64,000 nucleotides of DNA, from assembly GCA_003136575.1 (NCBI GenBank), contig PLEX01000097.1, forward strand, positions 109,683-173,682, read 5' to 3'. This document shows, piece by piece, positions 1 through 64,000 of the stretch (the first letter of the stretch is position 1; each line of letters begins with the position of its first letter). The stretch is from Bryobacterales bacterium. Its GTDB lineage: Bacteria; Acidobacteriota; Terriglobia; Bryobacterales; Bryobacteraceae. A program made the position numbers and the translations under genes. Below the pieces are notes generated by a model. The model did no database searches. It was not told where the DNA came from and worked only from the letters and a program-made list of their open reading frames with translations.

Positions 1-701
<701 letters not shown>

Positions 702-797
702 CTATTGCAAGTGTAACGCCAACGCGTCCGATGAGAACGCCGCGCGCGGCCAACCGGCCGGAATGACGCGCCTGCCTCCCTGCTAAGATGGCCTTGA

Positions 798-1667
798 TTG
801 CACGATTATCTGCTCACCCTGATCCTCGGCATCGTCGAGGGCGTCACTGAATTCCTGCCGGTCAGTTCGACCGCGCATCTGCGTATCGCCCAGGCTCTGC
901 TGGGCATGGATCTGAGCGACGGCTTCTGGAAAATGTTCGCCATAGTGATCCAGATCGGCCCGATCCTCTGTCTGCCGCTTTTTTTTCGCAACCGCATCGC
1001 CGTCTGGTTCGCCTCCTTTCCCGGCGGGACGCGCGACGACCGCACCGCGTTCACGCATCCCCTCACGCTCACGGCGATCGCCTTTGTGTTTACCGCGGTG
1101 CCAGCGCTGCTTCTGAAGGGTGTGATCTCGAAGCACCTCGAGAATCTTTCACTCATCGCGATCACGCTGATCGTCGGCGGCATCGTCATGTGGGTTGTGG
1201 ATGCCATCTTCGGCGCGCGCGGCATTGGGACCACGGAAAACGAAGCAGCGCGCGAAATGGAAGTGATGGGACCGGGGCGAGCCGTGTGGATCGGGCTGTG
1301 TCAGGCGGTTTCGGGCATCTTCCCGGGTACGTCGCGTTCCATGGCGACCATCGCTGGTGGTCAGGTTTGCGGGCTTTCAAGGGCCGCCGCGCTTGAGTTT
1401 TCTTTCCTTCTGTCAATCCCCACGATGATCGCGGCAACCGGACACGACCTCCGTGAGTCTCTGAAGCCTGGCGACGGCGCCGTTCCGGTGCACATGGATG
1501 TGCACGGCTGGACGCTGCTGTTTCTCGGCACGGTGATTTCGTTCATCGTCGCGTATTTCGTGGTTGCCTGGTTCATGAACTGGGTGCGCCGGCGTGGCTT
1601 CGTGCCGTTCGCTATTTACCGGCTGATCGCCGGCGCGGCGGTGCTGGTTTGGTTGATGAACAAGTGA
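798..1667 (+). CDS. uppP: Undecaprenyl-diphosphatase UppP (BacA)
   Basis: Integral membrane phosphatase of 289 residues that recycles undecaprenyl diphosphate to the monophosphate lipid carrier for peptidoglycan and other envelope polymers; overexpression of family members gives bacitracin resistance. The N-terminus carries the family motif EGVTEFLPVSSTAHL (E14, E18, S23-S24), and PGTSRS lies at about residues 176-181 with the catalytic Arg. Several hydrophobic helices follow, and the length is close to the usual 270-280. The start is a TTG at 798, chosen because it aligns with family N-termini and no ATG or GTG lies nearby in frame. The gene converges on the abiEii toxin and their 3' ends overlap by 56 bases. 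Confidence 0.93.
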   Translation: MHDYLLTLILGIVEGVTEFLPVSSTAHLRIAQALLGMDLSDGFWKMFAIVIQIGPILCLPLFFRNRIAVWFASFPGGTRDDRTAFTHPLTLTAIAFVFTAVPALLLKGVISKHLENLSLIAITLIVGGIVMWVVDAIFGARGIGTTENEAAREMEVMGPGRAVWIGLCQAVSGIFPGTSRSMATIAGGQVCGLSRAAALEFSFLLSIPTMIAATGHDLRESLKPGDGAVPVHMDVHGWTLLFLGTVISFIVAYFVVAWFMNWVRRRGFVPFAIYRLIAGAAVLVWLMNK

Positions 1668-2667
1668 CCCCGCCACCGTTGGCCTTGTTCTCCACCTTCC
1701 CGCACCGCTCCATGAGTTCCTCAAACGAAAACGATTCCTCGGCGGGAAGCAGGCGGTCGTCTACCATCTGTCGGTAGTCGTCGGCAAGGCTTTCGAGCGC
1801 CTTCCCCGAAGGGACACAGCGCAATTCGCCTGAAACGGCGGCTGCGTAGTCGACTCCCTTCTCGGGAAAGAAACTCGCCTTGTGGCGAGCGACCATTTTC
1901 GCCAGATCGGCGTCGGCGATCGCCGCGTCCGCCATCCCGAATGCATCGAGCCGGGTGATATCGTGCCAGTGGCGCGAAAAGCGGTCGCCGCCGCGAAATC
2001 CCCCGGTGACGCAGTACGCGTGCGCGGCGGTGGCTTTTTCCCAAAACGTGCGTTCCGGCCTCAACGTGTGCGGGCTCGCCGTCGGAAATGCGAGTTCCGG
2101 GATATGTTCGGCGGCGTCGGCCGTGACGAACCGGACGTCGCTGGGTTCGCCTGTGGAGCGCGCGCCGAATTCAAGCAGGATTTCCGGGCGCACGTAGCCG
2201 GTCCCGGTCGCTAAAGCGTCATAGCGGATGTAAAGTCTGTCGACCTCCGCGCGAAGATCCGCCCGAAGGTTTCCGATGTCGAGCGCGGCTCGAACGGCGG
2301 GCGCGATTTCGCCACCGATCTTCTTTGCCAGCCGGGCGCGGATTTCCTTCGTCCATCGTTTTTCCTGACTGCGGTTCGGCGGGATCGCGTCTTCGGTTAT
2401 ACCGGCGAGCTCCGGCACAAGCGCGCGAATGTCGAATGTGACGTCGATATCTTCGGAGAAGCGGCGAATGATTTTATGGGCCTTCGAGAGCGATGTCCCG
2501 CCCTTGAACACCAAATGCTCGCCGAAGGATGCGCGGAACAGCACGTCGAGTGCCCAGACCACCCAGACGTCTTTTTCCAGGAGATGGAGAGGCCGGCCGG
2601 AACGTCCCGCCGCGAAATTCAACGCTTCGCGGCGGTCGTCGTCGGGCAATTGCAGGAAATCGACCAA
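1612..2667 (-). CDS. AbiEii/AbiGii-type nucleotidyltransferase toxin of a type IV toxin-antitoxin system
   Basis: A 351-residue protein of the AbiEii family (DUF1814-type nucleotidyltransferase fold), the toxin of AbiE phage-abortive-infection systems; characterised members transfer nucleotides and arrest growth. FKGGTSLSKA at residues 54-63 and RFSEDIDV at 69-76 form the nucleotidyltransferase core, and NRSQEKRWTKEIR is also typical. The start is a TTG at 2667, 17 bases after the antitoxin stop, with GGGA just upstream. A slightly earlier non-canonical start is possible. The last 18 or so residues (after VENKANGG) are read from the antisense of uppP and resemble no family C-terminus, so the native stop may have been lost. 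It forms an operon with the upstream AbiEi-like gene. Confidence 0.88.
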   Translation of the reverse strand: MVDFLQLPDDDRREALNFAAGRSGRPLHLLEKDVWVVWALDVLFRASFGEHLVFKGGTSLSKAHKIIRRFSEDIDVTFDIRALVPELAGITEDAIPPNRSQEKRWTKEIRARLAKKIGGEIAPAVRAALDIGNLRADLRAEVDRLYIRYDALATGTGYVRPEILLEFGARSTGEPSDVRFVTADAAEHIPELAFPTASPHTLRPERTFWEKATAAHAYCVTGGFRGGDRFSRHWHDITRLDAFGMADAAIADADLAKMVARHKASFFPEKGVDYAAAVSGELRCVPSGKALESLADDYRQMVDDRLLPAEESFSFEELMERCGKVENKANGGGVTCSSTKPAPPRRRSAGK

Positions 2668-2684
2668 GGGTCCCTGATCGGCGA

Positions 2685-3263
2685 TTAGCCTTGTCTTGCC
2701 AGACTGCTGATTTCCTGCGCCATCCAGGTCGGCAGTAGAGCGCGCGCCGCCAGCAGGGCCTCACGTTCATTTGGCGGGAGATGCCCCTTCAGTACTTCCT
2801 CCGACGCCTTCCCCCGGCCCAGCCAGGCTAATGCCCGGACCATGTCTCCGCCGGCAGTTCCAGGCAGAACCAGTTGCCACGCCGGCGCATGCCGAAGTTC
2901 GACGATCTGCGCCCCCAGCTTCAGCTCCCGATCGGGACCGGAAGTGAGATAGACCTCGCGGACCGGAATCTGCGTCGTGAGGCCAAGCGCATTCGCAGCG
3001 GAGGCGCCGTGGCGCACAACGGTTTCCCCCCGTTGCTCGGCGAGCGATTCCAATACTTTCGATGCGGAGGGAGGGCGCGAGCCAAAGCGGCCCTGCACGG
3101 GCGCTACGTACAAGCCGCGGCTGACGCGGATCAGCTTGCCGCTCCTCGCCAGCCGGGAGAGCACCTGGTCGATCGCGGCGCGATTCCCAAGGTGCAGCAT
3201 TTCCTTTGCCGTGATCTGTTTTCCTTCCGCTAACCGGGCCAAAATTTCATTTCTTAAGCTCAT
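2685..3263 (-). CDS. AbiEi-like antitoxin (DUF6088 type), first gene of the abiE pair
   Basis: This 192-residue protein is the probable antitoxin and autorepressor of the downstream AbiEii toxin. The N-terminus (about residues 1-60) reads as a winged helix-turn-helix domain, including LSRLARSGKLIRVSRGLYVAP, the pattern of AbiEi-type antitoxins. The rest matches the transcriptional-regulator-like DUF6088 region with VVRHGASAANALGLT and a LTSGP motif. The start is ATG at 3263. No Shine-Dalgarno precedes it, because the inverted repeat at 3264-3289 abuts the start codon, so translation is probably leaderless. In known AbiE systems the antitoxin does not need to bind the toxin directly; that was not assessed here. 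Confidence 0.87.
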   Translation of the reverse strand: MSLRNEILARLAEGKQITAKEMLHLGNRAAIDQVLSRLARSGKLIRVSRGLYVAPVQGRFGSRPPSASKVLESLAEQRGETVVRHGASAANALGLTTQIPVREVYLTSGPDRELKLGAQIVELRHAPAWQLVLPGTAGGDMVRALAWLGRGKASEEVLKGHLPPNEREALLAARALLPTWMAQEISSLARQG

Positions 3264-3289
3264 GTCAGAAGTGTAGCACTATTTCTGAC
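3264..3289 (-). promoter_or_regulatory. Inverted repeat and probable promoter/operator of the abiE operon
   Basis: GTCAGAA (3264-3270) and its exact complement TTCTGAC (3283-3289) flank a 12-base spacer that holds a second, nested palindrome, AGTG-TAG-CACT (3270-3280). Read on the minus strand, a TACACT -10-like hexamer lies six bases before the ATG, placing the transcript start on or next to the start codon. AbiEi proteins are known to bind inverted repeats at their own promoter. That this is the site is an inference from position. Confidence 0.6.
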
Positions 3290-3431
3290 GCAAGCGAAGA
3301 GGCTTTTCCTCCCTCTCTCCCGTGACTGCGTTTTCGATTTGCAAGCGGCGCGCTGACATTTTGGGCATGTCGTCGCGGGATCGGCCCGTCACCGTCGCTT
3401 AAGCAGTCGTTGTTTTTTGATTATTGTCTCT

Positions 3432-4050
3432 GACTGGGAGGGTTAAAACCCTCGCCTTTAGGCGACGGCTTTCAGCGCGTGCGCGCCGGATAAACTTTTG
3501 GGATGGCGGAATACCGGAAGGGCGCGCACACTGTATTTGAAATCCATTTGCATCTGGTGTGGATCACGAGTACCGGAGGCCGGCGCTGCACGGCGAGGTG
3601 GCTACGCGGGTCCGGGATCTGATCCGGGACATCTGCGGACAGCATGACGTGTCGATCATGAAGGGGCAAGTATCGAAAGACCATGTGCACCTGCTGATCT
3701 CGCTGCCGCCACAGGTGACGATCAGTCGGCTGATGCAGTGGCTGAAGGGCCGCACGGCGCACCACCTTCTGGCAGAATTTCCCCACCTGAAGAAGCAATT
3801 CTGGGGACGGCATTTGTGGGCGCGAGGCTATTTCTGCTGTATCTCCGGCAATGTGACGGACGACGTCATCGCCAAATATATCGCCGAGCAAGACATCAAT
3901 CAGGACGAAGACTTCAAAGTAGATGGTTGAGTCCATCTACTTCTTGAAGCCCGCTTGGCGCGGGGATCATCTTGCCGGCCTCTGGCCGGAACAGGGCTTT
4001 CAGCCCCTTACAAGAGCCATCGCCTTGAGGCGATGGTTTGTCACTTGAGA
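3432..4050 (+). mobile_element. IS200/IS605-like insertion sequence carrying only a broken tnpA
   Basis: The element has the plan of IS200: no terminal inverted repeats, a single tnpA, and subterminal hairpins. The left hairpin TCGCC-TTTA-GGCGA is at 3453-3466 and the right hairpin CCATCGCC-TTGA-GGCGATGG at 4017-4036. GCTTTCAGC or GCTTTCAGCCCC occurs near both ends. The exact boundaries are estimates, because no uninterrupted target is available for comparison. No tnpB is present. The element separates the abiE operon from the alkyltransferase-like operon. Confidence 0.75.
3503..3930 (+). pseudogene. tnpA: IS200-type transposase TnpA, inactivated by a one-base deletion
   Basis: The first 22 codons from ATG 3503 (MAEYRKGAHTVFEIHLHLVW and on) are in one frame; the rest, from EYRRPALHGE to the stop at 3930, is in the next. 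The family sequence at the join is ITKYRRPAL, so one base, probably an A near 3567-3570, has been lost. The HUH nuclease motif is intact (DHVHLLISLP), and YIAEQD supplies the expected catalytic tyrosine region. A Y1 transposase acts on single-stranded DNA ends. With this frameshift the copy should not mobilise itself. A sequencing error at one base would give the same picture. Confidence 0.85.
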
Positions 4051-4090
4051 TTTGTGTCGGGTTCCCAAAGTGGGGGCTGGGTTCGGGGCT

Positions 4091-4387
4091 CTACTTCCAA
4101 ACCCAGCCGTAAACCTTCAGATCGATCCGGTCTCCGGTAATCGCGACCCCTTCCGAGCGCAGCCTCAACCGCTGCTCGAAACCACTTTCTCCCGTGAGGC
4201 GAATCCGTCCGCCGGCCCCCACCACGCGATGCCACGGCACGCCTTCGCCCGCCCGCAGCGCCCACACTACCTGTCTCGCCGCCCCGGGATGGCCGCTCGC
4301 CGCCGCGATGTCGCCATATGTCGAAACGCGTCCCTTCGGGATTCGCCTCACGGCCGCCAGCATGTCCGAAAACATGCCACGCTTCAC
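4091..4387 (-). CDS. Alkyltransferase-like protein (ATL), Cys-less MGMT homologue
   Basis: A 98-residue protein of the Ada/MGMT C-terminal DNA-binding domain. The MGMT active site PCHRV is replaced by PWHRVV (Trp at residue 52), the hallmark of alkyltransferase-like proteins. These bind O6-alkylguanine without removing the alkyl group and hand the lesion to nucleotide excision repair. The helix-turn-helix segment GRVSTYGDIAAASGHPGAAR is also present. The chosen GTG start at 4387 overlaps the TGA of the upstream gene by four bases (GTGA), which suggests translational coupling; an ATG at 4375 would give 94 residues. It is the last gene of a three-gene minus-strand operon. Confidence 0.88.
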   Translation of the reverse strand: MKRGMFSDMLAAVRRIPKGRVSTYGDIAAASGHPGAARQVVWALRAGEGVPWHRVVGAGGRIRLTGESGFEQRLRLRSEGVAITGDRIDLKVYGWVWK

Positions 4388-4824
4388 TGTGTTGAAACCT
4401 CGCGCACAACGGACGCACCCGCCTGTGCGCTCGTCAAAAACCTCTCGTCGATCTCCACCTGATACCCGCTCGCCAGCCGGTTCGTTTCGTTCGCCATTCC
4501 CACGACCGCCATCAGTTCCGCGAACATCGCATCCGTCATGCCCGCCTTCCGGGCGCCCGCCGTGTGCGACGCAATGCAGTACCCGCACTGATTCGTTGCG
4601 CTTACCGCGACGTAAATCATTTCTTTCGTCAGCGGATCGAGAGCGCCCGGCCGCATAATCTCTTTGATGCTCTCCCACGTCCGCCGCAGCGTCACCGGAT
4701 CGCGCGCCAGCGCCTTCCAGAAATTGTTAATCCAATCGACCTTCCGCGTCGCCATGATGTCGTCGTAAACCGCGCGCACTTCCGGCCCCGCATCGGCGTA
4801 TTCCACCAGCCCCAGCGTCGCCAT
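4384..4824 (-). CDS. Carboxymuconolactone decarboxylase/AhpD-like protein
   Basis: This 146-residue helical protein has the AhpD redox motif CGYCIASHT (CxxC followed by a His) at about residues 81-89. Members act as thiol peroxidase adaptors or have unknown redox roles; the substrate cannot be told from sequence. The start ATG at 4824 lies one base after the stop of the metallophosphoesterase upstream, and the 3' end overlaps the ATL gene, so the three genes form a tight operon. The combination with an alkylation-damage protein hints at a stress role, which is inference only. Confidence 0.85.
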   Translation of the reverse strand: MATLGLVEYADAGPEVRAVYDDIMATRKVDWINNFWKALARDPVTLRRTWESIKEIMRPGALDPLTKEMIYVAVSATNQCGYCIASHTAGARKAGMTDAMFAELMAVVGMANETNRLASGYQVEIDERFLTSAQAGASVVREVSTQ

Positions 4825-4825
4825 A

Positions 4826-5446
4826 TCAGATCTGCCCCCATTCAGTCTGCTGATCGAGATCCAGCAAATAGCCCTTCTTCCCTACATTCATCGCCGACGT
4901 CTCGCCCAACTTGTCCTGCGCGCCGGCGGCTTCGTGAATGTGACCGCAGAAAAAATAACGGGGCTGTTCCCGCCGCAGAAACTCGCGCACAGCCCGGCTT
5001 CCCGCGTGCTTCAGGTTCGTGATCCGGTCGAGCGACGTGCCGAACGGCGGCGCATGGCAGATCGAGATCATCGGTTTCAACCCGTCGAACGCATGCAGCC
5101 GCGTTTCCAGTTCGTCTTCGGAATACTCGCCCGGCGTATCGAATGGCGTCGGATTGGAATACCCAAGCCCGGTCACCTCGAATCCGCCGATCTGTATCCT
5201 TCCGCCATGAAAGTCGTGAAATCCGAATTTCGCGCACAACTCCCCGACGTTCGCCGCCGATTCGTGATTGCCCGGTATGACGTAAAGCCGGTCGGCGCGC
5301 GGCTTCATGATCTCCCCCGTGGCGTCCAGTCCGCGGGCGAAGTTCACCAGATCGCCGGCGCAGAAATAGTAATCGGCCTCCCTGGCCATAAGCCGTTGCA
5401 GCGCGGGAATGTCTCCGTGGATATCGGAAAAGATCAGCAGCTTCAC
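4826..5446 (-). CDS. Calcineurin-like metallophosphoesterase
   Basis: A 206-residue phosphoesterase with the metal-binding motifs of the family in order: SDIHGD near the N-terminus, AGDLVNF, PGNHE, CHAPP and CGHIHEA. These bind a binuclear metal centre that hydrolyses phosphomono- or diesters; the natural substrate is not evident. A GTG at 5446 starts the protein at MKLLIFSDIHGD, as in most homologues. An ATG eight codons upstream (5470) is possible but adds an atypical extension. It is the first gene of the operon with the AhpD-like and ATL genes. Confidence 0.87.
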   Translation of the reverse strand: MKLLIFSDIHGDIPALQRLMAREADYYFCAGDLVNFARGLDATGEIMKPRADRLYVIPGNHESAANVGELCAKFGFHDFHGGRIQIGGFEVTGLGYSNPTPFDTPGEYSEDELETRLHAFDGLKPMISICHAPPFGTSLDRITNLKHAGSRAVREFLRREQPRYFFCGHIHEAAGAQDKLGETSAMNVGKKGYLLDLDQQTEWGQI

Positions 5447-5549
5447 AGTCTCATCATAGTTTGGCCGCACGATAACCGAGCTTCCGGACTTCGCCGAACG
5501 GTGCGATGCAGTGAGTACGTCGCGAAGGCGCGGCCGGCTCGCGCAGCGG

Positions 5550-5563
5550 TTTGTATATACAAA
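5550..5563 (+). promoter_or_regulatory. Perfect 14-bp palindrome upstream of brnTA, probable operator
   Basis: TTTGTATATACAAA is its own reverse complement. It sits 17 bases before the brnT start codon, just ahead of a TACGAT -10-like hexamer at 5568-5573. BrnA, usually with BrnT, represses its own promoter in characterised systems, and a short AT-rich palindrome fits a ribbon-helix-helix dimer. Binding is inferred. Confidence 0.55.
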
Positions 5564-5579
5564 ATGCTACGATCGGATT

Positions 5580-5843
5580 GTGGTAATTTCGGGGTTTGAT
5601 TGGGACGACGACAACATCGGCCAAATCGGGCGGCACGAATTCATCCCCGAAGAGGTCGAAGAGGTTTTTGCCAGCGACTATAAAGTCAGGCGAACGCGCG
5701 ACAAGCTGTATGTCGCTCTCGGCGAGACTCTGGACGGCAGATCGGCATTTGTCGTCTTTCGGCGATTACGGGGAGGCGTGATACGAGAGGTCACGGCAAG
5801 AGATATGGAAGACAAGGAACGGCGCCTGTATCGCCGCAAATAG
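5580..5843 (+). CDS. brnT: BrnT-family ribonuclease toxin
   Basis: This 87-residue protein matches BrnT, a RelE-fold ribonuclease toxin of type II toxin-antitoxin systems that blocks translation. The signature starts at GFDWDDDNI, followed by RHEFIPEEVEEVF, a central LYVALGETLDGR strand and the basic REVTARDMEDKERRLYRR terminus that aligns with the usual ISARxMsxkEry block. A GTG at 5580 is chosen because the protein then starts just before the conserved strand, as in homologues. Longer in-frame starts upstream would run through the operator palindrome. Gene order toxin then antitoxin is typical for brnTA. Confidence 0.85.
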   Translation: MVISGFDWDDDNIGQIGRHEFIPEEVEEVFASDYKVRRTRDKLYVALGETLDGRSAFVVFRRLRGGVIREVTARDMEDKERRLYRRK

Positions 5844-5852
5844 GTGACAGAA

Positions 5853-6194
5853 ATGAAGAAGGAACTACCGCCCGCGAAACTGCCTCTTCCGCGGTTCGGC
5901 TCGGACAAAGAGGCAGGCGCCTTTTTCGACACCCAATCCATAGCAGACGTGTGGGATCAATTGCCCGCAACCGGGCACGCGAAGCCGTCGGCGGCACTGG
6001 AGGAATCGATCCGCGAGCGGCATTCTCGCGCCAAATCTCCGATTTCAATCCGGCTCGTTCCCGAGCAGATTGCGGCCGCGAAAAAGATCGCTGCGGCAAA
6101 ATCCGTCGGCTACCAGACGCAGCTACGCATGTGGATTGCCGAAGGGATTGAACGCGAAGCCAGGCGGCGGCAGCCAGCGGCTCAAACACGCTGA
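5853..6194 (+). CDS. brnA: BrnA-family antitoxin
   Basis: A 113-residue partner of BrnT. The C-terminal part, SPISIRLVPEQIAAAKKIAAAK followed by GYQTQLRMWIAEGI, is a ribbon-helix-helix DNA-binding domain as in BrnA/CopG antitoxins, and the N-terminal part is the flexible toxin-binding region. ATG 5853 has AGGTG at a suitable distance; a GTG at 5844, directly after the brnT stop, is the alternative. The pair is cotranscribed and probably autoregulated through the palindrome at 5550-5563. Confidence 0.83.
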   Translation: MKKELPPAKLPLPRFGSDKEAGAFFDTQSIADVWDQLPATGHAKPSAALEESIRERHSRAKSPISIRLVPEQIAAAKKIAAAKSVGYQTQLRMWIAEGIEREARRRQPAAQTR

Positions 6195-6211
6195 TCCGGT
6201 TCTTGCGGCCT

Positions 6212-7312
6212 TCAAACCCCTTCGTACGAAACCGGCACCCACTGCCGGGACTTCGCCGATCGCTGCAACGCATACAGTGCCTCATGAACGGTCAGAGCGT
6301 CCGCGAAATTCGGATGGAAGTCCTTCCCGTTCGCCACGCAATCGATAAACTCCGCGAGAGCCGCAATGAAAGTGTGCTCGTACCCGATAATGTGTCCCGG
6401 CCGCCAGAAATTGGGGAAAACCGGATGCTTCATATCGGTCACCAGCAGATTGCGCGCGCCCTGCTCAGGCGATGGATCCGACGCGTCGAGAAACTCCAGG
6501 CGATTCAGATCCTCCAGATTGAACTGCAGCATACCGCCTGAGCCGTGGATCGAGAACGCATTCCGGTTCTTGCACCCGATGCCGAACCGCGAGGCTTCAA
6601 ACCGGCCAAGACTGCCGTTTTCGAAGTTCACGAGCGCGGAAATAGCGTCGTCCACCGCGCGGCCCGGCGCGAAGATGCGGGTTGTCGCGACGCCGTCCGC
6701 GATTCGGCCATTGAGATACATCGAAAGATCGAGCGAATGAGTCAACAGATCGTCCGCAACGCCGGACCCAGCCAGCGCGGGGTCCATCTTCCAGCTCGGC
6801 GTGCGCGACGTGTCGGCGCCCCACTGCTGAAAATAGGTCGCGTTGTAATGGAAAACCTTTCCGATCCTCCCTTCTTCGATCAACTGCCGCGCATACGCGA
6901 TGGCAGGAACGCGCCGGTAATTGAACCACACGAGAGTCGGAACGCCGCGCGCCACCCGGGTCATGGCGCGCGCATCGTCTACCGATAAGGCCAGCGGCTT
7001 CTCGCAGAGAATGATCTTGCCGGCCTCAGCCGCGGCGATTGCGGCGGGCGCATGAAGATGGTTCGGCAGGCATATATCGACCGCGTCGATGTCTTTGCGG
7101 TCGATGGCCGAGCGCCAGTCGGTGGAGTATTCTTCCCATTCCCATTGCGAAGCCATCGCGGTCAGCGCCGCCTCTCCGCGCCCGCAAATCAGCGAGCGGC
7201 GCAGCTTCCAGGGAAGATCGTAGTAATGTGGCGCCTGGCACCAGGCGTTCGAGTGGGCCTTGCCCATAAAGCCCGTGCCAAGCAGGGCGACCCGCAGTTC
7301 TCTCTTGCTCAT
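6212..7312 (-). CDS. Gfo/Idh/MocA-family NAD(P)-dependent oxidoreductase
   Basis: This 366-residue cytoplasmic dehydrogenase begins with a Rossmann glycine motif, VALLGTGFMGKAHSNAW, and has the family signature CEKPLALS at about residues 103-110, whose Lys binds substrate and cofactor. The C-terminal alpha/beta domain includes GVADDLLTHSLDLSMYL, with the catalytic-region His. The length is typical. Substrates in the family are mainly sugars, inositols and their derivatives; the exact one cannot be assigned. The next gene upstream on the same strand (rightward), the thiolase, lies 12 bases away. Confidence 0.87.
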   Translation of the reverse strand: MSKRELRVALLGTGFMGKAHSNAWCQAPHYYDLPWKLRRSLICGRGEAALTAMASQWEWEEYSTDWRSAIDRKDIDAVDICLPNHLHAPAAIAAAEAGKIILCEKPLALSVDDARAMTRVARGVPTLVWFNYRRVPAIAYARQLIEEGRIGKVFHYNATYFQQWGADTSRTPSWKMDPALAGSGVADDLLTHSLDLSMYLNGRIADGVATTRIFAPGRAVDDAISALVNFENGSLGRFEASRFGIGCKNRNAFSIHGSGGMLQFNLEDLNRLEFLDASDPSPEQGARNLLVTDMKHPVFPNFWRPGHIIGYEHTFIAALAEFIDCVANGKDFHPNFADALTVHEALYALQRSAKSRQWVPVSYEGV

Positions 7313-7324
7313 AACGATCTTAAA

Positions 7325-8503
7325 TTAAGTCAGCTCGAAGATCCCCGCCGCGCCCTGGCCTCCGCCCACACACATGGTCACCATGCCGTAACGAAGATTC
7401 CGCCGCCGCATCTCGCGCAGCAGAGTCGCAGTCAGCTTCGCGCCCGTGCAGCCCAGCGGATGTCCCAGCGCCAACGCGCCGCCATTCAGATTGACCACGT
7501 TCACATTGAGACCAGCCGCCCGGATCACCGCCAGTGCCTGAACTGCGAAAGCCTCGTTCAGTTCGATCAGACCGATTTGATCCAGCGTCAGCCGCGCCAT
7601 CGCCAGCGCTTTCGGAATTGCCACCACAGGACCGATGCCCATAATCTCCGGCGGAACGCCGGCCGTGGCGAAACTGACGAACCTCGCGATCGGTTTCAGG
7701 CCAAGCTCTTTCGCCTTCGCATCCGACATCACCAGCGCCGCTGCGGCCCCGTCGCTCGTCTGCGACGAATTGCCCGCCGTGACGGTCCCATCCATCTGAA
7801 AAACGGGCTTCAGTTTGGCCAGAGCTTCGAGCGTCGTGTCGGCGCGGGGGCCTTCGTCGCGGTCGAAAACGGTCTCGACATGGGCGGGCTTCGAGCCGCC
7901 ATTCAATACCGTGGATTGGACCCGCACCGGCACAATCTCTTCGTTAAACTTGCCCTCGCTCTGCGCCTTGAGGGCGTTCTGGTGGCTGCGCAACGCAAAG
8001 GCGTCGGCGTCTTCACGCGACACGTTGTAGCGCTCTCGCACGCGTTCCGCGGTGAGTCCCATGCTCATGTAGACTGCGGGGTGGTGTTCGGCGAGCCACG
8101 GATTGGGCGCGGGGTTATTGCCGGCGAACGGAATCATGCTCATCGATTCGCTGCCGCCCGCGATCAGGATGTGCGCGTTGCCCGCGCGGATCTGATTCGC
8201 GGCGAGCGCAATCGCCTGCAGGCCGGAACTGCAAAACCGGTTAATCGTGATGCCCGGAACGGTATCGGGCAACCCCGCGCGCAGTGCGGCTATGCGGGCC
8301 ATGTTCGAACCCTGCTCAGCTTCCGGCATGGCGCAGCCGAGGATGATATCTTCAACGTCCGACGCGGATACCTGAGGATATCTTTCGAGCAGCGCCCGGA
8401 TCACGGTGGCCGCAAGCTCGTCCGGCCGGGTGTTTCGCAGCGCGCCGCGAGGCGCTTTTCCGACGGCAGTTCGGAGACAATCGACGATAACCGCTTCAGG
8501 CAT
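7325..8503 (-). CDS. Thiolase family protein (acetyl-CoA acyltransferase)
   Basis: A 392-residue thiolase. The nucleophilic Cys lies in [12 protein letters not shown] (C91). The C-terminal motifs [16 protein letters not shown] and [14 protein letters not shown] supply the His and the second Cys. The enzyme either cleaves 3-ketoacyl-CoA in beta-oxidation or condenses acetyl-CoA; a FadA-like degradative role is more likely from the overall sequence but is not proven. The start ATG 8503 (MPEAVIVD) has GGAG nine bases upstream and aligns with homologues; an upstream in-frame start adds an atypical extension. It lies 44 bases downstream of rlmB. Confidence 0.9.
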
Positions 8504-8547
8504 GGAACGGGGCTCCAGATTTAATGTCGCACATCCGATTCCGGTCG

Positions 8548-9267
8548 TTAGACTACCTGACCCCGGGCCTTGCGCCACGCAAACAACGTGATGCCCGCCG
8601 CGACGGAAACGTTCAGGGACGCGATTTGGCCCGCCATCGGAATCTTGACCAGCATGTCGCAGTTGCGCTTCACGAGATCGTGCAGACCTCTCCCTTCCCC
8701 GCCCATCACGATGACGCTATGATCGGCGAACTTGACCGCGTCGTACGTGGCCTCCCCGCGTTCATCGAGACCATACACGAAATAGCCCATGTCCTTGAGC
8801 GTCCGCAGCGTCTGATTGATATTCGTCGCGCGCACTACGGGCAGATGCTCGAGCGCCCCGGCAGCGGCCTTCGCAACTACCTCCGTCAATCCCGCCGCTC
8901 GCCGTTCCGAGACGACTACCGCTCCCGCTCCCGCCGCATGCGCCGTGCGGACTATCGCGCCGAGGTTGTGCGGATCCTCCACGCCATCAAGCACGACGAT
9001 CAGTGGCGAGTGCGGCGCGACCTCTTCCAGTTCCGCGTACTTCTTTTCCGACCCCAGCGCGATAATCCCCTGGTGGGACCGGACGCCGGCCAGGCGATCC
9101 ATTGCCGCGCGATCCTCGAAGCGGACGGGCGTTGCGGTGCCTCGCGCCAGATCGATCACTTCCTGAACGCGGCCTCCGCCCAGACCACGCGCCACGAGGA
9201 CGCGCTGCAGCGGGCGCTTCGCGCGCAAAGCTTCAGATACGGGGTGAAATCCAATGAGAACGGCCAA
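8548..9267 (-). CDS. rlmB: 23S rRNA (guanosine-2'-O-)-methyltransferase RlmB (SpoU/TrmH family)
   Basis: This 239-residue SPOUT-class enzyme uses SAM to methylate the ribose of a 23S rRNA guanosine (G2251 in E. coli). The three family motifs are clear: LDGVEDPHNLGAIVRTA, VMGGEGRGLHDLV followed by KIPM, and SLNVSVAAGI near the C-terminus, which form the trefoil knot. The N-terminal 75 residues form the substrate-binding domain starting with IGFHPVSEAL. The length is typical. Other SpoU paralogues are hard to exclude, but the N-terminal domain favours RlmB. Confidence 0.88.
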   Translation of the reverse strand: MAVLIGFHPVSEALRAKRPLQRVLVARGLGGGRVQEVIDLARGTATPVRFEDRAAMDRLAGVRSHQGIIALGSEKKYAELEEVAPHSPLIVVLDGVEDPHNLGAIVRTAHAAGAGAVVVSERRAAGLTEVVAKAAAGALEHLPVVRATNINQTLRTLKDMGYFVYGLDERGEATYDAVKFADHSVIVMGGEGRGLHDLVKRNCDMLVKIPMAGQIASLNVSVAAGITLFAWRKARGQVV

Positions 9268-9421
9268 TCCCGATTATCCCGCAACGGCGGTTCGTCTCGA
9301 ACTCGGTTATCGGTCCGCGCCACAACCGGCGGGTTTTCATCTGCCGCTCTCCGGCGAGCAATCGTCAGGCGTTCGCACGCCCAGCTCCCGGCGGGTCCTA
9401 TACGCCGCCGTCAACTCCCGT

Positions 9422-9952
9422 TCAATGAGCCGCGGCTGCCGTATGCATCCGCTCCGTCTTTACGTTCAGGCCGTTGTTAAAGCGGTTCGTGAAATTGGCC
9501 AACGCGATCACGAGCGTTAGCTCCACAAGCTGTTCCTCGTTGAAATGTTCGTGCAGTTGACTTCGCGTCCCGAATTCGTCGGCGCACGCCCGGGTCATCT
9601 CCCGCGCGTAGTGCAGGGCCGTCTGCTCCGCGGGCGAGAAGTGCTGGTTGGTCTCGCTCTGAATATCCTCGATCTCGCGTTCGGAAAGTCCCGCCCTGCG
9701 CACGCCTTCGAGGTGAGCTTCAGTGCAATAGTTGCATTCGTTAACCGTGGAGACGGCAAGGTACACCATCTCTTTCAGTCGCCTGTCAAGCGATCCGGGG
9801 CCCACGATCGAGCCGTAGAGCTTCGGAAAGGCGGCCAGCGTCTCGGGCTTGTGTGCCATCGCCCGAAAGAAGTTATTGGGTCCCGTCTTGCGTTCGAGTT
9901 CGGCAAGAACTTCGCTATTGGCCGGATCCACGCCATGTACCATTTGTGCCAT
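9422..9952 (-). CDS. Carboxymuconolactone decarboxylase/AhpD-like protein, 176 aa
   Basis: A second AhpD-fold protein in the window. The motif CNYCTEAHL (CxxC plus His) sits in the centre, preceded by LKEMVYLAVSTVNE, the usual helix before the redox site. The C-terminus, LVIALANFTNRFNNGL, matches peroxidase-related members of the family. It probably handles peroxide or thiol redox chemistry in the cytoplasm; no substrate can be named. The gene stands alone, with 154 noncoding bases to rlmB. Confidence 0.83.
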   Translation of the reverse strand: MAQMVHGVDPANSEVLAELERKTGPNNFFRAMAHKPETLAAFPKLYGSIVGPGSLDRRLKEMVYLAVSTVNECNYCTEAHLEGVRRAGLSEREIEDIQSETNQHFSPAEQTALHYAREMTRACADEFGTRSQLHEHFNEEQLVELTLVIALANFTNRFNNGLNVKTERMHTAAAAH

Positions 9953-10053
9953 GCCCGCATCATACCTCCGCGCGATCCCGAATGGAAGGGCGTCTGTTGG
10001 GATACGCGGCGGAGCAGACGCTGGGTTCCTGTTTAACGGTAGAATGCCATTTA

Positions 10054-10230
10054 ATGAGATATCTCGTTCACATTGAACAGGACGAAGACGGCGTCTTTGT
10101 TTCGACCTGCCCGGGCGCTGCCGGGAAGTATTTCACGGGACGACAGACGTTCAAAGGCCGCAGCGAACACGGCGCCCGCAGTGGGTTGAGGAAATCGCGC
10201 CGCTTCTACAGACTTGAGTTGCGTAACCCG
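10054..10230 (+). pseudogene. Degenerate HicB-like antitoxin fragment
   Basis: From ATG 10054 the first 20 codons read MRYLVHIEQDEDGVFVSTCP, the start of a HicB partial-RNaseH-fold antitoxin. The frame then breaks: removing one G near 10113 restores PALPGS and about 25 further residues before a stop. No hicA toxin is next to it and no DNA-binding domain follows. It looks like the remains of a third toxin-antitoxin pair in the first 10 kb. Confidence 0.5.
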
Positions 10231-10304
10231 CAAATGCGCACGGCGGATCCGCTTCCGGCGTCATCCGCCGATTGCAGTTCCCGGCAGGCAAGCCGGTAAA
10301 TTCC

Positions 10305-10547
10305 TCAGCCTCTGCTGGGGAAAACACCCCGGAGCGCGATGATAAATGTCACGCCGGGCGCCGGGGCCTTTCCATGCAGGTTGGGAAGTGCGAATGTCCG
10401 GATCCCATCGCCCCCGTAAGTGGTTCCGATTACCGCGAACAGCGCCTGATTCTGCTCGATCGGCAGAAGTTGCCCCTCACACAACGCCCAACCGATCGGG
10501 GCGAAGTTTCCACCAAACATTCTGATTTCGCCGAGTAATGGTTCCAT
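10305..10547 (-). CDS. Short phage tail collar-domain protein (MdpB/tail-fibre type)
   Basis: This 80-residue protein begins like the phage collar domain (PF07484): LLGEIRMFGGNFAPIGWALC, LLPIEQNQALFAVIGTTYGG, TFALPNLHGKAP. It ends with GVTFIIALRGVFPSRG, the usual C-terminus of full-length members, which are about 170 residues. The middle appears to be missing while both ends are kept in frame, so it may be an internally deleted but still expressed form. It could be structural (phage-tail derived) or a stand-alone exported protein. No other phage genes are adjacent. Confidence 0.75.
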   Translation of the reverse strand: MEPLLGEIRMFGGNFAPIGWALCEGQLLPIEQNQALFAVIGTTYGGDGIRTFALPNLHGKAPAPGVTFIIALRGVFPSRG

Positions 10548-10659
10548 ACGCGCTTTGCTCCCCTTTTCGCCGACAACGGGTTAAGCGTATACCAGAGGCA
10601 TCGTCGCCGTCGCAGATACCTCTGCTATGTCTGGTATGACTGACCCCGCGCTCCGCGCC

Positions 10660-10962
10660 TCAGTCCAGATCGAAACCCCTCGGCTTCTTGCCGAACTCCG
10701 GATTCTCTTTCGCCTGCTTCAACAGTTCGTCGAACTTGCGGTTCAGCACCTGCCCCTGATTTTTCTCGGTTTCAAACGATTTCCGGAAAACCTCGTCGCG
10801 CCGGCCTGCCTCGCCTTTCAGTTTCGCCACCGCCGCAGCGAGATCTTCGATCGCGGGCGGCTTGACATGTTCCTTATGGGAAATCACAGCGCGAAGATCG
10901 CCGTCGATCTTCAATTCCGCCTCGCAGCACGGGCATTTGACTTCAAACAGTTCTCGGGCCAT
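10660..10962 (-). CDS. Conserved hypothetical protein with N-terminal CxxC knuckle
   Basis: A 100-residue protein starting MARELFEVKCPCCEAELKID. The CPCC motif is half of a possible zinc ribbon, but I see no second Cys pair, so metal binding would need a dimer. Residues 40-95 are charged and helical, probably a short coiled coil, ending in KKPRGFDLD. No function is recognised. The start ATG is the only good one. It lies 51 bases downstream of the symporter gene on the same strand. Confidence 0.65.
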   Translation of the reverse strand: MARELFEVKCPCCEAELKIDGDLRAVISHKEHVKPPAIEDLAAAVAKLKGEAGRRDEVFRKSFETEKNQGQVLNRKFDELLKQAKENPEFGKKPRGFDLD

Positions 10963-11013
10963 GCCGACTATCGTACCGCTTGTGTGGCACTCGAAAGGCG
11001 CGCCGTCGGAATC

Positions 11014-12270
11014 TCACCCCGCGGCAGTGGTGGAATAGATGCCGGCGTCGAGTGGCTCCAGTTCGGGCTCGATCATAGGACCATCAGGCAGCTTCACGCC
11101 CTCCCAGCGGGCGACAACCGCCGTAGCCAGGCAATTGCCCAGCAGATTGACGCTCGTGCGCGCCATGTCCATCAGCGTGTCCACTCCCAGGATCACGGCG
11201 ATTCCCTCAACCGGGAGATTGAAGCTGGCCAGCGTACCAGCAAGGATCACCAGCGATGCGCGCGGCACGCCCGCCACGCCTTTGCTCGTGAGCATCAGCG
11301 TCAGCATCATCACAATCTGCGTCGGGAACGGCACATGGATGTTCGCGGCCTGCGCGACAAACATCGCCGCCAGCGCCAGGTAGAGCGTCGATCCATCCAG
11401 ATTGAAACTGTATCCGGTCGGCAGCACAAACGCGACGATGTGCTTCGGCACGCCGAACTTCTCCATATTCTCCAGCGCCGATGGCAGAGCGGCTTCGCTC
11501 GATGCCGTGGAAAACGCCAGCAGGAACGGCGCCCGCACATGCTGGACAAACCGCTTCAGGGGTATACCGGCTATGGCCACCACCGCGCCGAAGACCACGA
11601 CCACGAAAAAGACCTCGGCAGCATACAGCGTCAGCACAAGCTTGCCCAGGTTCACCAGGACGGCGAGGCCCTTATCCCCTACGGTGGACGCCATGGCGCC
11701 GAAGACGCCGAAAGGAGCGAAGTACATGATGTAACCCGTGTACTTGAACATGATCTCGGACAGCGATTCGCAGAACTTCACCATTGGCTCCGCCTTATAA
11801 CCGATTGCCGCGCAGGCCGTGCCGAACAGGAAGGCGAAGACGACAATCTGCAGCACCTCGCCCTTCGCCATCGAATCGATAATACTGGTCGGGAACGTGT
11901 GCTCCAGAATTACCGCCAGCCCGGTGTTGGTCTGCGCGATCCCTGTAACCGACCCCTTCAGTTGCACTCCCACGCCGGGCTTCACGATGTTCACAAAACC
12001 CAAACCGACAAAGAGCGCCACCGTCGTGACAATCTCGAAATAAAGGATCGCCTTGCCGCCGATGCGGCCCATCGTCTTCACGTTGCCCGTGCCGGCAATG
12101 CCGCAGACCAGCGTGCCGAACAGCAGCGGCGCGATGATCGATTTGATCAGGCGCAGGAAAATGGTACCCAGCAGGCCCAGATCTTTCGCCGTCGCCGGAA
12201 ATGCGGCGCCGAACGCGATACCCGCCACCAGGGCGATCAGAATCCAGGCTGTCAGGGATATACGCTTCAT
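11014..12270 (-). CDS. Dicarboxylate/amino acid:cation symporter (DAACS family)
   Basis: This 418-residue inner-membrane transporter is related to GltP, DctA and GltPh. It couples uptake of C4-dicarboxylates or acidic amino acids to protons or sodium. Visible family landmarks are the re-entrant loop STASSEAALPSALENMEKFG (HP1), PTGYSFNLDGSTLY (TM7, NMDGT-like), and a second loop with GVPRASLVILAGTL (HP2). About eight membrane helices can be drawn. The substrate cannot be assigned from these motifs alone. The start ATG at 12270 gives the normal N-terminus. Confidence 0.88.
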   Translation of the reverse strand: MKRISLTAWILIALVAGIAFGAAFPATAKDLGLLGTIFLRLIKSIIAPLLFGTLVCGIAGTGNVKTMGRIGGKAILYFEIVTTVALFVGLGFVNIVKPGVGVQLKGSVTGIAQTNTGLAVILEHTFPTSIIDSMAKGEVLQIVVFAFLFGTACAAIGYKAEPMVKFCESLSEIMFKYTGYIMYFAPFGVFGAMASTVGDKGLAVLVNLGKLVLTLYAAEVFFVVVVFGAVVAIAGIPLKRFVQHVRAPFLLAFSTASSEAALPSALENMEKFGVPKHIVAFVLPTGYSFNLDGSTLYLALAAMFVAQAANIHVPFPTQIVMMLTLMLTSKGVAGVPRASLVILAGTLASFNLPVEGIAVILGVDTLMDMARTSVNLLGNCLATAVVARWEGVKLPDGPMIEPELEPLDAGIYSTTAAG

Positions 12271-12339
12271 GGATGCTCCTCCAGATGAGTGTGACCGGTT
12301 GTTCGGCCCGGCGTCAATGCCGGCGCCCGTTCCGCGAAT

Positions 12340-13617
12340 CTATTTATTGAGCAGAGCGGGAACGCCCTGAACCGACGGACCGGACGCCGTCTTGATAAAC
12401 CGAGCGTACAGATAGTGCGCGGCGTAGATCGCACAACCCGCCAGCACTGCGGCCACTGCGTTTACCAGCAGGACTCCCACGGCTGTGACGAGGAATGCCG
12501 CGGCATCCGTCAGGCGCATCTTTGTGAGTCGCCGCCAGGTGCTGACGTCAAGCAGGCAGAACCCCATCCATGCCGTCACGCCGGCCAGCGCCGCCATCGG
12601 GATGTGCGCGAGCGCTCCCGATCCCATGCTCACCAGCAGGAACAGAAAAACGCCGTGCATCAGATTGGAAACTCTGGTAGTGCCGCCGCACCGAACGTTC
12701 GCGACGCTGCGGGCCGGAATGCCGATACTCATCGGTGCGCCGAAAATGCCAACCGCCAGATTCGCGATGCCATATGCGCCCAATTCCGCATCGGCATCGC
12801 TGCGCTTCAGGTGTTTGTGTTTGCCCTGAAAATGCTCGACGGCGCGCGAAGTCAGCAGCAGATTAGCGGCGGAGACAAAAGCCAGCATCAGGCCCTTCGG
12901 CAATACGTTCATGACGTCGTCGGCAGTCCACGAGAAGCCCGCGAACGGCGGCAGCGTCAGATGCAGCGAGCCGACTTCGGGCTCGTGAAGAAACAATACC
13001 CTCGCTACGATCCCGGCAGTCGCAACGCCTATCAGCGGCGCGGGAAGCCTTGGAGACCATCGCATCACCAGTGCCGACACCAGCATAACCGTTGCACCCA
13101 GTACAAACGGCGCCCACCGTGCGCTTCCCAGTTCGCCCAGAACGACGGCGAGTTGTCCAAGCGAGTTACTTGACGCGGCCGAAGGCGGATGCACACCAAA
13201 GATCACATGCGCCTGCGATATCACCATGATCGCGCCGATTCCGGCCGAAAACCCCGCCACCACCGTAGGCGGAACCTTCGCCGCATATCGACCGAGGCGC
13301 AACACGCAGAAAATCATCATCAGGACCGAGGCGACCATCGTCACCTTGGCCGCTCCGCCGATCCCCTGCGAGCGCACCGCCGCCGCGATAAACGGCACGG
13401 TCACGCTCGCAGTCCCGCCGATCAGCACCGGATTGCGGCCAAAAATCGCCGTGATCGGCGCGGTCATGATGGATGTGACCACGCCAAGTATGGGGGGCAA
13501 CCCCATCAGGGTTGCCATGGACAACCCATAGGGGAGCGCGATAAGGGCGGCGATCATGCCGCCCGCGCAATCACCCAGGAAACGTTCCCAGTTGTATCTT
13601 CCTGTCGATCTGATCAT
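12340..13617 (-). CDS. SulP-family inorganic anion permease without STAS domain
   Basis: This 425-residue polytopic membrane protein has the SulP transmembrane core: a TM1 region with DCAGGMIAALIALPYGLSMA, followed by GLPPILGVVTSIMTAP, GGTASVTVPF and a repeat-like second half with APMSIGIPARSVANVRCGG. Family members carry sulfate, bicarbonate or dicarboxylates. Unlike the SulP gene at the right edge of the window it ends after the last helices with no C-terminal STAS domain. It lies 69 bases upstream (rightward) of the symporter gene on the same strand, so the two may be cotranscribed. Confidence 0.85.
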   Translation of the reverse strand: MIRSTGRYNWERFLGDCAGGMIAALIALPYGLSMATLMGLPPILGVVTSIMTAPITAIFGRNPVLIGGTASVTVPFIAAAVRSQGIGGAAKVTMVASVLMMIFCVLRLGRYAAKVPPTVVAGFSAGIGAIMVISQAHVIFGVHPPSAASSNSLGQLAVVLGELGSARWAPFVLGATVMLVSALVMRWSPRLPAPLIGVATAGIVARVLFLHEPEVGSLHLTLPPFAGFSWTADDVMNVLPKGLMLAFVSAANLLLTSRAVEHFQGKHKHLKRSDADAELGAYGIANLAVGIFGAPMSIGIPARSVANVRCGGTTRVSNLMHGVFLFLLVSMGSGALAHIPMAALAGVTAWMGFCLLDVSTWRRLTKMRLTDAAAFLVTAVGVLLVNAVAAVLAGCAIYAAHYLYARFIKTASGPSVQGVPALLNK

Positions 13618-13671
13618 GAGTTCAATTGCCCCGGTCCCGATTCAATCGCTCCAGCCGCGTTCGAATGCGGC

Positions 13672-14862
13672 CTACGCCGCCATGACCTTTGTGAACGCCG
13701 TCTTGAACCTGTCCATTTCATCCTGCGTCCCGATGGTGACCCGGACGTAGGTCGGCATCGACGCCCATACGCGTCCGACGAACACGTGATAGGGGTCCTT
13801 GCGCATGGCGAGCATGACCGGGTTCGCGGCGAAATCCGGCTTGCCGTCTTTCCCGACGCCTACTTTACCCGTATCCACCATCACGCAATTGGAAACCGAG
13901 GGGATGTACTTGAACTTATTCTTCTCGAAGAAATTGAACACATCCTCGCGGACGGCGCCGATTTTGACCTTGCGCTCCGGAATCAGCGTCTTTGAATTCA
14001 GGCTGGCCATCGCCGCCGCGACGCCGGTGATGGGCATCATGTCGAGCCGGCTGTAGCCGTTGAGTTTGGCGATCAGTTCGGGCCTCCCGAAGGCCGCTCC
14101 GGCGCGCAATCCCGCCATGCCGTAGATCTTCGAGAACGTACGCAGAATCACTACATCCTTGCCCTTGGCTACGAGGTCGCTGCAGAAGAAAGCGTTCGGT
14201 GCGATGTGCGTGTAGGCTTCGTCGATCATCACGATCGCGCCGGTGGGCTTGTTGTTCACCAGCCATTCCAGATCGGCGCGCGACGTCATGGTGCCGGTCG
14301 GATTGTTCGGATTGCAGACGTAAATCAGACCGGGCGTCTTGCTCACGGCGGCCATGGCTTTCACGTCGTGCGCGTAGCTCGGCTTCAGCAGCGGCACTTT
14401 CAACGTCTTCGTGCCGATGAAGTCGGCGGCGCGCACGCCTGCTTCGTAGCCGGGGTCGCCGGTCACATAAGGCTTGGTGGGAGAAGTGAACGCGAGCACG
14501 GCCTGGTGCAGCGGAGCGCTGGAGCCGGGGTAGATCTTAACGTGGTCCGTTGGCAGGCCTTCCTGCTTCGCCAGGAGTTCCGTAAATTCATCGGTTTTAT
14601 CGAACAGATAGCGTCCGCCCTGCGCGGTAATCTTGTGAACGGCTTCCAGCGCTTCGGGGCTCGGCCCGAGCGGGTTCTCGTTCGCATTGATAATCACGGC
14701 ATCGGCGGGCATGTTGGAAATCTTGGACAACTGGGCCATCGCCGGCTCGTTATAGAACGGCAGAGTTGAGCCCGCCGCCATCATGGTGGCAAGGCGGCCG
14801 AAACTGCGCCGCGAAAAGCCGCGTTTCAGAAATTCAAGTTGTTCTGGTGTGGTAAGCGTCAC
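13672..14862 (-). CDS. Tat-exported PLP-dependent aminotransferase (HisC-like, class I/II)
   Basis: A 396-residue fold-type I aminotransferase. A twin-arginine signal, SRRSFGR at residues 17-23, precedes a hydrophobic stretch, suggesting folded export to the periplasm with its cofactor. The catalytic core shows NENPLGPSPEALEA, CNPNNPTGT (residues 183-191), IDEAY, and RTFSKIYGMAGLR with the PLP Lys at 245. These patterns resemble histidinol-phosphate aminotransferase. A role in histidine synthesis is unlikely if it is exported; the substrate is unknown. Translation starts at ATG 14862. Confidence 0.85.
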   Translation of the reverse strand: MTLTTPEQLEFLKRGFSRRSFGRLATMMAAGSTLPFYNEPAMAQLSKISNMPADAVIINANENPLGPSPEALEAVHKITAQGGRYLFDKTDEFTELLAKQEGLPTDHVKIYPGSSAPLHQAVLAFTSPTKPYVTGDPGYEAGVRAADFIGTKTLKVPLLKPSYAHDVKAMAAVSKTPGLIYVCNPNNPTGTMTSRADLEWLVNNKPTGAIVMIDEAYTHIAPNAFFCSDLVAKGKDVVILRTFSKIYGMAGLRAGAAFGRPELIAKLNGYSRLDMMPITGVAAAMASLNSKTLIPERKVKIGAVREDVFNFFEKNKFKYIPSVSNCVMVDTGKVGVGKDGKPDFAANPVMLAMRKDPYHVFVGRVWASMPTYVRVTIGTQDEMDRFKTAFTKVMAA

Positions 14863-15216
14863 TTTTTGGTCTCCTGTTTTTAGTCACTGGGCGCAGTGCT
14901 GTCCCGCTTCGATCCCACGATGAGTGCCGGAAGGTGCACAGAACACACATCTGGCAATGCGTGGAAAACTGATCTCGGGACCGGGAGAAAAAGGAGGCGC
15001 TTCGGGGCGTCGCCGGGCTGAACAGGCAGCGCTTTGCTGCCGTAACGGAAAACAGCCGCGAACGCCTTCTACCATAGCGCGAAGGGGAGCCGAAAGTCAA
15101 TAAGTAAATCGAATAATTGCCTGGGCGAACATGACTTTGCGAGCGCCAAGGGAGTGTATTTGGAGCGCTGCGGCCCGCGAACCCTCGTCATAGTACTCGT
15201 GGCCTTCTGGCCGGAG
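14863..15216. other. 354-base intergenic stretch, no gene recognised
   Basis: It lies upstream of the aminotransferase and downstream of the HEAT-repeat gene, both on the minus strand. AGGAGACC, just before ATG 14862 on the minus strand, is the aminotransferase ribosome-binding site. Apart from an AT-richer patch around 15090-15120 that could hold its promoter, I see nothing. Confidence 0.5.
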
Positions 15217-16317
15217 TCATTTTCGGAACGTAAAGCTGCTGCCATCCAGCCGCGGTACTGGAATATAAATCAGTTCAGGTTCGGGGACTGGCTCGGGCTC
15301 GCGTTTGCTCTCCAGCGCCGTTGCCAGCCGCGCGAGATTCTCGGATTCCTCGGCGGATATTCGAGCGGCCGTCGCCGCGATTTCTTGCGCGGACGCGGTT
15401 TCCTTTCTGCGCAGTTCAATCAGTGCCCGCAGCGCCGTGCCGCGGACTGCCGAACTCTTGTCTTTCACCAGCCTTTTGAGATCCGGAGCAAAACCCGGGT
15501 TGCCCATGCGGCCGAGGACCCAGGCGGCGGTGGAACGGAAAGACGGCCGCGCGTCTCTCGTCATTCTCAGAATCGCTTCTATAACGCCGGGATCATTGAC
15601 GATATGAAGTCCGAAGCCCGCGTTGCCCATCACCCGGTTGTTTTCGTCGTACAGACAATCGTGGAAGAGTCTAAGCGAAGCAGGGTCCGGCGTACCCCAT
15701 AACGACTCAACGGCGTTTGCCCTGATTCGTTGATCGCGATGTTTCAGCAGTTTACGGGCCCAGGCCGCACTTTGCAGGCGCTTGCCGACAAACAGCGCAG
15801 CTTTGGAAGACAACTTGTCGTCGCTGCTTTCAACAAGGTGCCGCAGCACCGGCACCAGACGGGTTCCCGACGTAACATCGTTGAGAACGTCGAGAACGCG
15901 GTACGCGTGGAGGCCGGTGAAGGCCTCCCGGTGGTTGACTCCCACGCTGTCCGGAAGCTTGCGTGCCAGCCGCAAATCGAATGAGCGGTCGAGAGCCAGG
16001 AGTCGTCTTGCCACGCCGACGGAGGCATCGCGCCCGGAATTCGGATTGGCAATTTGGTCGAATACGAGCGGATGGCGCACCAGAAGGACCGACATCAGAC
16101 GGTAAGCGCCCGACTCACCCGGCTTCTCGAGATGCCGCATGGCCGCGGCGCAGAATTCCTGTGGCAGCTCGCGCGCAAGCCGGCGCAGGAATTCGGCGGA
16201 CAAAGGATTGTCCGGAAACTCCTCCACGGCCCGGTCTACGAACGACGCGACCACTTCCTGATGTGCGGTCATTGTGCTGTTTCCGAAACCCGCGACACCC
16301 GGGGCCAATGGTTTCAT
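15217..16317 (-). CDS. HEAT-repeat protein, cytoplasmic scaffold-like
   Basis: A 366-residue, all-helical protein. Helical pairs such as RIRANAVESLWGTPDPASLR, NRVMGNAGFGLHIVNDPGVI, SFRSTAAWVLGRMGNPGFAP and SAVRGTALRALIELRRKET repeat about every 32-38 residues between residues 190 and 310, the HEAT/PBS-lyase-like pattern. The N-terminal half is more divergent helical sequence. The C-terminus is proline-rich (EPVPEPELIYIPVPR). Such proteins bind other proteins; no enzyme motif is seen. ATG 16317 is the outer start; ATG 16272 (MTAHQEVV) has a somewhat better GGA-containing leader and may be the real one. Confidence 0.7.
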   Translation of the reverse strand: MKPLAPGVAGFGNSTMTAHQEVVASFVDRAVEEFPDNPLSAEFLRRLARELPQEFCAAAMRHLEKPGESGAYRLMSVLLVRHPLVFDQIANPNSGRDASVGVARRLLALDRSFDLRLARKLPDSVGVNHREAFTGLHAYRVLDVLNDVTSGTRLVPVLRHLVESSDDKLSSKAALFVGKRLQSAAWARKLLKHRDQRIRANAVESLWGTPDPASLRLFHDCLYDENNRVMGNAGFGLHIVNDPGVIEAILRMTRDARPSFRSTAAWVLGRMGNPGFAPDLKRLVKDKSSAVRGTALRALIELRRKETASAQEIAATAARISAEESENLARLATALESKREPEPVPEPELIYIPVPRLDGSSFTFRK

Positions 16318-16516
16318 CGGTCAAACAGTACGCAAGTTTTAGCTTCCAGCCCATTTTGCATCGCGCACAGGTGGAAAAGCCGCGGATTACGGTACTATCC
16401 CTGCTTTTGTTCGGGGCTGACTTTTTCTGCCGCCGGGCGGGGACTCAACCCCGAGCGCGGCTATCCGGATGGAGTTTGGAGCGTGGGCGATTGCGTTGGA
16501 ATAATGAGCGGGTCGG

Positions 16517-17119
16517 TTAACGCTGCAACTGCAGCCGGTCGACATCCATCGCACTCAGAGGCAGCGACGGCGCGATGAGTTGTTTGCCGGACAGTGAGGC
16601 CTCAAATACGCCATCGCGCCCGTGCTCGGCGGAATGAGTCAGCATGTGGATAATCTCATGCGTCACAACGCGTCCAAGCGCCCGCCCCACCAGCAGATCG
16701 GCCATCGCGAAATCCCCGCCAAACATAGCCGACCGCGCCGCATCCACCACGTGATCGCAATCCACCTGGCCAAACGGCAGAATCTCGTGATTCGCTGTAT
16801 CCGTGCTGGCCAGAGGGCCGAGTTCGTCGTAAACGCGCGGTTCCCGGTCAAAACGGCATGCGCCTTTGAATGTCATGACGACCAGATTCTCGTACGATTT
16901 GCCCAGTGCGTCGTTGCGCAGACGCCAATCCACAATCAGGCCCGTGCTCTTCAGAATGCTGGTAGATTCGCGCTCCATTTCCCGTATCGAGGAATCGGAA
17001 TGGATGCCCTTGAAATCCATGATGACCGTGAGGCCGGAAGCGAAGGGACGGCTCGCGGCGGCCGCCATCGCGAACACGAGGCAGACCGTCAAAAACAGAC
17101 AAATCAATACACGGCGCAT
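16517..17119 (-). CDS. Exported putative zinc metalloprotease with HEIIH motif
   Basis: This 200-residue protein has a clear signal peptide (MRRVLICLFLTVCLVFAMAA, cleaved about residue 23). HEIIHMLTHSAEHGRDGV at residues 154-171 contains the HExxH zinc signature plus a further His at 166, spaced differently from the metzincin HExxHxxGxxH. Comparable small exported proteins with HEIxHxL..S.HG are common in Acidobacteria, from memory. Protease activity is therefore likely but unproven, and the substrate is unknown. Translation starts at ATG 17119. Confidence 0.65.
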   Translation of the reverse strand: MRRVLICLFLTVCLVFAMAAAASRPFASGLTVIMDFKGIHSDSSIREMERESTSILKSTGLIVDWRLRNDALGKSYENLVVMTFKGACRFDREPRVYDELGPLASTDTANHEILPFGQVDCDHVVDAARSAMFGGDFAMADLLVGRALGRVVTHEIIHMLTHSAEHGRDGVFEASLSGKQLIAPSLPLSAMDVDRLQLQR

Positions 17120-17431
17120 TTCTTCTCAACCTTGGAGAACGGAGCTAACATAGCTCCTACCGAGCTGATTATATACCAAAATCAAGCCGAGAGCGCAATT
17201 TTCTTTTGGGCAGATAGATTTTTTCTATGCTGAGGTATTACCTTATTCTACAGAGTGTTACGGACATCACTCGATCCGCCTGCACTGGCCGACGGCCGGA
17301 ACTCCGTGCTTCGCACCGCTCGACGTGACGGCAGGCGGATGCGATGTCTGTCGGTGGTTCGGATCATTCCTCTGGATCGGCAGCGTTAACGTTCTTGCCC
17401 GGGAACGAATCCGCGGCGCGGCTGTCGGAGT
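17120..17431. other. 312-base intergenic stretch holding an imperfect inverted repeat
   Basis: GACATC(actc)GATCCGCCTGC at 17263-17283 is mirrored by GCAGGCGGAT(gc)GATGTC at 17331-17348, with about 47 bases between, which could fold into a long hairpin. The left part, near 17160-17240, is AT-rich and probably carries the promoter of the HEIIH gene on the minus strand. No coding potential is apparent. Confidence 0.5.
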
Positions 17432-20400
17432 TCAGTGTGCCGTACCGCTCGGCGTAACTGCCAGCGGACGCGATGACTGCTGGTAGTTCGGGTAAGCGGG
17501 CCGGGCCGGCTCGGGAACCGGATGCTCCTTCAATTGCTGAAGCGCGATTGCAACCGCTCGCTCCAGTTGCGGATCATAACCCTCGGCAACGGACTTCGGG
17601 TCCAGTTCGACCTCCACATCCGGGGCTACTCCCTTGTTCTCCACGTCCCACTGGTTATTCGGATTGAAAAAGGCGAAATCGGGAGCGGTGACCGTGCCGC
17701 CATCCATCAGGGACGGGTACGCACCGATGCCAACCAATCCGCCCCACGTCCTCTTGCCGACCAGCGTGCCGGTTTTCGTGGCGCGAAACATCCAGGGCAT
17801 CGCATCGCCGCCGGAACCGGCCAGCTCGTTGATCACCATTACCTTCGGACCAAGGATGGCGGCCCCCGGGGAACGATGGATTGCTCCATAACGTGGACTC
17901 CACCAGCCCAGCAACTGGCGGTTCAGAACCTCGATCACATAGTCCGCCACCTGTCCGCCGCTGTTGAAGCGCTCGTCCAGCACCAGGCCCTGCTTATCCG
18001 TCTGCGCAAAATAGTAGCGCGTGAAGCTGCGTAGGCCAGCTTGACCCGTGTCGGGCATGTAGACGTATGCGAGCTTACCTCCGCTCAGTTTGTCCACCAG
18101 GCCCCGGTTGTCCTCCACCCAGGCCTGATTACGAAACTGCGTTTCACTTGCCACGGGAATCACCGCGATCTCGCGGGATCCCGCGACAGCGGGATCGGGG
18201 CCGACGCGCAGCGTAGCGCGCTTTCCGGCCGTGTATTCGAGGAGGGCCGATACGTCGTCCTTCGCGGTCAGATCCCTCCCGTTGACGGAAAGCAGATAGT
18301 CGCCAACGGACACGTTGAGGCCGGGAGCGGCGAGCGGCCCCTGAAGGTCGGGATTCCAGTTTTCGCCGCTGTAAATGCGTTTGATGCGATAACGATTGCC
18401 GGCAATCTCGTAATCGGCGCCCAACAGTCCGCCCGGAACGGAGCGGGCGGCTGGAATATTGCCCCCGCCGCCGCGCAGATGGCCGACGGTCATCTCGCTC
18501 AACATGTCGCGGAAAAGGTAGTTGAGATCGGCGCGGGAGGAGAGGGAATCGAGATACTTCTCGTAGGCCTTTTCCTGGTCGGCGACATTCAGACCGTGCA
18601 GGTTCGGGTCGTAAAAATAGCTTCGCTCGATGCGCCAGACTTCGTGGTACATCTGCTTCCACTCGGCAATGGGGTCGGACAAAGCCTCAACTTCGTCGAG
18701 CTTGAGCTTGCCTTCTCCCGGTTTTATCGGAGCCGACGACGAGGCAATCACGAACTGCGGCGCGGCGGGCGGCGCCGGCGCTGCGCCCGTCTGCCCGGCG
18801 GGAGCATCGATTCGCAGAAGCATCTTGTCTCCGTTCGCCGAAAGATCGAAGCTGGCGACGCCCGAAGCCAGCGTCTCTGACTTGCGCGTTTTCATATCGA
18901 ACCGGACGACTGATCGGCCGCTGCCGTCTGCCGCGGCCTCGGTCAAAAATACGATCCCCGCGCGCCCCGTGGTCAGCGAATTGTAATTGCGTGCCGGAAG
19001 GGGCAGTGCGACGATACGCTGAGCGATCTTGTCGAAATCGATGCGAACGAGCTTCGGTGGCGTCGAAGACTCGGGCGTCTTGCCGCCCGCGTCGCCGGTG
19101 GCCCCAGCTGCCCCTTTTCCGCTCTTGCCGGCGCCTTCCGTAGAATCCGGTGACGCCTCGCCTGGCGCCTTTTCCTCATCGCTTTCCGGCGTCAGAGGCG
19201 ATGGTATGTCGTTCGGCAGCACCACCAGGTAGACGCTTCTCGTGACCTGATGCTCATCGCTGGTCATATCGAGGCCGCTTATGGTCGGTCCGTAATTCGT
19301 GCTCGCCGTGAAGTAGAGGTACTTGCCGTCGCGGTCGAACGCGGGGTAGACGGCGTCGCTCATCCCGTCGGTTATCTGATGGGTCTTGCCCTCGTCAAGC
19401 GAGTAGATAAAAATCGCGCTCAGCAAATTCGGCATCTCGCGGGAGAAGGCGATCCATTTGGAATCGCCCGACCAGCTGAAGTCGCGCTGCTGGTTCCAGT
19501 CGTATTCGGTATCGACGTGTGTCAGCTTGCCCGACGCGATCTCCATCTCCCAGATGTTGAGCTGATTGTCGTTGAATGCGATGCGTTTACCGTCGGGCGA
19601 CCATTTCGGATTGAAATAGTAAGCCGACTTACCGGCAAGCGGAAACTTGCGCGTTTCGCCTTCCCCGCTCTGTGCCTTGACGTGGAGCGCATATTCGCCC
19701 GATTCGTCGGAAAAATACGCGACCGAAAGCCCGTCCGGCGACCACGATGGCGTCCGCTCCATCACACCCGGCGTTCTTGTGAGGTTGCGGAGATCTCCCT
19801 TCTCGGCGGGAGCGGTAAAAATCTCGCCGTGCGCTTCGAAAACGGCGCGCGCGCCGGTGGGGGAAATCCTCGCGTTCGAGATCTGGCTTGCGACATTCTG
19901 GAAGTGCGGGCGAACTTCCGTCAGGTCGGCTGCGATATCAACCGGCACCACCTGTTCCTTGCCCGATGCGATGTCGTAAAGGTGGATCTCACCGAACTGC
20001 TCATAGACAATTGCGCCCGGACCGGCGCCGGCGGACAGAATATCGTGGACTGTTCCTGGTCCATCGTTACGGATCAGCTTCTTCACTTGTTTCGATTGGG
20101 TGTCGTATTCGAACAGCGTCATGGGGCCGTCGCGATCGGAAAGAAAATAGATTTTGTTGCCGATCCACATGGGATTGATGTCGTTCGAATCGGTGCGGGG
20201 AATCTTCACGATGGAAAGGTCCGCCAGATTCACGATCCAGAGGTAGCTGGCCTCGCCTCCGCGATATCGTTTCCATGCCACGTAGTTGGTGAAGCCCGGC
20301 GCAAACTGGCCCCCGTCGAGCGGCGCATAAACAAGCCGCTGCCCGTCAGGCGAATACGAACCGGTGCAGGCGATCGGCAGGGGCAGGGCGGAGGCAAATC

Positions 20401-20833
20401 CGCCCTCGGCGGCCACGGTGAACAGCTGCGTATAACGCGGACCCCAGGCTTGGCGCGCGGAGCGGAAAAGAATGTGCTTGCCGTCGGGCGTCCACCCAAC
20501 CGCGCGATCGATACCGGGGTGGAACGTAATGCGCTTTGGCACGCCGCCGGCGGCAGGCATGGTGAAGACGTCGGTATTGCCGTCGTATTCGCCGGAGAAC
20601 GCGATGGTGCCGCCGTCGGGCGAAAACGACGCGTCGGTCTCAAAGCCCTGGCCGGTGGTGAGACGGCGTGCGACGCCTCCCGCGCGTGGGACGCTCCACA
20701 GGTCGCTTGCGTACGAAAAGACGATTAGATCCTTGCTGAGGGCGGGCTTCTGCAGGAGATGCAGGCTGCCGGGTTGAGCAAAAACGGACGCGGCCGCTGC
20801 GCAGAGCAGCGCCGAAATCAGGGCGAATCTCAT
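17432..20833 (-). CDS. Tricorn-protease-like S41 peptidase with beta-propellers and PDZ domain
   Basis: An exported protein of 1133 residues. After a signal peptide (MRFALISALLCAAAASVFA) come two WD40/TolB-like beta-propellers (roughly residues 25-320 and 320-600) full of SPDG motifs such as SFSPDGGTIAFSG and SWSPDGLSVAYFS. A Pro/Gly-rich linker follows, then a helical tricorn C1-like region, a PDZ domain near 760-860 (GDYLLSVNGRDLTAKDD) and the S41 protease core with NELAGSGGDAMPWMFR holding the likely nucleophilic Ser. Tricorn degrades peptides; exported acidobacterial relatives probably digest external protein. ATG 20833 is chosen over 20866 because GGGAGG sits nine bases upstream and the signal peptide starts there. 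Confidence 0.88.
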   Translation of the reverse strand: MRFALISALLCAAAASVFAQPGSLHLLQKPALSKDLIVFSYASDLWSVPRAGGVARRLTTGQGFETDASFSPDGGTIAFSGEYDGNTDVFTMPAAGGVPKRITFHPGIDRAVGWTPDGKHILFRSARQAWGPRYTQLFTVAAEGGFASALPLPIACTGSYSPDGQRLVYAPLDGGQFAPGFTNYVAWKRYRGGEASYLWIVNLADLSIVKIPRTDSNDINPMWIGNKIYFLSDRDGPMTLFEYDTQSKQVKKLIRNDGPGTVHDILSAGAGPGAIVYEQFGEIHLYDIASGKEQVVPVDIAADLTEVRPHFQNVASQISNARISPTGARAVFEAHGEIFTAPAEKGDLRNLTRTPGVMERTPSWSPDGLSVAYFSDESGEYALHVKAQSGEGETRKFPLAGKSAYYFNPKWSPDGKRIAFNDNQLNIWEMEIASGKLTHVDTEYDWNQQRDFSWSGDSKWIAFSREMPNLLSAIFIYSLDEGKTHQITDGMSDAVYPAFDRDGKYLYFTASTNYGPTISGLDMTSDEHQVTRSVYLVVLPNDIPSPLTPESDEEKAPGEASPDSTEGAGKSGKGAAGATGDAGGKTPESSTPPKLVRIDFDKIAQRIVALPLPARNYNSLTTGRAGIVFLTEAAADGSGRSVVRFDMKTRKSETLASGVASFDLSANGDKMLLRIDAPAGQTGAAPAPPAAPQFVIASSSAPIKPGEGKLKLDEVEALSDPIAEWKQMYHEVWRIERSYFYDPNLHGLNVADQEKAYEKYLDSLSSRADLNYLFRDMLSEMTVGHLRGGGGNIPAARSVPGGLLGADYEIAGNRYRIKRIYSGENWNPDLQGPLAAPGLNVSVGDYLLSVNGRDLTAKDDVSALLEYTAGKRATLRVGPDPAVAGSREIAVIPVASETQFRNQAWVEDNRGLVDKLSGGKLAYVYMPDTGQAGLRSFTRYYFAQTDKQGLVLDERFNSGGQVADYVIEVLNRQLLGWWSPRYGAIHRSPGAAILGPKVMVINELAGSGGDAMPWMFRATKTGTLVGKRTWGGLVGIGAYPSLMDGGTVTAPDFAFFNPNNQWDVENKGVAPDVEVELDPKSVAEGYDPQLERAVAIALQQLKEHPVPEPARPAYPNYQQSSRPLAVTPSGTAH

Positions 20834-20932
20834 TGATGTTGTCCTCCCGGGGTTGGGCTGAATCATCTCAGTCTAACGCAGTTTGGCGGTGTCGAGTCCG
20901 GACCGAACTCCAGCGCCGTCGGCACTCCGCCA

Positions 20933-20971
20933 ATAAAAACGGGCGTCGGGACTCGTGGTCCCAACGCCCGT
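20933..20971 (-). terminator. Rho-independent terminator of the ThuA/EF-hand gene
   Basis: ACGGGCGT-c-GGGAC and GTCCC-a-ACGCCCGT (20939-20971) pair around a 5-base loop. On the minus strand the stem is followed by GTTTTTATTG. It lies 25 bases beyond the stop of the ThuA/EF-hand gene, the right distance and direction. Confidence 0.85.
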
Positions 20972-20995
20972 CATTACACCAAATGCGGGACTGTT

Positions 20996-22504
20996 CTACT
21001 TCACCGACGGGCTGTCGTCGGCTTTGATATCGCCCAGTGCGTACTGAATGCCCGCGCGAATGTGCTCCAGCATCGGAGTCATCGCGTAAACGGCTTCAGC
21101 GTGGCCATGGGCTTCGTAAAACACGCGGCCCTTACCCTCACGCCGAATGTAGCTCAGGCCGTAATCGCCATCGGTGCGTGGGTTAGACTCCTTCGCTTTA
21201 TCGGCCGCGCTCATTTTGTCGTAATCGATGCTCGTCAGCACATGAACGTTCTTGCGCGAGAACGAATCCTGCGCGAACGTGTACGTTTCGTCGTGGATGT
21301 CGAATTCCTTCCCGTGGAACATCGCGGTGAGAGGACTCTTCGGATCGTCGATCTTCGTCGTGATGAGCTGCGGATAGGTCCAGTGGAACTTGAAGTAGCC
21401 GCCGATCAGCTTGTTGAATTCGGGCCACTGCAGAACCGCGGCTTGTCCGCCGCCCGCTCCGCGTCCCGATCCCCCTCGTCCGCCGCCAACCGGCGCCATC
21501 ACACCGTTGAAGCGCATGGCGAAATCGGCCTGGCTGACCTTGCCCGTCTTGTCGGTATCGAGCTTGTCGAACCAGGCGTCGGCCAACGAGGCGAGTTCGG
21601 CGCGCGTCAGTTTCTGATCGCCATTCTTATCCGCCTGCGACATGAAAAGAGTCGAGAGCGTGACCGCAGTGCCGCCACGGCCGCCACCTCCGCCCCCGCG
21701 GCCCGCCGGCGAAAAAGCCGCCTTGCAATCGCTGTGATAGGAATCCGTCGCGGCATGGATGCCTGCGATGCCTTTGCCGCTTCTCACGAAGTCGAGGAAA
21801 GCCGCGCGGCGGGCCGCCGTTACCGCTTCGTCCTTATCGTCCAGGAAACAGCCGGTCGTGCTGTCGAGGAAAATCAGGTCGTACTGCTTCAGGTTAGCCG
21901 CGGTGATGTCGGCCGGATCGTAACTGACCGTGGTCGTCCACAGGTTGCCCTTGTTGCCGAGCGCTTCCACCGTTTTCGCCGCGAGCGGAATCGAGGAATG
22001 GACGAAGCCGCCGGCGCCCGTATGTGCGAACACCAGCACCTTGCGCGCCTTCTTCGGCTTCGCACTGGGATCGGTCGGCAGTGCCGCCATCATGGCGTCG
22101 ATGTCGGCTTGTTTGGCTGTCAGCGGAGTCGTGTTGCCGTTGGGATTGAAACCGCCCATGGCGCCGGCGGCTGCCGGAGGCGCAGCGGCTGGCGCGGGAA
22201 ATACGATCGTGAGGCCAGCCACCAGCTGGTCCTGGGTCAACGATCCGGCTTTAGCCGTGTCCCATCCCGTGAACCACGCGTCGAAGACTGATTTCATCTC
22301 GGCCCGCGTGATCGAGCCGTCTTTGTCGCTGTCGAGCGCCGTAAACAGCGCCGGTGCAACGCCACCACCGCCGCCTCTCCCACCACCACGGCCCGAACCG
22401 CCGCGGCCGCCCTGCTGGGCGCTCAAAATGCCGAGTGTGGCCGCGAGAATGGTCATCGCGCCCACCCCTATCAATGTTCTTTTGGTAGATCTGGTTAACT
22501 TCAT
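20996..22504 (-). CDS. Exported ThuA-domain protein with two EF-hand pairs
   Basis: A 502-residue protein with an N-terminal signal/anchor (residues 8-30) and a Gly-Arg-rich linker. EF-hand loop DSDKDGSITRAE at 58-69 is canonical; DTAKAGSLTQDQ at 82-93 is a weak partner. The ThuA (class I glutamine-amidotransferase-like) domain begins at KVLVFAHTGAGGFVHSS (155-171) and continues through GIAGIHAATDSYH (245-257). It is then interrupted by a second EF pair, DKNGDQKLTRAE (292-303) and DTDKTGKVSQAD (316-327), bounded by Gly/Arg-rich linkers, before resuming at GGYFKFHWTYPQL. ThuA proteins are tied to sugar metabolism; the calcium modules suggest regulation or stability. AGGAG precedes ATG 22504. 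Confidence 0.88.
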   Translation of the reverse strand: MKLTRSTKRTLIGVGAMTILAATLGILSAQQGGRGGSGRGGGRGGGGGVAPALFTALDSDKDGSITRAEMKSVFDAWFTGWDTAKAGSLTQDQLVAGLTIVFPAPAAAPPAAAGAMGGFNPNGNTTPLTAKQADIDAMMAALPTDPSAKPKKARKVLVFAHTGAGGFVHSSIPLAAKTVEALGNKGNLWTTTVSYDPADITAANLKQYDLIFLDSTTGCFLDDKDEAVTAARRAAFLDFVRSGKGIAGIHAATDSYHSDCKAAFSPAGRGGGGGGRGGTAVTLSTLFMSQADKNGDQKLTRAELASLADAWFDKLDTDKTGKVSQADFAMRFNGVMAPVGGGRGGSGRGAGGGQAAVLQWPEFNKLIGGYFKFHWTYPQLITTKIDDPKSPLTAMFHGKEFDIHDETYTFAQDSFSRKNVHVLTSIDYDKMSAADKAKESNPRTDGDYGLSYIRREGKGRVFYEAHGHAEAVYAMTPMLEHIRAGIQYALGDIKADDSPSVK

Positions 22505-22884
22505 TTAAGACACTCCTGTGCCGTGTGATAGTTTATCGCACGCTGGACATCGCCGTCTAAGCTTGGGTTTGTAAACCTGGGTTCGCGCTGGCCGCGCGAA
22601 CGGTTCCGGCACCCCTCCACTGTCCGGGCGCACCGCCGAAATGCGCGGCATGGCCGGCGCAGGCGCGCTCTCCAGCGCAGCGCGGGCGACCAAATCACTC
22701 TCGCCAGTCGCCCGGCGGTAGCCGTCAAATCAGCGCTGCGAATCGACGGTGACCTGCCGGAAAGCTGCCGGTCCGAGACGCGTGCAGCGGGCCATCGCAC
22801 GAGCGGCACCCAAACTTACCCCCACAGGCCCACCTGCCACCGGACGAGCAAGGCACGCAGGAATCTCTGCCCCGGAATCCCAGC
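22505..22884. other. 380-base intergenic stretch, no gene recognised
   Basis: It separates the ThuA/EF-hand gene from the GH28 gene, both on the minus strand. The left 55 bases contain the AGGAG ribosome-binding site and a TAAACT -10-like hexamer for the ThuA gene. The remainder is GC-rich with no convincing open frame, terminator or repeat. Confidence 0.45.
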
Positions 22885-24285
22885 CTACGCCGGTGACTGC
22901 ACAACCTTGCCGTTGATCCTCACATCCGTCCGCGTGAGGCCTCGGACGTTCTCCACGATATCGGCATTCGCCACATTCTCAAACGCGCAGCGCTCGAAAT
23001 GAATATTGTTCATCGGCGCATCGGGAAATCCGCGTAGCTGAAGCGCGTACTTCGACTTCCTGCTCGTCACGTCGCGGATATCGATATTCCGAACCACCGG
23101 GTGCTCCGACCCCTTCTGTCCTTCCTGGTAAAAGAAATCGACCTGAAGAATCGCGTCGGAAACCTCGCCGATCGTAATGTTGCGGAAATAGACGTTCTCG
23201 ATGATCCCGCCGCGCATCGCGTTGGTCTTGAAGCGCAGCGCCTCGTTGAGATTCGGGCTGTTGAGGCGGCAATTTTCCACGAATACGTTCCGTACACCAG
23301 CCGACATTTCGCTGCCAATGGTCACGCCGCCATGGCCGTCCTTCATCTCGCAATTGCGGATAATGACATTCTCCGTCGGAGAGGCCACGCGGCGGCCGTC
23401 GCGGTTGCGGCCCGCCTTGATCGCGATGCAGTCGTCCCCCGTGCTGAAGCTGCAGTTCTCGACCAACACATCCTTGCAGGAGTCGGGATCGCAGCCATCG
23501 TTATTGGGCCCGTGGCTGTCGATCTTCACGTTGCGCATTGTGACGTTCGTGCAGTACAGCGGATTCAATTCGTACATCGGAGAGTTGATAATGCTCACTC
23601 CGTCGATCAGAATGTTCCTCGACCGGCACGGCTGGATGAAAACGGGTCGCAGGTAGTGGCCTTCGCCGAAAACACGCTGCGCGACCGGCACGTCTTTTTC
23701 GCCCATGTCGGTGAGAATCGTGCGGTCGTTCACCGGCGGCGCGCCGTCGGGTCGTCCCCATGGATTGGCCGTGGTCCAGGACCACCAATTGGCGCGGTTG
23801 CACTGGCCGTCGAGCGTGCCCTCGCCGGCCACGCCAAGGTTTTCCTGGCTATCGGCATAAATAAACGGGGAGTAATTCATTAGCTCCGTGCCTTCAAACC
23901 GTGTGAACACTACGGGCAGGTATTTTTTCGGGTCGGCGATGAAACGAAGCGTGGCGCCGGCGGAGACGTAAAGATTGACGTTGCTCTTCAGGTGGATTGC
24001 GCCGGTATAAAAGATTCCGGCCGGCACGACGACGCGTCCGCCGCCCGCGCGACTACATGCGTCGATGGCCTGAGCGATGGCGCCGGTGCAATCGTGCGCC
24101 TCTCCCGCGGCAGCGCCGTATTTCACGATTTCGAAATCGCGTTTCGCGAACACGGGCGGCTTGATGCGCGCCAGAAGCTGCGGAAACTGGTCCCAGGCTG
24201 CGGCCTGTGATGGCGCGGCATCGGCGCGCGTGGTTAGAATGCCGGCGGCTGCGGCATACAGAAATGTTCGACGGTCTTGAGTCAT
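22885..24285 (-). CDS. Glycoside hydrolase family 28 (polygalacturonase-like), exported
   Basis: A 466-residue right-handed beta-helix enzyme. An N-terminal RR-containing signal (QDRRTFLYAAAAG) suggests Tat export. Residues 50-110 carry the pectate-lyase-like start (FEIVKYGA, CTGAIAQAID). The catalytic segments NNDGCDPDSC, STGDDCIAIKAG and DGHGGVTIGSE match the GH28 signatures NTDG, DD and GHG. The enzyme should hydrolyse alpha-1,4-galacturonan or related pectic polymers outside the cytoplasm. The usual RIK is replaced by a region with ALRFKTN. ATG 24285 is selected because it starts the signal sequence; a longer in-frame reading upstream runs through the ISKra4 remnant and is not believable. 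Confidence 0.9.
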   Translation of the reverse strand: MTQDRRTFLYAAAAGILTTRADAAPSQAAAWDQFPQLLARIKPPVFAKRDFEIVKYGAAAGEAHDCTGAIAQAIDACSRAGGGRVVVPAGIFYTGAIHLKSNVNLYVSAGATLRFIADPKKYLPVVFTRFEGTELMNYSPFIYADSQENLGVAGEGTLDGQCNRANWWSWTTANPWGRPDGAPPVNDRTILTDMGEKDVPVAQRVFGEGHYLRPVFIQPCRSRNILIDGVSIINSPMYELNPLYCTNVTMRNVKIDSHGPNNDGCDPDSCKDVLVENCSFSTGDDCIAIKAGRNRDGRRVASPTENVIIRNCEMKDGHGGVTIGSEMSAGVRNVFVENCRLNSPNLNEALRFKTNAMRGGIIENVYFRNITIGEVSDAILQVDFFYQEGQKGSEHPVVRNIDIRDVTSRKSKYALQLRGFPDAPMNNIHFERCAFENVANADIVENVRGLTRTDVRINGKVVQSPA

Positions 24286-24359
24286 TTGTCGGCGCAATCC
24301 GGCACCTTCTGTACTATAGGTCGGTCCGCCGCAAGTGTCAAACCGGCGAGTGCCACCGG

Positions 24360-24960
24360 GTGGGCGAAAAAGGTAACGGATTGGCGATTCTGTGTTTTTG
24401 CGGCCTTTGCTTGAAGTACAATCTACTTCGAGACGGGAAGACCCTTGACGTTTCAAACCTTGACCGGCGAGTTGGTCGATGTCAATCGAAAGGTCAGCAG
24501 TCTGCGGCCAGTCGAGCAGGCGGGAGCAGATTCCGCAGGAGGGCCGCTGCCCATCAGTTGGGCGCAAAGATGCTGGAGCAACTGCTGCGTGCGCCTGCGG
24601 AGTTCGAACGAGAAGTTCCCTGTCCTTGCGGTCGACGAGCGCGGTTTTCACCAGATGCGTCCGAGGTGCCTGGTGAGAGCCCAGGGGTCGGTCGGCATCG
24701 AACGCCCGTATTATCTTTGTCCCGATTGTCATAAGGGGGCACGGCCCCCTTGATGTCGAACTGGACACGGAGGGCACGGAGTTTTCGCCCGGCGTGCGCC
24801 GAATGATCGCCGTGACGGGCAGCGAGACCAGTTCCGAGCAAGGCCGCGCACAACTCGAACTCCTCGCCGGTATCGACGAGACCACCAAGGCAGTCGAGCG
24901 GCAGGCCGAAGCGATTGGCGACGACATGGCGCGAAAGGAAACACTGCGGGTCGCGAGCGC
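24360..24960 (+). mobile_element. ISKra4-family remnant, copy 1 (internally deleted)
   Basis: The left end (gtaacggattggcgatt at about 24371) and following 70 bases match the upstream region of the copy at 30 kb. Nearly all of orfA is missing (the join is at about 24442), and a second deletion removes the start of orfB. What remains encodes FQTLTGELVDVNRK, then FHQMRP, GIERPYYLCP, EFSPGVRRMIAV and TKAVERQAEAIG, hallmarks of ISKra4 transposases, spread over two frames. Homology to copy 2 stops at about 24960, shortly before a broken ABC1 kinase gene. The element cannot encode an active transposase. Confidence 0.82.
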
Positions 24961-25011
24961 GGCTCTCCGCCTTTCGGCAGTTGTTCTAGCTTAGCTATAG
25001 CTGAGCTATAG

Positions 25012-25510
25012 GACAACCTCTACCGCACCGAGATGCACCCCGGAAACATCATCCTGCTGCGCAACAGCCGGGTTGCTCTGATCGACTTCGGCGCGGTCGC
25101 CGTCACCGAGCGCGCACACTGGCAGAAGTCCCGCGTTTTTGTGAATGGCCTGATCACCGGCGACTATGAAAAGGCAGCGGAGACCTCGTTCCTTCTTTGC
25201 GCTGCCCTGCCCAACATCGATCTCGAAGGCGTCAAGGCAAAGCTGGTCGAAGCCCTTCGCGCCTGGGGTTCGCGAACTCTCGTGCGGGATCTGCTGTATC
25301 GCGAAAAGTCGATGGATAACGCTTTTTCGCATATAGCTTAGATCCTCTTCCAGCGCCGATTCGCGATGCAGTGGACCATGAATGCGCCTCGGACGCGCCG
25401 CCGCTGCTCTCGACGGCCCATCGTTTACCTGTATCCCGATCTGGACACTTCGACCACGTTCCGGCCCATTTACGCGGCGCGGAGCACCGTGCCCCCGCCC
25501 CGTAGTCTCA
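25012..25510 (+). pseudogene. ABC1/UbiB (AarF) family kinase, C-lobe fragment with frameshifts
   Basis: MHPGNIILLRNSRVALIDFGAVAVT (25033 on) is the catalytic loop and metal-binding DFG equivalent of ABC1 atypical kinases, followed by GDYEKAAETSFLLCAALPN and YREKSMDNAF. The frame stops at 25341. Homologous pieces continue in two other frames (MRLGRAAAALD, then IVYLYPDLD) to about 25510. The N-terminal lobe is absent, replaced by the ISKra4 remnant. The gene is clearly dead. Confidence 0.78.
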
Positions 25511-26524
25511 GTTCCCAGCGCATCCAGAACCTGCCTACGCAGCCTTGCGATGGCCCCGGAAGTATCGCAGGGCCTGTACCGACAGGGTGTCTTCCAGGCC
25601 TCGGCCATTCGCCGGCAGGCGCAGGTCTTCGAGGTACCACGAGCAAGTTCGCGTATCTTATCGCCGTACTCTACCGGCAGATTTCGCGACTGTTGTTCCT
25701 GCTGGAAGCGTTCATGGTGTTCGCCTTCTTTTACGGCCCGGAACCATGCGCGAGACGAGGATAAACTTCGCCTTCGCGGTCGAATACAGGTCATTGTTGT
25801 GCACCTGATCATTATCCGAATCTGCCTGTTCAATTACGAATATTACGAATACCGGAGTACCGATCTGGAGCGCACTACCAAACGTGGCGATCCGCGGATG
25901 AGGGTATTGGCCATCCGTCACTGCGCCCACGGTGCGCTCACGCGTCCGCTTGGTTTGTGCGGAGCCTCGCTGAATGGCGATCTCAATCGAATTGAGATGC
26001 AATTACTTAATTAACCGTCAACCTGTCTGAACGCAACGGGCCGGTAATCCGTTCGATTTCCCGTTAGCGCTATTCCGGTTTCCCAGCCTGGACGTCGCGC
26101 TTCCGCATTGCGGGAGATTTTCGTCGGTCCAGGCTTCCAGCTTCGACGTGACTGCCCCTGGACACCGTGCACGAGAGGCGAGAGTCTGTTGCCTATTCCG
26201 GAGTGTGCCGGAAAATGTGCATTAAACTGACCCTCAGGCCATCTGCGGTGAGCGAAGCAGACGCCCCGATCCGTCTGACCCACGCGGAATCACGGAACCT
26301 GTGGAAGCAGGTTTTGTGCTTGGTTGCAAGAGGTCCCGGATTCAAATCCCGGCTGTCCCAACAAGCCCTTCAAACACTTGCAGCCCAGGGACAGACTCCA
26401 AACAGCGCGTCGGGAGTCGATTCCGACCCGTTCTGCGCGCTTCGCGCACATGAAAGAATCATCCCGAATCCCCCGGCCTCTCTGCCGTGCTAGGCGCCCT
26501 CGGTGCGTTGTTTTGTTTGAGTGT
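25511..26524. other. Decayed 1-kb stretch without intact genes, containing a tRNA-like 3' end
   Basis: Open frames on both strands here resemble no family I know. The minus-strand reading near 25620-25760 has protein-like composition but shifts frame. At about 26327-26366, GGTCCCGG-ATTCAAAT-CCCGGCTGTCCCA looks like the T-arm and acceptor 3' strand of a tRNA, but the 5' acceptor half is absent and the T-stem closing pair is broken, so it is not a functional tRNA. It may be an attachment-site remnant. Confidence 0.4.
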
Positions 26525-27016
26525 CTATTCTTTCTCAAAACTGCGTATTAAGGCGTCAAACTTCACTGAATTTGCCGAGACCGTTTTCGCCGGGCCGGCA
26601 AACTTGACAAAAATGCTTCCGCCTGGGCCTTCAACAATCGCGGCGAGCATCCGATATTCGGCCTTCGGAGGCTGCGGCATCATAGCCATCCCGCCGGTTG
26701 CAGTGTAGGTGCCGCTCGCGTCCATTGTCGTCACATTCAGGCCGTGGAACTGCTGTGTTGCGATCTTCGCCGGCGCTGGCTGGCCGTTGATCGTGAATTG
26801 TCCTTTCCATCGGGCAAGGTTGGCTTCAACGCTCCCTCCTTGTCCCTGGCCGAAGAAGTAGACGACGCACTCCGAGTCCCCCACTTCGTAGGTCGCCGCA
26901 CGCATCGGCGCCGCTCCTTTTGATGTCCATCCTGTCGGCGCCACCCACTTTAGTCCCGCAGTTGATTCGGCCAGCAACGCCAATGACACGCAAAATAAAA
27001 ACATTCCGGAACGCAT
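26525..27016 (-). CDS. Exported hypothetical protein, 163 aa
   Basis: The protein starts with a signal peptide (MRSGMFLFCVSLALLAESTAG) and continues with LKWVAPTGWTSKGAAPMRAATYEV, ECVVYFFGQGQGGSV and NVTTMDASGTYTATGG. It is a beta-rich periplasmic or secreted protein of a type seen in Acidobacteria and Planctomycetes. No catalytic motif is visible and I cannot name the family with certainty. ATG 27016 is preferred over 27085 because it puts the signal peptide at the N-terminus. It is the only apparently intact gene of normal size in the left half of the decayed island. Confidence 0.65.
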   Translation of the reverse strand: MRSGMFLFCVSLALLAESTAGLKWVAPTGWTSKGAAPMRAATYEVGDSECVVYFFGQGQGGSVEANLARWKGQFTINGQPAPAKIATQQFHGLNVTTMDASGTYTATGGMAMMPQPPKAEYRMLAAIVEGPGGSIFVKFAGPAKTVSANSVKFDALIRSFEKE

Positions 27017-27197
27017 GTCGATTAGTTTAACCCGATTGGTGGCCTGCACGCTTGGGCGCGCACCCCAGAGCGCGAGAGGGATCACAGCCGGTCATGGTGT
27101 CGCGCTGAACTCCTCGCGACCCGTCTCGTTTGGCCCCCGACGTGCACCATGAGTTGCGACGTGCGCATTAGTGAGAGCGAGCACGTTCGAGGTACAA

Positions 27198-27377
27198 ATG
27201 ACAAACAGCATGCGGCAGCAAATTGAAGGCGACCTTCACGACGCAAGAGGAACGGCTAAGGAGGCCGAGGGCAAACTCACTCACGATCCCGATCTTGAGG
27301 CGGAAGGCCGAGCCGAGAAAGTGGCTGGCATCGTTCAAAAGAAGCTTGGTCAACTCGAGAAACTGATCGGCAAGTGA
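27198..27377 (+). CDS. CsbD-family small stress protein
   Basis: A 59-residue charged helical protein. MRQQIEGDLHDARGTAKEAEGKL, followed by DPDLEAEGRAEKVAGIVQKKLG, is the CsbD signature. CsbD proteins accumulate under general stress in many bacteria; their biochemical role is unknown. ATG 27198 is supported by GAGGT five bases upstream and gives the normal length; the longer reading from 27171 adds an atypical start. Confidence 0.85.
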   Translation: MTNSMRQQIEGDLHDARGTAKEAEGKLTHDPDLEAEGRAEKVAGIVQKKLGQLEKLIGK

Positions 27378-27385
27378 GCGTTGGT

Positions 27386-27637
27386 TTACGACTTTGTTAC
27401 CCTTCCCGAGAGGCCGTCCGACGGCTCAGCCAATGCACTAGAGGCGGGTTTCTTTGGGAATTGCTTTCGAAATCCGGCGATTTCTTCGCGGGTGGGAGGC
27501 CAGACTCTATCACATGCAGTACAGTGGAACATCAACGCGCCGGATTTCAACGCCGATTCAAATTCTTCACCGCTGAATGTAACGGTCTGATCGTGGTTGT
27601 TCGGGCATGCAATTTCGAAGTCGATCCGGTCGCTCAT
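27386..27637 (-). CDS. Small zinc-ribbon-like hypothetical protein, 83 aa
   Basis: It starts MSDRIDFEIACPNNHDQTVTFS. C11 with a nearby His and the later FHCTACDRVWPP give a CxxH...CxxC zinc-ribbon pattern. The tail is basic (FRKQFPKKPASS). A strong AAGGAG lies nine bases before ATG 27637. Similar short proteins exist in soil bacteria. Function unknown. The stop is nine bases from the end of the convergent CsbD gene. Confidence 0.7.
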   Translation of the reverse strand: MSDRIDFEIACPNNHDQTVTFSGEEFESALKSGALMFHCTACDRVWPPTREEIAGFRKQFPKKPASSALAEPSDGLSGRVTKS

Positions 27638-27664
27638 AGTTTCTTTCTCCTTGCGAAACTCCCC

Positions 27665-27856
27665 CTATTGCGGGGATGTCAGCGTGGCGTTTTTCAGCGC
27701 CTTCTTTTGCAGACGGGGCAGGCGGGCCTTGTCCTTTGTCGGTATTCTCCCAACTCCCTTCCTTATCCGCGTTGTCACGGACGAGGCAGGGACAACCACG
27801 TTTCCAGCAGCGCCGCCAATCGTTTCCACAGGTTCTCTAAGGAGAGGTCTTTTCAT
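27665..27856 (-). CDS. Possible small basic protein, 63 aa
   Basis: The frame KRPLLREPVETIGGAAGN to RLPRLQKKALKNATLTSPQ has a natural-looking amphipathic, Lys-rich C-terminus and ends 27 bases before the zinc-ribbon gene on the same strand. The ribosome-binding site is poor. It may be a real small gene cotranscribed with the next one, or chance. The surrounding 27.64-28.11 kb otherwise holds nothing recognisable. Confidence 0.35.
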   Translation of the reverse strand: MKRPLLREPVETIGGAAGNVVVPASSVTTRIRKGVGRIPTKDKARLPRLQKKALKNATLTSPQ

Positions 27857-28108
27857 ACCTGCGGGCCAGCAATCTTGTAGCCAAAGGACTGCATTCGGCT
27901 GGGATTGTCGAACTTCACGGAATCCTCAAGATCACGTCGACAGCAATCCCGATCCTCTTCGGCGAAATCGGGTGAAAGCCCAACGTCAAGCGAGATTCGA
28001 TTCAGTTGGTCGCGCAATGGCAGATTCTGCCGCTTCCGGTAAAGATTTGCATCCGTTTCAGCCGGGATGCCGGATCAGATTACAGCAACAAATGGAAAGA
28101 CAAACCAT

Positions 28109-28282
28109 ATGAGCGTTCGAGAAGTTCAGGTTCAACGAGTAACTGTGGTTTCCTGCGATCCTTTTAACGCGGTCGTTGCCCGCATCGACGCCCAGATCGG
28201 TCATCCGGATATGGCTGCGTTCCGCGAGAGTTTTTCAGCTGCGCACAATGAAGCTGAAATGAATCAGTCGTCGATCCGGTGA
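28109..28282 (+). pseudogene. DUF302-like protein, N-terminal fragment
   Basis: From ATG 28109 the reading MSVREVQVQRVTVVS, then PFNAVVARIDAQIGHPDM and FSAAHNEAEMNQ, resembles the start of DUF302-type proteins. After NQ the sequence changes to SSIR and a stop, and no continuation is found. The break coincides with the boundary of the IS4-like remnant that begins about 40 bases further on, so insertion or recombination probably truncated the gene. The family assignment is from partial memory. Confidence 0.5.
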
Positions 28283-28321
28283 CCAAATCCAACGGCATTA
28301 TGGAGTTTCACTGCTGTCCGG

Positions 28322-29200
28322 CTAAAAGTCGAACAGAATCAGCTGTTTACCGGGATCGGGTAATTCCTCTTGGGAGTCGGATGGCTGAAGTGCCTGTAAA
28401 ATGGGCGTTTTTTCAAAAAGCGTGAGGCGGAGAACCTGTAGAATCTGGTAAGCCTCGCCGACAGCTCCAGTCGCTTGCGGACGATGGCGACAAGGACATA
28501 AACGGAGACCGCGATCCAGATTTGAGTCTTCACGGCATTCTCGCTGGTACCGTAAAAGGCTTTGATCCTGAGATGCTGCTTGATCCACTTGAAGAACAGT
28601 TCGACCTGCCAGCGGCACTTGTAGATCTGGGCGATGGTGCGGGCCGGGAGCGTGAAGTTATTGGTGAGAAAGCTGAAGCGCTTTCTCGTTTCCACGTCGA
28701 GGTACCTCACGCGACGTAAGCGTCGGGCTAAGCCTTCGCCGAGTTGATCGCCGTGAGGATGACCGTGTGATCCGAGCGCACGCCGGTGCTCTTGTCCACC
28801 GGATGCGAGTATCGGCGTTGGAGCAGAACGTTGGATTTGGTGCGTACGACGAAGAACGCTGAGCAGAGAGCGAACCCGTTACAGTCGCTCGAAATCGACG
28901 TAGCCGCGATCCATAACGTAGAATGCGCCGGCCTCGGGGAGGATGTCGTCGAGGATGTTGACGTCATGTACCTTTCCGTCGGTAATGCTGATAAACGTTG
29001 GGATATTGCCATGCAGATCGAGCAGAGTGTGCATTTTCACCGCGCCTTTGTGCTTCGCCCGGCCGGCCGCGCCCAGCGCCAGTCCCGCCAGTTTCGAAAT
29101 GAATCTTGCCGCTGGCCGCCAGGCTGTCGGACAGCTTCGCAATCAGCCGTTCTAATTCCAACGCGCATGCACACACGTTTTTGCAAGGACTTCCAGGTGC
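28322..29200 (-). pseudogene. IS4-family transposase remnant (DDE type), broken in several frames
   Basis: Read leftward, the pieces in order are KGAVKMHTLLDLHGNIPTF with FYVMDRGYVDFERL (from about 29060 to 28879), then VRTKSNVLLQRRYSHPVDKSTG, then RKRFSFLTNNFTLPA, YKCRWQVELFFKWIKQHLRI and SENAVKTQIWIAVSVYVLVAI (28710-28340). YCRWQVE-like plus the Y-region is the C-terminal DDE signature of IS4 transposases. At least two frameshifts and stops separate the pieces, and the N-terminal DDE Asp region near 29100-29200 is scrambled. No clear terminal repeats were found. Confidence 0.8.
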
Positions 29201-29355
29201 TCGTCAAAAGCGCAGGAGCTTCCGGACGCCGTGCCAAACATGGTAGGAACGATCCGTTCAGCCAGGTCCGGTGCCGTAAAACTGCGCGGGTTCTTCAGAG
29301 GTCCAGCCGTTTCGGCAGCCGCGTCGCGGTAGGGTGGGAGAAGGTCGCCGCCTCG

Positions 29356-29727
29356 ATGAAACTGCGGATACAGGACAATTCGCTTCGCTTTCGCCTGACC
29401 AGGAAAGAAGTCATGGCGCTACGCGACGGCGGATTTGTCGAAGGCGCCATTCGGTTTCCGGCTGGCCGCGTGTTGGCCTACTCGGTTGTAAGCTCGCCGC
29501 ACACATTGGCCCCAACCACAGTCTTCGCGGATGACACTATCAGTGTAGTTTTACCCGAGGCGATGACGCAGTTATGGGCGGACGGCGATGCCGTCGAGTT
29601 AGAGGGGATCCACTCCGAAGTCAGCATCCTTGTTGAGAAGGATTTTCAGTGCCTTCACAAACCAGCTGAGCGGGATCCCGATGCTTTTCCAAACCCATTG
29701 GGCACGATCGGCGAATCGACCAAATAA
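29356..29727 (+). CDS. DUF7009-like conserved hypothetical protein
   Basis: A 123-residue protein, MKLRIQDNSLRFRLTRKEV to LVEKDFQCLHKPAERDPDAF and a final PNPLG. The pattern of an N-terminal KLRI.dNS.R.RLt.. strand and a C-terminal LVEKDFxCL...D.FPNP is that of a small family (DUF7009) found in several phyla; function unknown. It appears intact within a decayed neighbourhood. ATG 29356 matches family starts, although the upstream frame is open further. The minus-strand terminator just downstream does not belong to this gene. Confidence 0.7.
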   Translation: MKLRIQDNSLRFRLTRKEVMALRDGGFVEGAIRFPAGRVLAYSVVSSPHTLAPTTVFADDTISVVLPEAMTQLWADGDAVELEGIHSEVSILVEKDFQCLHKPAERDPDAFPNPLGTIGESTK

Positions 29728-29734
29728 TCGAATC

Positions 29735-29773
29735 AAAAAAAAACGGCAGGCACTCGGAGGAGGGTGCCTGCCG
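29735..29773 (-). terminator. Strong minus-strand rho-independent terminator without an obvious gene
   Basis: CGGCAGGCAC (29744-29753) and GTGCCTGCCG (29764-29773) form a perfect 10-bp stem with a 10-base loop. On the minus strand the stem is followed by nine T residues. The only neighbour to the left is a plus-strand gene. A transcript coming from the right, 29.78-29.96 kb, has no recognisable protein, so a small RNA or a remnant is possible. CTCGGAGGAG occurs in the loop and again at 29797-29806. Confidence 0.75.
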
Positions 29774-30050
29774 CCTCACCAAGAGTCACCAGGAGCTCGG
29801 AGGAGTGCGCCCGCTGACTGGATCGCTACACTGATTCAGTGCGCGATACCTTTCGGCAAAAACTGGTGGTCGTTGCCTGCACCAGTATCATCACAAGACG
29901 CCCAGCGGACGATAACGGTTACAGATCGAAGAACCTACCGTTAATTTAGCATAGAACTGTACCAAATTCCACTACCGGGGTGCGCGACGGGTGCGCGACA
30001 AAAAAGTAACGGATTGGCGATTGTCTTTTCTTGCGGACTTTTTCTTAAAG

Positions 30051-30056
30051 TATAAT
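30051..30056 (+). promoter_or_regulatory. Consensus -10 box (TATAAT) of the ISKra4 copy
   Basis: TATAAT matches the sigma70 -10 consensus exactly and lies 26 bases before ATG 30082, with AAGGAAG as ribosome-binding site between them. No good -35 is present at 16-18 bases; TTGCGG at 30031-30036 is too close (14). Copy 1 has TACAAT at the matching place. Confidence 0.5.
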
Positions 30057-30081
30057 GTACTTGAAGAAAGGAAGACCCTCC

Positions 30082-30483
30082 ATGATTGACCCGCTCATTG
30101 TTTTGACCGGCGAACGCGCCACCTTGCTCCGGAGTATCGCTGAACTGGGCGACTTTCAGCCAGGCTCTATCACCAATACAGTCCGGCGTTGCGGAAAGCC
30201 GGAGTGCCATTGCGCCAAACCAGACGATCCGGGACATGGTCCTCATTTTCAGCTCACCAGAAAGATTAACGGCAAGACAGCGACGCAGAATCTGCCATCT
30301 CCGGCAGTCGTCCGCAAAGCAGAAGGTGAGATCGCCGAATATCGCAGGTTTCAAACCTTGACTGGCGAGTTGGTCGATGTCAATCGAAAGAATTGCGGTT
30401 TGCGGCCAGTTGAGCGGACGGAGCAGACTCCGCAGGAAAAAAAACGGCCGATGCGATCCGGCGCGAGGGGGCGCGGGAAATAG
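30082..30483 (+). CDS. ISKra4 orfA product (DUF6788-type)
   Basis: A 133-residue protein, MIDPLIVLTGERATLLRSIA, then RCGKPECHCAKPDDPGHGPH with a Cys/His-rich knuckle, and FQTLTGELVDVNRK near the end. Proteins of this type (DUF6788) accompany ISKra4-group transposases. The reading frame reaches QEKKRPMRSG over a run of eight A (30437-30444); a -1 shift there joins it to the orfB frame (KTADAIRRE, REIEALLDV). It may therefore be the first part of a frameshift fusion rather than a separate protein. Confidence 0.7.
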   Translation: MIDPLIVLTGERATLLRSIAELGDFQPGSITNTVRRCGKPECHCAKPDDPGHGPHFQLTRKINGKTATQNLPSPAVVRKAEGEIAEYRRFQTLTGELVDVNRKNCGLRPVERTEQTPQEKKRPMRSGARGRGK

Positions 30484-31128
30484 AGGCGTTGCTGGATGTC
30501 GTCTTCACCGGTCTGCGCAAGAGTGGCCATATCGATCTGGAGGCGGTCGAAATGGCCACCCGCGCCGCTGCCCATCAGTTGGGCGCAAAGATGCTGGAAG
30601 AACTGCTGCGTGCGCCTGCGGAATTCGAACGAGAGGTTCCCTGTCCTTGTGGCCAACGCGCGCGGTTTTCACCAGATGCGTCCCGGGCACCTGGTGACAG
30701 CCCTGGGGCGGGTCGGCATCGAACGCCCGTATTATCTGTGCCCCGATTATCACAAGGGGCACTGCCCGCTCGATGTCGAACTGGACACGGAGGGTACGGA
30801 GTTTTCGCCTGGCGTGCGCCGGATGATCGCCGTGGTGGGCAGCGAGACCAGCTTCGGGCAAGGCCGTGCCCAACTCGAACTCCTCGCCGGTATCGACGTG
30901 ACCACGAAGGCGGTCGAGCGGCAGGCCGAAGCGATTGGCGACGACATTGCGCGAAAGGAAAAACTGCGGGCCGCGAGCGCACTGCAACTGGAACTGCCGG
31001 AGATTCTCGGTCCTGCCGTTCCCATTCTGTATATCGAAATGGACCTACTCAGGTCCCGATGGTGAGCACCGAACTGGAAGGCCGCGCCGGACGCATCGAA
31101 GGGAAACCGGCGCGCACGCGCGAGTTTG
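30432..31128 (+). pseudogene. ISKra4 transposase orfB, frameshifted and truncated
   Basis: The reading starts in the -1 frame after the A8 run: ADAIRRE, REIEALLDVVFTGLRKSGH, EREVPCPCGQRARF. At 30668 a TTTT run puts the rest one frame on: FHQMRPGHLVTALG, GIERPYYLCPDYHKG, FSPGVRRMIAVVGSETSF, LPEILGPAVPILYIEMD. A second slip near 31042 shifts it again to TQVPMVSTELEGRAGRIEGK. The C-terminal catalytic part is missing, so no active enzyme can be made. Family: ISKra4 DDE transposase. Confidence 0.8.
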
Positions 31129-31129
31129 A

Positions 31130-31722
31130 CCACGCCTGCGGCCGGAATTATCGGCGCACGCGGAACGAGGAGCCGGTTGCGCGCATCCGACAGTGATGGA
31201 AGTGGATCGAACCCCAGCAAGTCGTCGGCAAAAATGTCGCAGAACGGCAGTTCGGCGGGGCTGCCGAAATAGACGCCGGGAGTGAGATCCTGCGATTGTC
31301 TGCAAATGACTTCCACTGTGGCTCCGTACCCGTTGCTTTCGCAGATTTCGCGCGCAAACGCAGCCGCGACAGGATCCTTTTCGCAGGTGATAACCTTTTC
31401 GCCCCCGGCGCGGGCCGCCATAAGTGCGAGCATGCCCTGCACCGGAGCCGATCTCTAGGACGCGCATGCCAGGGCCGATGGCGCGCCTCAGTGCCTGGTC
31501 CCACGCGCGATTGCGTCTGGCATCGTTCATCATCCGGGGATGGTATCCGGGCAGCAGCGATCCGAGCAGCGTTTTCGCCCGGAGCGCGACGCTGTAATCG
31601 TCAGAAGCGTCCCGAAAGGCCTGGCGGGCCAGATCGAACGCACGAAATCTTTCCTTCCTTCCGAGAACAACTCCGCCAGTCCAATCAGATTGCGGCGTAC
31701 TGGGGCCGCCCTTCAATGCCAC
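31130..31722 (-). pseudogene. TPR/PRMT-like SAM-dependent methyltransferase, truncated and frameshifted
   Basis: From GTG 31722 the protein reads to RRAIGPGMRVLEIGSGAG (SAM-binding motif I). One extra G in a GGG run near 31434 shifts the frame; the next frame continues MLALMAARAGGEKVITCEKDP, FAREICESNGYG and FCDIFADDLLGFDPLPSL. The C-terminus is cut at about 31130 by the ISKra4 copy. The pattern is that of bacterial protein arginine methyltransferase-like proteins with an N-terminal helical-repeat region. Nonfunctional in this form. Confidence 0.75.
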
Positions 31723-32168
31723 TGAGGAAAGCGGAGATCATCCGATCGATCCATTGGGGCGCTTTCAGGCCGGTTCATTGGAGCCAGTCCAATCCAGCGC
31801 GCCAGAGGAAACAGTGATGCCTCGACGAGAAGCAGAAATTCCATCGGCGCGCTGAGCGCGGTGGAGGCGTCCTGCATCAGGTATGTGCCATCTCCCACGC
31901 GCTGCCGGACGACACCCATGACCTCGAGCGCCTTCAGAGCATGACGCACAGAGGCGCGGTTGACGCTGAATCGCTTCGCCAGATCGCGCTCAGGGGGCAG
32001 TCTGGCGCCATGATGAAGGTCGCCATCGGCAATCATCTCTTTCAGCCCCGATACGAGGGTGGTAGTGAGGTCGCGACTGTTGGCGGACGGCGTATACAGC
32101 GCTTGACAACGGGAGTTCGTCTCAAGTCTAGCAAGACTGAAACCCGGCAGCCTGTATGCGACGGTCAT
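31713..32168 (-). pseudogene. GntR/FadR-family regulator, C-terminally truncated
   Basis: LVSGLKEMIADGDLHHGARLPPERDLAKRF, followed by VNRASVRHALKALEVMGVVRQRVGDGTYL, is a winged-helix GntR DNA-binding domain of the FadR subgroup. The ligand-binding FCD domain that should follow PMEFLLLV is replaced by a short unrelated tail ending at 31713, overlapping the methyltransferase fragment. The start is uncertain; the reading extends to 32168. The gene marks the right edge of the decayed island. Confidence 0.75.
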
Positions 32169-32624
32169 CGTCGCCTGTCTCCATCAAGAGTCCGAAGACG
32201 GGAGTGCCGCGAGCCGTCGCGATACGTCTCAGGACGCGGACGCAGCCGGAGGCGAAGAGCCGTTCGCTGCGGGAGCTTCTTCCGACAGCCGCCAGCGTGA
32301 TCGTTGAACGGTTCGCCCCGGGATCGGGGCCATCGCTCCGACCGAACAAGCGGGAGCAAGAGGGACCGTCGTCGACAAATCGGGCGGCCGCGCTGGACGC
32401 CGAGCCCTGCGCGGTCCTTACGTGACCGACCATTGCCGCGAATCACCGGTGGCGTGACAGGGCGGACGGGTGGACCGTCCTCCTGTGCCGATCCCAGGCG
32501 CTTGGGTAATGGGGTACTGGTACCGGGTTCCCCGGCCGGGGCCTAGAAGGGCTTTCCCCCTCGCCGATGAGGTAATCGTGCGGGAATTCAACCGGCACGA
32601 AAGTTAAAGACGGAGGAAAGCAAT
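32169..32624. other. 456-base noncoding stretch, GC-rich leader of the subtilase gene
   Basis: No gene is recognised. Potential hairpins lie at GGACGG/CCGTCC (32464-32480), and CCCCGGCCGGGG (32530-32541) is a perfect 12-bp palindrome. The last bases hold CGGAGG, a strong ribosome-binding site nine bases before the subtilase ATG. The length and structure suggest a regulated leader, but no known riboswitch consensus was matched. Confidence 0.45.
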
Positions 32625-34286
32625 ATGAAAAAGACACTGAAATTTGCGGCGATATTCGGGCTGGCGCTGCTATGCGGAACGACCGTATGGGCGGGCAGCG
32701 AAAAACTCTCGCCCGAACTCAAGCCGGAAAACAGAAGTCGCAGTCGGTCCGCCCAAAATGCGGAATCGGGCGTGGAAGTAATCGTTCAGTACAAGGTCAC
32801 CCCGACCGAGGCTCATCACCAGCGCGTGGCGAAGCTCGGCGGCAAACTGAACGCGAAGATGGAGTTTATCAAAGGCGCGCATTACACTGTGCCGGCGGCG
32901 GCGCTGGATACGCTCGCGAGCGATCCGGACGTGGCCTATATCACCCCCGATCGCGCGATCAATCCCACGTTCGACAACATCACCAACGGAACGATAGATG
33001 CCGGTTATATGAATAGCGAGGGGTACGTCGGGACCGGCATCGGCGTGGCCATCATCGACAGCGGCATTGTAGACCTTCCCGATTTCCACACCGGTTCGAC
33101 CGACCGCATCGTTTACCAGCAGTCGTTTGTCGGAGGCACTCCCGCGGATCAGTTCGGCCACGGCACGCATGTGGCCGGCATTCTGGCGGGTAACGGCAAC
33201 GGCACCGTTTACCAGGGCGTGGCTTATAACGCCAACCTCATCAATCTCCGGGTGCTCGATGCGAACGGAAACGGCACCGATTCCGCCGTAATTCAGGCGA
33301 TCGCCGCCGCGGTCTCGCTCAGCGGCAAATACAATATCAAAGTCATCAATCTTTCCCTCGGCCGTCCGGTATACGAATCGGCGTCGCTCGATCCCCTCTG
33401 CCAGGCGGTGGAAGCTGCATGGAAAGCGGGCATTTTCGTGGCTGTCGCGGCGGGCAACGACGGGCGCAATAACAACGCTCAAACGATGGGATACGGCACC
33501 ATCACGTCGCCGGGTAACGATCCATATGTGATGACCGTTGGCGCTATCAAGGCTGAGGGGACCACGGACCGTTCGGACGACCGTATTGCGAGCTACAGTT
33601 CGAAAGGCCCGACGCTTTTCGACCACTACGCCAAACCCGACATCGTCGCTCCCGGCAACATGGTCGTTTCGACGTTGCCCGCGGGCCTGACGCTGTCGAA
33701 CCTCTACCCGGCCAATCGCATCGGCGCGACCAACTACTTCACGCTGAGCGGCACGAGCATGGCGACACCCGTCGTAGCAGCCTGGGCGGCGATGGGATAT
33801 CAGAACAACACCACGATCACAAACGACAACATCAAAGCCGACTTTATGATGTCGGCGACGAAGGTTTTTCCGGCCAGCAGCACGGTGGTGGATCCCACCA
33901 CGGGGCTGTCTTATACCAGTTACTACGACGCATTCACCGTAGGCGCGGGCGAACTCGACATGCAGTATATCAACACGATTTCGTTCGCTCCGGTGGGCAC
34001 CTCGGCGAAAACGCCTGCCGTGGCCTACAACAAATCGACCGGTTTGGTTTCCATGCAGGGAATCGGCGCGAGCAATGTGGTTTGGGGTTCCAACGTGGTC
34101 TGGGGCTCCAACGTGGTCTGGGGCTCGAGCGCGGTTCTGTCAAACAACGTAGTCTGGGGTTCCAACGTGGTTTGGGGTTCTTCCGCGATGGCGGGCTTCA
34201 ATGTAGTTTGGGGTTCCAATGTGGTCTGGGGCTCAAGTGCGAACGATGCGACGTTCAGCATCGGAGCCATCAACACGGAACCTTAG
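32625..34286 (+). CDS. Secreted subtilisin-like S8 serine protease with C-terminal NVVWGS repeats
   Basis: A 553-residue preproenzyme: a signal peptide (MKKTLKFAAIFGLALLCGTT, cut near 23), an I9-type inhibitor propeptide (residues 50-110, VEVIVQYKVTPTEAHHQRVA) and a catalytic domain with Asp145 (IDSGIVD), His179 (FGHGTHVAGI) and Ser378 (SGTSMATPVVA). After residue 480 the chain contains seven NVVWGS hexapeptides. Such tails are common on acidobacterial subtilases as far as I recall; their role is unknown. The enzyme should digest protein outside the cell. CGGAGG precedes ATG 32625. Confidence 0.92.
   Translation: MKKTLKFAAIFGLALLCGTTVWAGSEKLSPELKPENRSRSRSAQNAESGVEVIVQYKVTPTEAHHQRVAKLGGKLNAKMEFIKGAHYTVPAAALDTLASDPDVAYITPDRAINPTFDNITNGTIDAGYMNSEGYVGTGIGVAIIDSGIVDLPDFHTGSTDRIVYQQSFVGGTPADQFGHGTHVAGILAGNGNGTVYQGVAYNANLINLRVLDANGNGTDSAVIQAIAAAVSLSGKYNIKVINLSLGRPVYESASLDPLCQAVEAAWKAGIFVAVAAGNDGRNNNAQTMGYGTITSPGNDPYVMTVGAIKAEGTTDRSDDRIASYSSKGPTLFDHYAKPDIVAPGNMVVSTLPAGLTLSNLYPANRIGATNYFTLSGTSMATPVVAAWAAMGYQNNTTITNDNIKADFMMSATKVFPASSTVVDPTTGLSYTSYYDAFTVGAGELDMQYINTISFAPVGTSAKTPAVAYNKSTGLVSMQGIGASNVVWGSNVVWGSNVVWGSSAVLSNNVVWGSNVVWGSSAMAGFNVVWGSNVVWGSSANDATFSIGAINTEP
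34074..34235 (+). repeat. Seven NVVWGS-coding repeats
   Basis: The 18-base unit coding NVVWGS appears seven times, grouped 3+2+2 and separated by short spacers (SAVLSN, SAMAGF). Synonymous changes between units (gtt/gtc, tcc/tcg/tct) show they are not very recent slippage products. Confidence 0.9.
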
Positions 34287-34742
34287 AGCGGACTCCTTCC
34301 GAAATCGGCGGGCACGCCGGCGTGTCGTACGTCCGGGTCAAACAGTGTTCGGCATGAAATACCGCTGCGCCCGGACTTCGACCGACCACCGGAACCCCGC
34401 CCTGCAACTCGCGGCCTTGAATGGGACTGGATGCAGGACCTTTTCAAGGAGAGGAATTAAGCCAACGGTTCCCTGAGGAACGAAACGAACGTGGAAAGAA
34501 CATGTTGTTTTGCCGCCTGAGGAAGACAGAGGACAAGCCAAATGAACAAGATTGGATATCTCGCCAACAGAAGGAAACTCCGGACCGGCAATCCTTGTTC
34601 CCGCGGGCCGAGTTTACCGGGACCCTCGCGCTCGCGCTGACTGCCGTGGCCTTTGCCGCCCATCCGAAAATCGCCAAACGCCGAAGCGGCGTGGAAAACC
34701 ACGGGAGCGGCGATTTCGTCAGGCCGTCGGGAGAGTGCGGTA
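34287..34742. other. 456-base stretch without intact genes, possible remnant of a second protease start
   Basis: Around 34616-34690 one frame reads GTLALALTAVAFAAHPKIAK, which resembles a signal peptide followed by the HPKIAK start of some acidobacterial subtilases, but no start codon, continuation or catalytic domain follows. The rest shows no coding pattern, and no terminator was identified after the subtilase gene. Confidence 0.3.
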
Positions 34743-36965
34743 TCAGTGGTGCTTGAGCTCTTCCTGGATATCGGCAACCGCCTCGTCGTGGCGTGCGGGG
34801 TTTTCCAGATCGCGCTTCAGCCGCTGCAACGCCACGCCTACCACATCGCGGTGATGCAGTTTAGCGTTAAACTCGTTCTGGGTCAGCCGGAGCCACATGC
34901 CATGCAAGCGATCCAGATCTTCCGGCCACAAGCGCGGCGGGTGCGGACCCAGATTGACGAACAGCGTCTTCGCGGCCGGGTCGATCACTTCTAACGAGAA
35001 CGGATGCCTCGGCTCTTCCAGCGCCTCCCACGCCAGGCCTATCCGCTGGGCCAGATCGGCCGCGTCCATTCTTAAGGATGCGCCCACTACGACTCGCGTA
35101 GCCTGAATTTTTGCAGCGGTCTGCACAATCGCCAGGAAGGGATCCCGGCTGGGGACCACCAGCAATTCGACGGTCTTGCCCTCCTTCTCGGCCAGGTTCA
35201 CGACGTTGGTGAACAACTCGCGTTCGTAATCCGTGAAGAGCTGGTCGTTGGCAAGATGATATTCGCTCGATTGCGTGGAGATCTGCCGAACCGTCATGAC
35301 CACGATGTCGTGCCGCCGCAGATTCGTCTTCTGAACCACTGTCCTCAGGTGCGCCAGGTTGTTCGCGTCCCGCACTGCGACAAGGATCGAACCTGGCCGG
35401 GCCTTCAGGCTTACGGTCGCCACTTCCGGCTGCAACTCCAGATTGAATTCTTCGAGGCCGTGTTTCACGCCCATCATCTTTTTGCGGTTGATATGCTCGG
35501 AAACCGTGAAGATGACGAACAGGACGACGGTAAAGATGATGCCGTAAATCGTCGCGTTCTTCTTCGAAAACAAGTTGGCGACGGCAGTCATTCCGAGCAG
35601 AAGGGTTGTCGCTCCGAGGCCGATCGGAATCTCGACTCCGCCGAGCCTGATATTCCACGGAAATTTATATTCCTGATCGTGCCGGTGATAGCGCAGAACC
35701 AGAACACCGAGGGCCTTCAGGAAGAAACTCCACACCACGCCGAAGGCATAAGCTTCGCCGAGCAGATAAACGTCGCCGCCGCTGAGGGCGATGGTGAGAA
35801 TCTGCAGTATCGCGATCAGGTTGATGATCCGAGAGGTCGTCCCGAACCTCTTGTGCGGCTTGCGGAACCAGTCGACCAGAACCCCGTCTTCGGCTACGCG
35901 ATTCATCACGCCGTTGGCGCCTATCATAGAGGTGTTGACCGCTCCGGAGAGAATGATCACACCTACGAACACGACGAAGCCCTGGAACACAAGCCGCAGA
36001 ATCTCGGGGCCGGCCAGATACATGGCAAGGCCACCCAGCAGGTTATCGACATACTGCGGACGAACCGCGTCGGGAATAATCATCGAGGCGAACACTGTGA
36101 TCACGCCCGTGCAGACCACCGAGTAAATGCAAACGATGTTGCCCGTGATGCGCAGATTCTTCAGCTTCGGATATGCGATTTCGCGGTAAACCTGCGCCAG
36201 CGTTTCAAAGCCGCTCATGGAGAGAAGCGAGTGTCCGAAGGCAATGATAATGGCAACGAACGAGATGGCCGGGAAAATCGTGCCCTTGAACCAACCGAGC
36301 GACTCATCGGTGAAGTGCAGATTGTGCGGCAAAGGCGGGGGAGGAATTTGGGCCGGACCGTGCAGAATCAGCGTCAGCGGACACCAGATCACGAAGATGA
36401 CCACCATCACCGTGGTGATCTGCATGATCCGCAGCGCCTTGTGGCTCGACTCATGCATGCCCTTGATATTGAGCCACCAGAAATAGATCGTGACCAGGAC
36501 CGCAAACCCGGCCGAGAACGAGTTCGGCGAAACAGCCAGATTCAGATGCGCGAGTTTGGCAACCTGATTTGTCATTCCGGCGAGATATTGTCCGGCGCTG
36601 ACCACGCTGATGGGGCCGGTCAGAATATAGTCGAACAACAGCGAGGAAACGGATATGCGCGCGATGAACGGCCCCATCGCATCGCGCACTACCACGTACA
36701 CGCCGCCGCGCACGAACATGGAAGAACTCTCCATGTAGACCGATCGCACAGCGAAACTGAACAACATGACCGCCAGCACGAACCATGGCGCGCTTCTGCC
36801 CACCGCGTGCTCGGCGATGCCGCCCGCGTAAAAGGCCGACGACGCCAGATCGCTCAGTACGATGGATGCGGCGGCCCAGAAAGAAATGAACGACAGCGCT
36901 ACCGTCGTGGCTACTACGACTCTTGCGGTCTTGGCCGAGTCGGAGCGAGGTTCAGACTGTGTCAA
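34743..36965 (-). CDS. APC-family amino acid permease with C-terminal UspA-like cytoplasmic domain
   Basis: A 740-residue protein. Residues 15-490 hold about 12 membrane helices with the APC pattern: SFISFWAAASIVLSDL, GPISVVSAGQYLAG and SMSGFETLAQVYREI. Residues 510-740 are soluble, starting at a conserved RPGSILVAVRDANNLAHL strand and including ELLVVPSRDPFLAIVQTAAKI and RVVVGAS, which resembles a universal-stress-protein/Rossmann-like fold seen in long APC permeases. The substrate is unknown. ATG 36965 is the natural start. The gene is divergent from cca, 185 bases away. Confidence 0.83.
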   Translation of the reverse strand: MTQSEPRSDSAKTARVVVATTVALSFISFWAAASIVLSDLASSAFYAGGIAEHAVGRSAPWFVLAVMLFSFAVRSVYMESSSMFVRGGVYVVVRDAMGPFIARISVSSLLFDYILTGPISVVSAGQYLAGMTNQVAKLAHLNLAVSPNSFSAGFAVLVTIYFWWLNIKGMHESSHKALRIMQITTVMVVIFVIWCPLTLILHGPAQIPPPPLPHNLHFTDESLGWFKGTIFPAISFVAIIIAFGHSLLSMSGFETLAQVYREIAYPKLKNLRITGNIVCIYSVVCTGVITVFASMIIPDAVRPQYVDNLLGGLAMYLAGPEILRLVFQGFVVFVGVIILSGAVNTSMIGANGVMNRVAEDGVLVDWFRKPHKRFGTTSRIINLIAILQILTIALSGGDVYLLGEAYAFGVVWSFFLKALGVLVLRYHRHDQEYKFPWNIRLGGVEIPIGLGATTLLLGMTAVANLFSKKNATIYGIIFTVVLFVIFTVSEHINRKKMMGVKHGLEEFNLELQPEVATVSLKARPGSILVAVRDANNLAHLRTVVQKTNLRRHDIVVMTVRQISTQSSEYHLANDQLFTDYERELFTNVVNLAEKEGKTVELLVVPSRDPFLAIVQTAAKIQATRVVVGASLRMDAADLAQRIGLAWEALEEPRHPFSLEVIDPAAKTLFVNLGPHPPRLWPEDLDRLHGMWLRLTQNEFNAKLHHRDVVGVALQRLKRDLENPARHDEAVADIQEELKHH

Positions 36966-37150
36966 ACGAAGGTCTCCTGTTTCCTGTTCCCGTTGTGGTC
37001 ACAACTTTCAATGGCTCCTGCGGGGTTAGCTGACGGGCGGGAGCTTGAAAGAACTCCGTCCAGACATGGGACTTAGCCCCGTAAACTGCTCGGGTCCCCC
37101 ACTCAGATCGTGAAGAGGGTCACGACCGATTCGGATTCTTTGAGATTAGC

Positions 37151-38470
37151 ATGGGAAGTGTGCGGATCGTGACAAACGAGATTTTGGCGAGGTCGGTTAT
37201 CGGAAGGCTGAGACAGCACGGCCACACCGCCTGGCTGGTGGGTGGATGCGTGCGGGATCTGCTGCTCGGGCGAACTCCGAAAGACTTCGACGTTACAACT
37301 GCCGCGCCGCCGGATGAGTTGCTGCGGCTGTTTCCAAAAGCCGGCGTGGTTGGCGCGCATTTCGGCGTCGTATTGGTGCATGACAACGGCGCCGACGTCG
37401 AAGTCGCTACATATCGAAGCGACCTTGATTACAACGACGGCAGGCACCCCTCCGCCGTCCACTTCGAAACCGATCCCGAACAGGACGTGCTCCGGCGCGA
37501 CTTCACGATCAACGCGCTGTTGCTCGATCCGTTTAGCGGAGAAGTGGTTGACTACGTGGATGGCAGGGCAGATCTGAAGGCTGGTATCGTCCGCGCCATC
37601 GGCGACCCTGTCCGAAGGTTCCGGGAAGATCATCTGCGGCTATTGCGCGCGGTTCGATTTGCCGCGCGGCTCAACTTCACGATCGATCCCGCGACGTTCG
37701 CAGCCATGCGCCAACTCGCGCCGTCGATTCACACAATCTCGGTAGAGCGGGTGAGCGCCGAACTGGCCCGCATACTCACCGAGGGCGGCGCCCGGCGGGG
37801 CTTTGAACTGCTGGACGCATCGGGACTGCTTCATGAAATTCTGCCCGAAATCGAGGCGATGAAACGGGTGGAACAGCCGCCGGAGTTCCATCCCGAAGGC
37901 GACGTGTGGACGCACACGCTCATCATGCTCGATGGCCTGCGGGAGCCTTCGCTGGAGCTCGCTCTCGGCGTGCTGCTTCACGACGTCGGCAAGCCTGCTA
38001 CGTTCCGGGTTGCCGATCGCATTCGATTCGACGGCCACGTCGAAAAGGGCGTGGAGATCGCGCGTCAATTGCTGAATCGCCTCCGTTTTCCGGGGGCAGT
38101 GATCGAGCAGGTGGAGGCGCTGATCGCCAACCACATGCGATTCAAAGATCTGCCGAACATGCGCGAGAGCAAAGTCAAACGCTTCCTCCGCATGGCCCGT
38201 TTCGAGGAGCATCTGGAACTGCATCGGCAAGACTGTCTGTCCAGCCACGGGAACCTGGCCAACTACGAATTCGCGCAGCGGAAATTGCGCGAAGTGCCGC
38301 CCGACGAATTGCGCCCCACGCCGCTGGTGACGGGACACGACCTGATCGCGGCCGGCTGCAGGCCCGGCCCCGCGTTCGCCGCCGCGCTGCGCGAGGCCGA
38401 AGACGCTCAGCTGGAAGGGCGCGTGACGACGAAAGAGGAAGCGCTGAAGGTCGCTCTGGAGAAAATCTAG
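37151..38470 (+). CDS. cca: CCA tRNA nucleotidyltransferase/poly(A) polymerase family protein
   Basis: This 439-residue class II nucleotidyltransferase has WLVGGCVRDLLLGR, KDFDV (catalytic carboxylates) and RRDFTINALLLDP in the head domain. The neck RFREDHLRLLRAVRFAARL follows, then an HD domain with LGVLLHDVGKPATF. It either adds or repairs the CCA end of tRNAs or tails RNA. Bacteria with split A- and CC-adding enzymes use the same fold, so which nucleotides are added cannot be told. The gene appears monocistronic; its end overlaps the convergent cupin gene by four bases. Confidence 0.9.
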   Translation: MGSVRIVTNEILARSVIGRLRQHGHTAWLVGGCVRDLLLGRTPKDFDVTTAAPPDELLRLFPKAGVVGAHFGVVLVHDNGADVEVATYRSDLDYNDGRHPSAVHFETDPEQDVLRRDFTINALLLDPFSGEVVDYVDGRADLKAGIVRAIGDPVRRFREDHLRLLRAVRFAARLNFTIDPATFAAMRQLAPSIHTISVERVSAELARILTEGGARRGFELLDASGLLHEILPEIEAMKRVEQPPEFHPEGDVWTHTLIMLDGLREPSLELALGVLLHDVGKPATFRVADRIRFDGHVEKGVEIARQLLNRLRFPGAVIEQVEALIANHMRFKDLPNMRESKVKRFLRMARFEEHLELHRQDCLSSHGNLANYEFAQRKLREVPPDELRPTPLVTGHDLIAAGCRPGPAFAAALREAEDAQLEGRVTTKEEALKVALEKI

Positions 38471-38946
38471 TCGACCACTTTGGCCACGAAGTAGGTGACA
38501 GTTTTGCCGGGCGCGAGTTTCATCTGGTGCGGAACTTTCGCCGGAATATGCAGCACATCGCCCGGCCCGAGAAGCGCTTCGTTTCCACCTTTGATTGAAA
38601 AGCCGCGAATTTCGCCGGGCGCGGTCGTTTTTCCGTCAACGACTTCGCCGCCGTAGACGACGGTCACCGCGCCGGATTCGATCATGATGATGTCGGCCTG
38701 TTTTTCATGCCATTCGGCCTGGCCCGAGCCTTCGCGGTGGGCCAGCGAGAAGGTGCGGTTGCCGACCGTACCCAGCGGCTCGCTCGCGACTTTGTTCGCG
38801 TCGAGTTTCGTGGCGAGTTGCTTCGCCGTGGCGTCAAGATCGGTGGCCTTCCAGATGTGAAAGCCGGCCGGATCTCCTGCGGGGAGGGCCGCCGACGAAA
38901 GGAGTAGCAATGCCGCGATGTTTCTGAATGAGAGGGCGTTTGTCAT
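38467..38946 (-). CDS. Exported cupin-domain protein
   Basis: A 159-residue protein with a signal peptide (residues 1-23, ending ALPAG). The cupin barrel shows EWHEKQADIIMIESGAVTVVYGG, followed by LLGPGDVLHIPAKVPHQMKLAPG: the two His-containing motifs of metal-binding cupins, of which the first has EWHEKQAD in place of GxxxxxHxH. Periplasmic location is predicted. Such proteins may be small-molecule isomerases or binding proteins; no substrate is evident. Confidence 0.8.
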   Translation of the reverse strand: MTNALSFRNIAALLLLSSAALPAGDPAGFHIWKATDLDATAKQLATKLDANKVASEPLGTVGNRTFSLAHREGSGQAEWHEKQADIIMIESGAVTVVYGGEVVDGKTTAPGEIRGFSIKGGNEALLGPGDVLHIPAKVPHQMKLAPGKTVTYFVAKVVD

Positions 38947-39086
38947 AGACCGTTACCGCCCATCAGCTTATCGCAGGTGCATGCGCCCGTCAGGCGCCAT
39001 TCGCGGCGGCACAGGTCGGGGTGGTTAACATTTTGGGGATTGAGCAGAGTGAGTCCGCAGCCAGCCCACTGGCCAGCACATCAGCA

Positions 39087-39125
39087 CGCGGACGGGGGCG
39101 TCCGCGGCGGTTCGGGGGAACCGCC
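39087..39125. repeat. Two adjoining perfect 20-nt hairpins with GGGG loops
   Basis: CGCGGACG-GGGG-CGTCCGCG (39087-39106) is followed without a gap by GGCGGTTC-GGGG-GAACCGCC (39106-39125, sharing one G). Each has an 8-bp perfect stem and a four-G loop. They lie 48 bases before the VTT-protein start, and neither is followed by a T run, so simple termination is unlikely. Confidence 0.8.
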
Positions 39126-39173
39126 CCACCAACCGGAGCGACCAGGCGGAGGCACCGGCGGTAACATCGTTAA

Positions 39174-39764
39174 TTGCTCGCACATCTGACCCAGACACTG
39201 ATCGCGTGGGGTCCTCTGGGAATCCTGCTGCTGGCCATTCTGGATTCCAGCGGCGTCCCGGTCGCGGGCGTTTTCGACGCCCTCCTTATTTTTATTTCCG
39301 TTCAACGGCCATCCGTCGCATGGTGGTGCGCCGGGCTGGCGGTGATCGGGTCGACCGTCGGCAACGTCATCCTGTTTACGCTCAGCCGGCGCGGAGGACA
39401 GCAATTCCTTGCGAAGTCCGCACCCGCCGGCCGGGCCGCGCGGTTTCGAGCCTGGTTTCTCCGCTATGGACTGCTGACGGTCTTCGTCCCCGCTCTGATT
39501 CCGATCCCGATGCCGATGAAGCTGTTCGTCATCACGGCAGGTGTCCTCGCGACGCCGATGGGCGAATTTGTCGGCGTCATATTGCTGGCTCGCGTCCTAC
39601 GTTACTTCGGCGAAGCCTGGCTGGGTGTGACGCTGGGCCGCGATTCCGCTACGTTTCTGAAGACGCACGTCTGGCAATTTACGGGGTCGGCGGTAGCGCT
39701 GTTCGCCGTGCTCTATGGGTTGATGGTCTTGCGCCAGCGCGCCGTGAACCAGGGCAAGATCTGA
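39174..39764 (+). CDS. DedA/VTT-domain (SNARE-associated) membrane protein
   Basis: This 196-residue polytopic inner-membrane protein has LDSSGVPVAGVFDALLIF near the N-terminus and RYGLLTVFVPALIPIPMPMKLFVITAGVL in the centre (split here by the usual Pro-rich re-entrant segment). It belongs to the DedA/VTT group, thought to flip lipids or support envelope homeostasis. The TTG start at 39174 gives the normal N-terminus; no ATG is available. No ribosome-binding site stands out. Confidence 0.8.
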   Translation: MLAHLTQTLIAWGPLGILLLAILDSSGVPVAGVFDALLIFISVQRPSVAWWCAGLAVIGSTVGNVILFTLSRRGGQQFLAKSAPAGRAARFRAWFLRYGLLTVFVPALIPIPMPMKLFVITAGVLATPMGEFVGVILLARVLRYFGEAWLGVTLGRDSATFLKTHVWQFTGSAVALFAVLYGLMVLRQRAVNQGKI

Positions 39765-39767
39765 CGG

Positions 39768-39825
39768 TTACCGCTTTCCGGGCGGGCCTACGGTTTTCAC
39801 GTCGGCTGCTTCCGCTGTCCGGCCG
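39768..39825 (-). pseudogene. Detached 3' end of a TPR-protein gene
   Basis: Read leftward, TAEAADVKTVGPPGKR and a stop match the tail VAEAADVKTVTPAGKR of the TPR gene that ends at 41356. The two are in the same orientation about 1.6 kb apart. Nothing further upstream of the TPR gene is duplicated here. This looks like one arm of a duplication or recombination that placed the quinone oxidoreductase between two copies. Confidence 0.6.
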
Positions 39826-40013
39826 CAAGCATTGTACGAGTGGCCGATCCGACCGAAGCAGGCAGCCGCCCACCTCCACGGCTTGGGCGTAATACGTCCA
39901 AGCCAATGGCAAATGCGTTGCGCAAATAGTCCTTTGCGTCCCGCTTCGAACTTGCCGAAAAACCGGCTTTTCGGGAATGGGTGGCTGATCTCTCCGAGTC
40001 CTTTTTCTACCGT

Positions 40014-40140
40014 CCACTCCTGAGCGAGCGCTTCGGCGAACCTGCCGAGATCGCGGGCACGGTCGTCTTTTTGGCGTCGCGTGAATCGGCTTTCACAGTT
40101 GGCATCGAACTCATTATCGATAGAGGCCTGAGTCGCCGGC
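40014..40140 (+). pseudogene. C-terminal remnant of a short-chain dehydrogenase/reductase
   Basis: LLSERFGEPAEIAGTVVFLASRESAFTVGIELIIDRGLS is the end of a classical SDR (GEPxEIA..V.FLAS...FxTG.E..vDGG), here with the final GG changed. Only about 40 residues survive. The frame is open into the downstream quinone oxidoreductase, which has its own start. The string is listed in pieces: RFGEPAEIAGTVVFLAS, then TVGIELIIDRG. Confidence 0.65.
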
Positions 40141-40178
40141 GGATCGTCGGGCATCTTCGAGCTGGGAAGGAATTAGCC

Positions 40179-41123
40179 GTGAAAGCAGCCAGAATTCATA
40201 GCTTTGGGCCGCCGGACGTCGTAGTGGTCGAGGAAGTGCCGATGCCGTCGCCGGGCCTCGGCGAAGTTCTGGTGCGCGTGATCGCCGCGGGCGTCGCTCC
40301 GTGGGACGCGATCATCCGTGAGGGCAAGAGCAAGGTCAGCCCGCAACCTCCGCTCACGCTCGGTTCGGACTTATCCGGTGTGGTCGAGAAGGTCGGCCCT
40401 GGCGTTACGGACCTCGCGCCGGCCGACGAAGTTTATGGCGTTACCAACCCACAGTTCTGTGGCGCCCAGGCCGAATTCGCCGTGGCGACGGCCGGAATGG
40501 TCGCCCGCAAACCGCAATCCCTGAATTACCTGGAAGCAGCATCGGCTCCCGTCATTGCGGTGACCGCGTGGCAAATGCTTTTCCAGTATGCACAGGCGAT
40601 GCGCGGACAAACGGTAATGGTCGTCGGAGCCGCCGGGAACGTCGGGGCCTACGCCGTACAAATGGCCGTAGGCGCCTCGATCCACGTCGTTGCCATTGCT
40701 CGCCCCAACGACCGGGAGCTGCTTCGTTCATTCGGCGTGAACTCCAGCATCGACTCGAGCCAACCCGCATTCGAACAGGACCTCCCGCAGGTTGATGCCA
40801 TCCTCGACACGGTCGGCGGCAGTGTGTTGCAGCGCTGCGTCGCTCGGTTGAAACCCGGAGGCAAGCTCGTCACCTCGGTTTCCGCACAGCCGCTGCCGCC
40901 GGGGGCCGTTTTCTTCTACGCCGAGGTGACCACCGCGCGCCTGCAGACGCTCACAACTTTGTTTGACGCTGGCAGAATCACGGCGCGTGTGGGCTCAATC
41001 CTGCCGCTTCCCGAGGCGCGCCAGGCGCAGGCCATGCTGGCGGGCGCACCCCACAAGTCCGGCAAGATCGTCCTCCAGGTCGGGCACACGCAGCAGAATC
41101 GATCTGCCCAGCAAAGTTTGTAG
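40179..41123 (+). CDS. Zinc-independent MDR-family NADPH:quinone oxidoreductase
   Basis: A 314-residue reductase: MKAARIHSFGPPDVVVVEEV, GVAPWDAIIREG, LGSDLSGVVEKVGPGV in the catalytic domain and the nucleotide-binding motif VVGAAGNVGAYAVQMA, followed by GGKLVTSVS. The zinc ligands of alcohol dehydrogenases are missing. It probably reduces quinones or enones with NADPH in the cytoplasm. The GTG at 40179 is chosen because GGAAGG lies eight bases upstream and the protein then starts at the family N-terminus. The frame is open further upstream through the SDR remnant. Confidence 0.87.
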   Translation: MKAARIHSFGPPDVVVVEEVPMPSPGLGEVLVRVIAAGVAPWDAIIREGKSKVSPQPPLTLGSDLSGVVEKVGPGVTDLAPADEVYGVTNPQFCGAQAEFAVATAGMVARKPQSLNYLEAASAPVIAVTAWQMLFQYAQAMRGQTVMVVGAAGNVGAYAVQMAVGASIHVVAIARPNDRELLRSFGVNSSIDSSQPAFEQDLPQVDAILDTVGGSVLQRCVARLKPGGKLVTSVSAQPLPPGAVFFYAEVTTARLQTLTTLFDAGRITARVGSILPLPEARQAQAMLAGAPHKSGKIVLQVGHTQQNRSAQQSL

Positions 41124-41170
41124 CCCCCCTAAAACGGGGTTTTGGCAACTTCGGATCGGATGCCCCTTCT

Positions 41171-41198
41171 TGTCTCGAAAAGGGCCCTTTGTGAGACA
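41171..41198. repeat. 28-nt near-perfect palindrome downstream of the oxidoreductase
   Basis: TGTCTC-ga-AAAGGGCCCTTT-gt-GAGACA is symmetric except for the two dinucleotides. It lies 48 bases after the stop codon, between the oxidoreductase and the convergent TPR gene. No T run follows on either strand, so its role as a terminator is doubtful. Confidence 0.6.
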
Positions 41199-41355
41199 GG
41201 ACCTGCGATGCTTCAAACCCAAGGCCTCGTTCGTCTCAACAAATAGCGCGCTGTGTTCGCGACGTTCGTCAAGTACAACGTGATGATGCCGGAATTCGGC
41301 GGAGATCCCCGGCAACGAAGAGGCTGTTGCGGCGATCAGGGCAAGACCTGAATAT

Positions 41356-42730
41356 TTACCTTTTTCCGGCTGGCGTCACGGTTTTCACGTCCGCCGCTTC
41401 CGCGACAGGCGGCTTTTGCGCGGCCTGCTTGTCCCTCAACTATTTCGCGTGCGCTTCCATCTTTCTCGCGTCCGCCAGCCGGCCCGCGGCGTGCAACATC
41501 ACAGCATACTCGTCCAGCGTCTCGACGATTTCCTGGTGATCGCCGCCGAGTCCCTTTTCGCCCAGCAGAATCGCGCGCTGAAAGTAGTCGTCTGCGCGCT
41601 TCCAGTCCTTTTGGGCCTCGTACAGTAACGCCAGGTTCGACAGGCTCTCGATGTCGCGGGTCTCGCGAATCGTCAGCCCTTTGCGGAAGAATGGCTCCGC
41701 CTCGTCGTACCGTTTCTGAGCGGCATAGAGCGAACCCAGATTGTCTAGCGCCTGCGCAACGAGAGGACTTGTCGGACCCTGGGTTGCCGTCCATAATCTG
41801 CAACGAACGCTGGAAAAGTGGCTCGGCTTCGATGTACTTGCTGTCGAAGAAATATGCCATCGCGAGATTCTCCAGCGCGGGAGCGACATCGGAGTGTCGC
41901 GCGCCCAGAACTTTTTCGCGAATGGCAAGCGACCGCTGAAACGCCGGCTCGGCGTCACTGTACATCTTTTGAGAACTGAAGAGCCTGCCCAGACGATCGA
42001 GAATTCCCGTTAGTCCGTAGCTTTCCGGTCCCAGGCTCTTTTCCGAGATCGCCAGGGCCTTTTCGAAATCCGCCTGCGCATCCTTCGGCGATTCAGCTCG
42101 CTCCTCGAGTACCCCCAGATTGACCCAGCTGGTCGCGACCTCGATGCGGTCCGGCCCCAGATGGCTCACGCGCGTGTCGAGCGCATGCCGGTAGGCCGCC
42201 CGCGCGTCGTCGTTCCGCTTCAACTCCATGTACGCGCTACCCAGTTTGTCGTAATCGTCCGAGACCCGGGGATCGTCTTCGCCAAGCTCCCTGTCGATCG
42301 AGAGAGCTCGTTCGAGAACCGGAACCGCGAGGATCGTTTGGCCGGCGGCCCTGTATGCGCCCGCGAGCCGCGCCAGATGAGGCGAAAGATCCGGAATGAC
42401 GCCGTTCGCGGCATTGGAACCCGTTCGTTGCAGTTGTTGGATCCGAGTTTCAAGCGTTTGGACCGCATTGGAGGCCATCGCGATGGCTTCATCGTGCCGG
42501 TTCATGAGGAGATCCAGATCGCACAACGCCGAATAGGCTTCAACGACGCGCATGGGTGAACGGTTCGGATCGGCTGCGGCATCCCCAAGCGCGAGGCGGA
42601 GCTGGTCGCCCGCTTCCGCGTATCTGCTCTGACGAAGCGCGGCTTGCCCCGCGTTGAGGTGGGTATCAAAGGCCGATGGCGATTGCCCAGGGAGCACAAC
42701 GGCGGCGACAATTCCGATTATGAGACGCAT
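41356..42730 (-). pseudogene. Exported tetratricopeptide-repeat protein, frameshifted and with an in-frame stop
   Basis: The protein begins with a signal peptide (MRLIIGIVAAVVLPGQ) and repeated TPR/kinesin-light-chain-like units such as YAEAGDQLRLALGDAA, DPRVSDDYDKLGSAYMELKR and HSDVAPALENLAMAYF. Near 41778 an extra G in GGG shifts the frame; the other frame continues PTSPLVAQALDNLGSLYAAQ to KMEAHAK. There a TAG replaces the expected Glu codon, and the same frame runs on LRDKQAAQKPPVAEAADV to a TAA at 41356. Two lesions make decay likely, although a protein ending at 41440 after frameshifting cannot be excluded. Confidence 0.72.
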
Positions 42731-42780
42731 GGATTTACCGGTATGACGCGTCGGCGCTCTCTTTTGTTCCGCGCTTCATA

Positions 42781-44433
42781 CTAATTTTTTAGTTTTGGCG
42801 CGGTTCCCCCTCTACCGCGTTCCGCCGTGTAGTCGCCGAAGCTGCAGGATTCGGCCAGTTCCTGGAGCACATCTTCGCAATCCGGGCCTTCAAACCGGGC
42901 GTCCGCGAGGGCCCACTGCCGGTCTATGCGGTCTTCTCCGAATGTGTTGGCCCCGGGCCGGACGTGGATATAAAGCTGCGGTGCGTCAACGAGGGCGATG
43001 CGTTTTTCGCGCATGAGCCGCGCCACCACGGGGGTGCCTTCGCCGGAGCGCCTTGCGGGATAAGGCGGCAGCCCGCCATTCCGGCACAACGCTTCCTTCC
43101 CGCACCCTTCTTTCCGGCACAACATAGTGGACTCCCAAACCCGGCTCCGCGCGATGGCGATCCGACCCTCGTCCGGCCACCAGATCAGTTTGCGCAACAG
43201 GAACGACGCGGCGGTTTCAAGGCTTCGGATGGCGGCCATCTGGAGCTCAAGCCGGCGGAGGTGCGAGATATCGCCTTCATCCCAACGGGCGACGAACTTG
43301 CCCCTGGACTCCTGGACCGCGAGGTTCCGCAATTCGCCGAGGGTCAGGCCTTGCGGCTCCAGACGCACATACCTTATAGCGGGATCGGCAAGCGCGGCCA
43401 CGTGCCTCCCGAGGGCGTTGTCGCCGCTCTCATCGAGCACGACCAGTTCCCTGTCCCTGTAAGTCTGGCCGCAAAACGACCGTATGGAGGCAGCGGCAAG
43501 CCGGGCGCGATCGCGCGTGACCATCACGCAGGAAATCAGAGGTCCCGAGACCATATCGGACACGTTGCCGAGCACGTCCGAGCGAAGCGCGCCCCGCATC
43601 ACAATACGGCGATTGCGGAGAAGATGAACCGGGCACTTTTCGAGAGGCGGGAATCGTGCCGATTGCCGAACCCAGGAACCCGCCCAGTGATGAACCGCCC
43701 AGGCGTGTGCGCCGGCGCGTTCCCGGAACGCGGGGTCCAGCCAGAATCCGCATCGGGCCTCGTTTTTCGTGATGGGGTTGAGAAGCGGCGCATCCAGCAC
43801 GGAAATGAAAGCGCGGTCCGGATAACTTTCCCAGGCCCGCGTCAGCAGGACGGAGCCGGTAACGTCCAGCGGTCTGCGGCCGTTCCGGTCATTCATCAGT
43901 TTACGGAAGACATGCTCCCAGAAAGCGTGACCGGGAATTGAGGCCATCAGCGCGTTGCTGACCGGTCCGCTCGAACCGGAAGCCCGGGCCTCGGCGGTTT
44001 CCGCATGCTCGGAAGGCTCCAGCCCCATTACGAGCTGACGCCCCTCGAGGATAGCGTAAAAAGGCCTCAGGCATTCATAATCGAGGTCGGCGTAGACGCC
44101 GCCGTAGCGGTGCAGAATGAAATAGCGGACGGCGTCGGCCCGCATGATGGGTTCGGGGTACGCGTCATAAGTGCCGAGGAACCACGGATAGCAGGTTGCG
44201 ATGAGCTCGCGCCCGGTGATATCGGTCCAGAACATCGACTCCCAGTGCGGATTGTGAATCTTCCAGCTTTCCCGCCAGACGCGCCATTGTTCCGGAATAT
44301 CGGGCGAGCGCCAGATCTGATGCAAAATTCGCGGAATCCGAACCGCATTTCCGCCAGGAACCGGTTCGGCAGGGGGTTCAGGAACGTGGCGCGCCCGAGG
44401 CCAGGGCGTCGGAATTTCGGAATCTGCCGGCAC
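42781..44433 (-). CDS. Bifunctional glycosyltransferase: GT32-like domain plus GT2-like domain
   Basis: A 550-residue cytoplasmic protein. Residues 30-150 show the DXD-type sugar-transferase region IPRILHQIWRSPDIPEQW, then MRADAVRYFILHRYGGVYADLD, the Gly_transf_sug (GT32) pattern with its metal-binding DLD. From about residue 300 a second domain begins at LISCVMVTRDRARLAAASIR, the start of GT2/GT-A enzymes. Its later acidic motif reads RWDEGDISH rather than the common DDD, so activity of domain 2 is uncertain. It probably builds a polysaccharide or glycolipid. It is divergent from the TPR-barrel gene. Confidence 0.82.
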   Translation of the reverse strand: MPADSEIPTPWPRARHVPEPPAEPVPGGNAVRIPRILHQIWRSPDIPEQWRVWRESWKIHNPHWESMFWTDITGRELIATCYPWFLGTYDAYPEPIMRADAVRYFILHRYGGVYADLDYECLRPFYAILEGRQLVMGLEPSEHAETAEARASGSSGPVSNALMASIPGHAFWEHVFRKLMNDRNGRRPLDVTGSVLLTRAWESYPDRAFISVLDAPLLNPITKNEARCGFWLDPAFRERAGAHAWAVHHWAGSWVRQSARFPPLEKCPVHLLRNRRIVMRGALRSDVLGNVSDMVSGPLISCVMVTRDRARLAAASIRSFCGQTYRDRELVVLDESGDNALGRHVAALADPAIRYVRLEPQGLTLGELRNLAVQESRGKFVARWDEGDISHLRRLELQMAAIRSLETAASFLLRKLIWWPDEGRIAIARSRVWESTMLCRKEGCGKEALCRNGGLPPYPARRSGEGTPVVARLMREKRIALVDAPQLYIHVRPGANTFGEDRIDRQWALADARFEGPDCEDVLQELAESCSFGDYTAERGRGGTAPKLKN

Positions 44434-44627
44434 GGATCTCAGATACTATGTACCACGCGGGGATGGCCCGCACCGGAATTCAGTCGTGAGGCTTGTCTCC
44501 GGTGACATTGACCGCGTTCAGCTCCCCATGGGTTCCGAACGGCGCAACGGCCGGCGACTGCAACGCGCGGACCGGCATTAATTTTGAGAATTGCTCCATC
44601 CGCTCCCACATATCAATAAGGGGAGCT

Positions 44628-46679
44628 ATGCGGCAGGCGGCGTTATTGTTTTTGTGCACGGCGACGGTTTTGGCGCAACTCCAGACGGCTGCGCCGGCGC
44701 AGAACCCGGCCGGCGATGCGGCCTACGCGTCCCTCACGAGGGCGTTCGACGCCCTGCGCAGCCGCGATTACGACCTGGCGATTCTATCCTTCCGGAATGC
44801 CGCCGCGCTTTCGCCGCGCCGCGCCGATATCCGCAAGAACCTTGCCTACACGTTGATGAAAACGGGCGAAACCGATGCCGCCCGCGACGAGTTCGGTGAG
44901 GCCATGCGTCTCGATCCCGCCGACTTCCACGTCGCGTTGGAATATGCGTTCCTCTGTTTCGAGGCGAAAGACGATGCATCGGCGCGCAAGGCCGAAGCAC
45001 GCCGCATTTTCGCGTTGGTTCGGGATACGGGCGATGCTGAATCCAGTGCGACGGCCGCAACCGCGTTCCGCAATATCGACGATCCGCTGAAAGAGGGAAT
45101 CGAGCGCCGGCAGCGGGCGCTTGCCACCTCCGCGCCGACGTTCGGGGCTTACTTCGAACTCGCACAACTGGCCGAACAGCGCGACGAAGCGGAGCTTGCC
45201 GCATCGAATTACAAGGCGGCGTTCCGGATGTTGCCGGAGCGGAAGTCCGTATTGCTCGAACTGGCGCGAGTGGAAAAAACGCGCGGAAACAGCGAAGGCA
45301 CGATGGCAGCGTTGATCGCGGCGTCGCGCGGTCCGGAGCCGAGGACCGCCGAACTCGCGCGCGAAAGGCTGCCGGAGCGTTACCCGTATGTTTACGAATT
45401 TCGCGAGGCACTGAAGCTCGACCCTTCGAACACGGCACTCCACAAGGAACTTGCGTACCTGTTGCTGACTATGTCGCAGAACCGACAGGCGGCGCGAGGG
45501 GATGCCGAGAAGGAATTTGCCGCGTTGGTGGGCGAGTGTTCGGACGATTATGTTCTTATCGCGCAGCTTGGGCTGCTCTATCTCGAAGACCAGCGAACGG
45601 ACGTGGCCATGCCACTGCTGAATCGCGTGCTGGAACATGGCGACGAAGAAACGGCTAACCGCGTACGCATCGCGCTCCACGTGCCGTCGGTCCTCATCGA
45701 ACGCAAAGACGCGGCCGGCCAGGAGACCCCCGATGCGAGAGAGCTTGCGGAGCGGAGTTATCGGGCGGGCTTCCTGAAGGACGCTCTCCGTTACTTTACG
45801 CAGGCGCGAGAGGAGAATCCCTCGGACTCTTCGCTCGCTCTGAAACTCGGGTGGACCAACAATCTGCTGCGTGACGATGCCACCGCCCTCGGCTGGTTCG
45901 ATGTTGCGCGCCAAAGTAGCGATCCCGCCATCGCAGCCGAGGCCAATCGCGCATGGCGGAATCTGCGGCCGGAGCGCCGACTGTTCCGTACGACAGTTTG
46001 GCTCTATCCTTTGTTCTCTTCCCGTTGGGGCGATGTTTTCGGTTACGGCCAGGCGAAGATCGAACTCCGCACAAAACGGCTGCCGCTGCATCCCTACGCC
46101 TCGCTTCGGCTGGCGGGTGACGTTCGCAGAGAGACGAGCGGTCCCGCTCCGCAGGCTTTATCGGAAAGCGCACTCATCACGGCGGTGGGCGTCGGGACGA
46201 ATGTATGGCATGGCGCCAACGCCTGGTTTGAGGGAGGAGTCGCCACCAGCTATCTGAACGGTAACCACTGGAGCGACTATCGCGGCGGCCTCTCATTCAC
46301 CCGTACTCAGGGCGCCGCGCTCGGCGGAGAGCGAACCGGCTTGTTTCTCGAAACCACGGGCGACAGCGTTTACATCAGCCATTTCGATGAGGATCTGTTG
46401 AACTACGCGCAAAGCCGATTCGGTTATACGAGATCGCTCGCCCGATCGCGCGCGCAGGCGTTCTGGAATCAGAATTTCACGGTGGACGCGAAGAAACAGT
46501 ACTGGGCGAATTTTATGGAAACCGGCCCCGGCTTTCGCATTCACCCGCCGGGCATGCCGCCGCCTGTGTGGATCAATGTAAGTGCGCTGCGCGGTGTCTA
46601 TCTGCGCAACGAAGGGAACCCGGGACGGTCGAATTTTTACGACTTGCGAGTGGGGATCTGGTATGCGTTCACGAGATAA
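44628..46679 (+). CDS. TPR outer-membrane protein with C-terminal beta-barrel (NfrA/PgaA/BcsC-like)
   Basis: A 683-residue exported protein with a signal peptide (MRQAALLFLCTATVLAQ). Residues 30-470 are TPR helices, for example RDYDLAILSFRNAAALSPRR, DIRKNLAYTLMKTGETDAAR and LKDALRYFTQAREENPS. From about 480 beta-strand-rich sequence (TTVWLYPLFSSRWGDVFGYG to FYDLRVGIWYAFTR) has the alternating pattern and terminal aromatic of an outer-membrane barrel, like the NfrA C-terminal domain. Such proteins export polysaccharides or serve as surface receptors. ATG 44628 is chosen over the longer frame because GGGGAG and the signal peptide begin there. The next gene overlaps by 17 bases. Confidence 0.78.
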   Translation: MRQAALLFLCTATVLAQLQTAAPAQNPAGDAAYASLTRAFDALRSRDYDLAILSFRNAAALSPRRADIRKNLAYTLMKTGETDAARDEFGEAMRLDPADFHVALEYAFLCFEAKDDASARKAEARRIFALVRDTGDAESSATAATAFRNIDDPLKEGIERRQRALATSAPTFGAYFELAQLAEQRDEAELAASNYKAAFRMLPERKSVLLELARVEKTRGNSEGTMAALIAASRGPEPRTAELARERLPERYPYVYEFREALKLDPSNTALHKELAYLLLTMSQNRQAARGDAEKEFAALVGECSDDYVLIAQLGLLYLEDQRTDVAMPLLNRVLEHGDEETANRVRIALHVPSVLIERKDAAGQETPDARELAERSYRAGFLKDALRYFTQAREENPSDSSLALKLGWTNNLLRDDATALGWFDVARQSSDPAIAAEANRAWRNLRPERRLFRTTVWLYPLFSSRWGDVFGYGQAKIELRTKRLPLHPYASLRLAGDVRRETSGPAPQALSESALITAVGVGTNVWHGANAWFEGGVATSYLNGNHWSDYRGGLSFTRTQGAALGGERTGLFLETTGDSVYISHFDEDLLNYAQSRFGYTRSLARSRAQAFWNQNFTVDAKKQYWANFMETGPGFRIHPPGMPPPVWINVSALRGVYLRNEGNPGRSNFYDLRVGIWYAFTR

Positions 46680-48726
46680 GGCGCGCCTTGCGGACAACGG
46701 CAGGCGAAACCGCTTGCCCCACACTGTTGCGCGCGCCCTGGCGGGGCTGTTTTTGCTCACCCCAGGCGGTTTTGCCGGAACCTTTGCCGTGCCCGCGGGA
46801 GATCTCTCCTCCTGGCCCGCCATCCTGGCTTCGGCCGGCCATGCGCTTTCCACTGACGCAACGGCCGATATCTACGTCGCGCCTCTGAATGCGCCCGCAT
46901 CGGCCGACTGGCGCGCAAAAGTAAGGAACGGCGCCGCTGTCGTCCTCGAAGGATCGTCGCCGCTCGCCGCCAGCTTCGGATTTACGCCGGGCAGCACGTC
47001 CGTGCCGACCATACACATCGTCGACGAACACAACTCTTCGCTGCCGGTGGTCTGGAGCAAGGCTATCGACCTTCCGCGCTACGAGGTTCCGGCGTCCGCG
47101 CATGTCTTCGCAAAGGAACGCTGGACCGGCGCGCCCGTCGAGGCGGGCTACAAGCTCGGCGAGGGAGCCGTTTTCTGGGTTGCCACCGATCCGGGCGCCA
47201 ACGGCTACGAACGCTTTCCGTACCTCATGCAGGCGCTGGCGGATCTCGGCTTTGGGCCGTCGTTCCGGGCTTCCCGGCTGTGGGCGTTTTTCGACTACTC
47301 TTACCGCACGCGCGCCGATCCCGACTATCTCGCGGAACGCTGGCGCGCGGCCGGCATCGGCGCGCTGCATGCGGCGTCGTGGCATTTCTACGACGCCGAC
47401 CCCGCGCGCGACGAATATCTGCGGCAACTGATCGAAGCTTGCCACAGGCACGGCATCCTGGTGTACGCGTGGATCGAGTTGCCGCACGTCAGCGAGCAGT
47501 TCTGGAAAGCCCATCCGGAATGGCGCGAAAAAACCGCCCTGTTGCAGGACGCTCAGCTCGATTGGCGGAAACTGATGAATCTGCAGAATCCGGATTGCGC
47601 TGCGGCGGTGCGGGCGGGGCTAAGGTCGATGATGGAACGCTTCGATTGGGACGGCGCCAATCTCGCCGAGCTGTATTTCGAATCGCTCGAGGGGGCGGCC
47701 AATCCGGCCCGTTTCACGCCGATGAACGACGGCGTTCGCGCCGGTTTCCGCACACAATCCGGGTGGGACCCGCTGGAACTCTGGAGACAGCGCACCGACG
47801 CGGCGTCGCTCAACCAGTTTCTGGCATACCGCGCGGGGCTCGCCCGGCGCATGCAGGAAGACTGGCTCGGTTTTGCCGAAACGCTTCGCTCCTTCAGGCC
47901 GGATCTCGACATTGTCCTGACACACGTGGACGACCGCTTCGACACCGGGATGAGGGACGCTATCGGCGCGGACGCGGCACGGGTCCTCCCCCTGCTCGGT
48001 ACGCACTCCTTCTCGTTCCTGATCGAAGACCCGGCGACGGTGTGGAATCTGGGACCGCAACGCTATCGGGAGATCGCGAAGCGATATGCGGCGCTGACTC
48101 CCCACGCGGACAAGCTTGCGATCGACATCAATATTGTGGACCGGTACCAGGACGTTTATCCGACCAAACAGCAGACCGGCACGGAGCTGTTCGAACTGGT
48201 GCACATGGCGGCCTCAGCGTTTTCGCGCGTTGCGTTGTACTTCGAGAACAGCATTCCGAAGCCCGATATGCCGCTGCTGGCCGCCGCGTCGGCAGTGGTG
48301 AACAGCTACGCAGTAGTGAACTACGCAAACGATAAACGGCGAATTCGGATCGATTCCGCGACCGACGTGGAAGTGGCATGGACGGCCGGCGGCGCGCTGG
48401 TCGATGGCAAACCGTGGCCTTTGGTGACGAAAGACGCGGTTCGGCTTCCGGCCGGCGCGCACGTGGTTGATGCCGCTCCGAAGTGCGATTTCATCTCGGT
48501 CTACGATCTGAACGCGACGCTTCGAAGCGCATCGGTCTATGGCGATCGGGTGCAGTTCCGGTATTCCAGCGACAGCCGGGCGATCGCGCGGTTCGACCGA
48601 AGGCCCTCCGCGATGGAGGTGGATGGCGAGGCTTTCCCGGCGTCATGCGTGAAATCGGACGGGATCGATTCGGCTGGTTGCCCGGTTCTGCTGCCGCGCG
48701 GCGACCACGATGTCACGGTACGCTGA
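46663..48726 (+). CDS. Exported TIM-barrel glycoside-hydrolase-like protein
   Basis: A 687-residue protein whose N-terminus has an unusually Arg/Asn-rich stretch (DNGRRNRLPHT) before a hydrophobic signal region. The centre contains WAFFDYSYRTRADPDYLAERW, ACHRHGILVYAWIELPHVSE, FDWDGANLAELYFESLEGA and HADKLAIDINIVDRYQD, typical of a (beta/alpha)8 barrel of the GHL10/DUF4015-like kind, with carboxylates in DGANLAE as candidates for catalysis. The C-terminal part is beta-rich. In polysaccharide loci such proteins trim the polymer. The start ATG 46663 lies inside the end of the TPR-barrel gene, indicating translational coupling. A REP-like palindrome lies within codons 13-19. Confidence 0.68.
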   Translation: MRSRDKARLADNGRRNRLPHTVARALAGLFLLTPGGFAGTFAVPAGDLSSWPAILASAGHALSTDATADIYVAPLNAPASADWRAKVRNGAAVVLEGSSPLAASFGFTPGSTSVPTIHIVDEHNSSLPVVWSKAIDLPRYEVPASAHVFAKERWTGAPVEAGYKLGEGAVFWVATDPGANGYERFPYLMQALADLGFGPSFRASRLWAFFDYSYRTRADPDYLAERWRAAGIGALHAASWHFYDADPARDEYLRQLIEACHRHGILVYAWIELPHVSEQFWKAHPEWREKTALLQDAQLDWRKLMNLQNPDCAAAVRAGLRSMMERFDWDGANLAELYFESLEGAANPARFTPMNDGVRAGFRTQSGWDPLELWRQRTDAASLNQFLAYRAGLARRMQEDWLGFAETLRSFRPDLDIVLTHVDDRFDTGMRDAIGADAARVLPLLGTHSFSFLIEDPATVWNLGPQRYREIAKRYAALTPHADKLAIDINIVDRYQDVYPTKQQTGTELFELVHMAASAFSRVALYFENSIPKPDMPLLAAASAVVNSYAVVNYANDKRRIRIDSATDVEVAWTAGGALVDGKPWPLVTKDAVRLPAGAHVVDAAPKCDFISVYDLNATLRSASVYGDRVQFRYSSDSRAIARFDRRPSAMEVDGEAFPASCVKSDGIDSAGCPVLLPRGDHDVTVR
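46699..46718. repeat. REP-like palindrome, copy inside a coding region
   Basis: GGCAGGCG-AAAC-CGCTTGCC, followed by CCACA. It matches the copy at 60702-60721 in 24 of 25 bases including the CCACA tail. Here it encodes the atypical Arg/Asn-rich residues near the start of the hydrolase-like protein. Confidence 0.75.
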
Positions 48727-48761
48727 CACGCCCCTGCCTGACGATACGCTGAGAAACGGCT

Positions 48762-50453
48762 TCAGAACCGCAGGCTGTTTTCCCGCGGATTCCAGGCGAC
48801 TCCGAACGTAAAGCGAAGATCGCGTTGCAGTAAAGGGCTGTTGGAAATGTCGTAGCGCCGGTAGTCGACGCGGAATGTGGAGATAACGCCACGGCGGATC
48901 TCCCGGGATAGGCCAAAGCCCGCCGTTTCGCCTTTGTAGAATCCCAGGCCGCTCTGCGCCAAAGACTCAAGAGAGTAGTAGGAAGCGCTGAAGTTGGCGG
49001 AAATGCGTTTGCCCAGCCGCATCGAGTATCCGCCGGTAATCGTTTCCTGCGACGAGGTTAACTGGACGCCGTTGCCCGGCGACTCCCCCTTGGCGAACGA
49101 CAGGGAGGCGGTATGCTCCCTGCCGAAATCCCGCACCAGTTCGGCCGAAACGTCGGAAATCAGTCGCAAAGTGTAGGCGTTTATGACTGTCGAACCCTGC
49201 CCGAGAATGGCTGCCAGTTCGGGGGGCAGCGCGATCGTCTCGTAACTCCGGGTCGAAATCCGAGCCACTCCGCCGCGCGTCCGCAACTGCGTCCTGCGAT
49301 CCAGCGCGTAAGAATAGATCAGGCCCGCGCCATTGGAGTCCGATTGGGCTATGTTGTGCGAAAACCGGTAGCCCGTGAACGAGTAATACGCGCCCACGGT
49401 TGCCTTTCTCGTCCAGCGGTAATTCACGTCCGCCATCCCCTGGTACCCAGTGGTGCCGGCCAGGCCCGCGCCTGTTCGCGCTATCAGAAAGTAGCTCCCC
49501 GATACCTCGTAGGAAAGACGCGTCGACTTTTGATAACTCATGCTGACGGTCGAATTCGACTGGCGGACCGTATTGTCCAGGATCTGCACAAACGGGCTGG
49601 TCGCCAGATTGATATTCGCCACCGAACTGCCGGGTTCGAGGCCGGTATTTTCCAGCGAGTAATTCTGGGACAGCGATTGGAGGCTTTCGACGAGATGGAA
49701 AGCGAGCCGCCGCGAAATAACGTGAGTGTAATCCAGATTGAGAGTATTGTTCAGGCCGCTCAGACGCGTGGCCGTGTAATCCGAGTAGTTTCCGGAGTAG
49801 ATAATCCCCAGTTGATCGAACTTCCACGTGTGGCGGCCGTTCAGACTCCAGGTTGGCGAGCGCGACTGAGAGACGACCGACGGATACACGCCATTGGAAA
49901 TCGCCTCACCCGGCACCTGGCCAATATCCAATCCCCAGGTAAATCCGAGCGTTACCTTCCACTTGAGCTGCTGCGAATCCATCGGCCGCGCCAGCGTATA
50001 GGCGCGAGTGAGGACGGCGGGTCCGCTGTAATCCGAGTCGCCCGCCAAAGCGTCGGCGGCATCCCCCTGAGACGAACCTGCCGCCGAGGTGGTCTTCATG
50101 GAGTTCGACGCAGCCACAGATCCTGGCAGGGGCTGCTCGGTGTCGCTCGGAGTCAGACTGGCGGCTGCGGCGGGGGCTTGTTCGCGATCGGTCAGTCGAA
50201 TTGGATCCGGCACCGTAGGATCGACGGCTGGTTTCAGCGGATCGTACTTGTCGATTTCCTTCTCGCGCAGTTCGGCGGCGGTATAAGGTAAACCGGTAGC
50301 CGGGTTTGTCGCGGCAGGCGCGGTTTGGGGACTCGGCGCCGCAGGTTGTGCCGGGTCGCCCGCGGATTGCGCCGGCGTCGGCTGCTCCTGTGCCTGTAGC
50401 GCAATTCCGGAAATCAGCAGGCATACCGGCAGGAAATAAATAGCGCGTGCCAC
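48762..50453 (-). CDS. Outer-membrane beta-barrel protein, function unknown
   Basis: This 563-residue protein has a signal peptide (MARAIYFLPVCLLISGIALQA), a Pro/Ala/Gln-rich periplasmic segment to about residue 130, and then a long series of alternating beta-strands from SGPAVLTRAYTLARP to the C-terminus, ending in SLRF as barrel proteins often do. Visible strand features include TWSLNGRHTWKF and FRVDYRRYDIS. No enzyme motif is present. It is convergent with the hydrolase-like gene, so it may or may not belong to the same system. Confidence 0.7.
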   Translation of the reverse strand: MARAIYFLPVCLLISGIALQAQEQPTPAQSAGDPAQPAAPSPQTAPAATNPATGLPYTAAELREKEIDKYDPLKPAVDPTVPDPIRLTDREQAPAAAASLTPSDTEQPLPGSVAASNSMKTTSAAGSSQGDAADALAGDSDYSGPAVLTRAYTLARPMDSQQLKWKVTLGFTWGLDIGQVPGEAISNGVYPSVVSQSRSPTWSLNGRHTWKFDQLGIIYSGNYSDYTATRLSGLNNTLNLDYTHVISRRLAFHLVESLQSLSQNYSLENTGLEPGSSVANINLATSPFVQILDNTVRQSNSTVSMSYQKSTRLSYEVSGSYFLIARTGAGLAGTTGYQGMADVNYRWTRKATVGAYYSFTGYRFSHNIAQSDSNGAGLIYSYALDRRTQLRTRGGVARISTRSYETIALPPELAAILGQGSTVINAYTLRLISDVSAELVRDFGREHTASLSFAKGESPGNGVQLTSSQETITGGYSMRLGKRISANFSASYYSLESLAQSGLGFYKGETAGFGLSREIRRGVISTFRVDYRRYDISNSPLLQRDLRFTFGVAWNPRENSLRF

Positions 50454-50562
50454 TAACTTAGTCTGACGTTAGCTGTATCCCGTGTCAAGTTTCCTTTTGG
50501 TACCATTCCGAGCCACCGGTTCGCGGTCCCGCGCCTCGGCCCAGCCGCTCGGCAGCCGAAGT

Positions 50563-53211
50563 TTACGGGTATGTCAGCCCGGTGGTGGTGGTGAAGAAAG
50601 TCGCGGGATGGCTCTCATTGTTGAAGCTGGCGGTAACCCAGGAGGGCGAAAACACTACGCCCTTTGCCGAGATTCGGATCTCGTCCATGGTGTTGGTCGA
50701 CATCTGGGTCGGCCCGGCCCGGCCATTGATCGCCGCTATCGCCGCATTCTGGATCGACGCGGTCAGGGTGTTGTTGAGCGTGGTCAGCGGCTGGCTCACT
50801 CCGTCGACATAGATCTGCATTCCCGCAACCGAACTGGTCCCGGAATAGGTAACCACGACGTAGTGCCACTGCCCCACGGTGACCGAGGGAGTCGCGGCGC
50901 TTGCTCCCCCGCCCGTAGTTCCGCCATACAGGATCAATTCAAAGGCCGGCGCCGAGGAGCCCGCGTTCTGCATCAGTAGCCATCCGGGAGTTGGAGGACC
51001 GGGGAACTTCGACAATAATGTTCCCGAGGAATTGGACGCTATCCTGAACCAGCCCGACAGCGAGAACGAATCGGTCCGGTCAAAGTTGAAGTTGCCGGGG
51101 CTAGGCAGACTGGCCCACGTATCCCCTTCAAAATTAATGCTCCCGCCAATCTCACCCGGTTGTTGCTGCGCGGCGGCCACGGATCCGTTCATCGTGGCGT
51201 TATTGCCGTTCGCAGTCGAGTCGTTCAGCTGCGGGGCGGTTCCGGCGGGGTTTTCCTTCAAGTGATAGACAGCCATGAAATTGCTGTTCCACGTCGCCGG
51301 GGGCGTTGTCTGCAGGGTCGTCACCGAAGGCGAACCGTACCACGCGTAAATGACCGTTCCGTTGTTCAGATTGGGCACATTCACCCAGACATTTACAGCT
51401 CCCGTGGCAGAGGCCCAGTTCTCGAACTCCCAGCTCAGTGGCACTATGCCTGCCGAGTCCGAAGTGAAAATCAAATCGCATGGAACCGCCGTTGCATTGT
51501 TACCCACGGTCTGGGCGCAGGTATTGGAGATTCTGCCGCCGTTGGCGGTCGTGGCGAGGTCCGGAAACGTTCCGGAAATGAGGGCGGGAAAACTGGTCTG
51601 GGCGCTGGGTACCTGGCCGGCGGCGACTGTGAAAGTGGCCTGATACATGTAGCCATTGGGCCAAGTCGGCGGAGGCGCTGCGACTCCCGTTCCGCTCAAG
51701 GCCACCGATTGAGGACTGCCCGCGCCGTTATCCGTAATGGTGACCGCAGCCGATCTTGCATTCGCCGCTGTCGGCGTGAACGTCACGCTGATTGTGCATG
51801 TGGCGTTGACGGCAACGGTCGTAGGGCAGTTGTTCGTTTGCGCGAAATCGCCGGGATTCGTGCCGCCCAGCGCTATGCCAGTGATCGCAAGCGGATTCGG
51901 ACCGGCGTTGGTGAGTGTGATCGCCTGAGCCGCGCTCGTAGTTCCAACCGTCTGATTAGCGAAGCTGACCGATGTTGGCGAAAGCGTAACGGTCGATGGC
52001 ACCGCCGTTCCTGTTCCACTCAGAGCCACCGACTGGGGACTGCCCGCGCCGTTATCGGTAAACATGACGGCGGCCGACCGCGCGTTCGCCGCTGTCGGCG
52101 TAAACGTCACACTGATCGTGCAAGTGCCGTTCACCGCAACCGTCGCCGGGCAGTTGTTCGTCTGCGCGAAATCGCCGGGATTCGTGCCGCCCAGCGCTAT
52201 GCCGGTGATCGCAAGCGGATTCGGACCGGCGTTGGTGAGTGTGATCGCCTGAGCCGCGCTCGTAGTCCCAACCGTCTGGTTTGCGAAGCTGACGGATGTT
52301 GGCGAGAGCGTAACGGTCGACGGCACCGCAGTACCTGTTCCACTCAGAGCCACCGACTGAGGACTGCCCGCGCCATTGTCAGTAATCGTGACCGCCGCCG
52401 ATCTTGCATTCGCCGCCGTCGGCGTGAACGTCACGCTGATCGCGCATGTGCCGTTCACCGCAACGGTCGCCGGGCAGTTGTTCGTTTGCGCGAAATCGCC
52501 AGGATTCGTGCCGCCCAGCGCTATGCCGGTGATCGCCAGCGGATTCGGACCGGCGTTGGTCAGCGTGATCGTCTGAGCCGCGCTCGTAGTCCCAACCGTC
52601 TGGTTTGCGAAGCTGACGGATGTTGGCGAGAGCGTCACCGCCGATGCCACCACGCTCAGCAGTTGAAACGACGATGCGCACGTACCCGAAATGCCTACTA
52701 CGTTAAAGCATGTATTGGAAGCCGAAACGTGGCCGTAGGTACTGTCCCAGGCGTCAACGCCCGATCCGTCGTTGATGTCCCAGTAGACGGGATTGCCCGC
52801 CGCGCTGATCCCGCCCGAGAGGGTCAGGTAATAGGTCCCCGCTGGAAGCGTCACGCCGGGGATTGAAAAGCCGACCGTATTCACATCGAAGCCGTCCGCG
52901 TTGGAAAGATCGAAAGTACTCGTGGCACTGGCCACGCCCGAACCCAGGGAAGCGCCGAAGGGCGTTGTCCCGATCGACCAGGCGACGGCTGTAACAGAGT
53001 CGCCTGTGCTCACCCAAGCCCCGAACTGGACCTGCCCCACAGTCCCACCCGCAGTCAAAGTGAACGAATCGGCAGCAGAATAGCTACCGCTTATCTGGAA
53101 TGCGCTGATCTGCCCGTTGACAGGGAAGTTGCTGAAGAGTGGCTGGCCGTCCGCGGCGGAAGCCAGAATAACTAAAAAAAGAGCGGACGGAACAGAGACA
53201 CGAGCTTGCAT
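50563..53211 (-). CDS. Large secreted protein: choice-of-anchor-D repeats, DUF2341 and LamG domains
   Basis: An 882-residue protein. A signal peptide (MQARVSVPSALFLVILASAADG) is followed by a beta-rich domain to residue 190, then three tandem 108-residue Ig-like (ASH/choice-of-anchor-D) repeats with VTLSPTSVSFANQTVGTTSA and GGTNPGDFAQTNNC. A DUF2341-like domain (YMYQATFTVAAGQVPSAQTS) and a concanavalin/LamG domain (SFSLSGWFRIASNSSGTLLS, VGQWHYVVVTYSG) complete it. Domains of this kind bind carbohydrate or other surfaces, suggesting adhesion or attachment to plant or microbial polymers. ATG 53211 sets the signal peptide. It is divergent from the molybdenum operon. Confidence 0.83.
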   Translation of the reverse strand: MQARVSVPSALFLVILASAADGQPLFSNFPVNGQISAFQISGSYSAADSFTLTAGGTVGQVQFGAWVSTGDSVTAVAWSIGTTPFGASLGSGVASATSTFDLSNADGFDVNTVGFSIPGVTLPAGTYYLTLSGGISAAGNPVYWDINDGSGVDAWDSTYGHVSASNTCFNVVGISGTCASSFQLLSVVASAVTLSPTSVSFANQTVGTTSAAQTITLTNAGPNPLAITGIALGGTNPGDFAQTNNCPATVAVNGTCAISVTFTPTAANARSAAVTITDNGAGSPQSVALSGTGTAVPSTVTLSPTSVSFANQTVGTTSAAQAITLTNAGPNPLAITGIALGGTNPGDFAQTNNCPATVAVNGTCTISVTFTPTAANARSAAVMFTDNGAGSPQSVALSGTGTAVPSTVTLSPTSVSFANQTVGTTSAAQAITLTNAGPNPLAITGIALGGTNPGDFAQTNNCPTTVAVNATCTISVTFTPTAANARSAAVTITDNGAGSPQSVALSGTGVAAPPPTWPNGYMYQATFTVAAGQVPSAQTSFPALISGTFPDLATTANGGRISNTCAQTVGNNATAVPCDLIFTSDSAGIVPLSWEFENWASATGAVNVWVNVPNLNNGTVIYAWYGSPSVTTLQTTPPATWNSNFMAVYHLKENPAGTAPQLNDSTANGNNATMNGSVAAAQQQPGEIGGSINFEGDTWASLPSPGNFNFDRTDSFSLSGWFRIASNSSGTLLSKFPGPPTPGWLLMQNAGSSAPAFELILYGGTTGGGASAATPSVTVGQWHYVVVTYSGTSSVAGMQIYVDGVSQPLTTLNNTLTASIQNAAIAAINGRAGPTQMSTNTMDEIRISAKGVVFSPSWVTASFNNESHPATFFTTTTGLTYP
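51667..52638 (-). repeat. Three tandem 324-bp repeats inside the large secreted protein gene
   Basis: The units are 51667-51990, 51991-52314 and 52315-52638, each coding 108 residues. The DNA of the three is nearly identical apart from scattered third-position changes and a few amino-acid swaps (ATV/TTV, TCA/TCT). Near-identity at the DNA level implies recent duplication or gene conversion. Confidence 0.9.
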
Positions 53212-53305
53212 TTTTCCCTCGCCCCTGGGACACCAGATGGACTTGCCGGGTGAACTCGCCCCGATAACGAATGATAAGCCAACCGATGCCCCAAAGCAAG
53301 CGTTT

Positions 53306-53324
53306 TCATAGTACCAGGTACTAT
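53306..53324. promoter_or_regulatory. Perfect 19-nt inverted repeat between divergent genes
   Basis: CATAGTACC-A-GGTACTATG is a perfect 9-bp palindrome around one A. It lies about 50 bases upstream of the molybdenum operon -35 box and about 95 bases from the start of the divergent repeat-protein gene. TTGCGCAC-TTTT-GTGCGAA follows closely (53336-53354). Such sites fit a dimeric repressor or activator; the regulator is unknown. Confidence 0.55.
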
Positions 53325-53372
53325 GCGCGCGTGCCCTTGCGCACTTTTGTGCGAAACAATGCGAAAGGGGGA

Positions 53373-53401
53373 TTGCATTTCATGTTAAGCTGCACTATAA
53401 C
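53373..53401 (+). promoter_or_regulatory. Sigma70-type promoter of the molybdenum hydroxylase operon
   Basis: TTGCAT (53373-53378), a 17-base spacer and TATAAC (53396-53401) match the -35 and -10 elements. Transcription would start near 53408, twelve bases before ATG 53420, with GGG as a weak ribosome-binding site. It is the clearest promoter seen in the window. Confidence 0.7.
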
Positions 53402-53419
53402 CGAAAGCGGGCAGGGTCC

Positions 53420-53863
53420 ATGGCAGCCACATTTACACTCAACGTAAACGGCCAGAATCACACCGTCACGGTGAACAATCCCGCGATGCCGCTATTGTGG
53501 GTGATCCGCGACCTGATCGGCCTCACCGGTACAAAGTATGGTTGCGGCCAGAACAGATGCGGGGCCTGTTACGTGCTGGTCGACAATGTACCCACGAATA
53601 CATGCCTTGAGGCCGCCGAATCTTTCGTGGGGAAGAACATTGTCACGATTGAAGGCCTGTCCCCGAATTCGAGCCATCCGGCTCAACTCGCCTGGATCGC
53701 CAATCAGGTTCCCCAATGCGGGTACTGTCAGTCCGGCCAGTTGATATCGACCGCGGGTGCGATGCTGGCGGGATATCACGGCGCCGCCATCGCCCCGCAG
53801 ATTCAAAACGTTTGCATCTGCGGCACATATCCGCGGATTCTGCAGGCCGTGGAGACGCTCTAG
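53420..53863 (+). CDS. Small [2Fe-2S] subunit of an isoquinoline 1-oxidoreductase-like molybdenum hydroxylase
   Basis: A 147-residue iron-sulfur protein. Cys42, 47, 50 and 62 in the plant-ferredoxin-type motif GCGQNRCGAC bind the first cluster; Cys100, 103, 132 and 134 (QCGYCQSGQ and VCICGTYPRI) bind the second. The usual NxCRCGTY has Ile in place of Arg. The subunit transfers electrons from the molybdenum site to the acceptor. It is followed after 33 bases by the large subunit, as in iorAB-type enzymes, which lack a FAD subunit. Confidence 0.9.
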   Translation: MAATFTLNVNGQNHTVTVNNPAMPLLWVIRDLIGLTGTKYGCGQNRCGACYVLVDNVPTNTCLEAAESFVGKNIVTIEGLSPNSSHPAQLAWIANQVPQCGYCQSGQLISTAGAMLAGYHGAAIAPQIQNVCICGTYPRILQAVETL

Positions 53864-53896
53864 GGTAACGCTCTTTCGCAAGGGAGTTTATAGCCG

Positions 53897-56212
53897 ATGT
53901 CTGAAACCGAATCTTCCCGCATTGGCGAAAAGGGATCGCAAAAACCCGGCCGGCGCGAGTTCCTGGCTGTCGTAGGTTCGGGCCTGACGCTGGGCTTCTT
54001 CTTCGACGTCGTTCCGCGCGTGGCGGAAGCGCAGCCGGCCGGATTGGCCGGTCCTCCTGCAAACACGCAGGTGAATACCTGGCTGAACATTTCGAGCACC
54101 GGCGCCATTACGCTCACCGTCGGATCTTCCGAAATGGGCCAGGGTTCGTTTTCCGGTCTGGCCCAGATCCTCTCGGAGGACCTGATGGTAAATTACGCCT
54201 CGATTCAGACGGTTCAGGGCGTGCCCGCAACGGGTTTGCCTGCCATCGGCAATTCCATCGGAACATTCGGCAGCAGCGTCACGCAGAGCAACTACTGGAA
54301 CATGCGTTTAGCCGGTGCGGCGGCTCGGGAAATGCTGGTGCAGGCCGCGATGAATATCATCGGCGATCAGACCCGCGCCAACTACACTGTTTCAAACGGC
54401 GTCATCACCTACACGCCTACGAACACGAACATTTCATACGGACTGGTCGCGTCCGCCGCGGCGAGATTGCCGGTGCCGGCCAACCCGCCGCTCATTCCCG
54501 ACAGCCAGTTTCGATACATAGGCACGACGGTGAGCCGTGTTGACATCCCCGCCAAAGTGAACGGAAGCGCCGTCTATGGTCTGGATATCCGTTTGCCGAA
54601 CATGCTCTATGCTGTCGTCATTCACAGTCCCGTTTTCGGCGGAACTCTGAACGGACCGCTTCCCGGCCTGAGTCCCGGCGTGACGGCCTGGGTACCTCTG
54701 CAGGTCGTAGCGGGAACCGGCCGCGGCACGGAAGCCACGGGAATGGTCAATGCCGTCGCAGCAGTGGGTACCAATACCTGGGACGTGTGGCAGGCAACGC
54801 TCAATGCGACGATCGCCTGGTCTACTCCCGCGAACGCATCCAGCCTGAACGATGCAAACTTCTCCAACGAAGCGAACAGCGCGTTTAATACGAACACTCC
54901 ATATTCCGCGGGCGGACCGAACATCCCGCCAACGCTATATACGGTTGAAGGCAATCTGGCGGCGGCAAACGCGGCTATCGCCGGAGCGCCGAAATCAATC
55001 GGGCCTCTCTACACTCTGCCCTACGTCCCCCATAACACGCTCGAACCGCTGAGTTGCACCGTGAACTACGTGCCCGGCGTCTCGTGCGACGTGTATGTGC
55101 CCACTCAGTTCGCGTCGAGTGTGCTGGCGCTCGTCAACCAGATGACCGGATTGCCTCTGAACCAGATCCGCGTTCATACGACCTATCTGGGTGGTGGACT
55201 CGGTCGCAAGATAGAAGTGGACTACGTAAGCCAGGCGCTGCAGGTGGCCATGGCTATCGGCCAGCCGGTGATGCTCCTGTGGCCAAGGCCGCAGAATTTC
55301 CTGCGCGACCAGTTCCGGCCCATGGCGAAGGTGCATATCAAGGCCGGCCTCGATAATAACGGCAACGTCCTGGGCTGGTCCTGCATCAACGTTTCGCCTT
55401 CCATACTCGCCCAGCGAGGATACCCGGTTGGAGCCGTCGGCGACAGCCAGGCAACTGAAGGAACGACCGCTCTTCCATATGACCTGGGCGCTCTCTCGAC
55501 CCAATGGGTGTCGCATCCCTCGCCCATTCCGGTTGGATTCTGGCGGTCGGTCGGCATGTCGATCAATACGTTTGCGGTCGAGTCGGCGATTGACGAACTT
55601 GCGGTGCTGGCCGGAAAGGATCCATACCAGTTCCGGCTTGGTCTTTTGACCAACCCGAGATGGATCGCGGTGCTCGAGGCAGTTGCCGTCTTGTCCAACT
55701 GGACGGCTGGTCCCCCCGCCGGTCACTTCTACGGAATCGCCATCTGCGCCTATGCCAACAGCATCGTGGCGGAGGTGGTGGATGTTTCGCTGAATCCTGG
55801 CAACGATCCCGACGGACAGCCTGCGCTCTTCAACGTGAATAACGTCTATATCGCCCTCGATTGTTACCTCTCCGTCAACCCCGGCCAGATCCAGACGCAA
55901 TTGACCGGAGGTATGGTGCACGGCCTCAATGCAGCTCTCTACGGTCGACAGGACTTCGTCAACGGCGTTCCGCAATGGTCGAACTTTTTGCAGAACCGCG
56001 TGATCCGCATGAACCAGATGCCTCAGGTGGCGTGGACGCTGATTCCGAACCCGGCACAATCCAGCCAGTCTGTGCCGATTGGTGGAGTCGGCGAGCTTGG
56101 CGTTCCCGCGCTGGCTCCCGCTCTGGCAAACGCTTACTTCAAAGCCAGCGGTAACCGTATTCGCACACTGCCATTTTTCCCGAACGCCACCATGAGCGGA
56201 ATCACGAATTAA
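53897..56212 (+). CDS. Molybdopterin-binding large subunit (IorB-like), Tat-exported
   Basis: A 771-residue catalytic subunit of the xanthine oxidase superfamily. A twin-arginine signal (GRREFLAVVGSGLTLGFF) lies at residues 18-36. Landmarks include TLTVGSSEMGQGSFSGLAQI, KVNGSAVYGLDIRLPNMLYA, YLGGGLGRKIEVDYV and the C-terminal GVGELGVPALAPALANA, which contains the catalytic Glu. The enzyme hydroxylates N-heterocyclic or aldehyde substrates at the molybdenum centre in the periplasm; the substrate is unknown. The small subunit lacks its own signal and is probably carried along. Translation starts at ATG 53897. Confidence 0.9.
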   Translation: MSETESSRIGEKGSQKPGRREFLAVVGSGLTLGFFFDVVPRVAEAQPAGLAGPPANTQVNTWLNISSTGAITLTVGSSEMGQGSFSGLAQILSEDLMVNYASIQTVQGVPATGLPAIGNSIGTFGSSVTQSNYWNMRLAGAAAREMLVQAAMNIIGDQTRANYTVSNGVITYTPTNTNISYGLVASAAARLPVPANPPLIPDSQFRYIGTTVSRVDIPAKVNGSAVYGLDIRLPNMLYAVVIHSPVFGGTLNGPLPGLSPGVTAWVPLQVVAGTGRGTEATGMVNAVAAVGTNTWDVWQATLNATIAWSTPANASSLNDANFSNEANSAFNTNTPYSAGGPNIPPTLYTVEGNLAAANAAIAGAPKSIGPLYTLPYVPHNTLEPLSCTVNYVPGVSCDVYVPTQFASSVLALVNQMTGLPLNQIRVHTTYLGGGLGRKIEVDYVSQALQVAMAIGQPVMLLWPRPQNFLRDQFRPMAKVHIKAGLDNNGNVLGWSCINVSPSILAQRGYPVGAVGDSQATEGTTALPYDLGALSTQWVSHPSPIPVGFWRSVGMSINTFAVESAIDELAVLAGKDPYQFRLGLLTNPRWIAVLEAVAVLSNWTAGPPAGHFYGIAICAYANSIVAEVVDVSLNPGNDPDGQPALFNVNNVYIALDCYLSVNPGQIQTQLTGGMVHGLNAALYGRQDFVNGVPQWSNFLQNRVIRMNQMPQVAWTLIPNPAQSSQSVPIGGVGELGVPALAPALANAYFKASGNRIRTLPFFPNATMSGITN

Positions 56213-56231
56213 GTTATATGACAGGGTTGTT

Positions 56232-57500
56232 ATGACGGAGCTGAGCGCGATCCTGGAAGCCTGGCGCGGTCTGAATGCCGGGGATCGCGACGCCGTGCTG
56301 GCGACGGTAGTGCATGTGACCGGCTCAGCGTACCGCCGCCCGGGGGCGCGCATGCTCATAGTTCCGGGGGGACGACGCTATGGCGGTGTGAGCGGCGGCT
56401 GCCTTGAAGGCGAGATTGCCAGAAAAGCCTGGTGGTTCACCGAGTCGGGAGCGCCCGTAGTACGCGTTTACGACACCACTTCAGAAGACGACGCAGCCTG
56501 GGAATTCGGGCTTGGCTGCAACGGCGTGGTTCACGTGCTGCTGGAACGCGCCAGTTCGCCCGGCGCTTCCGGCTTGCTCGATTTTCTGCGCGCCCGGCTG
56601 ACTGCGAGAAAGTGCGCTGTAGTGGCTACTGTAATCCGTACCGGAGCAAGCGCCACGGTGGGGGTGGGCGACAGGCTCCTGGTAGCGGAAGCGCCGCCGG
56701 ACGCGGCACCAGACATCGGAGGAACCACCGATTCAGACGGGTTCGGCCGCGGAACTCGCGCGTGTTCCTCAAGAGGCGAGTCCCCGCTTTCGGCGGGAAG
56801 TCTTTCCGGTTCGGGCGTCGAATCCCGCTTACTTCCCCACATCGCCGCCGCTTTTCGCGAGAAGAAGAGCCGCCTCGCGCACATCGGCGAAATCGACGTG
56901 TTCGTGGAGTGGATCGCTCCGCCGCCGTCGCTGGTCGTTCTCGGCGCCGGACACGACGCGATACCGCTGGTGAACTTCGCCGCTCAACTCGGCTGGAACG
57001 TCACCGTGGCCGACGGCCGCTCCGCATACGCGCGGCCCGAGCGATTCCCGGGCGCGGACCGTGTGGTCGTCATGCCGCCAGGCGATTTTCTGCGCGGCGT
57101 CCGCATCGATTCGGAGACGTTGGTGGTGATGATGACCCACAACTATCCGCTGGACTCGCTGCTGTTGCCCCGCATTCTTCCACTGCGCCCGCGATATCTC
57201 GGATTGCTGGGTCCGAGGGCCAGGGCCGAACGGCTCTTCTCGGAACTGCGCCTGCCCGAGCCGGCCTTTGTCCACGCTCCCGCCGGTCTGGATGCGGGCT
57301 GCGACAGCCCGGAAGCGATCGCCTTGTCGATAGTGGCCGAGATCCAAGCCGAAATGAATTCCCGCGAAGGAGGCAAGCTGAAATACCGCGACGAACCCAT
57401 CCACACCGCCGCTTATGAAGTGGGTGTGGCTAGACAGCCCATGAACGTGGACGCGGTGCGGCCTTCGTGGTGTGAGGTTGCGGAAAGAACCCATGTCTGA
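56232..57500 (+). CDS. XdhC-family molybdenum-cofactor chaperone
   Basis: A 422-residue protein of two domains. Residues 10-120 hold the XdhC/CoxI domain (VTGSAYRRPGARMLI, GGVSGGCLEGEIARKA); the C-terminal Rossmann-like domain starts at LVVLGAGHDAIPLVNFAAQLG and includes VVMMTHNYPLD and YLGLLGPRARAERL. XdhC binds sulfurated molybdenum cofactor and inserts it into xanthine-oxidase-like enzymes. The gene follows the large subunit by 19 bases and overlaps the next by eight, so the operon is coupled. Confidence 0.88.
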   Translation: MTELSAILEAWRGLNAGDRDAVLATVVHVTGSAYRRPGARMLIVPGGRRYGGVSGGCLEGEIARKAWWFTESGAPVVRVYDTTSEDDAAWEFGLGCNGVVHVLLERASSPGASGLLDFLRARLTARKCAVVATVIRTGASATVGVGDRLLVAEAPPDAAPDIGGTTDSDGFGRGTRACSSRGESPLSAGSLSGSGVESRLLPHIAAAFREKKSRLAHIGEIDVFVEWIAPPPSLVVLGAGHDAIPLVNFAAQLGWNVTVADGRSAYARPERFPGADRVVVMPPGDFLRGVRIDSETLVVMMTHNYPLDSLLLPRILPLRPRYLGLLGPRARAERLFSELRLPEPAFVHAPAGLDAGCDSPEAIALSIVAEIQAEMNSREGGKLKYRDEPIHTAAYEVGVARQPMNVDAVRPSWCEVAERTHV

Positions 57501-58092
57501 GGCCGGGCCGGCTGGATTCGCCGTGATCCTCCTGGCGGCAGGCGGTTCCACGCGGATGGGCGCGGTCAAGCAATTACTCGATTTTCGCGGCAAGCCGCTG
57601 TTGCGGCACGCGGCGGAATCGGCGCAGGCTTCAGGATGCGAGCGCGTAATCGCCGTTCTGGGCGCCCACGAGCGGGAAGCCCGCGCCGTTCTCGACGGTC
57701 TCGCGGTCGAAATCGTCGTCAACGATCGCTGGCCGGAAGGGATGGGCACGTCAATTCAGTCCGGCCTGCGCGCGCTGGAGAATGGCGGCATCGGTGGCGC
57801 GATTCTGGCACTGGCCGATCAGCCGTTCATATCGCCGGAGTTTCTGGCAGGGCTTGTCGCGCGGCACCGCGAAAGCGGCAAGCCGATCGTGGCATCGCGA
57901 TATTCCGGCACGGCGGGAGTTCCCGTGTTCTTCGCGCGCGAAGCGTTCCCTCTGCTGATGGCGCTGAAGCCCGACCAGGGCTGCAAGGGTGTGATCCTCG
58001 CGAACTCCTTGGAGGCGCTCCTCGTGGACTGCCCCGAGGCCGCCATCGATATCGACACGCGGGAAGACTATGCGAAGGCAATTGGCTTATAG
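57493..58092 (+). CDS. MobA/MocA-like nucleotidyltransferase (molybdopterin cytidylyltransferase)
   Basis: This 199-residue enzyme starts with the NTP-binding motif ILLAAGGSTRMGAVKQLLDF and has LALADQPFISPEFL, a DQP variant of the metal-binding site, and GTAGVPVFFARE. In operons like this it attaches CMP to molybdopterin, giving the dinucleotide cofactor used by xanthine-oxidase-family enzymes. Whether it uses CTP or GTP is not certain from sequence. ATG 57493 has GGAAAG upstream and overlaps the XdhC stop; a GTG at 57472 is less likely. Confidence 0.86.
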   Translation: MSEAGPAGFAVILLAAGGSTRMGAVKQLLDFRGKPLLRHAAESAQASGCERVIAVLGAHEREARAVLDGLAVEIVVNDRWPEGMGTSIQSGLRALENGGIGGAILALADQPFISPEFLAGLVARHRESGKPIVASRYSGTAGVPVFFAREAFPLLMALKPDQGCKGVILANSLEALLVDCPEAAIDIDTREDYAKAIGL

Positions 58093-58096
58093 GCGC

Positions 58097-58684
58097 TCAC
58101 CAGCTCCATGTGTAACCGATGCTCGGAGTTGTGTACCACGGCACCGTAACCACCTTGCTGTAGCTTTCCTGTATCCAGATGGAGTTGTGATCGTTGAAAT
58201 GAACGATCGCCCCGAGCGATAGTCCGCTGTCGAGCCGGTTCAGCACATGAGCGTTCCCCGTGTAGCTGGTGATCCCGCTCTGAATCCATGTGTAGCCGGT
58301 CACAACTTTCGTCGCGGGCACCGGGAAGTTTTTCATGATTCCGAGGGATTCCGTATGTTCGCCGAAGGGCGTATGGAGAAAGCCGTGAGTCCCGCTGTTC
58401 TCGTATGTATAGGCGAATGTCAATTCGTCTCCGAAGGGATCCTTCTTCAGGAATCCAAAGGTGTGGCCGATCCCGATGTTATAGTTCGCCCTGGGTCGCA
58501 AACCCGGGCGATCGAAATCTGAACCGATCATGACGAAGAGGTCCGTGCTGGTGCCGGACGATTCGGTGGCCGATGTCTGGGCGCCGGCCCCCGACGATGG
58601 CGGGTCCGGGGCCTGGGCCAGGACCACCGTGACGGAAAGCGCCGGAACGGCGAGGGTAATTAAGACGCGGAGTATATTCTTCAT
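58097..58684 (-). CDS. Small exported barrel-like protein, function unknown
   Basis: A 195-residue protein with a signal peptide (MKNILRVLITLAVPALSVTVVLAQ), a Ser/Thr/Ala-rich stretch to residue 48 and then alternating strands such as NYNIGIGHTFGFLKKDPFG, ELTFAYTYENSG and SIGYTWSW at the end. The aromatic C-terminus suggests an outer-membrane barrel of eight or so strands. No family recognised. Convergent with the molybdenum operon, four bases apart. Confidence 0.65.
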   Translation of the reverse strand: MKNILRVLITLAVPALSVTVVLAQAPDPPSSGAGAQTSATESSGTSTDLFVMIGSDFDRPGLRPRANYNIGIGHTFGFLKKDPFGDELTFAYTYENSGTHGFLHTPFGEHTESLGIMKNFPVPATKVVTGYTWIQSGITSYTGNAHVLNRLDSGLSLGAIVHFNDHNSIWIQESYSKVVTVPWYTTPSIGYTWSW

Positions 58685-58821
58685 GACTTCGATACTGAGG
58701 ACGCCGGTCTAATGAACGCATAAAAATGCCATGTATTCCGAATTTGAGCGGTCATTTCCGGAATTCTCGTGCGAGAACTCTCGCGGGCCGAACCGTCAAC
58801 CCGAGTGACGGTGGCGCATCC

Positions 58822-59724
58822 TCAGCTGAAGAACAGCCGCTGGGCGTTGCCGCCCCGAATACTTGCCCGCTCGCGCTCCGGCGCGAACGCAAGCAACTCT
58901 TCAAATCGCGCCGATTGCTTTTGGTAATCCGCCGCCGTGCTGCCCACCATACCCCAGATGATGCGGTCCGGGCCGAAGGCATCGTACAGTCGCCGCGTCA
59001 GCTTTTCGAGGTCTCCTTTGTATGCGGGCCAATTGGAAAACTTCAGAATCACGCGCGGCAGCGACGCCAGCTTCAGCACTTGCTCGTACTCCTGTTCGGT
59101 TCCGTCGCCCGGCCGCCCCATGTGGTCGAGAATCACGGTCGTTTCCGGAAACTTCGAAGCGAGGGCATGTATCGCGGGAGCCTGCCCCGGTATGAAGTGC
59201 ATCTGCACAGCCATGCCCAGCGCCGTCACGGCCTGCCAGCACGCGGCCATCCTGGGATCTTTCATGCCGCGATTGCGTATCGGGCCGTTCTCTTCCGGCG
59301 TCATGGAAACTTCGTGAATCCGCAAAGCGACGATGCGCTTCGGCCAGCGCTCCGCGAGCGCGCGCATCCGTTGCGGCGTATCTTCGCGAAACGGATCGAA
59401 CAGGCAGGTCGCGCGGAAATAACCCGGCCTCGGTTCGTGCGCCAGACAGTATTCCAGATACCGGTGGTCGTCCTGATAAGGCTCCGGATGCACGATGATT
59501 GAGTGCGCGAGGCCTGCCGCATCAACCAGCTTCACATGATCTTCGAGCGAATACGCGGCTGGCTTGTACGGCGCGTCGGGAGTGTAGGGGACGCGCGCCG
59601 GATCGAACAAGTGAACATGGCTTTCGATGGTTGGTCCGGCAGTCGAGGCGGCGCGAAGAGGGCTGGCCGACGCCAAACCTGCTAATCCAAACAGCGCCTC
59701 CCGTCGCGTTACATTGCTCATCAT
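58822..59724 (-). CDS. Tat-signal amidohydrolase family 2 (TIM-barrel metal-dependent hydrolase)
   Basis: A 300-residue protein. The N-terminus MMSNVTRREALFGLAGLASA is a twin-arginine-like signal. The hydrolase core starts with IESHVHLFDP (metal-binding HxH) and contains HEVSMTPEENGP, DHMGRPGD and IIWGMVGSTAADY, as in amidohydrolase_2 proteins such as lactonases and decarboxylases. The usual Asp in the last WGSD motif is Val-Gly here, so activity may differ. The substrate is unknown. ATG 59724 is chosen to start at the signal; the longer frame to 59826 adds a hydrophilic extension. Confidence 0.8.
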   Translation of the reverse strand: MMSNVTRREALFGLAGLASASPLRAASTAGPTIESHVHLFDPARVPYTPDAPYKPAAYSLEDHVKLVDAAGLAHSIIVHPEPYQDDHRYLEYCLAHEPRPGYFRATCLFDPFREDTPQRMRALAERWPKRIVALRIHEVSMTPEENGPIRNRGMKDPRMAACWQAVTALGMAVQMHFIPGQAPAIHALASKFPETTVILDHMGRPGDGTEQEYEQVLKLASLPRVILKFSNWPAYKGDLEKLTRRLYDAFGPDRIIWGMVGSTAADYQKQSARFEELLAFAPERERASIRGGNAQRLFFS

Positions 59725-59856
59725 GGGTGCAGTTATATCAGATCGCTTCGGTGAAGGCGTTTCGTCGCGCTTCGCGTCCAGGGCGGTGTACGCCGTCGGG
59801 AAGTGAGTTTCGAACCAGTGACCCAACTTTTCAGCGGTTGAGTCGTCATAGCTTCC

Positions 59857-60630
59857 ATGAGAGTGGTACGCATCTTCCTCGCCTCAGCGTTAGCCAGCGG
59901 TGCTCCTTGCCAGACGCCGCCGGCGTTCGAAGTCGCGTCGATCCGGCCGTCGGATGGACATCTCGGCATCGACATGAAGACCTACCCGAACAGACTTTCG
60001 GCGACCGACGTCAGTCTGAGCCAGTTGATCGGGGCCGCATACGGCGTGGATCGCTGGCAAATTGCCGGAGGCCCCGCGTGGATTGCCAGCGACCGTTTCG
60101 ATATCGAAGCGAAGACGACGGAAGATCTGGACAGCGATCCGGATCGCGTGGTCGCCCTTGGCCGCCCCGCGCCGCGAAAGATGATGCTGATGCTGCAGAC
60201 CCTGCTTGCGGACCGTTTCAGCCTCAAGGTCCACCCCGAGACCAGGCAGGACAACGTCTTCGCGCTGGTGATTGCAAAGGGTGGCCCGAAGTTACAGGCG
60301 CCGAAGGACACGACGGAGTCGCATATCCGTAACGGTCGCACGGGTTCGCCACAGGAGCGCGCTATCACGTACTGGATGGAGGGCGCCAACGTTTCCCTGG
60401 ACCAGATAGCCCGCGAGCTGAAGGGCCACATGGGACGACCAGTGGAAGACCAAACCGGTCTGAAGGGCAATTACGACTTTCGCCTCGAATATGGCGACGA
60501 TTCCACAACCGGCAATGCCCCCGAGTTTCTGACCGCCTTTCAGGACGCAACCGGCCTGAGGCTGAACGCCGCGAAGGGTCCGGTGGAGTTTCTTATAGTC
60601 GACCACGCCGACAAGCCGTCGGCGAATTAA
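59857..60630 (+). CDS. TIGR03435 (DUF3738) family exported protein, first of a pair
   Basis: A 257-residue protein typical of Solibacter and relatives. After a short signal region come FEVASIRPSDG, QLIGAAYGVDRWQIAGGPAW and DRFDIEAKT, and then MLQTLLADRFSLKVHPETRQ, LVIAKGGPKL, RPVEDQTGLKGNYDF and LRLNAAKGPVEFLIVDHADKP. These are the complete family pattern. Its function is unknown; related domains are fused to BlaR1-type sensors, but no protease or membrane-helix domain is present here. It is followed by a paralogue in the same orientation. Confidence 0.85.
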   Translation: MRVVRIFLASALASGAPCQTPPAFEVASIRPSDGHLGIDMKTYPNRLSATDVSLSQLIGAAYGVDRWQIAGGPAWIASDRFDIEAKTTEDLDSDPDRVVALGRPAPRKMMLMLQTLLADRFSLKVHPETRQDNVFALVIAKGGPKLQAPKDTTESHIRNGRTGSPQERAITYWMEGANVSLDQIARELKGHMGRPVEDQTGLKGNYDFRLEYGDDSTTGNAPEFLTAFQDATGLRLNAAKGPVEFLIVDHADKPSAN

Positions 60631-60701
60631 TTAACCGACCGAACTAACGCCAGCCGATACTTCGCGTATAACGAAGCACAGATCGTCCGTGAAGGCCTGT
60701 T

Positions 60702-60721
60702 GGCAGGCGAAACCGCCTGCC
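60702..60721. repeat. REP-like palindrome, intergenic copy
   Basis: GGCAGGCG-AAAC-CGCCTGCC, followed by CCACA, is a perfect 8-bp hairpin between the two TIGR03435 genes. It is the counterpart of the one at 46699-46718. No T run follows. Confidence 0.75.
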
Positions 60722-60733
60722 CCACAAAGGCAA

Positions 60734-61543
60734 ATGCGACACGCACTTCCCCTCCTCGCGCTCATTCTCACGGCTCCAAAGGTCTTCGCCCAGACGCCCG
60801 CCACGTCGCTCCATTTTGAGGTTGCGTCGATCAAGCCGGCCGATCCCGACGCCCGTGGCAGTTCCATCATGACGGATCGTCTCGGCGGACTCAGCGTAAC
60901 GAATGTTCCCTTAAGGAATATCATCACGATGGCGTACGGCATCCGGGATTTTCAGCTGTCCGGCGGCCCCGGCTGGATCGGTACCGATCGCTACAACATT
61001 GTGGCGAAGCCGGAGCGGACTCCCGCCGCGCCACCGGAAAACCCCGATGAACGCACCATGACCGACGACCAGCGTAAGACCCGCGACGACCAATGGAAAG
61101 ACCGGGTCCGTTCGCTGCTGGCGGATCGGTTCGGTCTTGTGGTGCATACGGAGACCAAAGAGCAGCCGGTCTATGTGCTGACAGTCGCTAAGAACGGACC
61201 GAAGCTGAAAGTCGCCACTAACCCCGGGCTTGAACAGGGAGTTCGCGGCGGCCGGGGCCGCAGTCAGGGCATGGCTGCCCCGATCTCCATGCTGGTTAAC
61301 ACCCTGTCGAGCGCCACGGGACGCCCTGTCGTGGACAAGACCGGCCTGACGGAGAAATACGATTATGTGCTCGAATGGACCCCGGATCTTGCGGCTGCCG
61401 AGAGCACGGATTCCGCGCCGTCAAGTTCAGGACCGACGATCTTCACGGCGCTGCAGGAACAACTCGGTTTGAGGCTGGAATCGTCCAAAGGGCCGGTGGT
61501 TACCATCGTGATCGACCGCGTGGATCGTCCATCGGCCAACTGA
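60734..61543 (+). CDS. TIGR03435 (DUF3738) family exported protein, second of a pair
   Basis: A 269-residue paralogue of the preceding gene. A signal peptide (MRHALPLLALILTAPKVFAQ) is followed by FEVASIKPADPDA, LRNIITMAYGIRDFQLSGGP, GTDRYNIVAKPE, RVRSLLADRFGLVVHTETK and LEWTPDL, with the final LESSKGPVVTIVIDRVDRP. It differs mainly in a charged insertion near residue 100. ATG 60734 puts the signal at the N-terminus; a longer reading from 60689 goes through the REP-like hairpin. Function unknown. Confidence 0.85.
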   Translation: MRHALPLLALILTAPKVFAQTPATSLHFEVASIKPADPDARGSSIMTDRLGGLSVTNVPLRNIITMAYGIRDFQLSGGPGWIGTDRYNIVAKPERTPAAPPENPDERTMTDDQRKTRDDQWKDRVRSLLADRFGLVVHTETKEQPVYVLTVAKNGPKLKVATNPGLEQGVRGGRGRSQGMAAPISMLVNTLSSATGRPVVDKTGLTEKYDYVLEWTPDLAAAESTDSAPSSSGPTIFTALQEQLGLRLESSKGPVVTIVIDRVDRPSAN

Positions 61544-61872
61544 TAAGCAGGCGTCGGCACACTTAAGCCCGCGCCTTGTTCGTGTCCGCCGCGAACTCCC
61601 CGGCGACCCCTCCGATTCCGAACTCAGCGCCTGGGGCTGATCTCTTCGGCTGTCATCGTAAATCAAGAACATACGTCTTTTTGTAGATAACATTTGACAC
61701 TACTACGCTCGGGAGCTATACCTAAACTGTCAATTGTACTTTACATTAAGACAACGAATAGAGACATTATGAATCAGCTGAAACAAGCGGAAAATGGCTA
61801 TCAGTCGCGAATCCGGGCGAACGTTATACAGATCTTCCGCGGAACGGCGCGTGGGGGGCTGCTACGGCGCTC
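61544..61872. other. 329-base stretch, possible frameshifted start of the membrane-protein gene
   Basis: An ATG at 61769 begins a reading MNQLKQAENGYQSRIRANVI that is one frame away from the membrane protein at 61873. The two frames meet around a run of six G (61852-61857), after which the second frame reads AATALMAFG. A one-base change in the G6 run would join them. Left of 61769 nothing is recognised. Confidence 0.45.
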
Positions 61873-62190
61873 ATGGCATTCGGGCCAAAATTTCTTTGGA
61901 ACAGGGCACTCGTTTTCACGCTGCTGGCGGTCGGACTGGATGTTGCGGTAGGCGTCGGCATGATCCTGGCCAACAAAAACTACCTCGCGGGACTGGATGA
62001 GCTCCAGCGGAAGGTTCAACTAAACTCCATGGGAATCACGCTGGGTGTCGGCCTGATCGCCGGAGTCCCGATCTCGGTGTTGGACGCCTGCGACGTGATT
62101 CCATTCGATGCGGACATCGCGTACCTGCTGATTCTCATGACTCTTACGTTCGGGGTGGCCAACCTGTACGGCACGCGTCGGTACCGATGA
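61873..62190 (+). CDS. Small membrane protein coupled to a Xre regulator
   Basis: A 105-residue protein with about three membrane helices (residues 12-33, 55-75 and 82-98): LWNRALVFTLLAVGLDVAVG, QLNSMGITLGVGLIAGVPIS, YLLILMTLTFGVANLYG. A DELQRKVQL segment lies between helices 1 and 2. Such proteins are usually followed by a small helix-turn-helix regulator, as here (ATGA overlap), and may act as its membrane partner. ATG 61873 gives a short form; the native start may be at 61769 with a frameshift. Confidence 0.65.
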   Translation: MAFGPKFLWNRALVFTLLAVGLDVAVGVGMILANKNYLAGLDELQRKVQLNSMGITLGVGLIAGVPISVLDACDVIPFDADIAYLLILMTLTFGVANLYGTRRYR

Positions 62191-62414
62191 AGAATCGCTT
62201 CAAGGTCGAGCGCGACTGGACGCAGGCCCAGTTGGCCGACGCCCTCGATGTGTCCCGGCAGACCATCAACGCCATCGAGACGGGCAAATTCGATCCGAGC
62301 CTGCCGCTCGCCTTTCGGGCTGCCCGGCTGTTCGGTCTGCGCATCGAGGAAATTTTTCTCGACGAGGATCGCCGAAGTGTTGCAACGGAAGTCAACAAGG
62401 ATATTTATGTATGA
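62187..62414 (+). CDS. Xre/YozG-type helix-turn-helix regulator
   Basis: A 75-residue protein consisting of one HTH domain: NRFKVERDWTQAQLADALDV, then SRQTINAIETGKFDPSLPLA and LFGLRIEEIFLDE. This is the short YozG-like regulator class often paired with a membrane protein. Its ATG overlaps the upstream stop (ATGA), so the two are made together. Target unknown; autoregulation is usual for the class. Confidence 0.85.
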   Translation: MKNRFKVERDWTQAQLADALDVSRQTINAIETGKFDPSLPLAFRAARLFGLRIEEIFLDEDRRSVATEVNKDIYV

Positions 62415-62661
62415 ATTTACCTTGACGTTATACGGAAACTGTTTTTGAGTCCGAAGCGATGTTCGCGCTCCGGGGCCCCTGCCGACAGAGCGGGGACAAG
62501 GGCTACGGCCCGCGTTCGCCTCCCGCTCTGACCGCCGTCTGATGCAGTGGCAGAAACGCCGGGTGCGGATTCTGGCGTATCGACCGGGTGCTCGGGCGTT
62601 TCAGCGGATGAAAGCTCCGTCCGGGTCGAAGCGCGGAGGCTCGGCCCAAAGCCGATACGAC

Positions 62662-64000
62662 TCAGACCCGAGCCTTGCCCATGTCTTCAGCGAACTCCGC
62701 GCCAACGCCGCCGAAGTCCTCGTAAACCTCCCTGGCCCTGGCCAGGGCCGCATCCACATGCGGCAGGATGTTCTCGCGGCCAATCTCGTCCGCCAGTGCC
62801 GATTCCGAAATCAGCGCCTGCGGCTGATCTCTCGCTCCGCACAGTAGCAGCGTCCGGCCCGATTCCCGCAGGCGCTTTGCCAGTACTGCAATCGCATGGA
62901 GTCCGGTCGCATCGAGAGCGGTCATATTGCGCAGACGCAGCGCAAGCACGGGCGGAAACGTCGTCAGATCCCGGGTTGCCTCGGCCAGTTTCTCGGTTGT
63001 GCCGAAGAGGAAGGGCCCGTGGATGCGCAGAATCATCACGTACGGAGGCAACTGCTTATCCTGCAAAATGTGGGCGTAACCGGCGCGCAGATAGTCCTCG
63101 GTTACCGGCGTCACGCTGGTGGTTTCGGAGATGCGGTAGATGTAAAGCAGCGCCGCCAGAGCCATCCCCACTTCCACGGCGACCGTCAGATCGGCCAGCA
63201 CCGTCAGCCCGAAGGTCGCCGCCCAGACCAGGATATCCGCTCGCGAAAGCCGCAGAATGACGCGGATCTCGCGCCACTCGCCCATGTTGTAAGCCACAAC
63301 GAACAGCACGGCCGCGAGGGTCGCCAGCGGAATAAACTTCGCCACCGGCGCGGCAACCAGCAGGATCCCCAGCAAGGTCAGCGCGTGTATCATGCCCGCC
63401 ACCGGACTCTTCGCGCCGGAGCGAACGTTGGTCGCGGTGCGCGCGATTGCGCCCGTCGCGGGAATTCCGCCAAAAAGCGGAGAACAGAGATTGGCGATTC
63501 CTTGCGCGATCAGTTCCACGTTCGAGTTGTGCCGGTCGCCCGACATGCCGTCCGCCACCACGGCGGAAAGCAGGCTCTCGATCGCCGCCAGCGTCGCCAC
63601 GGTAAAGGCCGCCGGAATCAGAGGCACAATATTCACGTGACTCATATCCGGGATCGCGAATGGCGGAAATCCACGGGGAATGCCGCCGAACTTCGAGCCG
63701 ATCGTTTCAATCGGCAGATGGAATAGAACGCTCGCGCCGGTGCACAGCAGCAGAGCCACGATCGATCCGGGTATTCGCTTCGTCCAGCGCGGCAGGAAGA
63801 CCACCACGGCGAGAGAAAACAACGCCACGCCGATTGCCGCCCAGTTTGCGGTGCCAAAGTTTTCGGCGAGCACCCGCATCCTGGGCAGGAATTCGCTCGG
63901 AACCGCTGGGGTCGTCAATCCGAAAAAATCTTTGATTTCCGTCGAGGCGATCAGCAGCGCGATGCCGTTGGTGAACCCGATCGTCACCGGGCGGGGAATG
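62662..64000 (-). CDS. SulP-family anion permease with C-terminal STAS domain (start beyond the right edge)
   Basis: The visible 446 codons begin mid-protein at PRPVTIGFTNGIALLI and include SHVNIVPLIPAAFTVATLAAIESLLSA (the SulP core), GGIPATGAIARTATNVRSGA and ADILVWAATFGLTVLADLTV. After the last helix the STAS domain runs from VMILRIHGPFLFGTTEKLAE to LALRLRNMTALDATGLHAIA, with the conserved DATG loop. It is the sulfate/bicarbonate/dicarboxylate carrier type; the STAS domain mediates regulation. It differs from the STAS-less SulP at 12.3-13.6 kb. Confidence 0.9.
   Translation of the reverse strand, partial: IPRPVTIGFTNGIALLIASTEIKDFFGLTTPAVPSEFLPRMRVLAENFGTANWAAIGVALFSLAVVVFLPRWTKRIPGSIVALLLCTGASVLFHLPIETIGSKFGGIPRGFPPFAIPDMSHVNIVPLIPAAFTVATLAAIESLLSAVVADGMSGDRHNSNVELIAQGIANLCSPLFGGIPATGAIARTATNVRSGAKSPVAGMIHALTLLGILLVAAPVAKFIPLATLAAVLFVVAYNMGEWREIRVILRLSRADILVWAATFGLTVLADLTVAVEVGMALAALLYIYRISETTSVTPVTEDYLRAGYAHILQDKQLPPYVMILRIHGPFLFGTTEKLAEATRDLTTFPPVLALRLRNMTALDATGLHAIAVLAKRLRESGRTLLLCGARDQPQALISESALADEIGRENILPHVDAALARAREVYEDFGGVGAEFAEDMGKARV

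Follow-up and report, generated by a model that had tools for sequence, protein, structure and literature searches.

A conserved TPR-barrel and TIM-barrel gene pair of Bryobacterales as the probable export-and-trimming half of a scattered Nfr-type exopolysaccharide system

The locus described here raises the question of what a TPR-barrel protein and a TIM-barrel protein, encoded by overlapping genes, do together, whether the two genes flanking them take part, and which synthase serves them. The locus lies within a window of 64,000 nt, the whole stretch of DNA that was analysed (Bryobacterales bacterium, a soil member of the Acidobacteriota, GCA_003136575.1, contig PLEX01000097.1, 109,683-173,682 of the forward strand). 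A first-pass annotation had placed four open reading frames at 42781-50453, all of which were found there, and had regarded them as a candidate undescribed polysaccharide system whose synthase was absent. Our analysis suggests that the central pair putatively exports and trims a sugar polymer of the cell surface, which is probably built by an NfrB relative encoded elsewhere in the genome.

The overlapping gene pair and its two proteins

The features of the locus, in window coordinates, are as follows.

42781-44433, minus strand: GT32-like plus GT2 glycosyltransferase (PF04488 Gly_transf_sug, 5.7e-18; PF00535 Glycos_transf_2, 3.5e-6)
44628-46679, plus strand: TPR plus 12-stranded beta-barrel protein, NfrA-like by proposed role; reading frame open from 44493
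44724-45977, plus strand: TPR helices (Pfam TPR matches; model residues 33-450)
45984-46673, plus strand: C-terminal barrel, 12 predicted strands (model residues 453-682)
46663-46679, plus strand: overlap of the pair genes, 17 nt; 72 of 74 pairs, that of the window included, have an in-frame ATG that gives precisely this overlap
46663-48726, plus strand: predicted exported TIM-barrel hydrolase-like protein; reading frame open from 46582
47269-48297, plus strand: TIM barrel, structurally nearest the PgaB GH153 domain (model residues 203-545)
47668-47670, plus strand: Glu336 codon (motif WDGANLAE), putatively in the register of the PgaB catalytic Asp
48762-50453, minus strand: possible outer-membrane barrel protein; no family match, barrel by sequence appearance only

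The pair is a conserved overlapping unit, beyond chance, and the two flanking genes do not belong to it. In 73 of 80 related loci the TPR-barrel gene immediately precedes the TIM gene, and five of the seven others were truncated by contig ends, a TPR-barrel fragment still occupying the expected position in one of these five (L124). The reading frames as opened overlap by 98 nt, which becomes 17 nt when the conserved start of the TIM gene is used, and the overlap that had been annotated is real in this shorter form. Genes that recur beside the pair, which were named by eye (parA/parB, mnmG/rsmG, an acyl-CoA dehydrogenase gene and genes resembling surA and dedA), each occur in at most 18 of the 80 loci and were taken as background.

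The start of the TPR-barrel gene, 44628, was picked by alignment with relatives, and a stretch resembling a signal peptide by eye follows it. Both the Pfam TPR families and the 12 strands of the AlphaFold2 model (pLDDT 90.8, pTM 0.50, numbered from this start) agree with the annotation of a TPR-barrel protein at 44493-46679 on the plus strand. Structure searches with the model returned TPR and other helical-repeat proteins only, among the matches listed. NfrA_C (PF13283) had no Pfam match in this protein or anywhere in its genome, and comparison of the barrel with an NfrA_C profile of two distinct rows gave an E-value of 0.13, with the reversed control better (0.051). One match of 15 columns with E. 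coli NfrA (E 0.012) was set aside, being unsupported by the two-row profile, which did worse than its reversed control, and a value of 0.0024 in an alignment with PgaA was not counted because that alignment begins in the TPR part. Sequence homology of the pair to PgaB, PgaA, NfrA_C and YaiO was not significant.

The model of the second protein (pLDDT 87.1) contains the TIM barrel that had been predicted, and the PgaB hydrolase domains were its top five VIA matches, with Z 26.3, an rmsd of 3.6 and 319 aligned residues for 4p7l and Z 25.5 for 6au1. The likeness to PgaB is one of structure and not of sequence: a comparison by hhalign with the single E. coli PgaB sequence was not significant, and the Pfam scan, the one comparison with family profiles that bears on GH153, gave only sub-threshold matches to GHL10 and to GHL6 (8.8e-4; 19.9 bits, where the cut-off is 35). 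The protein contains no deacetylase domain, and DUF4434 (PF14488), the domain of YbcH, was found neither in it nor in its genome, and in only 2 of 61 relatives. Glu336, matched by motif spacing only, would occupy the position of the catalytic Asp of PgaB, as given in the relevant part of PMC5933820. This residue is Glu in all 50 aligned sequences, and all ten acidic TIM-barrel positions checked are invariant across 50 sequences. The family may be regarded as a candidate new glycoside hydrolase.

A synthase and an epimerase encoded elsewhere in the genome

The earlier view that the synthase is missing finds no support in the genome, where a homologue of NfrB and an epimerase of the WecB type are both encoded away from the window. 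A first synthase query, the PgaC-like GT2 of another locus (L181), returned distant GT2s only in this genome, and the NfrB homologue was found via a barrel homologue in genome G262. As called, this protein (contig C107) has 640 aa, with GT2 and MshEN domains (PF13641, 1.5e-42; PF05157, 3.9e-9) and TED and QxxRW motifs, and it matched E. coli NfrB in phmmer at 1.5e-80. The epimerase gene (contig C118, 61256-62341) encodes a protein matching at 8.1e-106 in phmmer the WecB of locus L176, which itself exceeds the TIGR00236 cut-off. A 2021 survey described NfrB homologues as mainly gamma- and betaproteobacterial, Acidobacteria being unnamed in its relevant section, and no paper that links NfrB with Acidobacteria was found in the literature library searched.

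NfrB and the TIM gene tend to occur in the same genomes. Among 61 relatives, 40 had both, one the TIM gene only, two NfrB only and 18 neither, and a WecB-type gene was present in 40 of the 41 relatives that carry the TIM gene and in 3 of the 20 that do not. These counts used cut-offs of E 1e-20 for NfrB and WecB and E 1e-3 for TIM, and were made by hand, query starts below 230 being assigned to the NfrB half, fragments included, and those above 570 to the WecB half. When 150 genomes of the order were sampled, 124 had both genes, six TIM only, three NfrB only and 17 neither, which makes nine discordant genomes; here three genomes without an NfrB match were taken as G054-G056, which are in the TIM sample and had no match in the search of relatives. 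In one genome, G456, the best TIM match was a long fusion protein, and a pair-type fragment was also present. The co-occurrence is, however, confounded by phylogeny: within families f1 and f2 alone the corresponding counts are 121, 6, 3 and 2, which is a weak association (p 0.03). Family f3 (18 genomes) contains three genomes with both, 15 with neither and none discordant, and in one of its genera (g25) a single genome, G049, has both and two, G048 and G050, have neither.

It is conceivable, though we consider it unlikely, that the pair serves a different GT2 synthase of this genome, one outside the Nfr type, and that the NfrB link reflects only shared clade ancestry. The pair and NfrB are apart in most loci read. 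In this genome they are on separate contigs and do not form one operon, the regions flanking the pair in the 80 loci contained neither NfrB nor WecB, the pair shares a stretch with NfrB in only three of 20 NfrB loci (G003, G008 and G015, 10-14 kb apart), and the two are not close even in the single-contig genomes G369 and G376. Another membrane GT2 is also encoded here (contig C132, 537 aa as called, L199), and GT2 matches of about 537 aa, possible orthologues of it, are present in many relatives, whether or not these carry the pair. Furthermore, the TIM homologues that come closest beyond the pair family, found in other Acidobacteriota as long DUF2334 fusions, adjoin a PgaC-like GT2 and not NfrB: in the DUF2334-TIM loci whose contig runs on downstream (6 of 9), such a GT2 lies within three genes, with WecB too in 5 of 6. 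Against this alternative, the barrel family itself adjoins NfrB in two distant genomes, in an operon-like arrangement. In G351 a barrel homologue lies directly upstream of NfrB and ends 27 nt before it, and in G262 one lies directly upstream of an NfrB-WecB fusion and overlaps it. When 297 genomes of the phylum were searched with a barrel-only profile, the five genomes with a confident match all belonged to the 13 that carry NfrB; one more, G086, was marginal (E 0.003) and has no NfrB.

Other readings of the locus

A further alternative, which we regard as improbable, is that no export system is involved, the TIM protein acting in the periplasm to bind or remodel, perhaps without enzyme activity, and the TPR-barrel protein serving in assembly or uptake. 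Neither protein has a sequence-level family beyond TPR, and TPR-plus-barrel proteins include Slam-type assembly factors, of which a weak, sub-threshold TPR_Slam match in the TPR-barrel protein is reminiscent. This reading is opposed by the invariance of the acidic TIM-barrel positions and by PgaB as best structural match, as well as by the recurrence of the TIM domain in GT2 and WecB loci and of barrel homologues beside NfrB.

The gene at 42781-44433 is called a two-domain glycosyltransferase, as before, on account of its PF04488 and PF00535 matches; for the second barrel, the reading frame stands and its label remains tentative. That these genes form a four-gene unit with the pair, as the system's glycosyltransferase and a partner, is suggested by physical adjacency in the window only, and was rejected as extremely improbable because no relative of either was found in the 80 loci (flanks up to 10 kb, at least 9 kb on both sides in 31 of 80 only), even where the hydrolase is 72-73% identical, and the GT32-GT2 gene is moreover on the opposite strand. 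Both are sporadic neighbours outside the conserved unit, and of the gene order first proposed only the pair is retained.

Proposed pathway and comparison with known systems

We favour the interpretation, with a probability of roughly 0.7, that the pair is the export-and-trimming half of a scattered Nfr/NGR-type synthase-dependent exopolysaccharide system. The NfrB homologue in the inner membrane, with its GT2 and c-di-GMP-type MshEN domains, would polymerise a sugar, probably ManNAc, from UDP-ManNAc supplied by the WecB-type epimerase. The TPR helix would guide the chain across the periplasm and the 12-stranded pore would pass it out, in the role of NfrA, while the co-translated TIM protein may bind the chain beside the TPR scaffold and trim or cut it, as PgaB does with PNAG, in place of E. 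coli YbcH. The identity of the chain, the direction of export, its hydrolysis and the service of the pair to this particular NfrB are the inferred parts of this pathway. The logic of a pore with a trimming hydrolase, as originally suggested, agrees with the retention of the pair as a unit, with PgaB as nearest structure and with the DUF2334/GT2/WecB loci of distant TIM homologues. The system appears undescribed only in part: its synthase belongs to the described Nfr/NGR type, and its pore and its hydrolase come from families other than those of NfrA and YbcH.

On this reading, a pair that looked like an orphan becomes part of a pathway that can be tested, in which the synthase is named and a sugar and a second-messenger switch are likely, and NfrB and the TIM gene are both present in most of the sampled genomes of the order (124 of 150). 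In E. coli, NGR serves as a receptor for phage, according to the relevant parts of PMC8669469 and PMC8669472, so that soil phages could likewise use a polymer of the same type. More tentatively, and with somewhat less than even confidence, Bryobacterales may make with NfrB a WecB-dependent, c-di-GMP-controlled polymer that is exported by pores of a new TPR/12-strand family and cut by glycoside hydrolases of a likewise new family, which has the PgaB fold and Glu for the catalytic Asp, and across Acidobacteriota NfrB or a PgaC-like GT2, WecB, DUF2334, the TIM hydrolase and three pore types may be swapped between loci as interchangeable parts.

When compared with E. coli Nfr/NGR (nfrB-nfrA-ybcH and wecB), this genome likewise encodes an NfrB with GT2 and MshEN domains and a WecB-type epimerase, and the gene for a TPR plus outer-membrane barrel protein is followed by that for a periplasmic protein, as in nfrA-ybcH, with a short gene overlap. 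In E. coli, the relevant parts of PMC8669469 give an overlap of 14 nt for nfrB/nfrA and describe YbcH as dispensable for N4 infection. In contrast, synthase and export genes are at separate loci here, and strict Nfr membership is opposed, at the level of sequence, by a barrel that is not detectably NfrA_C and a periplasmic protein that is a PgaB-like TIM barrel instead of DUF4434. The best reading is that the pair's own pore and hydrolase families stand in for NfrA_C and YbcH.

The PNAG system resembles the pair in combining a TPR-barrel (PgaA) with a hydrolase (PgaB), the TIM barrel of which ranks first among the structural matches (Z 26), with a Trp-to-Asp-Gly spacing of 60 in both proteins, which would place Glu336 in the register of the catalytic Asp, and the DUF2334-TIM fusions found elsewhere resemble its deacetylase-plus-hydrolase layout. 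It differs in that the window protein is without a deacetylase domain, would have Glu for Asp and shows no significant sequence similarity, that 12 strands are predicted for the barrel here against the 16 strands of PgaA, and that no PgaC/PgaD lies beside the pair, a PgaC-like GT2 query having matched only two of the 80 pair loci, weakly (L145 and L167, E about 1e-8). The DUF2334-TIM/GT2/WecB loci with a small barrel (L175, L176, L178 and L179) differ from the pair by the DUF2334 fusion, by a PgaC-like GT2 that replaces NfrB and by a small barrel without TPR; no small barrel was found at L173, which is otherwise of this type. In all five of these loci the hydrolase half is homologous to that of the window (whole-protein profile E 7e-131 to 7e-98).

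The TPR-barrel and TIM-barrel gene pair

The first-pass annotation had grouped four ORFs of the window into one unit. All four are real and carry the domains it gave, except that the putative second barrel has no family match. They are listed here with the genes around them.

41336-42730 (-), TPR_12-type gene whose last third resembles, by eye, an out-of-frame translation; possibly a frameshift or pseudogene
42781-44433 (-), GT32-GT2 gene
44628-46679 (+), TPR-barrel gene
46663-48726 (+), TIM-barrel gene
48762-50453 (-), putative second barrel
50563-53211 (-), protein predicted to be exported, carrying a laminin-G/ConA-like domain and three choice-of-anchor D domains
53420-58092 (+), molybdenum hydroxylase-type cluster by eye (small protein, large subunit, XdhC-like gene and one more)

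The window's assembly comprises 6.6 Mb in 242 contigs, with an estimated completeness of 83%. GTDB genome contigs yielded 322 relatives of the TIM protein, of which the best 80 were fetched with their flanks and their genes called with a purpose-made simple codon-usage caller; the named relatives are recorded as Bryobacterales/Bryobacteraceae and other Acidobacteriota. In 73 of these best 80 loci the TIM gene is immediately preceded, on the same strand, by a TPR-barrel gene. Among the seven others, a contig end cuts five (L099, L110, L123, L124 and L151, with a TPR-barrel fragment still in position in L124), and the two genes are apart in the assembly as given in L100 and L113. An in-frame ATG at the exact 17-nt overlap is found in 72 of 74 pairs, the window's included (exceptions, L112 and L116), and this constancy suggests that the two genes are translationally coupled.

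Flanks of at most 10 kb were searched around these loci, and in only 31 of the 80 did they reach 9 kb or more on each side. Neither the GT32-GT2 gene nor the second barrel had a relative there (blastp and phmmer, E 1e-6). The four-gene unit was therefore rejected, and both genes are read as chance neighbours of the pair. Queries with NfrB, WecB and an L199-type GT2 found nothing in the same flanks, and two other GT2 queries gave weak matches in L145 and L167 only.

Fold and parts of the two proteins

The AlphaFold2 model of the TIM protein, built from 50 aligned sequences, had a pLDDT of 87.1. E. coli PgaB was the top Foldseek match, and PgaB hydrolase domains occupied ranks 1-5 of VIA-align (4p7l: Z 26.3, 319 aligned, rmsd 3.6), although sequence comparison with E. 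coli PgaB gave no significant similarity. The next VIA-align entry, a bifidobacterial beta-galactosidase, reached Z 24.3; because these values are close, the model match establishes the predicted fold and not the substrate. The YAW-to-DG spacing is 60 residues in the TIM protein and in PgaB alike, which by motif register puts Glu336 at the likely position of the PgaB catalytic Asp, identified as D474 in the Bordetella enzyme (PMC5933820). All ten acidic positions checked, including Asp211 and Glu336, are invariant in the 50 sequences. A 1643-aa protein elsewhere (L180:4889-9817, -) matches the GHL6, GHL10, GH42 and GHL15 models.

The TPR-barrel model (pLDDT 90.8) contains TPR helices and 12 strands, whereas PgaA has 16; since the pTM is 0.50, the mutual placement of the predicted TPR and barrel parts is uncertain.

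In other Acidobacteriota classes the TIM domain forms the C-terminal part of proteins of 1209-1659 aa (a contig end truncates the shortest), and G001 and G037 carry such proteins as extra copies. Pfam detected DUF2334 in all three that were scanned (L176, L179 and L181), and L176 matches each of the other six with an E value no higher than 2e-242. Contig extends past the downstream end of the gene in six of the nine loci (L173, L175, L176, L178, L179 and L181); a PgaC-like GT2 lies within three genes in all six and WecB is present in five, mostly together with a small barrel. The small barrel of L175, L176, L178 and L179 has homologues in G238 (E 1.6e-39) and G316 (1.9e-37), where they are the next gene downstream of NfrB. 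Relatives of the N-terminal DUF2334-bearing half are found immediately upstream of NfrB in G328 and three genes away from it in G312. From these shared neighbours it follows that the TIM domain, the DUF2334 half and the small barrel circulate among WecB-linked polymer loci, which in turn supports a HexNAc polymer as substrate. A literature search for DUF2334 with exopolysaccharide found no paper.

NfrB and WecB in the same genomes

The synthase had been thought absent. The window's genome encodes both an NfrB homologue (contig C107) and a WecB-type gene (C118), and this NfrB has the GT2 plus MshEN layout described for E. coli NfrB (PMC8669469). Among 61 relatives, TIM and NfrB occurred together in 40, TIM alone in one (G027), NfrB alone in two (G021, G034) and neither in 18. 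In a sample of 150 genomes of the order the corresponding numbers were 124, six (G027, G425, G432, G435, G439, G453), three (G366, G399, G441) and 17. Fisher p values were 3e-12 and 9e-15, respectively, for genomes that are not independent. Family f3 (18 genomes) has both genes in three and neither in 15, its genus g25 being split identically for the two; with f3 removed, the signal in the order is weak (p 0.03). The WecB-type gene was found in 40 of 41 TIM-positive relatives vs three of 20 TIM-negative ones.

A barrel-only profile built from 36 sequences matched six of 297 genomes of the phylum, five confidently and one marginally (G086, 0.003), in which NfrB was not found. NfrB occurs in 13 of the 297 and in all five with a confident barrel (p 7e-8; 0.001 with the window's family left out). 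In two of the six matched genomes, G262 and G351, which do not belong to the family, a GT2 comes immediately downstream of the barrel gene:

L217:10582-13926, NfrB-WecB fusion of 1114 aa, overlapping the TPR-barrel homologue gene (in G262, by 4 nt)

In G351, 27 nt separate the barrel gene from the NfrB homologue, as called. E. coli NfrB retrieved the fusion at 1.1e-108 and the G351 homologue at 1.7e-103 (phmmer). The fusion has no Pfam MshEN match, and an MshEN-like stretch between its halves is seen by eye only; as a query among the 61 relatives, its NfrB half was found in 42 and its WecB half in 43.

In three of the 20 NfrB loci read (G003, G008 and G015, one genus), pair genes share the contig of NfrB at a distance of 10-14 kb; in G008 it is the TPR-barrel gene that does so. 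NfrB and the pair lie far apart in single-contig genomes (1.97 and 3.81 Mb in G369; 3.90 and 0.88 Mb in G376).

Other arrangements were also seen. G015 has a YaiO-family barrel near a membrane GT2 (L201:5981-6790, -, and 7710-9023, -); by eye, L204 (G022) is arranged similarly. In G053 the gene immediately after a GT2 encodes a TPR protein of 831 aa (L203:4958-8696, -), possibly another synthase-exporter pair.

Proposed route and relation to known systems

NfrB would polymerise the chain under a c-di-GMP switch acting through MshEN, using UDP-ManNAc that WecB may supply; such feeding of NfrB was proposed for E. coli in two papers of 2021 (PMC8669469 and PMC8669472). The TPR helix would lead the chain, the TIM protein might cut or trim it there, as PgaB does, and the barrel would let it out. 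PgaB acts in complex with PgaA (PMC9384988).

Our search of literature listings for a prior description found no pairing of NfrB with Acidobacteria. By role, the system matches Nfr/NGR, but it departs from strict membership in NfrA_C (PF13283), in DUF4434 and in operon structure, and we have therefore filed it as a variant of the Nfr/NGR kind that is new in form.
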